A program made the translations under genes and the position numbers. A stretch of 32,691 nucleotides of DNA from Sedimenticola thiotaurini (GTDB taxonomy: Bacteria > Pseudomonadota > Gammaproteobacteria > Chromatiales > Chromatiaceae): positions 1 through 32,691 of the forward strand of contig DRKP01000041.1 of the NCBI GenBank assembly GCA_011051715.1. The letters run 5' to 3'. The first letter of the stretch is position 1. Each line of letters starts with the position of its first letter. Positions 1-32,691 of the stretch are shown piece after piece. The notes beneath the pieces were generated by a model. The model made no database searches. It was not told the DNA's origin and worked only from the letters and a program-made list of their open reading frames with translations.

Positions 1-1699
1 GCTCGGCCAGCTCCAGCATGTGCTCGTTGGTGGTGTAGTAGGTGGCCACACCGGCAACGTACTCGTCCATGATCTTCTGGAGACGGAACTGCAGCATCCG
101 CGGGGTGATGTAGTTGGGGTTCACATCGATCGCGGTGGAGTAGTCCTTGAACTCCATGAAGTTCTTCACCGGACGGTAGATCTCCTCGATCAGCTCGTCC
201 ACGCTGGTGTCCAGCTCGGGGGTCCAGTCCTTGTTGTCCATGACGAACTTGACCATGGACTTGGCGCACATGCGACCCTCGGCGTGGGAGCCGGAGGAGA
301 ACTTGTGACCGGAGGCGCCGACGCCGTCGGCCGCGGTGAACAGACCCTGCACGGTGGTCATGCCGCGATAGCCCCAGTGCCAGCCGGAGGGCAGGTGCTC
401 GGGCACGCCGGACTCGGCCTCCTCGGTGGGAGCGCCGACATCCTCGGGACCGGAGACCCAGATGCCGCAGCAACCGGAGTGGGAGCCCAGCAGGTAGGGT
501 TCGGTGGGCATCAGCTCGGAGTTCTTCTTCTCCGGCTCGATGTTCTCACCGGCCCAGATGCCGCACTGGCCGATGCACATGTCCAGGAAGTCCTCCCAGG
601 CCTCGGCCTCCAGATGCTTCACCTCACGCGGGGACAGGGTCTCGCGCAGGTTGGCCAGGGCGGTGACGGTGTCCATCCAGATGGGACCGCGGCCCTCGCG
701 CATCTCCTTCAGCATCAGATGGTTGCGCAGGCAGGAGGCGGGAACGGCGGCCTGACCATAGGGCGGGTAGTCGTTCAGCATCTCCTTGTTGCGGTCCATG
801 TAGACCTCACCGAAGGCGTTGGTGGCCTTGGCCTTGAACAGCAGGAACCAGGCACCGACCGGACCGTAACCGTCCTTGAAGCGGGTGGGTACGAAGCGGT
901 TCTCCATCAGGGTCAGCTCGGCGCCGGCCTCGGCGGCCATGGCGTAGGTGGAACCGGCATTCCAGACCGGGTACCAGGCGCGGCCCTGGCCCTCGCCCAC
1001 GGAGCGGGGACGGAAGATGTTGACGCAGCCGCCGGCGACCAGCAGGCAGGCCTTGAACTTGTACACGTACAGCTTGTGCTCGCGCACGGAGAAGCCAACG
1101 GCACCGGCGACGCGGTTGCTGTCGTTCTTGTCGTTGACCAGCTTGACGATGAAGACGCGCTCCTGGATGTTGTCCATGCCCAGGGCCTTCTTCGCGGCCT
1201 CGGCGACGATCCACTTGTAGGACTCGCCGTTGATCATGATCTGCCACTTGCCGGAACGCACCGGCTTGCCGCCGTCCTTCAGCGCGGGCAGGCCCTTGGA
1301 GCCGTCGTGACGCTCGCCGTTCTCGTCGGTCTTCCAGATCGGCAGGCCCCACTCCTCGAACAGGTGCACCGACTCGTCGACGTGGCGGCCCAGGTCGTAG
1401 GCCAGGTCGTCACGGGTGATGCCCATCAGGTCGTTGGAGACCATGCGCGCATAGTCGGCGGGATCCTGCTCCGAGCCGATGTAGGTGTTGATCGCCGACA
1501 GGCCCTGGGCCACGGCGCCGGAGCGGTCCATGGCGGCCTTGTCGACCAGCTTCACCTTGATGTCCACGCCCTCTTTCTTGGCCGCGTCCACCCAGGGACC
1601 GATTTCGTATGCGGCACCGCAGGCGCCCATGCCACCACCGATGATGAGGATGTCTACCTCTTCCTCGATGACTTCAGGATTTCCAAATTCACCAGCCAT
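1..1699 (-). CDS. aprA: Adenylylsulfate (APS) reductase alpha subunit, C-terminus beyond window
   Basis: This is the FAD-binding catalytic subunit of dissimilatory APS reductase. In sulfur oxidisers the enzyme runs in the direction sulfite + AMP to APS, in the cytoplasm, passing electrons to AprB. I translated the minus strand from the ATG at 1699, which has GAGGT about 7 bases upstream. It stays open for 566 codons and leaves the window. The family is usually a little over 600 residues, so roughly the last tenth is missing. The N-terminus has a dinucleotide-binding glycine motif, GGGMGACGAA, at residues 21-30. Near residue 470 is the family-typical stretch GWHWGYRGMTTVQGLF, followed by GASGHKFSSGSHAEGR. 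It lies 56 bases downstream of aprB on the same strand and is almost certainly cotranscribed with it. Qmo or AprM genes would be expected beyond the window edge but cannot be seen. Confidence 0.97.
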   Translation of the reverse strand, partial: MAGEFGNPEVIEEEVDILIIGGGMGACGAAYEIGPWVDAAKKEGVDIKVKLVDKAAMDRSGAVAQGLSAINTYIGSEQDPADYARMVSNDLMGITRDDLAYDLGRHVDESVHLFEEWGLPIWKTDENGERHDGSKGLPALKDGGKPVRSGKWQIMINGESYKWIVAEAAKKALGMDNIQERVFIVKLVNDKNDSNRVAGAVGFSVREHKLYVYKFKACLLVAGGCVNIFRPRSVGEGQGRAWYPVWNAGSTYAMAAEAGAELTLMENRFVPTRFKDGYGPVGAWFLLFKAKATNAFGEVYMDRNKEMLNDYPPYGQAAVPASCLRNHLMLKEMREGRGPIWMDTVTALANLRETLSPREVKHLEAEAWEDFLDMCIGQCGIWAGENIEPEKKNSELMPTEPYLLGSHSGCCGIWVSGPEDVGAPTEEAESGVPEHLPSGWHWGYRGMTTVQGLFTAADGVGASGHKFSSGSHAEGRMCAKSMVKFVMDNKDWTPELDTSVDELIEEIYRPVKNFMEFKDYSTAIDVNPNYITPRMLQFRLQKIMDEYVAGVATYYTTNEHMLELAE

Positions 1700-1755
1700 T
1701 TCAATTACCTCGAAGTGATTAACTGTCTGTGTCGATTACCGTTGCGCGGAGCCGC

Positions 1756-2223
1756 CTACTTGCGGATCAGCTCACTGGGATCGCCGGCGCGGTAGCCGTT
1801 GCTCTGCACGAAGTAGCCGGGCTCGGAGATCTTGGAGATGTCGGCCTCGGGCTTGCCGCCATAGGGGTCGATGGAACCCTCGGGGGTGGTGCGGATCGGG
1901 AACTTGAAACGCTTCATGGTGCCGTTGCGGAACTTGATGGTCCACATGATGGAGTCGGTACCACGCAGGGGCTGCACGGAGGCGCCCAGGGGAACGATGT
2001 CGGCGTAGGGACGGGCCTCGATGGCCTGCTGGGGGCAGATCTTGATGCAGGAGTAGCACTCCCAGCACTGGTCCGGCTCCTGGTTGAAGGACTTCATGGC
2101 GTGCCCGGTCTCGGACCCATCCATGTCCAGCTTCATCAAGTCGTGGGGGCAGATGTACATGCAAGCAGTCTTGTCCTGACCTTTGCAGCCATCGCACTTC
2201 TCAGTACGCACAAATGTAGGCAT
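1756..2223 (-). CDS. aprB: Adenylylsulfate reductase beta subunit (two 4Fe-4S clusters)
   Basis: The 155-residue product is the ferredoxin-like electron-transfer subunit that pairs with AprA. Two cysteine motifs are visible near the N-terminus: C-x2-C-x8-C-x3-CP starting at residue 10, and CWECYSCIKICP around residues 53-64. These bind the two 4Fe-4S clusters that carry electrons between the AprA flavin and the membrane side. The C-terminal part, with the IMWTIKFRNG stretch, matches the tail that wraps around AprA in the known heterodimer. The ATG at 2223 has a strong AGGAGA site 9 bases upstream. The gene is full length for the family. It is first in the aprBA order, as in most sulfur oxidisers and sulfate reducers. 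Confidence 0.97.
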   Translation of the reverse strand: MPTFVRTEKCDGCKGQDKTACMYICPHDLMKLDMDGSETGHAMKSFNQEPDQCWECYSCIKICPQQAIEARPYADIVPLGASVQPLRGTDSIMWTIKFRNGTMKRFKFPIRTTPEGSIDPYGGKPEADISKISEPGYFVQSNGYRAGDPSELIRK

Positions 2224-2335
2224 GGTACTTTTTCTCCTAGTTTCACTGCAGTGAGTTAACCGCCACCACTGTCGATGGCGTGTCTCGAGCCGTCATCCGG
2301 ATGGATCCGAACACCTGTACTCAAAAATAATCGGC

Positions 2336-2353
2336 GCGTCACAGGGGTGACGC
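2336..2353 (-). other. Hairpin in the predicted aprBA leader
   Basis: GCGTCAC and GTGACGC form a perfect 7-bp stem around a 4-base loop, 113 bases before the aprB start. It lies inside the leader of either candidate aprBA promoter. No T-run follows it, so it is not a classical terminator. It may be only an RNA structure or a protein site. Confidence 0.3.
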
Positions 2354-2425
2354 CTGTCGGCAGCGGGCCCGCGACCCGCCCCCGGGAACCGGAAGCCGCT
2401 TCCCACCCGATGATCAGGGCAGTCA

Positions 2426-2455
2426 AACATAAAGAGTTGTCCGGGAAAGTGCCAA
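2426..2455 (-). promoter_or_regulatory. Alternative sigma-70-like promoter for aprBA
   Basis: TTGGCA matches the -35 consensus at 5 of 6 positions, and TATGTT matches the -10 consensus at 4 of 6, with an 18-base spacer. It lies in an AT-richer stretch of an otherwise GC-rich region, reading towards aprB. Just outside it, at 2476-2490, is a hyphenated palindrome (ATAAAT, 3 bases, ATTTAT) that could be an operator. The rest of the 442-base gap between aprB and the plus-strand gene at 2666 holds no open frame that I believe is coding. Confidence 0.25.
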
Positions 2456-2519
2456 ACAAACCTTTTGGTCTTTCCATAAATTCGATTTATTTCTGGCAGA
2501 GGGGGGAAAACTGCCCTGA

Positions 2520-2532
2520 ATTGCGAAAAATA
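2520..2532 (-). promoter_or_regulatory. Candidate aprBA promoter -10 element and start site
   Basis: On the minus strand TATTTT (2532 to 2527) lies where the -10 hexamer should be if the inverted repeat at 2555-2568 is centred at -41.5. The predicted start is then near 2520, giving a leader of about 297 bases before aprB. There is no good -35 hexamer, as expected for an activator-dependent class II promoter. A second, activator-independent candidate on the same strand is TTGGCA (2455-2450), an 18-base spacer, then TATGTT (2431-2426). Neither has experimental support here. Confidence 0.4.
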
Positions 2533-2554
2533 CCCCTTCGCACCACCCCTTCCA

Positions 2555-2568
2555 TTGACCCAGGTCAA
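2555..2568 (-). promoter_or_regulatory. Candidate FNR/DNR-type binding site
   Basis: TTGACCCAGGTCAA is a perfect 14-base inverted repeat, with two 6-base arms and a 2-base centre. It keeps the TTGA-N6-TCAA core of the FNR/ANR/DNR class of CRP-family regulators (consensus TTGAT-N4-ATCAA). Its centre at 2561.5 is placed exactly as a class II activator site for a minus-strand promoter at 2527-2532. The sequence is observed; the assignment to an FNR-type protein is inference. Confidence 0.5.
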
Positions 2569-2665
2569 CGCAAATCCCGGGCATTTTCCAACCGGCCCCG
2601 CTTTGCCCGCGGCGTCCGCCTCCGGTATCTTGACCCGGTAGCCAGCCGACCACCCAGGAGCGCCG

Positions 2666-3352
2666 ATGACCGAACCGACGCCACACCCCGTAGATGCCCT
2701 GCTGCTGATGGCCCCCGGCTGCAGCCACTGCCCGGTGGTGATGGAGGGGCTGACCCGCCTGATCAAGGAGGGCAGGCTGGCGCGTCTTGAGATCGTAAAT
2801 ATCCAGCAGGCCCCGGAGACCGCCAGCGAACTGGGCGTGCGCAGTGTGCCCTGGTGCCGCATCGGCCCCTTCGAGCTGGAAGGGGAGCAGGGTTTCGGCG
2901 AGCTGTCCCGCTGGGCCGGGCACGCGGCGGCCGGCACCGGCCTGACCGAGTACTATGCCCATCTGCTGGAGCACCGGCGCTCCCACCGGGTGGAGGAGAT
3001 GATCCGGCAGCAGCCGGAGACCCTCAGCGACCTGATCCTGCTGCTGTCCAGCCTGGATACGCCGCTGGTGGTGCGCATCGGTGTCGGCGCGGTACTCGAG
3101 GAGCTGGCCGAGCGGGGAGAGCTGCGACCGGCGGTGGACGAACTGGCCGCCCTGACCCGTTCCGACGAGCCCCAGATCCGGGCCGATGCCGCCCACTATC
3201 TCAGCCTGACCGGGGACCGGGCGGCGATCGACCCGCTGCGCCGGCTGCTGGACGACCCGGACGCCGAGGTAAGGGAGATCGCCGCAGAGTCCCTGGCGGT
3301 GCTGGAGACCGGGGCCGGCCATGAGCGGGAGACCACCCGCCAGGGAACCTGA
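2666..3352 (+). CDS. Thioredoxin-fold protein with C-terminal HEAT repeats
   Basis: This 228-residue cytoplasmic protein joins two modules. Residues 10-100 look like a thioredoxin fold: a hydrophobic strand, then CSHC at 19-22 and a likely cis-proline in SVPW at 61-62. Residues 120-215 are alpha-helical with two clear HEAT/PBS-lyase-type repeats (DEPQIRADAAHYLSLTGD and DDPDAEVREIAAESLAVLE). The role is probably redox-related, with the HEAT part acting as a protein-binding scaffold. I do not recognise a named gene. It diverges from aprBA and shares its regulatory gap, which hints at a role in sulfur metabolism, but that is inference. The ATG at 2666 is preceded by AGGAG. Confidence 0.85.
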   Translation: MTEPTPHPVDALLLMAPGCSHCPVVMEGLTRLIKEGRLARLEIVNIQQAPETASELGVRSVPWCRIGPFELEGEQGFGELSRWAGHAAAGTGLTEYYAHLLEHRRSHRVEEMIRQQPETLSDLILLLSSLDTPLVVRIGVGAVLEELAERGELRPAVDELAALTRSDEPQIRADAAHYLSLTGDRAAIDPLRRLLDDPDAEVREIAAESLAVLETGAGHERETTRQGT

Positions 3353-3442
3353 TGGGGTCTCCTTGCGTCATACCGGCCATGGACCCGCGACCTGCCCGGC
3401 GGACGGCCGGTTGCGGGGAATCCCCGGGCGCCCTCCCGTCTT

Positions 3443-3470
3443 CGTCATTCCGGCGCAGGCCGGAACCCAT
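3443..3470. repeat. REP-like palindromic repeat
   Basis: A CGTCATTCCGGC...GCCGGAACCCAT unit contains a perfect 7-bp stem (TTCCGGC at 3448-3454 and GCCGGAA at 3459-3465) with a 4-base loop. It resembles the CGTCATTCC...GGAATCCA family of dispersed intergenic repeats found in many Proteobacteria. A partial relative, CGTCATACCGGCCATGG, begins near 3366 in the same 219-base gap. Only one full copy was noticed in the window. Nothing else was identified between 3353 and 3571. Confidence 0.5.
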
Positions 3471-3571
3471 GGGACCGGGCCCCCGCCCGCGCCCCGACTT
3501 CTTGCCGGGATTGAGAATCACCCGGATCTCCCCGGGGGATCGCTGCCCAACCGACTCAGCAGGAGAGACCG

Positions 3572-4126
3572 ATGGCCAGACTGCCCGACCGTGACCAGCA
3601 GATCGTCGCCGCCCATGCCCCCTTCATCTGCAAGGTGGTGGAGACCTGTCGCAACGAGGCCCTGCGCCCCGAGTACGAGGCGGTGCTGAAAACTGCGGAG
3701 GAGAATGGCTGGGGCCGGCTGGTGGCGGCCATCCGCGGGATCGTCGCCGGACAGCGCGACCTCGACGCCATCCCCGGCCTCGACCAGGAGGACCGGGTGA
3801 TCGCGGAGGCGATCATGCGCGGCCTGCAGAATCCGGCCACCCTCCCCGATCCCCGGGCAAAACCGGACCCGTCACTGGCCGCCCCCGGACTGGCGGCCAT
3901 GATCCTGGCCGCCGGCCGCGGCGACGTGCAGGCCCTGACCCTGATCTCCAACATGGCCGAGCAGATGTCACGCGCCGGTGGCCCCATGGCCCGGCTGGCG
4001 GCGGTGATCCGTCCCCTGATCAATGGCGAACGGGAGCCGGAGGTGCTGTGCAAGGGGGTCGACCCCAAGACCGAGGCGGTGATCCTCGGCATCCTGGAAG
4101 AGCTGAAGAAGGCAGAGTTGCACTGA
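3572..4126 (+). CDS. Conserved-looking protein of unknown function, 184 aa
   Basis: I do not recognise this protein. It is soluble and mostly helical, with no signal peptide or membrane segment. There are two cysteines near the N-terminus (FICKVVETCRNEA) and one more at VLCKGVDP near residue 160, but no standard metal or redox motif. A proline-rich linker at about residues 88-104 separates two helical halves, and the second contains AAMILAAGRGDVQALTLI. The start ATG at 3572 has AGGAGA 6 bases upstream, and codon use matches its neighbours, so I believe it is a real gene. It follows the thioredoxin/HEAT gene on the same strand after a repeat-bearing gap. Confidence 0.75.
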   Translation: MARLPDRDQQIVAAHAPFICKVVETCRNEALRPEYEAVLKTAEENGWGRLVAAIRGIVAGQRDLDAIPGLDQEDRVIAEAIMRGLQNPATLPDPRAKPDPSLAAPGLAAMILAAGRGDVQALTLISNMAEQMSRAGGPMARLAAVIRPLINGEREPEVLCKGVDPKTEAVILGILEELKKAELH

Positions 4127-4234
4127 GCCCGCCCCGGTCACGACGGCTGAACCGGTGACCCACGCCCCCATCCCCACTGGCGGCCGGCCGGCACCCACAA
4201 TGGTGACCGGGGGGACCGGGATCCCGTCGTCCCG

Positions 4235-4663
4235 ATGAGCGAGGCCGCGGTCCTGTGGGGGATCTTCGGCAGCGGCTTCCTCGCCGCCACCCTGCTGCCG
4301 GGGGGGTCCGAGGCCACCCTGGCCTACGCCCTGAACCAGTCCCTGGCGCCGGTGACCGCGTTGTGGGCGGCCGCCACCCTGGGCAACACCCTCGGCGGAC
4401 TCAGCTCCTGGGTCATCGGCTGGTGGCTCAACCGGCGGTTTCCCGGTCATGGCCTGCACCGCCCCGAGCACCGGCGAGCCCTGCAGCGCATCCAGCGTTA
4501 CGGCAGCCCGCTGTTGCTGCTCAGCTGGCTGCCGCTGGTGGGCGACCCCCTGTGCGTGGCCGCAGGCTGGGCCGGCATCCGGCTCGCCCCCGCCACCCTG
4601 TTCATCGCCCTGGGCAAGGGCGCACGCTACGCCCTGCTGGTCGCCGCCGTCCCCACCGGCTGA
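4235..4663 (+). CDS. Small YqaA/DedA-like membrane protein
   Basis: The 142-residue product is hydrophobic, with about four membrane segments (near residues 5-25, 40-60, 90-110 and 118-138). The pattern LPGGSEATLAYALN, TLGNTLGGLSSWVIGWW and RYGSPLLLLSWLPLVGDPLCVAAGW fits the YqaA branch of the VTT/SNARE-associated (DedA-like) inner-membrane family. DedA-type proteins are linked to lipid transport and envelope homeostasis, but YqaA itself has no settled function. The ATG at 4235 lacks an obvious Shine-Dalgarno sequence, and I found no better start upstream. The 108-base gap before it is GC-rich and holds only short inverted repeats, such as GGTCAC (4136-4141) with GTGACC (4155-4160). Confidence 0.8.
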   Translation: MSEAAVLWGIFGSGFLAATLLPGGSEATLAYALNQSLAPVTALWAAATLGNTLGGLSSWVIGWWLNRRFPGHGLHRPEHRRALQRIQRYGSPLLLLSWLPLVGDPLCVAAGWAGIRLAPATLFIALGKGARYALLVAAVPTG

Positions 4664-4685
4664 CCCCTCACCCCTCACCACCCTC

Positions 4686-4691
4686 TATACT
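4686..4691 (+). promoter_or_regulatory. TATACT -10-like element 6 bases before a start codon
   Basis: TATACT ends 6 bases before the ATG at 4698. The expected transcription start falls on the A of that ATG, and no Shine-Dalgarno sequence lies between them. This fits a leaderless mRNA. No convincing -35 hexamer is present at the usual distance. The same arrangement occurs at 8070-8075 (minus) and 21283-21288. Confidence 0.35.
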
Positions 4692-4697
4692 CCCCCC

Positions 4698-6065
4698 ATG
4701 GGCAAACACCTGTTGATCATCGAGGACGACGCCGGTCTCGGCCGGATGCTCCAGTTCCATTTCGAGGACCGGGGCTTCCAGGTCACCGTGGCGCAGACCT
4801 GCAGTGCCGGCCTGGAGGCGCTGGAACAGCGGGCCTGCGATCTGATCCTGCTCGACCAGCAGCTGCCGGACGGCACCGGCCTCGAGCTGCTGCAGCGGGT
4901 CCGCGCCCATGAGCCGGATCAGCTGGTGGTGATGATGACCGGCCAGCACGACCTGGAACTGGCGATCCAGGCGATCAAGGCGGGGGCGGCCGATTTCATC
5001 CACAAGCCGATCCAGACCGAGGCCCTGCAGATCGTGGTCGACCGGGCGCTGGAGCACCGCCGCCTGGCGCGCGAGGTGGAGGCCCTGCAGCCACCCCCTG
5101 CGGCGTTGCAGAAGGGGCGTGAACTGATCGGCCGCAGCAGCGCCATGCTGCAGGTGAGCAAGGAGATCGCCCTCTGTGCCGGCAGTGCCGCGACTGTGCT
5201 GATCAATGGCGAGTCGGGCACCGGCAAGGAGGTGGTGGCCCGCCTCATCCACACCCATTCCGGACGGAAGGGCCCGTTCGTGGCGATCAACTGCGCCGCC
5301 ATCGTCGAGAACCTGCTGGAGAGCGAGCTGTTCGGCCACGAGAAGGGGGCCTTCACCGGTGCCGACAGCCGCAAGATCGGCCGCTTCGAACTGGCCCAGG
5401 ACGGCACCCTGTTCCTAGACGAAGTGGGGGAACTGGCTCCCGCCCTGCAGGCCAAGCTGCTGCGGGTGCTGCAGGAGCAGGTGTTCGAACGGGTGGGCGG
5501 CAACCAGCAGATCGTCAGCAGCGCGCGGGTGATCGCCGCCACCAACCGGGACCTGTTCAAGGAGGTGGAGGCGGGCCGTTTCCGCGAAGACCTGGCCTAT
5601 CGCCTGCAGGTGGTGACCATCGGGCTGCCGCCACTGCGCCAGCGCCGGGAGGACATCCCGCTGCTGGCCCAGGCCCTGATCGGCCGTATCGCAGGGCAGA
5701 TCCACCGTCCGCCGCTGGCCCTCACCCCGGCCGCCCTCGACCTGCTGCAGCAGCACGACTGGCCGGGCAATGTACGGGAACTGGAGAACCTGCTCACCCA
5801 GGCCATGGTCCAGGCCCGGGACACGGTGCTGACGCCGGATCTGCTGCCGATCCGCCACCGGTCGGCCACCCCCATCGCGGCGGCCGGCGATTCAGCGCCG
5901 GAGGAGGCCGCACCGCTGCAGACCCTGGACCAGGTGGAGGCCGCCCATATCCAGCGGGTACTGCACCATACCGGTGGCCACAAGGGCAACAGCTGCCGTA
6001 TCCTCGGCATCTCGCGGCCGGCCCTCGACCGCAAGATCCGAAAATACGGCCTGACCGTCGGCTGA
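4698..6065 (+). CDS. Orphan NtrC-family sigma-54 response regulator
   Basis: The 455-residue protein has the three-domain NtrC layout. The receiver domain (1-120) has acidic residues DD at 10-11, the phosphoacceptor D53 (LLDQQLPDG) and K103. The AAA+ domain (about 142-375) has Walker A GESGTGKE at 171-178, the sigma-54 contact motif GAFTGA at 217-222 and Walker B GTLFLDEV at 236-243. The C-terminus has a Fis-type helix-turn-helix (HKGNSCRILGISRPALDRKIRKYG). It should therefore activate sigma-54 promoters after phosphorylation. No histidine kinase is adjacent, so its partner and regulon are unknown. I start it at the ATG at 4698, where the receiver domain begins; an open frame extends further upstream but overlaps the YqaA-like gene. 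Confidence 0.93.
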   Translation: MGKHLLIIEDDAGLGRMLQFHFEDRGFQVTVAQTCSAGLEALEQRACDLILLDQQLPDGTGLELLQRVRAHEPDQLVVMMTGQHDLELAIQAIKAGAADFIHKPIQTEALQIVVDRALEHRRLAREVEALQPPPAALQKGRELIGRSSAMLQVSKEIALCAGSAATVLINGESGTGKEVVARLIHTHSGRKGPFVAINCAAIVENLLESELFGHEKGAFTGADSRKIGRFELAQDGTLFLDEVGELAPALQAKLLRVLQEQVFERVGGNQQIVSSARVIAATNRDLFKEVEAGRFREDLAYRLQVVTIGLPPLRQRREDIPLLAQALIGRIAGQIHRPPLALTPAALDLLQQHDWPGNVRELENLLTQAMVQARDTVLTPDLLPIRHRSATPIAAAGDSAPEEAAPLQTLDQVEAAHIQRVLHHTGGHKGNSCRILGISRPALDRKIRKYGLTVG

Positions 6066-6081
6066 ACCCGTCCGGACCGGA

Positions 6082-8061
6082 TCACACCTGCCGCTGAATA
6101 CGCTCCAGCAGCTCCACGATCCGCCCCGACAGCTCGTCCACCTGGCGAAAGGCCTGTTCCGCCTCCTCCAGCCGGCCGGCCTCGCGCAGTTCCATGATCT
6201 CGCGGATCAGGTTGTGCAGCTCGCTGTGGGGGCCTTCCAGCTCCTTCATCTCGGCGATGTGCTGCAGCTCGTGCAGGCCACCGCCATAGTACCAGCGGCC
6301 GAGATCACACTCCTTGTGCGACATCGCCTCGGAGCGGTCGAGGTATCCGTTGCCGTCCAGGTAACTGCGCAACCGCACCCGCCAGGCCAGATGGGCCGCC
6401 TTCGCCTGCTCCAGGAGGATGGCGGTATCGTCCAGCCGGTATTCGGCGGTCTTGGCGCGCAGCTCCGACACCTTCTGGCCGATCTCGGCGGTCCTGCGGA
6501 TGGTCTCCTCCGCCACCTGTGCGTTCTCGGTCGCCTCCTGGTTGATATGTGAGATGTTGCTGCTCATCTCGTCCGCCACCACCCCCTGTTCGCGGGCGGC
6601 CTGGGCGATCTGGGTGGTCATCTGGTCGATGGTGCCGATCTCGGCCACGATATTGGCCAGGGCGGTGCCGGCGTTGGCCGCCTTCTCGCTGCTGATGCGG
6701 GCGTCCTGCTGGCTCTGCTCCATCACCCGCACCGCCTCCCGCGCCTGCTTCTGCAGCCGCTCGATCATGCCGCCGATCTCGTCGGTGGAGTTCTTGGTCT
6801 TGGCGGCCAGCGCCCGCACCTCGTCCGCCACCACGGCGAAGCCGCGGCCGTGTTCGCCGGCCCGGGCCGCCTCGATGGCGGCGTTCAGGGCCAGCAGGTT
6901 GGTCTGCTCCGAGATGCTGCTGATCACCTCCAGCACGGTGCTGATCTCCTGGCTCTCATGCTCCAGGGTCTCGATCACCTGGGCCGAGGTCTCGCCGCGG
7001 GCGCGCAGGGCATCCATCGCCTCGATCGTCTCCTGCATGGCGGTGCTGCCCGATCCCGCCTCCTGGTTGACCCGGGCCGCCGCCTCGGCGGTATGCCCGG
7101 TGCTCGCCGCCACCTCCTGCACCGTCGCCGACATCTCCTGCATGGCGGTGGCGACCTGGTCGATCTCCTGGTGCTGGCGGCGGATGTTGGAGACCAACTT
7201 CTCCACCTGGCCGCTCTGGGCGGTGGTGACCGTGCCCACCTCCACCGACGAGCGCACCACCTGGGCCACCAGGTCGGAGAAACGGGCGATCAGGGAGTTG
7301 AAGCTCGACGCCAGCCCGGCGAGCTCGTCCCGGCCCTCCACCGGCAGCCGTACGCTGAGGTCGTTCGACTGCTCCACCTGCAGGATCCCGCTGCTGACCC
7401 GGGCGATCCGCCGCACGATGGAGCGGCTCAGCAGGGTGAAGCTGACCACCACCACCAGCGCCACCAGCAGCAGGCCCCAGAGGCTGGTGCGGTTGGCAAG
7501 GGAGATGTCCCCAGTCAGCGTAGCGGTCGCGGCAGCGGTGAGTTCGGCAAAGCGCTCATCCAGCAACTTGAAGGCGGCGAAGGCCGGTGAATCGTCCACC
7601 TTGACCAGGGTATCGATCTGTTCGGCGCTGTCGCCGGCGGCGATCCGCTGCTGCACCAGCCGGGTGTTGTCGCGGTATTCGTTCACCACCCCGGAGATCG
7701 CCTGCAGCGCGCGATGCTCCTCCGGCGACACGTCGGCCAGTGCGGCATAGCGCTCCAACGCCTTCTCGAGGGACGAAAAATCGCCCTCGAGCCGCTGCAG
7801 ATACTTGGGTTTCCCGCGCAGTACGTAGTTCTTGAAGTTGTGGATCACGCCACCGTAGCCGAAATCGCTCTTGATCTGCATCAGCAGATTCTGGCGCTGG
7901 ACCACATCGTTCTGGTAGTCCTGCCAGCGCTGGCCGATTGGGGAGACGGTCATGTAGAGAAGGACGCCGATGGCGGCCAGGACGCCGATCACGATCACGA
8001 AGACGCTGTTGAATTGAAAGTAGAGAGAGGGGTTCTTTTTAAGTAGGTTCACGGTTCGCAC
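6082..8061 (-). CDS. Methyl-accepting chemotaxis protein with C-terminal CZB domain
   Basis: This 659-residue transmembrane chemoreceptor has a first membrane helix at about 18-39 and a periplasmic helical sensor (about 40-193) carrying [18 protein letters not shown] second membrane helix (194-213) and a HAMP domain follow. The long cytoplasmic coiled coil has the conserved tip [20 protein letters not shown] near residues 384-403. After the coiled coil comes a CZB zinc-binding domain (about 550-625), with likely ligands H557, C585, H612 and H616. CZB domains bind zinc and some sense hypochlorous acid or zinc through the cysteine. I use GTG at 8061; TTG at 8064 is the alternative, and neither has a Shine-Dalgarno site. 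The gene is convergent with the response regulator that ends at 6065. No che genes are nearby. Confidence 0.93.
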
Positions 8062-8069
8062 CAAAGGTC

Positions 8070-8075
8070 AGTATA
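8070..8075 (-). promoter_or_regulatory. TATACT -10-like element before the chemoreceptor start
   Basis: On the minus strand TATACT is followed by 8 bases and then the GTG at 8061, with no ribosome binding site between. The predicted mRNA start is within about two bases of that GTG. The remaining 95 bases to the end of trkH show no gene and no clear terminator. Confidence 0.35.
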
Positions 8076-8180
8076 AGTTCGGAATCACTTCCCTGTGGCC
8101 AGGCAACCATGATGTGGATTCCCAGCGCTCGCGGGGGTTAGCGGCTTAGGACGGGAGTTCTTGAGGCGGCAGCAGCGGTG

Positions 8181-9635
8181 CTATTTGCGCCAGTAGGCCG
8201 GCGACAGCAGCACCAGCAGAGTGAAGATCTCGAGCCGCCCGAGCAGCATGGCGAAGCAGAGGATCCACTTGGCCGGATCGTTCAGAGCGGCATAGTTGAG
8301 GGCCACGCCGGCCAGGCCCGGGCCCAGGTTGTTCATGGAGGCGGCAACGGCGGAGAAGGCGGTCATCAGATCGAGGCCGGTCATGGCCAGGGCCAGGTAC
8401 ATGAAGGTGAAACTGGCCACATAGAGGGCGAAGAAGCCCCACACCGCCTCCACCACCCGGGGCGGGACGCTCTTGCCGTTGACCCGGATCGGGATCTGCG
8501 CCGCCGGGTGGATCAGACGGATGATCTCGCGCATGCCCTGCTTGATCAGCAGCAGGAAACGGATCGCCTTGATGCCGCCGCCGGTGGAACCGGCGCAACC
8601 ACCGACGAAACTGGTGAACAGCAGGGTGATGGCGATGAAACCGGGCCAGACCGAGTAGTCGGCGGTGGTGAAGCCGGCGGTGGTTCCGATGGAGACCGCC
8701 TGGAACAGTCCCAGGGTGAAGGCCTCCTCCCAGCTGCTGGCGTGGGTACCGGTCCAGAACAGGGCGACGACGACGAACAGGGCCACCCCGAGCTGAATCG
8801 CCAGGTAGAAGCGGAACTCGCTGTCGCCGAAATAGGCCGCCACCGAGCGGCGCCGCCAGGCCGTGTAGTGCAGCGCGAAGTTGGCACCGGCGAGCAGCAG
8901 GAAGAACACCGCGATCAGCTCGATCAGGGTACTGTCGAAATATCCCATGCTGGCGTCATGGGTGGAGAAGCCGCCGATGGCAATGGTGGAGAAGGCGTGG
9001 CCGACGGCGTCGAACAGGGTCATACCCGCCGCCCAGTAGGCCAGGGTGCAGGCGACCGTCAGCCCGAGGTAGATGTACCACAGGGCCTTCGCCGTCTCGG
9101 TGATGCGCGGGGTCAGCTTCGAGTCCTTCATCGGCCCCGGTGTCTCCGCCCGGTACAGCTGCATGCCGCCGATACCGAGCATCGGCAGGACCGCCACCGC
9201 CAGCACGATGATGCCCATGCCGCCGAGCCACTGCAGCTGCTGGCGGTAGAACAGGATCGACTCCGGCAGCTGGTCCAGCCCGGTGATCACGGTGGCGCCG
9301 GTGGTGGTGAGGCCGGAGATGGACTCGAACACCGAGTCGGTCATGGACATGTGGGGATGCTCGGCCAGGGCGAACGGCAGTGAGCCGGTGAGGCCGAGCA
9401 CGGTCCAGAACATCACCACCACCATGAAGCCGTCGCGCATCTTCAGCTCGCGGCGCCGCCTGCGCACCGGAAGCCAGGAGATGGCACCGGCGAGAAAGGT
9501 GAGTCCGAACGCCACCACGAAGGCCGGCACCGCGCCGTCACCATAGAGGAAGGAGACCAGGATCGGCGGCAGCATGGTGAGACTGAACAGCATCAGCAGT
9601 ATGCCGAGGATGCGCTGCACCGCCGCCAGCTGCAT
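8181..9635 (-). CDS. trkH: Trk potassium uptake system membrane subunit
   Basis: TrkH is the K+-translocating inner-membrane channel of the Trk system, gated by the TrkA ring. The 484-residue product is normal length. The four selectivity-filter loops of the SKT superfamily are visible: TTTGATV (near 110), IAIGGFST (near 219), GTTAGFTT (near 315) and MNNLGPGL (near 433), each with the expected glycine. Many hydrophobic membrane helices surround them. It starts 19 bases after trkA on the same strand, so the two form an operon. The C-terminal YWRK end is typical. Confidence 0.96.
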   Translation of the reverse strand: MQLAAVQRILGILLMLFSLTMLPPILVSFLYGDGAVPAFVVAFGLTFLAGAISWLPVRRRRRELKMRDGFMVVVMFWTVLGLTGSLPFALAEHPHMSMTDSVFESISGLTTTGATVITGLDQLPESILFYRQQLQWLGGMGIIVLAVAVLPMLGIGGMQLYRAETPGPMKDSKLTPRITETAKALWYIYLGLTVACTLAYWAAGMTLFDAVGHAFSTIAIGGFSTHDASMGYFDSTLIELIAVFFLLLAGANFALHYTAWRRRSVAAYFGDSEFRFYLAIQLGVALFVVVALFWTGTHASSWEEAFTLGLFQAVSIGTTAGFTTADYSVWPGFIAITLLFTSFVGGCAGSTGGGIKAIRFLLLIKQGMREIIRLIHPAAQIPIRVNGKSVPPRVVEAVWGFFALYVASFTFMYLALAMTGLDLMTAFSAVAASMNNLGPGLAGVALNYAALNDPAKWILCFAMLLGRLEIFTLLVLLSPAYWRK

Positions 9636-9654
9636 GGCCGTCGTCCGCGCCGGT

Positions 9655-11031
9655 TCAGAGGAAGGTGACGCCGACCTGGAACAGGCGCTCCACCTGGGGG
9701 ATGTGCCGTTTGTTGACCAGGAACAGGATGACGTGATCCTCCGCCTCGATCACCGTGTCGTGGTGGGCGATCAGCACCTGTTCGCCGCGCACGACGGCGC
9801 CGATGCTGGCGCCTTCGGGCAGGTCGATGTCCTCGATCGCCCGGCCCACCACCCGGGACGACGAGGCATCGCCATGGGCCACCGCCTCGATCGCCTCCGC
9901 CGCGCCGTGGCGCAGGGAGTGGACCATCACCACGTCGCCCCGGCGCACGTGGCGCAGCAGGCTGCCGATAGTGGCCTGCTGCGGCGAGATGGCGATGTCG
10001 ATGGGGCCGCTCTGCACCATGTCGACGTAGGCGTGGCGATTGATCAGGGCCATCACCTTGCGTGCGCCGAGGCGCTTGGCCAGCATCGCCGACAGGATGT
10101 TGGCCTCGTCGTCGTTGGTAACGGCGCAGAACACGTCGGTGTTCTCGATGTTCTCCTCCAGCAGCAGATCCTCGTCCGCCACGTCTCCCTGCAGCACGAT
10201 GGAGCCGGGCAGGTCCTCGGCGATCCGCGCGGCGCGGCGCTTGTCCTGCTCGATCAGCTTCACCTGGTAGCGCTTCTCCAGGGCCCCGGCCAGGCGCTTG
10301 CCGATGTTGCCGCCTCCGGCGAAGATCAGCCGCTTGAACGGCTTCTCCAGTTTGCGCAGCTCGCTCATCACCGCGCGGATGTTGGCCGATGCGGCGATGA
10401 AGAAGACCTCGTCGCCGGCCTCGATCACGGTGTGCCCCTCGGGATGGATCGCCTCGTGGCCCTCGCGGTAGATCGCCGCCACCCGCGCATCCACGCTGGG
10501 CATGTGTTCGTACAGCTGGCGCAGCTCGTTGCCCACCAGGGGGCCGTCGCTGAACGCCTTCACCGCCACCAGCCGCACCCGGCCGCCGGCGAAGTCCAGT
10601 ACCTGCAGGGCGCCGGGATACTCGATCAGGCGCATGATGTAGTCGGTGACCAGCTGCTCCGGGCTGATCAGCACGTCCACCGGCAGGGCCTCGGCGGAGA
10701 ACAGCTCCTTGTGTTCGGTGAAGCCGGGGGCGCGCACCCGGGCGATCTTGGTGGGGGTGTGGAACAGGGTGTAGGCGACCTGGCAGGCGACCATGTTGGT
10801 CTCGTCGCTGTTGGTGACGGCGAGGATCATCTCCGCATCCTCGCCCCCGGCCTGCAGCAGGACATCGGGATGGGCGCCGTTGCCCTGCACCGTGCGCAGG
10901 TCGAGCCGGTCCTGCAGCTTGCGCAGCAGGTCCGGGTTCTGATCCACCACGGTGATGTCGTTGTGCTCCGACGCCAGGTTGTTGGCCACCGAGGTCCCGA
11001 CCTGACCCGCCCCCAGGATGATGATCTTCAT
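9655..11031 (-). CDS. trkA: Trk system K+ uptake NAD-binding regulatory protein
   Basis: TrkA is the cytoplasmic nucleotide-binding regulator of TrkH. The 458-residue protein is a tandem duplication of RCK_N and RCK_C domains. The first Rossmann motif is GAGQVGTS at residues 7-14, and the second is [12 protein letters not shown] near residue 240. Full length fits the gammaproteobacterial type, which carries two RCK pairs in one chain. The ATG at 11031 has GGAAG upstream. It sits between the ntrYX genes and trkH in an arrangement common in gammaproteobacteria. A 135-base gap with a heptamer repeat separates it from ntrX, so it may have its own promoter. Confidence 0.96.
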
Positions 11032-11062
11032 GGCTGCTTCCGGGTTGTTCCGCTGCGCGGGA

Positions 11063-11091
11063 AGTGTAGCGCGTTCCCCGGCGGGAGGCAG
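11063..11091 (-). promoter_or_regulatory. Weak candidate promoter for trkAH
   Basis: On the minus strand CTGCCT (11091-11086), a 17-base spacer and TACACT (11068-11063) lie 31 bases before trkA. The -10 element is good and the -35 is poor (3 of 6). The position in the only sizeable gap of this gene block makes a promoter plausible. Confidence 0.25.
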
Positions 11092-11123
11092 CGTTTTTTA
11101 GGGCCCTGGGACAAGACCCGGAA

Positions 11124-11165
11124 ACCTGGAACCTAGTACCTAGTACCTAGAACCTAGTACCTTGA
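11124..11165. repeat. Heptamer tandem repeat, six copies of ACCTNGW
   Basis: Six contiguous 7-base units read ACCTGGA, ACCTAGT, ACCTAGT, ACCTAGA, ACCTAGT and ACCTTGA. They begin at 11124 and end two bases before the ntrX stop codon. Read in frame, the units contain TAG stops, so they cannot be coding on the plus strand. The period is unrelated to codon length. I see no other copy in the window. Confidence 0.85.
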
Positions 11166-11166
11166 C

Positions 11167-12537
11167 TCACCGTCCCTGCCCCTTGATCTCGATCCCCAGT
11201 GCGCGCAGCTTGCGGTACAGGTGGGTACGCTCCATCCCCACCTCGGCCGCTGTCTGGCTGACGTTGCCGCCGTGCTTCTCCAGCTGGTACTCCAGATAGG
11301 CCTTCTCGAACTGCTCCCGGGCCTGGCGCAGGGGCTGGTCGAAGGAGACCGGGAAGCCGCCGCCCCCGGCGGGCGGGGCATCCACCTGGCCCAGGGCCGC
11401 CACCACCTCCTCCTGGGTGATGGTCTCGCCGGCGCCGAGGATCATCAGCCGCTGCACCAGGTTCTTCAGCTCGCGGATGTTGCCGTGCCAGGGGTAGTTG
11501 CGCAGATAGTTCTGGGCGCCGACGTCGAAGCGGCGGTAGGGCAGCTTCTCGTGGGTGACGTAGTAGTCGACATAGTAGTTGAGCAGGTCCGGCACGTCCT
11601 CCTTGTGCTCGCGCAGCGGCGGGATCCGCAGCGGTACCACGTTGAGGTGGTAGAACAGGTCCTCGCGGAAGCGGCCCTCCTGCACCTCCTGTTCCAGGTC
11701 ACGCTGGGTGGCGGCGATGATGCGCACGTCGATCTCCACCGGCTCGGTGCCGCCCTCGCGCAGGAAGGAGCCGGTATCCAGCGCCCCCAGCAGCTGGGCC
11801 TGGGCCTCCATGTCCATGTCCGCCACCTCGTCCAGGAACAGGGTGCCACCGCGGGCCTGTTCCAGGGCGCCGTAGTGGATGCGGCCCTCCTCCTCGCTGC
11901 CGAACAGCTCGCGCGCGGCGTTGCCGCGGGTGATGGACGAGACCCCCACCTCGACGAACGGGCGCTCCCGGCGCGGGCTCTGGGCGTGCAGGTAGCGGGC
12001 GAAGGTCTCCCGGCCACTGCCGGGCTCGCCGGTGATCAGCACCCAGGTGTCGTGCTGGGCGATGCGCTTGACCTGCTCCTTCAGCCGCTGGATCACCGCA
12101 CTGCGGCCGGTCGGCTCCACCACCGGCTCGCTGTGCCGGCGCAGGCCGATGTTCTCCATCTGCAGCTTGTCCACCTCCAGCGCCCGCTCCACCGTCAGCA
12201 GCAGCTTGGCCAGCGACAGCGGCTTCTCGAGGAAATCGTAGGCGCCGAGGCGGGTCGCCTCCACCGCCGTCTCCACCGTGCCGTGGCCCGACATCATGAT
12301 CACCGGGCAGGGCAGGCCATCGCCTTCGGACCACTCCTTCAGCAGGCTGATACCGTCCACGTCGGGCATCCAGATGTCCAGCAGGATCAGGTCCGGGCGG
12401 CGCTCGCGCAGGGCCTGGCGTGCCGCCTCCCCGTTCTCCGCCACCACCACCCGGTAATCCTCGTCCTCCAGGATCTCCTTCACCAGCCCGCGGATATCGG
12501 GTTCGTCGTCGACCACCAGGATTCGGGGTGCGCTCAT
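11167..12537 (-). CDS. ntrX: NtrX-type response regulator with degenerate sigma-54 ATPase motifs
   Basis: This 456-residue response regulator is paired with the NtrY kinase encoded just upstream. The receiver domain has DD at 10-11, phosphoacceptor D54 (LLDIWMPDVDG) and K105. The AAA+ region keeps Walker B GTLFLDEV at 231-238, but Walker A reads GEPGSGRE at 170-177, with Arg176 in place of Lys. The GAFTGA loop is absent: the stretch after ELFG is SEEEGRIHYGALEQARG. A Fis-type helix-turn-helix closes the protein (HGGNVSQTAAEVGMERTHLYRKLRALG). The family controls nitrogen or redox-related genes. This one probably does not drive sigma-54 promoters and may act as a DNA-binding regulator instead. 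Its ATG overlaps the ntrY stop by 4 bases. Confidence 0.92.
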   Translation of the reverse strand: MSAPRILVVDDEPDIRGLVKEILEDEDYRVVVAENGEAARQALRERRPDLILLDIWMPDVDGISLLKEWSEGDGLPCPVIMMSGHGTVETAVEATRLGAYDFLEKPLSLAKLLLTVERALEVDKLQMENIGLRRHSEPVVEPTGRSAVIQRLKEQVKRIAQHDTWVLITGEPGSGRETFARYLHAQSPRRERPFVEVGVSSITRGNAARELFGSEEEGRIHYGALEQARGGTLFLDEVADMDMEAQAQLLGALDTGSFLREGGTEPVEIDVRIIAATQRDLEQEVQEGRFREDLFYHLNVVPLRIPPLREHKEDVPDLLNYYVDYYVTHEKLPYRRFDVGAQNYLRNYPWHGNIRELKNLVQRLMILGAGETITQEEVVAALGQVDAPPAGGGGFPVSFDQPLRQAREQFEKAYLEYQLEKHGGNVSQTAAEVGMERTHLYRKLRALGIEIKGQGR

Positions 12538-14759
12538 GCCTGTTTCACTCCTTCAGCAAACTCGATCGGTGGACAGCTCTCCACCGGACTGCCGGTGACG
12601 GCGGGCAGGCGCAGCACGATGCGCCCGCCGCCCTCCTCCCGGTTCTCCGCCCAGACCTGGCCGGCGTGCTCCTCGACGATCTTGCGGACGATGGCCAGCC
12701 CCAGGCCGGTCCCCTTCACCTTGGTGGTTACATAGGGCTCGAACAGGTGGGCCAGCACCTCATCGTCGAAGCCGGGGCCGTTGTCCTCCACCCGCAGCTC
12801 GACGAAGCGGCAGCCACCCTCGTCCACCTCCCGGGTGGCGATCCGGATCAGCGCCCCCTCGGTCTCGGCCAGCGCCTCCTGGGCGTTCTTGATCAGATTG
12901 TGGATGACCTGGCGCAGGCGCACCGGGTCGGCCTCGATCAGGACGTCGGTCCGTGCCAGCTCCACCTCAAGCCGGGGCCGCATGCCGGCGCTGCGGTAGA
13001 GATCGATCACCTCCTGCACCAGGCCGTTGAGGGCCAGGGGTTCCGGACGCAGCTTCGGTGGCCGGGCATAGTCGGAGAAGGCGTTGACCATCTTCTTCAT
13101 CGCCTCCACCTGCTGCACGATGGTGGCGGTGGCCCGTTCCAGCACCCGGGCGTCCTCCGGTGCCATCCGTTTCAGATACTTGCGCCGCAGCCGCTCCGCC
13201 GACAGCTGGATCGGGGTGAGCGGATTCTTGATCTCGTGGGCGAGGCGCCGCGCCACCTCGCCCCAGGCCGCGTCCCGCTGGGCCTTGATCAGGGCGGTGA
13301 TGTCGTCGAACACCAGCACGTAGCCGTCCGGCTGTCCCCCGGGCTGGACCAGGGGCGTCCCCCGGCACAGCAGCACCCGGCGGCCGTCGCCGCCATGCAG
13401 GGTCAGCTCCGCGCGCCAGGGGCGGCGCTCCTCGCCGATGGCGTCGTCCACCGCGGCCAGGAACTGGCGCAGCAGCGGCCCGGCCTGTTCCATCTCCTCC
13501 CCCTGGTGCCCGAGGTAGTCCTGCACGTCCACCCGCAGGATCTCCAGCGCCGCCTCGTTGGCGGTCTGGATCCGCCCATCCGCATCCAGTGCCATCACCC
13601 CGGAGGAGAGGCTGCCCAGCACCGTCTCCAGATAGCTGCGCTGGGCCTCCACCTGCTGCTTGCTGCGCGCCGCCTCGTCCCGCGCCTGGGCGATGCGGCG
13701 GGTCATCTCGTTGAAGGAGGCCACCAGGAACCCCAGCTCGTCCCGCCGCCGTGGCTCCGGCAGCTGCATGTCGTAGTCGCCCTGGGCCACCGCCCGGGTG
13801 CCTTCGGCGATGTCGGTGATCGGTGCCACCAGCCGCCGCGCCAGGTAGAACGCCATCCAGATCGCCGACAGCAGCCCGAACAGCAGCACCAGCGCCAGCG
13901 CCAGGGTGAAGGTCTGCTTCAGGCTCTTGCGCAGGAAGGTCAGCTCCTTGTAGCGGTTGTAGGCGGACTGCACCGTCTCCGACAACTGGCTGATGTTGGC
14001 CGAGGTGGGATACATCGCCTGCAGCAGCATGCCCCGCTTCTCGTCGTTCACCACCACCATCACCTCGAGCAGGGACTCGTCCCCCTGGGTCGGCATCAGG
14101 CCGACGAAATCGACCCCGCCCCGCACCTGCTGCAGGATGGCGGTGTCCAGCCTGGTCGGCACCATCATCACCGTCGGATCGGCGTTGCTGATCACCATCG
14201 GCCGGCCGGCGGGGGTGAGCAGGGCCATCTCGGTGGCACCATACTTGTCCAGCAGCTCCTCCAGGCTGATCGCCAGTCCCGCCACCGAACTGCCGGTGAG
14301 TTCGGTGAGCGCCCGCTGGGTGGTCTTCAGCCGCTCCCGCTTGTGCAGGTCGAGGGAGGCGCGGCTGAGCTCCATGGCGTCCTCCACCGCCTGGTCGATC
14401 TGCACGTCGAACCAGGAGTCGATGCCCTGCATCAGGAACTGCTGCGAGTAGTAGAACACCACCAGCACCGGCGCCAGCGAGATGATGACGAAGATCAGCA
14501 TCATGTGCAGGGTGAGGCGGGAACCCGCCGCCTGCTGGCGGTAGCGGATGATCAGCTGGGCCACGTTGATGCCGATCACGCCCAGCAGCAGCACCAGGCC
14601 GACCAGGCTGGCGATCAGCAGCGGCACGAACAGGCGGTTCAGCTCCTCGGTGTTCTGTACCGCGCTGCTCATCAGGTGCAGCGATGCCAGCACCAGCGCC
14701 AGCAGCACCAGTACCGGCAACGGTCCCCGGCCGAGCCGTTTCAGGGCTGCAGCGTCCAT
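12534..14759 (-). CDS. ntrY: NtrY-type membrane sensor histidine kinase
   Basis: The 741-residue kinase fits the NtrY family. It has two or three N-terminal membrane helices (near 14-32, 42-65 and 84-105), an extracytoplasmic region to about 285 and another membrane helix near 290-312. A HAMP domain follows (LARRLVAPITDIAEGTRAVA), then a PAS domain (about 375-490). The HisKA box is RRLAHEIKNPLTPIQLSAER and carries the phosphorylated His. The ATPase domain has NLIKNAQEAL, DNGPGF and GTGLGLAIV. It should phosphorylate the overlapping NtrX. I place the start at the ATG at 14759, because the frame continues upstream only as non-protein-like sequence inside the DUF4390 and rsmB genes. Its start overlaps the DUF4390 gene by 19 bases. 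Confidence 0.94.
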   Translation of the reverse strand: MDAAALKRLGRGPLPVLVLLALVLASLHLMSSAVQNTEELNRLFVPLLIASLVGLVLLLGVIGINVAQLIIRYRQQAAGSRLTLHMMLIFVIISLAPVLVVFYYSQQFLMQGIDSWFDVQIDQAVEDAMELSRASLDLHKRERLKTTQRALTELTGSSVAGLAISLEELLDKYGATEMALLTPAGRPMVISNADPTVMMVPTRLDTAILQQVRGGVDFVGLMPTQGDESLLEVMVVVNDEKRGMLLQAMYPTSANISQLSETVQSAYNRYKELTFLRKSLKQTFTLALALVLLFGLLSAIWMAFYLARRLVAPITDIAEGTRAVAQGDYDMQLPEPRRRDELGFLVASFNEMTRRIAQARDEAARSKQQVEAQRSYLETVLGSLSSGVMALDADGRIQTANEAALEILRVDVQDYLGHQGEEMEQAGPLLRQFLAAVDDAIGEERRPWRAELTLHGGDGRRVLLCRGTPLVQPGGQPDGYVLVFDDITALIKAQRDAAWGEVARRLAHEIKNPLTPIQLSAERLRRKYLKRMAPEDARVLERATATIVQQVEAMKKMVNAFSDYARPPKLRPEPLALNGLVQEVIDLYRSAGMRPRLEVELARTDVLIEADPVRLRQVIHNLIKNAQEALAETEGALIRIATREVDEGGCRFVELRVEDNGPGFDDEVLAHLFEPYVTTKVKGTGLGLAIVRKIVEEHAGQVWAENREEGGGRIVLRLPAVTGSPVESCPPIEFAEGVKQA

Positions 14760-15334
14760 CGGGTCCACTCGCTGTCGTGCTCCCAGTCCGGATCCAGATA
14801 GGCCCAGGGGCGCAGGGGAAGGGGCAGGTCCTCGATACTGAGACTGGCGCGCAGGGAGAGCTCGTACACCTCGTCCGGCCGCAGCCGGTCCGGCGTGATC
14901 AGGGGCAGCCCGTCGAGCTCGCCCAGGGCCTCGAGGGCGGCGCGCCGGGTGACGAAGTTCTGGCGCCGGCCGGTCTGCAGATCCCGCACCTGGTAGACCG
15001 ACGCCAGGGCATGGTAGCGGATGCGGTAGAACAGCCGCTGCCCGACGATGTCCGGCTCCCACGGCCAGGCATCGCTGCGGCGCAGCCGCAGGTCCACCTC
15101 CAGGGTCAGGGGCACGCCGTTGTTGAGGGCCTCGATGGCCCGTTCCGAGAAGCGGTAGTCGATGCGGGCATCGACCAGGTAGCCGTCGTCGGTCAGGCGC
15201 GTGCCCAGCTCGCGGACGACGAACTCCCCGCCCCAGCCCGCCGCCGGCCAGGCCAGCAGCAGGAGCCAGAGCAGGACGCACCGCTGGCGGCGGGCCGGAT
15301 CAGCCTTTTTCGATGCAGGCATAGTAGAAGCCAT
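14741..15334 (-). CDS. DUF4390 exported protein between rsmB and ntrY
   Basis: The 197-residue protein has a basic N-terminus followed by a hydrophobic segment, CVLLWLLLLAWPAAGWG, that looks like a signal peptide or anchor. The rest suits the DUF4390 family: EFVVRELGTRLTDDGYLVDARIDYRF, then GVPLTLEVDLRL and a C-terminal SLSIEDLPLPLRPWAYLDPDW. The family is regularly found between rsmB and ntrYX and has no known biochemical role; a link to envelope sensing by NtrY is only a guess. I choose ATG at 15334 because of the GGAGAGGGG sequence before it; ATG at 15322 is possible. The gene overlaps the end of rsmB by 35 bases and the start of ntrY by 19. Confidence 0.85.
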   Translation of the reverse strand: MASTMPASKKADPARRQRCVLLWLLLLAWPAAGWGGEFVVRELGTRLTDDGYLVDARIDYRFSERAIEALNNGVPLTLEVDLRLRRSDAWPWEPDIVGQRLFYRIRYHALASVYQVRDLQTGRRQNFVTRRAALEALGELDGLPLITPDRLRPDEVYELSLRASLSIEDLPLPLRPWAYLDPDWEHDSEWTRWTLQP

Positions 15335-16634
15335 CCATTCCCCCCTCTCCGGGCAGGATCTGGCGCCCGCTGCCGCAGGCGTGTCCCCAGTCCGCGGAGA
15401 TGGGCCGTTCACGGGCATCGGGCCGGCGCCGCAGGAAGCTCTCCACCTGCTGCTGGTTCTCCTCCGGCAACAACGAACAGGTGGCATAGAGCAGCCGCCC
15501 CCCCGGTTCCAGCAACGGCCAGACCGCATCCAGGATCCGCGCCTGCAGTTCGGTCAGCGGGCCGATGTCGGAGGCCCGGCGCAGCAGCTTGATGTCCGGG
15601 TGGCGCCGGATCACACCGGTGGCGGAACAGGGCACGTCCAGCAGAATCCGCTGGTAACGGCGCTGTGCCCAGGGACCGGCGGGCCGGGCCGCATCCCCCT
15701 GGCACACCTCCGCCGTCAGGCCCAGCCGTTCCAGGTTCTCGCGGATCCGCTGCAGCCGCGCCGGATCGATCTCCACTGCCGTCACCTCCACCCCGTCGGG
15801 GGCGCTCTCCAGCAGGTGGCCGGTCTTGCCGCCGGGGGCGGCGCAGGCGTCCAGCACCCGCTGGCCCGGCTCCGGCGCCAGCAGGCCGGCCGCCAGCTGG
15901 GCACCACCGTCCTGTACCGATACCAGTCCCTCCCGGAAACCGGGCAGGCGCTCCACCTCCAGCGGCTGATCCAGCACCAGCCCCGAGGGGACGGTGGCAA
16001 TCGGCCGGGCATCGATGCCCTGCTGTTGCAGCCGCTCCAGGAAGGCATCACGGCCGATCCGCCGGAGATTGACCCGCAGGCTCATCGGCGGCTGCCGGTT
16101 GGCTGCCTCCACGACCGCCTGCCACTGCTCCGGCCAGGCCCGCTGCACCGCCTGCAGCAGCCAGGCGGGATGGGCCCAGCGGGCCACCGGGTCCTGCTCC
16201 AGGTCCGCCAGCAGCGCCTCCCGCTCGCGCTGGAAACGGCGCAGCACACCGTTGACCAGGCCGGCGGCCCAGGGCTTGCCCAGGACACGGGCGGCGGCCA
16301 CCGTCCGGTCCAGCGCCGCATGGGGGGCGATGCGCATGTGCTGCAGCTGGTGCAGGCCGAGCAGCAGCAGCGCCTTGACGTCCCGGTCGCGGGACTTCAG
16401 TGGTCGCCGCACCAGGACCCGGTACAGCGCCTCCAGCTGCGGCCACCAGCGCGCCGTGCCATAGCACAGCGCCTTCACCAGGGCCCGGTCGCGCGGCGCC
16501 AGGCCCCGCGGTTCCCCCGCCAGCAGGACGGAGAGGGATTCACCCTGCTGCAGGCGCGCCAGCAACAGGGCAGCGACGGCTCGGGGCTCGACGTCGGTCG
16601 TCCGCTTGCGGGGCGGCGGATGCCGCTCAGCCAA
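15300..16634 (-). CDS. rsmB: 16S rRNA m5C967 methyltransferase
   Basis: RsmB (Sun/Fmu) uses S-adenosylmethionine to methylate C967 of 16S rRNA. Residues up to about 135 form the NusB-like RNA-binding domain ([21 protein letters not shown]). The catalytic domain follows, with the SAM-binding motif [17 protein letters not shown] and the motif [17 protein letters not shown] with its cysteine. The second catalytic cysteine is in [18 protein letters not shown]. The TTG at 16634 gives 444 residues, close to the E. coli protein (429). ATG at 16661 is an alternative that would overlap fmt by 35 bases. With TTG the overlap is 8 bases. The def-fmt-rsmB order is the classic one. Confidence 0.95.
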
Positions 16635-17562
16635 GCACCACCCCCAGTGGATCGTGGGCATTGAGGAACGCCCCCGCCTCCACCGCCTTCTTCCCCGGCA
16701 GCTGCAACTGGCGGATCCGCAGCAGGCCGTCGCCGGTGGCGACGTCGATCCCCTCCCTGCCGGTCGCCACCACCGTACCCGGAGCGGCATCGGCCGCCTG
16801 CTCCAGCGGCTGCGACTGCCACAGCCGCAGCACCTGGTCCCGGTACCTGGTCTGGGCCACCGGCCAGGGGTTGAAGGCCCGCACCTGCCGATCCAGTTCC
16901 AGCGCCGGCCGGCTCCAGTCGATCACCGCCTCCGACTTCTCCAGCTTGTGGGCGTAGCAGGCCAGGCTGTCGTCCTGGGGCTCGGCCCGGAGGGAGCCGT
17001 CGAGGATCCCGGGGAGTGCCTCCATCAGCGCCTCGGCGCCGAGCAGGGAGAGCCGGTCGTGCAGGGACCCCCCGGTCTCGTCGGCAGCGATGGGGATCGC
17101 CTTCTTCAGCAGCATGGGACCGGTATCCAGCCCCTCCTCCATCTCCATGATGGTGATACCGGTCTCACGGTCGCCCGCCAGTACCGCCCGCTGGATCGGC
17201 GCCGCCCCGCGCCAGCGTGGCAGCAGGGAGGCGTGGATGTTGATGCAGCCGCGCGCCGGCGCCTCCAGCACCGCGCGCGGCAGGATCAGGCCATAGGCGA
17301 CCACCACCATCAGATCCGGCTGCAGCCGGCGCAACGCCTCCACCTCCGCCGGGTCGCGAAAGTTCTTCGGTTGCCGGACCGGTACCCCCCGCTCCAGGGC
17401 CAGCTGTTTCACCGGGCCCGGGGTCAGCTTGCGGCCACGGCCGGCGGGGCGGTCCGGCTGGGTATAGACGGCCACCACCCGGTGACCGGCGTCGAGCAGC
17501 GCCCGCAGGGGTGGAACGGAGAAATCCGGCGTGCCGGCGAACAGGATGCGTGGGGCGGACAT
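16627..17562 (-). CDS. fmt: Methionyl-tRNA formyltransferase
   Basis: Fmt formylates the initiator Met-tRNA using 10-formyl-tetrahydrofolate. The 311-residue length is standard. The catalytic residues match E. coli spacing: N108 and H110 in [18 protein letters not shown], and D146 in EGLDTGPM. The N-terminus [15 protein letters not shown] is typical. It begins 4 bases after the def stop codon and ends inside the start of rsmB, which suggests translational coupling. Confidence 0.97.
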
Positions 17563-17566
17563 GGGC

Positions 17567-18097
17567 TCAGATCACCTTCCGGCCCGGGGCCGGCGCTGCC
17601 TTCTGACGCTGTTCCTTCTCCAGTTTCCTGCGGATGCGCTGGCGCTTGAGGTTGGAGAGGTAGTCCACGAACAACTTGCCGTCGAGATGGTCCACCTCGT
17701 GCTGGATGCAGACCGCCAGCAGCCCCTCCGCCTCCAGCTCGAACGGCTCGCCCTGCTGGTTCAGCGCCCGCACCCGCACCCGGTCGGCGCGCTGCACCTT
17801 TTCATAGACACCGGGGACCGAGAGGCAGCCCTCGTCCATCTCCTCGACGCCGTCGCGCTCCAGGATCTCCGGGTTGATCAGGCACAGCGGCTGGTCGCGC
17901 TGATCCGAGATATCGATCACCACCACCCGCCGCGGGTCGTTCACCTGGACCGCGGCCAGGCCGATGCCCGGTGCCTGGTACATGGTCTCGAACATGTCCT
18001 GCACCAGGCGGCGGACCGAGTCGTCGACCCGTTCCACCGGAGCGGCCCTGTTGCGCAGGCGCGGATCGGGAAAGTGAAGAATGTCCAGTATCGCCAT
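17567..18097 (-). CDS. def: Peptide deformylase
   Basis: Def removes the N-formyl group from nascent proteins. The three family motifs are present in 176 residues: GIGLAAVQV at 44-52, EGCLSVPG with metal ligand C91, and QHEVDHLDG with H133, E134 and H137. The C-terminal basic tail ([17 protein letters not shown]) is common. The ATG at 18097 has AGGAAG 6 bases upstream. It is the first gene of the block running to trkH and faces away from the LysM gene. Confidence 0.97.
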
Positions 18098-18344
18098 GTT
18101 TCTTCCTGAGTCTCGAAATGCAGCCTTCGTCCCCGGCTTCCGGCCACAGCGGGAATCGCATCCGTGCCGACTCCCGGTTTCATGCGCAAACAGAGAACGC
18201 GTTCCCGAAACCGGGACCGCATCCCCCGTCAAGGTTGCCACCCGGGCTGCCGTACAGTATCAGGATGGCCGTGGCCGGATTCCATCTCCCGACCGGGTCG
18301 GACCGGCTGCCAATAAAGAGGTTCCTAAAACCCACCACTGACAT

Positions 18345-18350
18345 TATGAT
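18345..18350 (+). promoter_or_regulatory. Possible -10 element in the def / LysM divergent gap
   Basis: The 361 bases between def (18097) and the LysM gene (18459) contain no credible gene. The stretch 18310-18360 is markedly AT-richer than its surroundings and includes TATGAT at 18345-18350, reading towards the LysM gene. The -35 at the right distance (TTCCTA) is weak. The region must hold both promoters, but I cannot place the one for def. Confidence 0.2.
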
Positions 18351-18458
18351 GATACAGGATTCCGCACCGGTTGAGGGATCGACGGGACTCAAGATCCCGC
18401 GCGCCGGGCCGCTACACGATCAGAATAGTGCCACCACACCATGAACGAAGGGATCACC

Positions 18459-19508
18459 ATGCGTAAGTACAACCACCTGCTCGTCGGCCTTGTTCTGGGG
18501 CTGCTGCTGTCCTGGAGCGCGCTGGCGGCGGAGAACGTCGCCCTCAATCCCGATCACCCGGACCGGTACGTGGTGGTCAAGGGGGACACCCTGTGGGACA
18601 TCTCGGCCCGCTTCCTGCGCGATCCCTGGCTCTGGCCCGAGGTGTGGCAGGCCAACCCGCAGATCGAGAATCCCCATCTGATCTACCCCGGCGACGTCAT
18701 CGAGCTGTCGTTCGTCGACGGCCGGCCGCGGCTGAGCGTGCGCCGCGGCGGGGTGGTCAAGCTGTCGCCGCGGGTCCGCTCGACGCCCTCGGACGGCGCC
18801 GTGCCGGCGATCCCGATCGACGCCATCCGCCAGTTCCTGACCCGGCCCTACGTGGTCGATGCCGGCGCCCTCAACGGCGCCCCCTACATCGTCAGCTTCG
18901 GCGAGGACCACATCCTCGGCAGTACCGACGTGAAGGCCTACGTACGCAGCATCGACAGCGACGAGCAGATCTATTTCGACGTGGTGCGCCCGGGCGGCCC
19001 CTACAAGGACGGCGACACCGGCGAGATCCTGGGCTACGAGGCCAAGCTGATCGGCAGCGCCGAGCTGCAGCGCACCGGCGATCCGGCCACCGTGATGCTG
19101 GCCAACATGGAGCACGAATTCATCGTCGGCGACCGCCTGATCCCGGACACCAAGGACATCCCCCTCGGCACCTTCGTGCCCAAGGCCCCGGACGAGCCGG
19201 TCGACGGCAGCATCATCTCGGTGCTGGACGGGGTCGCCCAGATCGGTCAGTTCAACGTGGTGGTGCTGGACCGGGGCAAGACCAACGGCCTGGTGCCGGG
19301 CGACGTGCTGGCCATCGACCACAAGGGGATCACCGTATCCGACCCGATCTCCGGCAAGGCCGGGGACCGGGTCAAGCTGCCCAACGAACCGGCCGGGCTG
19401 CTGCTGGTGTTCCGCACCTTCCCCCGGGTCAGCTTCGGCCTGGTGATGTACGCCACCCGCGCCATCCACGTGGGTGACCGGGTGATCAACCCGGGGAGCC
19501 ACCGCTGA
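18459..19508 (+). CDS. Exported LysM-domain protein upstream of dprA
   Basis: The 349-residue protein starts with a clean signal peptide, MRKYNHLLVGLVLGLLL...ALA, cleaved near residue 23. A LysM domain follows at about 37-83 (YVVVKGDTLWDISARFL, then ANPQIENPHLIYPGDVI). LysM binds peptidoglycan, so the protein should sit in the periplasm or at the cell wall. The remaining 260 residues are beta-rich and lack a catalytic motif I know. I start at the second ATG (18459), because AAGGGA lies 5-8 bases ahead; ATG at 18441 would add six residues before the signal peptide. It lies 22 bases before dprA, a pairing common in gammaproteobacteria near def-fmt. Confidence 0.92.
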   Translation: MRKYNHLLVGLVLGLLLSWSALAAENVALNPDHPDRYVVVKGDTLWDISARFLRDPWLWPEVWQANPQIENPHLIYPGDVIELSFVDGRPRLSVRRGGVVKLSPRVRSTPSDGAVPAIPIDAIRQFLTRPYVVDAGALNGAPYIVSFGEDHILGSTDVKAYVRSIDSDEQIYFDVVRPGGPYKDGDTGEILGYEAKLIGSAELQRTGDPATVMLANMEHEFIVGDRLIPDTKDIPLGTFVPKAPDEPVDGSIISVLDGVAQIGQFNVVVLDRGKTNGLVPGDVLAIDHKGITVSDPISGKAGDRVKLPNEPAGLLLVFRTFPRVSFGLVMYATRAIHVGDRVINPGSHR

Positions 19509-19530
19509 CCCGCAACCGGTAGCGGCACCC

Positions 19531-20685
19531 ATGGACGATGTCACGGACGACCATCGCCCGACCCAGGCCACCGAGGAGTGGCTCCGGCTGCTGCATGCCC
19601 CGGGACTCGGCAGCCGGGCGATCGGCCGCCTTCTGCAGACCCTGGGCACCCCCTCGGCCATCCTGCAACGGGCAGACGACCCCGGCCTGAACCTGCGGCC
19701 GGAGACCCGGGCCTGGCTGCGCGATCCCGATCCGGCCGCCATCGCCCCGGACCTGGCCTGGCTGGAGCAGCCGGACCACCACCTGCTGACCCTCGACGAC
19801 CCGCGCTACCCCGAACTGCTGCGCCGGATCGACGATCCGCCACCGCTGCTGTTCGTGCACGGCGATCCCGACCTTCCCGCCAGTATCCAGATCGCCATGG
19901 TGGGCAGCCGCAATCCGACCCCGTCCGGGCGCCGCACGGCCCATGATTTCGCCCGCCACCTGGCTGCGGCCGGTGTCACCATCACCAGCGGGCTGGCGTT
20001 CGGCATCGATGCCGCCTGCCACCAGGGGGCGCTGGACGGGGGTGGCCGCACCATCGCCGTCACCGGCACCGGCCTGGACCGGGTCTACCCGGCCCGCCAC
20101 CGGGCGCTGGCCCACCGCATCGCCGCTGAAGGGGCGCTGGTCAGCGAGTATCCGCCGGGGACACCGCCGGCACGGGGCAACTTCCCGCGCCGCAACCGCA
20201 TCATCAGCGGCCTGACCCTCGGGACCCTGGTGGTGGAGGCGGCGGTGCAGAGCGGCTCCCTGATCACCGCCCGGCTGGCGGCGGAGCAGGGGCGCGAGGT
20301 GTTCGCCATCCCCGGCTCCATCCACAATCCACTGGCCCGGGGCTGTCACGGCCTGATCCGGCAGGGGGCCAAGCTGGTGGAGACGGCGGCCGACATCGTC
20401 GAGGAGCTGGGCCCCCTGCTCGGCCATCTGGAACAGCTGCCGGAGGCCCCGGCGGAGTCCGCAGCGGGGGGCGTGCAGCCGGAATGGGATTCCGAATACC
20501 AGCGTCTGTTCGGAGCGCTCGGCTACGATCCCCTGCCGGTGGACGAGTTGATCGTGCGCAGCGGATTGACCGCGGAGTCGGTTTCCTCCATGCTGCTACT
20601 GTTGGAACTCGAGGGCTATGTCACCACGAGCGCCGGCAACCGCTATAGCCTGACCGGTAAACAACTCCAGGTGGTTTCGGAATAG
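19531..20685 (+). CDS. dprA: DNA processing protein DprA (Smf)
   Basis: DprA binds incoming single-stranded DNA and loads RecA during natural transformation. The 384-residue protein has an N-terminal helical region (LHAPGLGSRAIGRLLQTLG). The Rossmann-like core carries the family motifs VGSRNPTPSG, SGLAFGIDAACHQGAL, GTGLDRVYPARH and FPRRNRIISGL. A C-terminal winged-helix DML1-type domain (PLPVDELIVRSGLTAESVSSMLLLLELEGYV) completes it. It follows the LysM gene by 22 bases and precedes smg by 44. No other competence genes are in the window. Confidence 0.96.
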   Translation: MDDVTDDHRPTQATEEWLRLLHAPGLGSRAIGRLLQTLGTPSAILQRADDPGLNLRPETRAWLRDPDPAAIAPDLAWLEQPDHHLLTLDDPRYPELLRRIDDPPPLLFVHGDPDLPASIQIAMVGSRNPTPSGRRTAHDFARHLAAAGVTITSGLAFGIDAACHQGALDGGGRTIAVTGTGLDRVYPARHRALAHRIAAEGALVSEYPPGTPPARGNFPRRNRIISGLTLGTLVVEAAVQSGSLITARLAAEQGREVFAIPGSIHNPLARGCHGLIRQGAKLVETAADIVEELGPLLGHLEQLPEAPAESAAGGVQPEWDSEYQRLFGALGYDPLPVDELIVRSGLTAESVSSMLLLLELEGYVTTSAGNRYSLTGKQLQVVSE

Positions 20686-20729
20686 CCCCAGGGCCGGATC
20701 CGAAGATCCATCCGACACAAGGTAGCAAC

Positions 20730-21206
20730 ATGAACGAGAATGTCGTCGATATCCTGATCTATCTGTTTGAAAACTATATGGATAGCGACCAGAATCCACC
20801 GTCGGACCAGGCCCAGATCCACGAGGAGCTGGTGCAGGCCGGCTTCCCCGAGGGGGAGATCGACAAGGCCTTCCAGTGGATGGACGAACTGGCCCTGCAC
20901 CAGGACGCCACCACCCTCGGCGACCATGCCGGCAGCGCCATGCGCCTCTACAGCGACGAGGAGATGAGCCGCCTCGACACCGAGTGCCGCGGTCTGCTGC
21001 TGTTCCTGGAGCAGACCAGCATCCTGGATCCCACCAGCCGCGAACTGGTGATCGACCGCGCCATCGCCCTCGACACCCGCCAGATCGGGGTGGAGGAGCT
21101 GAAATGGGTGGTGCTGATGGTGCTGATCAACCAGCCCGGCCAGGAGTCCGCCTTTGCACAGATGGAGGACCTGGTGTACAACGACATCCCCGTCTTTCTG
21201 CATTGA
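20730..21206 (+). CDS. smg: Smg family protein (DUF494)
   Basis: The 158-residue acidic, helical protein begins MNENVVDILIYLFENYM and ends VYNDIPVFLH, which is the Smg/DUF494 family. Smg is found next to dprA and topA in many gammaproteobacteria, but its molecular function is unknown. The ATG at 20730 has AAGG upstream. It follows dprA closely and is probably in the same transcript. A terminator-like hairpin lies after it. Confidence 0.93.
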   Translation: MNENVVDILIYLFENYMDSDQNPPSDQAQIHEELVQAGFPEGEIDKAFQWMDELALHQDATTLGDHAGSAMRLYSDEEMSRLDTECRGLLLFLEQTSILDPTSRELVIDRAIALDTRQIGVEELKWVVLMVLINQPGQESAFAQMEDLVYNDIPVFLH

Positions 21207-21228
21207 CCCGCTGAACACTGACAGCGAC

Positions 21229-21273
21229 GCGGCCGGCCGGTATCCGGGACCTCCCGGGCCGGCTGCTTCGTTT
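21229..21273 (+). terminator. Candidate terminator after smg
   Basis: GCGGCCGGCC (21229-21238) can pair with GGCCGGCTGC (21257-21266), all Watson-Crick apart from one G-U pair, and is followed by TTCGTTT. Inside the loop a second perfect 6-bp hairpin exists (CCGGGA 21244-21249 with TCCCGG 21252-21257). The T-tract is short, so termination may be partial. Confidence 0.45.
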
Positions 21274-21282
21274 GCACCGGAC

Positions 21283-21288
21283 TATACT
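21283..21288 (+). promoter_or_regulatory. TATACT -10-like element 8 bases before topA
   Basis: TATACT ends 8 bases before the topA ATG, and no Shine-Dalgarno sequence lies between. The predicted start is within about two bases of the ATG. No good -35 hexamer is visible, since the upstream bases belong to the terminator-like hairpin. Confidence 0.35.
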
Positions 21289-21296
21289 CACGACCC

Positions 21297-23603
21297 ATGA
21301 AGCTGGTTATCGTCGAATCGCCGGCCAAGGCGAAGACCATCAACAAATACCTGGGCAAGGACTTCAAGGTCCTCGCCTCCTATGGACACGTGCGCGACCT
21401 GGTCCCCAAGGAGGGGGCGGTGGACCCGGATCACGACTTCCGCATGAAGTACCAGGTGATCGAGCGCAACGAGCGCCACGTGCAGACCATCAGCAAGGCG
21501 CTGAAGGACGCCGAGGCGATCTACCTGGCCACCGACCCGGACCGCGAGGGCGAGGCCATCTCCTGGCACCTGTATGAACTGCTCAGGGAGCGCCGCAGGC
21601 TGAAGGACAAGGCGGTGCACCGGGTGGTGTTCAACGAGATCACCAGGCGCGCCATCCAGGAGGCCATCGAGCACCCGCGCGAACTCTCCATGGACCTGGT
21701 CAATGCCCAGCAGGCGCGCCGCGCCCTGGACTACCTGGTCGGCTTCAAGCTGTCGCCGCTGCTGTGGAAGAAGGTGCGCCGAGGCCTCTCCGCCGGCCGC
21801 GTGCAGAGCCCCGCCCTGCGCATGATCGTGGAGCGCGAGGAGGAGATCGAGGCGTTCAGGGCGCGCGAGTACTGGACCATCGAGGCCGACCTGGACAAGG
21901 ACGGCCAGGGTTTCAGCGCCAAGCTGATCCAGTACCAGGGCGAGAAGCTGGAGCAATTCAGCATCACCACTGGCGACGCCGCCCGCGAGGCCGAACGCAT
22001 CCTGCTGGCCAGCTCCGGCGGCCACCTCGGCGTGACGCGGGTGCAGAAGAAGCAGCGCAAGCGCAACCCGGCGGCCCCCTTCACCACCTCCACCCTGCAG
22101 CAGGAGGCGGCGCGCAAGCTCGGCTTCACCGCCCAGCGCACCATGCGTACCGCCCAGCAGCTGTACGAGGGCATCGACACCGGCGCCGGCGCCGTCGGCC
22201 TCATCACCTACATGCGGACCGACTCGGTACACCTGGCGGACGAGGCAGTGGAGGAGCTGCGCGGCTACATCAGCGAGCGCTTCGGCAGCGACAATCTGCC
22301 GCCCAGGCCGCGCCACTACAAGACCAAGGCGAAGAACGCCCAGGAGGCCCACGAGGCGATCCGCCCCACCTCGGTGCTGCGCACCCCGGCGGAGCTGAAG
22401 GATCACCTGAGCCGGGACCAGTTCCGCCTCTACGAGCTGATCTGGAAGCGCACCGTCGCCTGCCAGATGATCCACGCCACCATCCACACCGTGGCGGTGG
22501 ACCTGCGCTGCGGCGAGGGCAACCTGTTCCGTGCCAACGGCTCCACCATCGCCAACCCCGGTTTCATGGCGGTCTACCTGGAAGGGGTGGACGATGCCCG
22601 CAAGGGCAGCGACGAGGAGAAGATGCTGCCGCCCCTGGAGGAGGGGGAACAGGTGCCGCTGCGGGCGATCCGGCCGGAACAGCACTTCACCGAGCCGCCG
22701 CCGCGCTACACCGAGGCCAGCCTGGTGAAGGCGCTGGAGGAGCACGGCATCGGCCGTCCCTCCACCTATGCCTCGATCATCTCCACCCTGCAGGACCGGG
22801 GCTACGTGGAGCTGGAGAAGAAGCGCTTCCACCCCACCGACGTGGGCCGGGTGGTGAACCGCTTCCTCACCCGCTACTTCACCCGCTACGTCGACTACGA
22901 CTTCACCGCCAGGCTGGAGGACGAGCTGGACGCGGTCTCCCGCGGCGAGGAGGAGTGGATCCCCCTGCTGCGCCGGTTCTGGGGCCCGTTCAAGGAGCTG
23001 ATCGACCACACCGAGGAGAACGTCAAGCGCAGCGACGTGACCCACGAGGCGATGGACGAGAAGTGCCCCAAGTGCGGCAGCCCCCTCTCCATCCGCCTGG
23101 GCCGCCACGGCCGCTTCGTCGGCTGCACCAACTACCCGGAGTGCGACTACACCCGCGACCTCAACGGCGACGGCCGGGAGAAGGAGGAGCCGGAGATCGT
23201 CGAGGGGCGCAAGTGCCCGGAGTGCGGCTCCGGCCTGGTGATCAAGCGCGGCAAGTACGGCAAGTTCATCGGCTGCAGCGGCTATCCCAAGTGCCGCTAC
23301 ATCGAGCCGCTGGAGAAACCGGTGGACACCGGCGTCCAGTGTCCCAAGTGCCACAAGGGCACACTGATGCGGCGCAAGTCCCGGCGCGGGAAGATCTTCT
23401 ACTCCTGCTCCACCTATCCGGAGTGTGACTACGCCACCTGGAACGAGCCCGTCGCCGAACCCTGTCCACGCTGCGGCTGGCCGATCCTCACCATCAAGAC
23501 CACCAAGCGCAGCGGCACCCAGAAGGTGTGCCCGCAGAAGGAGTGCTCCTTCGCCGAACCCTGCGAGGAGCAGCGGCCGGCGGCCGAGAGCACCGGTTCC
23601 TGA
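21297..23603 (+). CDS. topA: DNA topoisomerase I
   Basis: TopA relaxes negative supercoils by single-strand cleavage. The 768-residue protein has the TOPRIM domain (MKLVIVESPAKAKTI at the start, ATDPDREGEAISWHL with the DPDRE acidic triad at 80-84). The type IA core has the catalytic tyrosine Y305 in GLITYMRTDS. The C-terminus carries three four-cysteine zinc ribbons, CPKCGSPL...CTNYPEC, CPECGSGL...CSGYPKC and CPKCHKGTL...CSTYPEC. A fourth, divergent one is CPRCGWP...CPQKEC. It is shorter than E. coli TopA (865) because the C-terminal tail after the ribbons is reduced. It follows smg by 90 bases with its own promoter-like element. Confidence 0.97.
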   Translation: MKLVIVESPAKAKTINKYLGKDFKVLASYGHVRDLVPKEGAVDPDHDFRMKYQVIERNERHVQTISKALKDAEAIYLATDPDREGEAISWHLYELLRERRRLKDKAVHRVVFNEITRRAIQEAIEHPRELSMDLVNAQQARRALDYLVGFKLSPLLWKKVRRGLSAGRVQSPALRMIVEREEEIEAFRAREYWTIEADLDKDGQGFSAKLIQYQGEKLEQFSITTGDAAREAERILLASSGGHLGVTRVQKKQRKRNPAAPFTTSTLQQEAARKLGFTAQRTMRTAQQLYEGIDTGAGAVGLITYMRTDSVHLADEAVEELRGYISERFGSDNLPPRPRHYKTKAKNAQEAHEAIRPTSVLRTPAELKDHLSRDQFRLYELIWKRTVACQMIHATIHTVAVDLRCGEGNLFRANGSTIANPGFMAVYLEGVDDARKGSDEEKMLPPLEEGEQVPLRAIRPEQHFTEPPPRYTEASLVKALEEHGIGRPSTYASIISTLQDRGYVELEKKRFHPTDVGRVVNRFLTRYFTRYVDYDFTARLEDELDAVSRGEEEWIPLLRRFWGPFKELIDHTEENVKRSDVTHEAMDEKCPKCGSPLSIRLGRHGRFVGCTNYPECDYTRDLNGDGREKEEPEIVEGRKCPECGSGLVIKRGKYGKFIGCSGYPKCRYIEPLEKPVDTGVQCPKCHKGTLMRRKSRRGKIFYSCSTYPECDYATWNEPVAEPCPRCGWPILTIKTTKRSGTQKVCPQKECSFAEPCEEQRPAAESTGS

Positions 23604-23608
23604 ACCGG
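23593..23608. terminator. Hairpin across the topA stop codon
   Basis: CCGGTTC and GAACCGG form a perfect 7-bp stem with a 2-base loop, spanning the topA stop codon. It sits between convergent topA and the RpiR-type gene. No T-run follows on the plus strand, so its action as a terminator is uncertain. Confidence 0.25.
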
Positions 23609-23622
23609 CGCCCCCGCCGCCT

Positions 23623-24504
23623 TCACTCCTTCAGCCGGCGGAACCGCCCGGTGCGGTCGAAGATCCGTTCCAGCTCGTTCATCCGCTCCGATGCGCCGTC
23701 CCACAGGCGGCTCTCGACGGCGGTGACCAGGGCCTCGATCAGGAACAGGGTGGCGACGCCGGAGTCCCACCCCGACGCCGCCTCGGTGTGCACCGGGAAA
23801 CTGTGCCCGGCGTACTCCGCGATCGGCGACAGCCACTGATCGGTGAACAGCACCACCTCCACCCCCTTGTCGGCCGCCACCCGCGCCAGTCCCTGCAGAT
23901 CCAGCTCGTAGCGACGCACGTCGAACACCAGCAGCACGTCGTCGGCGGCCATGTCCAGCAGATGGTGCGGCCACAGTCCGGCCGACGCCGGCAGCTGGCG
24001 CACGCCGCGCCGGATCACCTCCAGGTGGGTGGCCAGGTAGTCGGAGAAGGCGTGGGTGATGCGCCCCCCCACCAGGTGCACGGCGCGCCCGGGATCGCAC
24101 AGCAGCTCCACCACCTGGTTGAAGCTGTCGTAACTGATGTGGTTCATGGTATCGCGCAGATTGGCCACCACCGCCTCCGCCGCCCGGTTGAGGACGTGTT
24201 CACGGGGGGTGCCGGTGGCCCACAGTCCGTGCTTGGCGATGGGATCCGACAGGGTCTCGGCCAGCTCCTGCTTCAGCGCCTTCTGAAAGCGGGTGAAGCT
24301 GGTGAAGCCGATGCGTCCCAGGGTGCGCATCACCGTCGGTGTCGATACCTGGCAGGCGGCGGACAGCTCGGTGATCGAGGTGAGCCCCGCCATCGGATAG
24401 TTGCCGAGCAGATGGTTGGCGATCTTGCGCTCGGCCGGCTTGAATTCGTTGAAATGGGCCCGGATCAGATCCGCGATCGTGGGCCCGGATTCGCCCTGAT
24501 CCAT
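23623..24504 (-). CDS. MurR/RpiR-family transcriptional regulator
   Basis: The 293-residue protein has an N-terminal RpiR-type helix-turn-helix (residues about 8-80: FKPAERKIANHLLGNYP, then SITELSAACQVSTPTVMRTLGRIGFTSFTRF). A C-terminal SIS domain (about 125-260) includes AVHLVGGRITHAFSDYLATHL and VLLVFDVRRYELDLQGLARVAADKGVEVVLFTD. SIS domains usually bind sugar phosphates, but RpiR proteins in this context often sense other metabolites. It diverges from the TRAP/gamma-glutamyl operon and is its likely local regulator. Two adjacent ATGs exist; I prefer 24504 because it sits 5 bases after GGAGG, with 24507 also possible. Confidence 0.92.
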   Translation of the reverse strand: MDQGESGPTIADLIRAHFNEFKPAERKIANHLLGNYPMAGLTSITELSAACQVSTPTVMRTLGRIGFTSFTRFQKALKQELAETLSDPIAKHGLWATGTPREHVLNRAAEAVVANLRDTMNHISYDSFNQVVELLCDPGRAVHLVGGRITHAFSDYLATHLEVIRRGVRQLPASAGLWPHHLLDMAADDVLLVFDVRRYELDLQGLARVAADKGVEVVLFTDQWLSPIAEYAGHSFPVHTEAASGWDSGVATLFLIEALVTAVESRLWDGASERMNELERIFDRTGRFRRLKE

Positions 24505-24646
24505 CATACCCTCCCGTGTTGGCCGGAAACCCGGACCTGGTGACCCCTGCCCCGCCCCGGCGCTCCGGTCCAGCCGCGGCGCCGGCGGCCGTTCAGGGCC
24601 TCGCCAGCGGCCCGGCCGCCTTCGAGCGCCCCCATAGATAAAAATA

Positions 24647-24674
24647 TTGACAGCATAAATTTATGATGTAAAGT
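24647..24674 (+). promoter_or_regulatory. Predicted promoter of the TRAP/gamma-glutamyl operon
   Basis: A perfect TTGACA (24647-24652), a 16-base spacer and TAAAGT (24669-24674, 4 of 6) lie in a sharply AT-rich island inside a GC-rich 320-base gap. Transcription would start near 24681, leaving a leader of about 147 bases before dctP. The rest of the gap (24508-24640 and 24690-24827) is GC-rich and shows no gene. Confidence 0.5.
24654..24665. promoter_or_regulatory. 12-bp palindrome in the promoter spacer
   Basis: CATAAATTTATG is a perfect palindrome between the -35 and -10 elements of the operon promoter. It could be a second regulator half-site or simply AT-rich promoter DNA. Confidence 0.35.
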
Positions 24675-24682
24675 TTTTTACA
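24667..24682. promoter_or_regulatory. Likely RpiR-type operator
   Basis: TGTAAA-GTTT-TTTACA is a perfect 6-bp inverted repeat with a 4-base centre. It covers the -10 element and the predicted start of the operon promoter, so a bound protein would block transcription. The divergent RpiR-family gene is the obvious candidate to bind it. That link is inference. Confidence 0.5.
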
Positions 24683-24827
24683 CAACGAAGAGAGGACCAC
24701 AACGGCCTTCGTTTCGGCAGGCGATCCATGCCGGCGCGCGGACGACCGGCTCTCTGCCGGACCCAGCGTCCCGCGGCACCAGGATCGAAAACAACAGCAA
24801 CAGCCGTACCACCAGGAGGAGAACCAG

Positions 24828-25880
24828 ATGAGCAGTCGCCGCACATTTCTCAAGCAGGCTGGAGTGGGGGCCGCCGCCGCGGCCGTCTCGATCGGGGCGC
24901 CGGCGGTACACGCCGCCAAGAAGACCACCATCAAGTGGCGCATGCAGACCTATGCCGGCCCGGCACTGGCCGAATACGTGATCAAGCCGTCGATCCAGGC
25001 CTTCAACAAGGCCGCCAACGGCGAGATGAAGATCGAACTCTATTTCTCCGATCAGCTGGTCCCGACCGGAGAGCTGTTCCGGGCGATGCAGCGCGGCACC
25101 ATCGACGCGGTACAGAGCGACGACGATTCCATGTCGTCACCGGTGGACATCGCCGTGTTCGGCGGCTATTTCCCGTTCGCCACCCGCTACAGCCTGGACG
25201 TGCCGACCCTGTTCCACCGCTATGGACTGAACGAGATCTGGAAGGAGGCCTACGACGAGGTTGAGGGCGTCACCTGGCTCAGCGCCGGCTCCTGGGATCC
25301 CTGCAATTTCGCCACCAAGAAGCCGATCCGCAAGCTGGCCGATCTGAAGGGCCTGCGTGTCTTCACCTTCCCCACCGCCGGCAAGTTCCTGTCCCGCTTC
25401 GGCGTGGTGCCGGTGACCCTGCCATGGGAGGACATCGAGGTGGCGGTACAGACCGGCGAACTGGACGGCATCGCCTGGTCCGGCATCACCGAGGACTACA
25501 CCGTCGGCTGGGCCGATGTGACCAACTACTTCCTCACCAACAACATCTCCGGTGCCTGGATCGGCTCCTACTTCGCCAACTCCGACGCCTGGGCCAAGGT
25601 GCCGGAACACCTGAAGACCCTGTTCAAGCTGTGCATGGACAGCTCCCACTACCATCGTCAGTACTGGTACTGGGGCGGTGAGGCGGCGCTGCGCACCACC
25701 GGGACCAAGCTGAAGCTGACCACCATCCCGGACGAGGAGTGGAAGACGGTGGAGCAGGAGGCGTTCAAGTTCTGGGACGAGATCGCCGCCATCAGTCCGC
25801 GCACCGCCAAGGTGGTGAAGATCATCAAGGAGTACAACGCCACCATGGAGAAGGCCGGCACACCCTATCGTTGCGGCTGA
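24828..25880 (+). CDS. dctP: TRAP transporter substrate-binding protein, Tat signal
   Basis: This 350-residue periplasmic binding protein of a TRAP transporter captures the substrate for DctQM. The N-terminus has a twin-arginine signal (SRRTFLKQ, then an Ala-rich stretch to VHA at about 29), so it is probably exported folded. Family features include QLVPTGELFRAMQRGTIDAVQ (77-96) and LPWEDIEVAVQTGELDGI (198-215). Where most relatives have the carboxylate-binding Arg (the GLKIR position), this protein has Phe179 in KGLRVFTFP. With abundant Asp, Trp and Tyr nearby, this suggests an amine or other non-carboxylate ligand; ethanolamine is my guess. The start has a strong AGGAGGAG site. It is first in a seven-gene operon. 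Confidence 0.94.
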   Translation: MSSRRTFLKQAGVGAAAAAVSIGAPAVHAAKKTTIKWRMQTYAGPALAEYVIKPSIQAFNKAANGEMKIELYFSDQLVPTGELFRAMQRGTIDAVQSDDDSMSSPVDIAVFGGYFPFATRYSLDVPTLFHRYGLNEIWKEAYDEVEGVTWLSAGSWDPCNFATKKPIRKLADLKGLRVFTFPTAGKFLSRFGVVPVTLPWEDIEVAVQTGELDGIAWSGITEDYTVGWADVTNYFLTNNISGAWIGSYFANSDAWAKVPEHLKTLFKLCMDSSHYHRQYWYWGGEAALRTTGTKLKLTTIPDEEWKTVEQEAFKFWDEIAAISPRTAKVVKIIKEYNATMEKAGTPYRCG

Positions 25881-25886
25881 ACCGGA

Positions 25887-25919
25887 CGGCGGGCCGCCCG
25901 GTCTGCGGGCGGCCCGCCG
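25887..25919 (+). other. 14-bp GC hairpin between dctP and dctQ
   Basis: The arms 25887-25900 and 25906-25919 are perfectly complementary over 14 all-GC base pairs around a GTCTG loop. There is no T-run after it. In transporter operons such hairpins often protect the 3' end of the binding-protein message, or reduce read-through, so that more binding protein than membrane subunit is made. Confidence 0.7.
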
Positions 25920-25951
25920 GCTCACACTGAACCGACAGGGGGGAGTGGACC

Positions 25952-26464
25952 TTGCCTGCTGCCATCCGCGCCTATGTGCGCTGGGTCGACGCCATCAACC
26001 GTACGGTGGGGCGCGCCACCATGTACCTGATCTTCATGATGATGGGGATGCTGCTCTACTCCGCCATCTCCCGTACCTTCCTCGACACCCCCATCTCCTG
26101 GGTGGTGGAGATGTCCCAGTTCACCATGGCCGCCTATTACCTGCTGGGTGGCGGCTACTCGATGCAGAACGACGCCCACGTGCGCATGGATCTGCTGTAC
26201 GAGCGCTGGCCGAAGCGAACCCGCGCCTTCGTCGACTCGATCACCGCCTTCGCCCTGATCTTCTACCTGGTGATGCTGTTCTACGGCGGTATCTCCAGCT
26301 CCTCCTATGCGTTGCAGTACGGTCAGCGCAACTACTCCGCCTGGGCGCCGCTGATGGCACCGATCAAGATCATCATGAGCGTCGGCATCTTCCTGATGCT
26401 GCTGCAGGCGATCGCCATCTTCTTCCGTGACCTGGCCACGGTGCGCGGAAAGAGCCTGTCATGA
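25952..26464 (+). CDS. dctQ: TRAP transporter small membrane subunit
   Basis: The 170-residue protein has the four-helix DctQ fold. Helices lie near 24-42, 52-72 (ISWVVEMSQFTMAAYYLLGGGYSM), 94-116 and 135-158. The motif HVRMDLLYERWPKR between helices is typical of the family. It helps DctM couple sodium entry to uptake in the inner membrane. Translation begins at a TTG at 25952, supported by GGGGGGAG 7 bases upstream; no upstream ATG fits better. Its stop overlaps the dctM start by 4 bases, implying translational coupling. Confidence 0.9.
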   Translation: MPAAIRAYVRWVDAINRTVGRATMYLIFMMMGMLLYSAISRTFLDTPISWVVEMSQFTMAAYYLLGGGYSMQNDAHVRMDLLYERWPKRTRAFVDSITAFALIFYLVMLFYGGISSSSYALQYGQRNYSAWAPLMAPIKIIMSVGIFLMLLQAIAIFFRDLATVRGKSLS

Positions 26465-27783
26465 GCTACGAGATGATCGCGCTGCTGATGTTCAGCAGCA
26501 TGATGCTGATGCTGCTCACCGGCCAGCGCGTGTTCGGCGCCATCGGTTTCGTCGCCACCGCCGCCGCCCTGCTGCTGTGGGGGGACGGCGGTTCCGAGAT
26601 GGCCTTCAACGCCAGCATCAAGCTGATGAACTGGTACCCCCTGCTGACCCTGCCCCTGTTCATCTACATGGGCTACATGCTGTCCGAGTCCGGCATCGCC
26701 AGCGATCTCTATCACATGCTCCACGTCTGGATGGGGCCGCTGCGCGGTGGCCTGGCCATCGGCACCATCGTGCTGATGGTGGCGATCTCGGCCATGAACG
26801 GCCTCAGCGTGGCCGGCATGGCGATCGGCAGCAGCATCGCCCTGCCGGAGATGCTCAAGCGCAACTACGACAAGCGCATGGTCACCGGCGTGATCCAGGC
26901 CGGCAGCTCCCTCGGCATCCTGGTGCCGCCGAGCATCGTGCTGATCCTGTACGGCATGATCGCGCGCCAGCCTGTGAGCCAGCTGTGGCTGGCCGGGGTG
27001 ATGCCGGGCCTGCTGCTGGCGACCCTGTTCATCCTCTACATCCTGATCCGCTGCCGCATGCAGCCAGAGCTGGGGCCACCGCTGGCGGAGCACGAGCGTC
27101 AGCTGAGCTGGCGCGAGAAGATCGCCCTGCTCAATGCCGGCGTGCTGTCGCTGGTGATCATCTTCGCCGTCATCGGCCTGTTCGTGATGGGGGTCACCAG
27201 CCTGGTGGAGAGCTCCGCCGTCGGCGCAGCCGCCGCCACCGTGGCCGCCTGGTCCAAGGGCCGGCTCAACCGCCAGGTGATCGACACCATCCTGCGCCGC
27301 ACCCTCGACATCAGCGCCATGTTCATGTGGATCATCCTCGCCGCCCTCTGTTTCGGCGCCGTGTTCGACGGCCTCGGCGCGGTGAAGGCGATCGAGTCCC
27401 TGTTCCTGGAGAAGTGGGGCCTGACGCCGTGGGAGGTGCTGATCCTGATGCAGATCACCTACATCGTCATGGGCATGTTCCTGGACGACACCGCCATGCT
27501 GGTGATCGTGGCGCCCCTCTACATCCCGTTGGTCAAGGCCCTCGGCTTCAACCCGATCTGGTACGGCGTGCTCTACACCATCACCTGCCAGATCGCCTAC
27601 ATGACGCCGCCGTTCGGCTACAACCTGTTCCTGATGAAGGCGATGGCGCCGAAGGAGATCACCCTCGGCGACATCTACCACTCCATCTTCCCGTTCGTCC
27701 TGGTGATGATCTTCGGCCTCGCCATGGTGACCGCCTTCCCGCAGATCGCCATGTGGCTGCCGGAGGCGGTCTACGCCAGATGA
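26461..27783 (+). CDS. dctM: TRAP transporter large permease subunit
   Basis: DctM is the sodium-driven translocating subunit. The 440-residue product has the expected run of hydrophobic helices and family stretches such as PLFIYMGYMLSESGIA, IQAGSSLGILVPPSIVLILYG and MTPPFGYNLFLMKAMAP. It is a separate chain, not fused to DctQ. It overlaps dctQ by 4 bases and ends 22 bases before the ligase gene, so transporter and enzymes are one transcript. The coupling ion is assumed from the family. Confidence 0.95.
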   Translation: MSYEMIALLMFSSMMLMLLTGQRVFGAIGFVATAAALLLWGDGGSEMAFNASIKLMNWYPLLTLPLFIYMGYMLSESGIASDLYHMLHVWMGPLRGGLAIGTIVLMVAISAMNGLSVAGMAIGSSIALPEMLKRNYDKRMVTGVIQAGSSLGILVPPSIVLILYGMIARQPVSQLWLAGVMPGLLLATLFILYILIRCRMQPELGPPLAEHERQLSWREKIALLNAGVLSLVIIFAVIGLFVMGVTSLVESSAVGAAAATVAAWSKGRLNRQVIDTILRRTLDISAMFMWIILAALCFGAVFDGLGAVKAIESLFLEKWGLTPWEVLILMQITYIVMGMFLDDTAMLVIVAPLYIPLVKALGFNPIWYGVLYTITCQIAYMTPPFGYNLFLMKAMAPKEITLGDIYHSIFPFVLVMIFGLAMVTAFPQIAMWLPEAVYAR

Positions 27784-27805
27784 CCATCTTGCAAGGAGAC
27801 CCGCC

Positions 27806-29176
27806 ATGCAACCGAGAGAAGTAGAGAGCGCAGCCGATGCCCGCGCCATCGTCGAGGAGCGCGGCCTCAGTCACGTCAAGGTGGGACTGTTCGACAACGA
27901 TGGCGTGATGCGCGGCAAGTACATGAGCCGGGAGAAGTTCTTCTCCTCCCTGGAGCATGGCTTTGCGTTCTGCGACGTGGTCCTGGGGTGGGACAGCAAG
28001 GACCAGCTCTACGACAACGTCCGCTACACCGGCTGGCACACAGGCTATCCCGACGCCCCCGTCCGGATCCTGCCGCAGAGCTGCCGCGAGGTGCCGTTCG
28101 AGGAGGGCATGCTGCTGTTCCTGGCCGAATTCGCCGGGCCCGCCGAGGCGGTCTGCCCCCGCGCCGCCCTGCGCCGGGTGCTGCAGCGGGCGGAGGCACT
28201 GGGCTTCCTGCCGATGGCGGCCCTGGAGTACGAGTTCTTCCTGTTCGACGAGACCCCGGACAGCGTGCGCGAGAAGGGCTTCCGCGATCTCCAGCCCATG
28301 ACCCCGGGCTGGTTCGGCTACTCCATGCTGCGCAACTCGGTCCACGCCGAGCTCTACCACGAGCTGCTGGAGCTGTGCGAGACCATGGACTTCCCGCTGG
28401 AGGGGATCCACACCGAGACCGGCCCGGGGGTGGTGGAGGCGGCGATCGCCGTCGACCGGGCCGGAGAGGCCGCCGACAAGGCGGCCCTGTTCAAGACCTT
28501 CACCAAGGTGCTGGCCCAGCGCAACGGCCTGATGGCCACCTTCATGGCCAAGTGGTCGCCCGACTACCCGGGTCAGAGCGGCCACATCCACCTCTCCCTG
28601 CGCAGCGCCGACGGTGCCACCTCCGCCTTCCACGACCCCGACGGCCCGTTCAACATGAGCGAGATCCAGCGCCGCTTCATCGCCGGCCAGCAGCGGCTGA
28701 TGCCGCAACTGCTGGCGCTGCTGGCGCCGACGGTGAACAGCTACACCCGCCTGATCCCCGGCTTCTGGGCCCCCACCGACGCCACCTGGGGCGTCGAGAA
28801 CCGAACCACTGCCCTGCGCGTGATCCCGGGCTCGGACAAGTCCCAACGGGTGGAATACCGCCTCGGCTCGGCCGATGCCAACCCCTATCTGGCACTGGCC
28901 GCCGCCCTCGGCGCCGGTCTCTATGGCATCGAGCAGGGCTGGGAGCCGACGCCGCGGGTGGAGGGCAACGCCTACCAGCAGCAGCACCCGCCGGAACTGG
29001 CCCTGCCGCGCACCCTGTGGGACGCGGCCCAGGCGCTGAAGCAGTCGACGGCGGCGCGGGAGCTGCTGGGCGACGCCTTCGTCGAGCACTTCGCCGCCTC
29101 CCGCGAGTGGGAGGAGCGGGAGTTCCGCCGCCACATCACCGACTGGGAGCTGGAACGCTACTTCGAGATCATCTGA
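27806..29176 (+). CDS. Glutamine-synthetase-like gamma-glutamyl-amine ligase
   Basis: The 456-residue enzyme belongs to the glutamine synthetase superfamily and probably joins glutamate to an amine using ATP. Active-site elements are present: E141/E143 in LEYEFFLFD, E204 and E211 in HTETGPGVVEAAI, H260/H262 in GQSGHIHLSL, NRT with R338 (332-338), and E350/R352 in RVEYRLGS. It is not housekeeping GlnA: the adenylylation-site region (NLYDLP in GlnA) reads NAYQQQHPP, and it sits in a catabolic operon. PuuA, IpuC and GlnA4-type ligases are the closest functional models. With an alcohol and an aldehyde dehydrogenase downstream, the amine is probably an amino alcohol such as ethanolamine. AAGGAGA precedes the ATG. 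Confidence 0.9.
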   Translation: MQPREVESAADARAIVEERGLSHVKVGLFDNDGVMRGKYMSREKFFSSLEHGFAFCDVVLGWDSKDQLYDNVRYTGWHTGYPDAPVRILPQSCREVPFEEGMLLFLAEFAGPAEAVCPRAALRRVLQRAEALGFLPMAALEYEFFLFDETPDSVREKGFRDLQPMTPGWFGYSMLRNSVHAELYHELLELCETMDFPLEGIHTETGPGVVEAAIAVDRAGEAADKAALFKTFTKVLAQRNGLMATFMAKWSPDYPGQSGHIHLSLRSADGATSAFHDPDGPFNMSEIQRRFIAGQQRLMPQLLALLAPTVNSYTRLIPGFWAPTDATWGVENRTTALRVIPGSDKSQRVEYRLGSADANPYLALAAALGAGLYGIEQGWEPTPRVEGNAYQQQHPPELALPRTLWDAAQALKQSTAARELLGDAFVEHFAASREWEEREFRRHITDWELERYFEII

Positions 29177-29214
29177 CCCCGGAACCACCGTTCAACCACA
29201 CCCGAGACGCATCC

Positions 29215-30606
29215 ATGAGTGAATCACTGACCACCATCAGCCCCGTCGACGGCTCCGTCTACGTGGAGCGCCCCTGGGCCACTCCCGCGCGCATCGACGC
29301 CGCCCTCGATCTGGCCCGCGACGCCCGCCGCGCCTGGCGCGACACCCCCCTGCAGGAGCGCCAGGCGATCTGCAGCCGCATGGTAGACGCCTTCGTCGCC
29401 CACCGCGACGGCATCGCCGCGGAGATCTGCTGGCAGATGGGACGCCCGATCCGTTTCGCCGGTGGCGAGGTCAACGGCCTGGAGGAGCGGGCCCGCACCA
29501 TGATCCGCCTCGCCGACGAGGGGCTGGCACCGGTACGACCGCCGCAGAAGGAGGGATTCCGGCGCTGGATCCAGCGCGAACCGGTGGGAACGGTGTTCGT
29601 CATCGCCCCCTGGAACTACCCCTACCTCACCGCCATCAACGCGGTGATGCCCGCCATCCTGGCCGGCAACGCGGTGGTGCTGAAGCACTCCGCCCAGACC
29701 CCCCTCTGCGCCGAGCGGCTGCAGCAGGCGTTCGACCAGGCGGGGCTGCCGGAGGGGGTGTTCCAGTACCTGCACCTGACCCATGCCGACACCGAGCAGG
29801 TGATCCGCGACGGCCGCGTCGACCATGTCGCCTTCACCGGCTCGGTGCCCGGTGGCCGCATGGTGGAACGGGTGGCCGCCGGACGCTTCATCGGCGTCGG
29901 CCTGGAGCTGGGCGGCAAGGATCCGGCCTACATCCGCGCCGATGCCGACCTGGAGCAGGCGGTGGAGACCGCCCTGGACGGCGCCTTCTTCAACTCCGGC
30001 CAGTCCTGCTGCGGCATCGAACGCATCTACGTCCACCAGTCGGTCTACGACCGTTTTCTGGAGCAGGCGGTGGCCTGGGTCGCGGCGCTGAAACTGGGGC
30101 GCCCGGACGACCCCGACACCACCCTGGGCCCGGTGGTGCGCGCCGCCGCCGCCGATTTCGTACGCGGCCAGGTGGACGAGGCCCTGGCCGCGGGGGCGGT
30201 CGCCCACATCGACCCGGCCGACTATCCCCTGGACCGGCCCGGCTCACCCTACCTGGCGCCCCAGCTCCTCACCGGCGTCGACCACTCCATGCGGGTGATG
30301 ACCGAGGAGAGCTTCGGCCCCGTGGTCGGTGTGCAGAAGGTGGCCTCGGACGAGGAGGCGGTGGCGCTGATGAACGACAGCGTCTACGGTCTCACCGCCG
30401 CCCTGTTCACCCGCGACTACGACCGCGGCATCGAGCTCGGCCAGCGGCTGGAGGCAGGCACCTTCTTCATCAACCGCTGCGACTACCTGGACCCGGAACT
30501 GGCCTGGACCGGGGTCAAGGAGTCCGGCCGCGGCTGCACCCTGTCGGTGCTGGGCTTCGAGGCCTTCACCCGACCCAAGTCGTTCCACATCAAGACGGCC
30601 ATCTGA
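29215..30606 (+). CDS. NAD(P)-dependent aldehyde dehydrogenase
   Basis: The 463-residue protein is an ALDH superfamily enzyme. Cofactor-binding and catalytic parts are visible: PWNYPYLTAINAVMPAILAGNAVVLKHSAQTP (132-163), FTGSVPGG (207-214), the general base E231 in ELGGKDP and catalytic C265 in NSGQSCCGIER. In the proposed pathway it oxidises a gamma-glutamylated amino aldehyde to the acid, like PuuC in the putrescine route. The ATG at 29215 lies 38 bases after the ligase gene. The frame is open further upstream, but that part lies inside the ligase gene and reads as non-protein. Substrate specificity cannot be read from the sequence. Confidence 0.93.
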   Translation: MSESLTTISPVDGSVYVERPWATPARIDAALDLARDARRAWRDTPLQERQAICSRMVDAFVAHRDGIAAEICWQMGRPIRFAGGEVNGLEERARTMIRLADEGLAPVRPPQKEGFRRWIQREPVGTVFVIAPWNYPYLTAINAVMPAILAGNAVVLKHSAQTPLCAERLQQAFDQAGLPEGVFQYLHLTHADTEQVIRDGRVDHVAFTGSVPGGRMVERVAAGRFIGVGLELGGKDPAYIRADADLEQAVETALDGAFFNSGQSCCGIERIYVHQSVYDRFLEQAVAWVAALKLGRPDDPDTTLGPVVRAAAADFVRGQVDEALAAGAVAHIDPADYPLDRPGSPYLAPQLLTGVDHSMRVMTEESFGPVVGVQKVASDEEAVALMNDSVYGLTAALFTRDYDRGIELGQRLEAGTFFINRCDYLDPELAWTGVKESGRGCTLSVLGFEAFTRPKSFHIKTAI

Positions 30607-30624
30607 CCCGGAGGAGAGAACGCA

Positions 30625-31785
30625 GTGACCCTGACCGCCAACTGGAACTATCCCACGTCCATCCGCGTCGGTGCCGGCCGCGTCGCCGAACTGCCCGACG
30701 CCTGCCGCGAACTGGGCATCGGGACGCCCCTGCTGGTGACCGATCCCGGCCTCGCCGGCCTGCCGCTGATGCGGCGGGTGCTGGAGACCCTGCAGCGGAC
30801 GGGGCTGCAGACCGAACTCTTCTCCGCCATCAAGGCCAACCCCAATGGTGACAACGTGGCCGCCGGCGTCGCCGCCTTCCACCGGGCCGGCTGCGACGGG
30901 GTGATCGCCTGCGGCGGTGGCTCCGCCCTGGACGCGGCCAAGGCGGTGGCGCTGATGGTGGGCCAGCAGCGGCCACTGTGGGACTTCGAGGACCTGGGCG
31001 ACAACTGGACGCGGGTGAACGAGGAGGGGATGGCGCCGGTGGTGGCGCTCCCCACCACCGCCGGTACCGGTTCCGAGGTGGGACGGGCGTCGGTGATCAC
31101 CGACCAGGACGACCGGCGCAAGAAGATCATCTTCCACCCGCGAATGCTGCCGGAGCGGGTGATCCTGGATCCGGAGCTGACCCTGGGGCTGCCACCGGAT
31201 CTCACCGCCGCCACCGGCATGGACGCCCTCTCCCACAGCCTGGAGGCGTTCTGCGCCCCCTCCTACCACCCCATGGCCGAAGGCATCGCGGTGGAGGGAA
31301 TCCGGCTGGTGCAGCAGTTCCTGCCGCGGGCGGTGGCCGACGGCAGCGACCTCGAGGCGCGCACCCAGATGCTGGTGGCATCGGCCATGGGCGCCACCGC
31401 CTTCCAGCGCGGCCTGGGCGGGATGCACGCCCTGGCCCACCCGCTGGGCGCCCTTTACGACGCCCACCACGGCACCCTCAACGCCATCCTGATGCCCTAT
31501 GTGCTGCAGGCCAACAGGGACGCCATCGGGGAACGCATCGATCATCTCGCCCAGTGCATGGATCTGCCCGGAAGCGGCTACGACGCCTTTCTGGAATGGG
31601 TGCTCGCCCTGCGTGAGCTGCTGTCGATCCCCCACACCCTCGCGGAAATCGGCATCGACGACAGCCACGCCGACCGCATCGGTGCGATGGCGGCGGCCGA
31701 CCCCTCCGCCGGGGGCAACCCGGTGGACCTGGGCAGTGACGGATACCGGTCCCTGTTCCTGCGCGCCGTGGCCGGCGAGGTATAG
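30625..31785 (+). CDS. Iron-containing (group III) alcohol dehydrogenase
   Basis: The 386-residue protein is a group III, iron-activated alcohol dehydrogenase. The NAD-binding region includes GVIACGGGSALDAAKAV (92-108) and PTTAGTGSEV (143-152). The metal ligands align with E. coli FucO: D200 and H204 (TGMDALSH), H268 (GGMHALAHPLGA) and H282 (DAHHGTLNAILMP). In the operon it would oxidise the hydroxyl of a gamma-glutamylated amino alcohol to the aldehyde. The start is a GTG at 30625 with a strong GGAGGAGAG site upstream; the gap from the aldehyde dehydrogenase is 18 bases. Confidence 0.93.
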   Translation: MTLTANWNYPTSIRVGAGRVAELPDACRELGIGTPLLVTDPGLAGLPLMRRVLETLQRTGLQTELFSAIKANPNGDNVAAGVAAFHRAGCDGVIACGGGSALDAAKAVALMVGQQRPLWDFEDLGDNWTRVNEEGMAPVVALPTTAGTGSEVGRASVITDQDDRRKKIIFHPRMLPERVILDPELTLGLPPDLTAATGMDALSHSLEAFCAPSYHPMAEGIAVEGIRLVQQFLPRAVADGSDLEARTQMLVASAMGATAFQRGLGGMHALAHPLGALYDAHHGTLNAILMPYVLQANRDAIGERIDHLAQCMDLPGSGYDAFLEWVLALRELLSIPHTLAEIGIDDSHADRIGAMAAADPSAGGNPVDLGSDGYRSLFLRAVAGEV

Positions 31786-31790
31786 CGCCG

Positions 31791-32495
31791 GTGCGCGGCG
31801 CCATTCTCCAGTGCGACGAGGTCATGGAGCAGCTGCAACCGCGCTTCGGCCGCTACGGGGAGATGATCCGGCGCCTGTTCGCCGGCAGCGGCGAAACCAT
31901 CGGCTTCGACGAGTTCGATTGCCGCCAGGGGGAGTATCCGGCCGAGCCGGGCGACTACGACTTCTTCGTCACCACCGGCAGCCAGGCCTCGGCCTACGAT
32001 CCCGAGCCCTGGATCCTGCGCCTGATCGAATTCGTCCGTCACCTGGATGCCGGCGGCCATGTCCTGCTCGGCATCTGCTTCGGCCACCAGATCATCGCCA
32101 TGGCCGGACACGGGCGGGTGGAACGCTCCGCCAGGGGCTGGGGCATCGGTGTCGCCCGCAACCGGATCCTGGCGACGCCGGAGTGGCTGGATCCGGTGCC
32201 CGCGGAACTGGAGATGCTGGTGAGTCACCAGGACCAGGTGGTGGCGACCAGCGGTGATCCGCTGGTGATCGCCGGCAGCGACTTCTGCCCCCTGTTCATG
32301 GTGCAGTGGAACCACCACTTCCTCAGCGTCCAGGGCCACCCCGAGTGGGATGCCGGCTACGCCCGCGCCCTGATCGGGGAGCGTCGCCACCTGCTGCCGA
32401 CGGAGCGGGTGGAGGCGGCGCTCCGCTCCCTGCAGCAGCCCCCGGACAACACCCTGTTCGCCCACTGGGCGCTGCGCTTCATCCGCTCCCGCTGA
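31791..32495 (+). CDS. Class I glutamine amidotransferase-like gamma-glutamyl hydrolase
   Basis: The 234-residue protein is a stand-alone class I glutamine amidotransferase domain. It has the catalytic triad C96 (LLGICFGHQ), H183 and E185 (QGHPEWD). No synthetase domain is attached, so it is not GuaA or CarA. PuuD and related enzymes use this fold to cleave gamma-glutamyl amides. The natural role here would be the last step, releasing glutamate and the product amino acid. It starts with GTG at 31791, 5 bases after the alcohol dehydrogenase stop, with GAGG about 10 bases upstream. It is the last gene of the operon. Confidence 0.88.
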   Translation: MRGAILQCDEVMEQLQPRFGRYGEMIRRLFAGSGETIGFDEFDCRQGEYPAEPGDYDFFVTTGSQASAYDPEPWILRLIEFVRHLDAGGHVLLGICFGHQIIAMAGHGRVERSARGWGIGVARNRILATPEWLDPVPAELEMLVSHQDQVVATSGDPLVIAGSDFCPLFMVQWNHHFLSVQGHPEWDAGYARALIGERRHLLPTERVEAALRSLQQPPDNTLFAHWALRFIRSR

Positions 32496-32504
32496 GGCGG
32501 GGAA

Positions 32505-32690
32505 TCAGGGATGCCGGGCGGTCCGGGAGGGATCCCGGGACATGGCCATCGGCGCACCACCGCCGCCGGCATCGGCCGGATCACCCCAGGTACGGTAGAG
32601 ATCCGCCACCCAGGAGGGCTGCGGCGCGGACCGCTGCCGCGCTGGCGTGGTCGCCGGCGACCGTGCCGATGGAGCGGCCCGCGGCGGTGA
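32505..32690 (-). CDS. Possible C-terminal end of a convergent gene
   Basis: On the minus strand one frame is open from the window edge to a TGA at 32505, giving at least 61 residues. It is Pro/Ala/Ser/Arg-rich at first and then reads QPSWVADLYRTWGDPADAGGG. It would converge with the amidotransferase gene 9 bases away. The composition is low-complexity and no family is recognisable, so this may be chance. No other support exists within the window. Confidence 0.3.
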   Translation of the reverse strand, partial: SPPRAAPSARSPATTPARQRSAPQPSWVADLYRTWGDPADAGGGGAPMAMSRDPSRTARHP

Positions 32691-32691
32691 C

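Follow-up and report, generated by a model that had tools for sequence, protein, structure and literature searches.

Ethanolamine is a major product of membrane-lipid breakdown, and its catabolism by way of glutamylation is not new, since the route has already been described in Chromohalobacter salexigens, Phaeobacter and Streptomyces. Which compound, then, is handled by an operon of Sedimenticola thiotaurini that places a TRAP transporter ahead of a glutamine synthetase (GS)-like ligase, two dehydrogenases and an amidotransferase-like protein, and by which enzymes? The operon lies in a 32,691-nucleotide stretch (contig DRKP01000041.1, positions 1 to 32,691; hereafter the window) and very probably serves the catabolism of ethanolamine to glycine via glutamylation, following the scheme of the Phaeobacter Eto and C. 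salexigens operons with a type B ligase (GS-B) and a GATase-fold hydrolase. The pathway itself is known; the enzyme set differs, two of the four enzymes being unlike those in the versions studied.

The operon and its divergent regulator

Seven open reading frames on the + strand (24828–32495) encode, in agreement with an earlier note on this DNA, DctP, DctQ and DctM, a GS-like ligase, an aldehyde dehydrogenase (ALDH), an iron-containing alcohol dehydrogenase (ADH) and a class I amidotransferase; the spacing given there, gaps of 5–71 bases with one overlap, matches the computed intergenic distances (in order, 71, −4, 22, 38, 18, and 5 bases). Pfam scores lie far above the family cut-offs for these genes, the GATase excepted (32.7 bits; cut-off, 22.8). 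The same arrangement is found gene for gene in two other loci (L016 and L017), and the ligase–ALDH–ADH–GATase series with the same transporter, LysR replacing RpiR, occurs in 25 loci, mostly from Halomonadaceae; because of this recurrence, the arrangement is not attributable to chance. The contig stops 196 bases beyond the last stop codon of the operon, and an additional downstream gene is therefore possible; in L016 and L017, the operon is followed by a GGACT-family gene.

A divergent gene for an RpiR-family transcriptional regulator (23623–24507, − strand; Pfam HTH_6 and SIS) and its likely operator had been missed in the earlier note; the gene is kept next to the operon in relatives. The predicted operator, TGTAAAGTTTTTTACA (24667–24682), is the only TGTAA-N6-TTACA copy within the window and overlaps a predicted sigma-70 promoter, TTGACA-N16-TAAAGT (24647–24674, + strand; 10/12 matches in a consensus scan), a layout resembled by that in L016 and L017. 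Many related operons have kept the operator in their upstream region: of 47 distinct intergenic regions between RpiR and the operon, 24 contain the motif in a looser form, where dinucleotide shuffles predict 0.36. The RpiR protein would bind the operator lying over the promoter and, judged from sequence, is probably a repressor until an inducer appears. The conserved operator also offers a means of finding members of the regulon.

Proposed substrate and reaction sequence

DctP (24828–25880, + strand) carries a Tat signal and is a predicted ethanolamine receptor of the EtoX/Csal_0678 type. Its best PDB match, 4uab/4xf5 (545.7 bits; next best, 71), is Csal_0678, an ethanolamine-binding TRAP protein and the closest solved relative of DctP. 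Phe179 of DctP occupies the site of the carboxylate-binding Arg of TRAP receptors, which Csal_0678 likewise lacks; this loss and an identity of about 70% to Csal_0678 lend support to ethanolamine, the substrate favored from the start. The permease subunits are DctQ (25952–26464, + strand; TTG start; Pfam DctQ, 82.7 bits) and DctM (26461–27783, + strand; Pfam DctM, 234.6 bits), the latter sharing 72% identity with its counterpart in the operon of a C. salexigens-like genome. Csal_0678 has also been solved with L-alaninol (4xf5), so the receptor may accept more than ethanolamine. This structure would fit the same chemistry acting mainly on another small amino alcohol (L-alaninol or isopropanolamine), with gamma-glutamylalanine or similar as product and ethanolamine as a secondary substrate, a reading that we consider improbable; the same receptor is common to GS-A operons, which are of the phosphoethanolamine-responding kind.

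The ligase (27806–29176, + strand; Pfam Gln-synt_C, 329 bits) is IpuC-like and a predicted gamma-glutamylethanolamide synthetase. Its metal, glutamate and ATP residues are kept, and Trp321 occupies the position of E327, the ammonium-site acid; PauA7 has W296 at this position (PMC6529630). The alignment is ambiguous at the D50 and Y179 positions. GS-B is 33% identical to C. salexigens GS-A and 41% to IpuC of Paenarthrobacter aurescens TC1, and so stands nearer to the isopropylamine enzyme than to the known ethanolamine ligase. The IpuC route runs through gamma-glutamyl-alaninol, which again would suit L-alaninol as the main substrate; the window operon, unlike the ipuC neighborhood on pTC1, has no P450 or ferredoxin gene. 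In a GS tree, a 99* branch sets GS-A apart from the window ligase, and the exact sister of GS-B is left unnamed because the reference branches (EcGlnA, EcPuuA, IpuC) are long.

Generic annotations, which read GS, GATase and DctPQM, would fit a true glutamine synthetase and a glutamine amidotransferase for nitrogen assimilation beside an unrelated dicarboxylate transporter, but this is very unlikely given the Trp at the E327 position, a score of 207 bits against the GlnA model (cut-off 429), another GS-family gene in the genome (469 bits), the loss of the carboxylate Arg from DctP, and a GATase that resembles a gamma-glutamyl peptidase and not a synthase subunit. Polyamine catabolism of the Puu kind, which also employs a GS-like ligase, an ALDH and a gamma-glutamyl hydrolase, is hardly more credible: the ligase scores 196 bits against the gamma-glutamylputrescine synthetase model (cut-off 650), the operon has no PuuB-like oxidase, an iron ADH suits an alcohol and not an amine, and the transporter has an ethanolamine-type TRAP receptor. 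Both the Puu and the GlnA identities were rejected on the model scores and the ligase residues.

The ALDH (29215–30606, + strand; Pfam Aldedh, 415 bits), a predicted gamma-glutamyl-aminoacetaldehyde dehydrogenase, conserves the catalytic Cys265 and Glu231. The iron ADH (30625–31785, + strand; Pfam Fe-ADH; GTG start), a predicted gamma-glutamylethanolamide dehydrogenase, has ligands D200, H204, H268, and H282 that are invariant across 82 aligned rows. The two are 53 and 56% identical, respectively, to their counterparts in the C. salexigens-like operon.

The class I GATase-fold protein (31791–32495, + strand; GTG start) is a predicted gamma-glutamylglycine hydrolase. Its triad, C96-H183-E185, is invariant in 35 rows, and its predicted structure (pLDDT 92), modeled from an alignment built from genome loci only, has gamma-glutamyl peptidase 1 as best structural match (Z 32.5; next family, 25.1), a likeness also seen by sequence. 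The Arabidopsis enzyme (GGP1; 9k7i; 28% identity) shares the fold and the Cys-His-Glu triad; it is a plant enzyme for the processing of glutathione conjugates and, unlike the window protein, stands outside any amine operon. Fold and triad would fit a hydrolase of gamma-glutamyl bonds. The gamma-glutamylation that had been proposed for this operon is supported by the active-site residues of the ligase, with W321, and by the kinship of the final enzyme to gamma-glutamyl peptidase 1.

From these assignments we infer the substrate, the enzyme activities and their order. The TRAP transporter would bring ethanolamine in, and the ligase would join it to glutamate at the expense of ATP to give gamma-glutamylethanolamide, whose alcohol the iron ADH would oxidize to the aldehyde; the ALDH would convert this to gamma-glutamylglycine, from which the GATase-fold peptidase would release glycine, with recovery of glutamate. 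No measured activity was found for any enzyme of the GS-B cassette.

The host genome, given as 99.99% complete, has no match to EutB (PF06751), so the Eut ethanolamine ammonia-lyase system was rejected, and the absence fits the route without a cobalamin lyase put forward earlier. EutBC was also sought beside DctP in ligase-less loci (L019, L027, L080, and others) by inspecting the starts of ORFs and by a Pfam scan of one locus, and no consistent partner was found. The genome contains no N-formylglutamate-amidohydrolase-type hydrolase (FGase; PF05013). A PF06094 cyclotransferase is encoded elsewhere in it (C121, 40.9 bits) and is kept apart from the operon because its neighbors, on inspection, look like housekeeping genes.

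Pairing and exchange of ligase and hydrolase

That the ligase and the hydrolase differ from those of the known operons had gone unremarked in the earlier note. Across 114 non-redundant loci, GS-A occurs with FGase in 38 and with GATase in none, GS-B occurs with GATase in 29 and with FGase in one, and FGase and GATase never share a locus; the exceptions to the pairing are L094 (GS-B with FGase) and L119 (an intermediate ligase with GATase). Ligase type switches 4–6 times on the DctP tree; the two cassettes have therefore been swapped behind one transporter. We think it likely, with less assurance than for the pathway, that GS-B and GATase form an independently recruited IpuC-like cassette for amine glutamylation, which on four or more occasions has traded places with GS-A and FGase behind a single TRAP transporter for ethanolamine. 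Because cassettes have been exchanged repeatedly behind one receptor, a single substrate is argued for, which weighs against L-alaninol as the main one.

If the independent recruitment is true, the glutamylation route can begin and end in two separate enzymatic ways, and a survey that looks for GS-A or FGase would overlook much of it. These loci also provide a natural example in which two unrelated hydrolases have replaced each other in the same operon. EtoX-type transporters are reported to be widespread in the ocean and strongly expressed there (PMC10132767). Their partner enzymes are often annotated as glutamine synthetase, GMP synthase or glutamine amidotransferase, and the ethanolamine pathway is hidden by these names, which recognition of the second enzyme set would correct. 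That set widens the route to many Halomonadaceae and a probable sulfur oxidizer, the latter description, given earlier for the host, being consistent with dsrA-family fragments in its genome. Scavenging of membrane lipids by this host is plausible.

Comparison with known systems

The E. coli Puu pathway shares the logic of glutamylation, oxidation and deglutamylation (the last by PuuD), but employs the amine oxidase PuuB and the symporter PuuP and has no iron ADH, whereas the window operon has an iron ADH and no PuuB. In the Ipu genes of P. aurescens TC1 plasmid pTC1, IpuC is the closest ligase found with a specific amine substrate annotated, and putative glutamine amidotransferases and dehydrogenases lie close to ipuC; the stretch inspected there has P450/ferredoxin genes and neither TRAP nor iron ADH genes, whereas the window operon is without oxygenase genes. 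The Streptomyces coelicolor GlnA4 cluster follows the same ethanolamine glutamylation route and, by its description, resembles the window in a gamma-glutamylethanolamide synthetase, an ALDH and the lack of a microcompartment, but has a short-chain dehydrogenase and a permease in place of the iron ADH and TRAP transporter; a figure legend names a glutamine amidotransferase in the cluster, whereas according to the text an FGase-family protein carries out the final reaction (PMC6529630).

The ethanolamine route was predicted earlier for C. salexigens, and in Phaeobacter it has the support of proteomics and binding assays. In Phaeobacter sp. MED193, the Eto operon reads RpiR-GGAH-EtoVWX-ETAGA-GAADDH-GETADH, the proteome responds to phosphoethanolamine, and EtoX has a Kd of 7.9 uM (PMC10132767). 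The C. salexigens-like operon contains RpiR, DctQMP, GS-A, ALDH, ADH, and FGase, with a DctP 100% identical to the 4uab sequence and a ligase nearly identical to 5dm3. These operons share with the window an RpiR regulator, a TRAP transporter whose receptor is closely related, a GS-like ligase, an ALDH, an iron ADH, a final hydrolase and the same proposed reaction series. They differ in having GS-A (ETAGA, the 5dm3 clade) where the window has GS-B, an FGase where it has a non-homologous GATase-fold peptidase, and the gene order FGase-DctQ-M-P-GS-ALDH-ADH where the window reads DctP-Q-M-GS-ALDH-ADH-GATase.

Organization and predicted regulation of the operon

The seven genes described in the earlier note are all intact and lie on the forward strand where it placed them (24828–32495): DctP, DctQ, DctM, a GS-like ligase, an aldehyde dehydrogenase (ALDH), an iron-type alcohol dehydrogenase (ADH), and a class I amidotransferase-fold hydrolase (GATase). 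Pfam upheld all seven family assignments. Intergenic gaps are, in order, 71, −4, 22, 38, 18, and 5 bases, and the last stop codon lies 196 bases from the contig end. A divergent RpiR-family regulator gene (23623–24507, reverse strand) belongs with the operon. The predicted RpiR operator, the 16-base palindrome TGTAAAGTTTTTTACA (24667–24682), is the sole TGTAA-N6-TTACA in the window; one-mismatch forms occupy the corresponding place in L016 and L017, the nearest relatives with the same gene order, and of 47 distinct RpiR/operon intergenic regions examined, 24 contain a looser form of the motif, where dinucleotide shuffling would give 0.36. The palindrome overlaps the second hexamer of a predicted promoter (TTGACA-N16-TAAAGT), which fits a predicted repressor site. 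Farther upstream (4449–17562) is an ordinary chromosomal context of sigma-54 response regulators, a sensor kinase, TrkA/TrkH, and rsmB/fmt.

Receptor, ligase, and hydrolase

The solved structure nearest to the window DctP is 4uab/4xf5 (545.7 bits; runner-up, 71), which we take to be the C. salexigens receptor Csal_0678. Aligned to a TakP-type receptor, the window DctP has Phe179 at what we take to be the carboxylate-binding arginine, within an FTFP motif that 105 of the 114 non-redundant relatives share. Csal_0678 binds ethanolamine and lacks the arginine by which TRAP receptors hold carboxylates (PMC4646407).

In an alignment with E. coli GlnA, the window ligase retains the residues for metal, glutamate, and ATP binding (E141, E143, E204, E211, H260, E350, R315, R338, R352), the D50 and Y179 columns being less certain. 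GlnA E327 is replaced by W321, which makes ammonium an unlikely substrate; ligases of the GS-A clade (C. salexigens and Phaeobacter operons; 5dm3) have Phe at this position, and PauA7 carries the same kind of replacement, according to the GlnA4 paper (PMC6529630).

By sequence, the GATase is nearest to gamma-glutamyl peptidase 1, which its AlphaFold model (pLDDT 92.4) also matches best (Z 32.5, rmsd 1.7 Å, 232 residues; second-best family, Z 25.1). The C96-H183-E185 triad is invariant across 35 aligned rows.

Distribution and origin of two enzyme cassettes

Among 114 non-redundant loci with a related DctP, 38 combine GS-A with an N-formylglutamate-amidohydrolase-type hydrolase (FGase) and 29 combine GS-B (the IpuC-like clade of the window ligase) with GATase; GS-A was never paired with GATase, GS-B was paired once with FGase (L094), and no locus had both FGase and GATase; these counts are not frequencies, because many Halomonadaceae loci were picked deliberately and related loci are non-independent. 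One further locus (L119) pairs an intermediate ligase with GATase. In the ligase tree a 99* branch separates the GS-A rows from all others, and ligase type switches at least six times on the DctP tree (four counting starred branches alone), a quick tree with SH-aLRT support only. The simplest reading of these sequences is that two enzyme sets, performing one job with one transporter, have been repeatedly exchanged. Legionella lytica plasmid pLlyPCM2298_1 (L157:6998–11645) carries a four-gene ligase-ALDH-ADH-GATase unit without the TRAP transporter, its final gene annotated as GMP synthase, and Burkholderia vietnamiensis G4 plasmid pBVIE01 (L158:4325–10883) carries a related cassette with another transporter (RpiR, Na+/solute symporter, ligase, ALDH, GATase) near IS66/IS3 elements, its ligase being GS-B-like (58%); the ligase/GATase cassette therefore looks portable.

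A GGACT-family gene (PF06094), presumably for a gamma-glutamyl(amine) cyclotransferase, is present at 11 of the 29 GS-B + GATase loci and absent from every GS-A + FGase locus. It lies directly 3′ of GATase on the forward strand in L016 (17603–18067) and L017 (17676–18095), and its product may provide a second means of breaking gamma-glutamyl amides. A relative of this gene lies upstream, beside LysR, in nine Halomonadaceae-type GS-B loci.

Loci L019, L025, L027, L033, L080, L083, and L095 have an ethanolamine-type DctP with DctQ/DctM but lack a ligase gene within 9 kb. In three of them (L080, L083, and L095), the adjacent gene encodes a 600-aa flavoprotein oxidoreductase (L080 copy scanned with Pfam).

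Neither EutB nor FGase was found in the window's genome. Its dsrA-family fragments at contig ends are consistent with a Dsr-type sulfur oxidizer, and the four matching ends (contigs C16, C52, C139, and C179 of G000, this genome) point to two incomplete copies of dsrA or to split assemblies. Of 194 genomes sampled from the host's family, only the host's own has this DctP, and a class-wide sample of 369 genomes yielded it in 13, counting the host; given this rarity, the operon was probably acquired by transfer. Its G+C matches the rest of the window (0.676 vs. 0.677), so the transfer would be old or the donor of similar composition.

Comparison with known ethanolamine operons

The route proposed in the earlier note, gamma-glutamylation of an amino alcohol, oxidation, and hydrolysis, appears correct in outline from sequence and has been described before (PMC10132767; PMC6529630). 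S. coelicolor GlnA4 produces gamma-glutamylethanolamide; in the scheme put forward in that study, this product is oxidized to gamma-glutamylglycine, from which an FGase-family enzyme frees glycine (PMC6529630). The Phaeobacter MED193 operon, ordered RpiR-GGAH-EtoVWX-ETAGA-GAADDH-GETADH (regulator, hydrolase, TRAP transporter, ligase, dehydrogenases), yields higher protein levels with phosphoethanolamine, and EtoX binds ethanolamine with a Kd of 7.9 μM (PMC10132767). A description of the variant reported here was not found in the literature searched, which left key 2015–2016 papers outside its range, and priority is not claimed.

One genome encodes a DctP with 100% identity to 4uab and a ligase nearly identical to 5dm3, and is by these identities C. 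salexigens or very close to it. Its operon is ordered RpiR, FGase, DctQ, DctM, DctP, GS-A, ALDH, ADH; the Phaeobacter equivalent of this FGase is PF05013. The window DctP (70%), DctM (72%), ALDH (53%), and ADH (56%) are clear relatives of its proteins, whereas the window ligase has only 33% identity to its GS-A, being nearer to an annotated IpuC (41%), and the window hydrolase is a GATase-fold protein in place of FGase. The ethanolamine interpretation is thus supported, and the operon is a variant of a known pathway in which the predicted ligase belongs to another clade and the predicted hydrolase is not homologous to the one described before.
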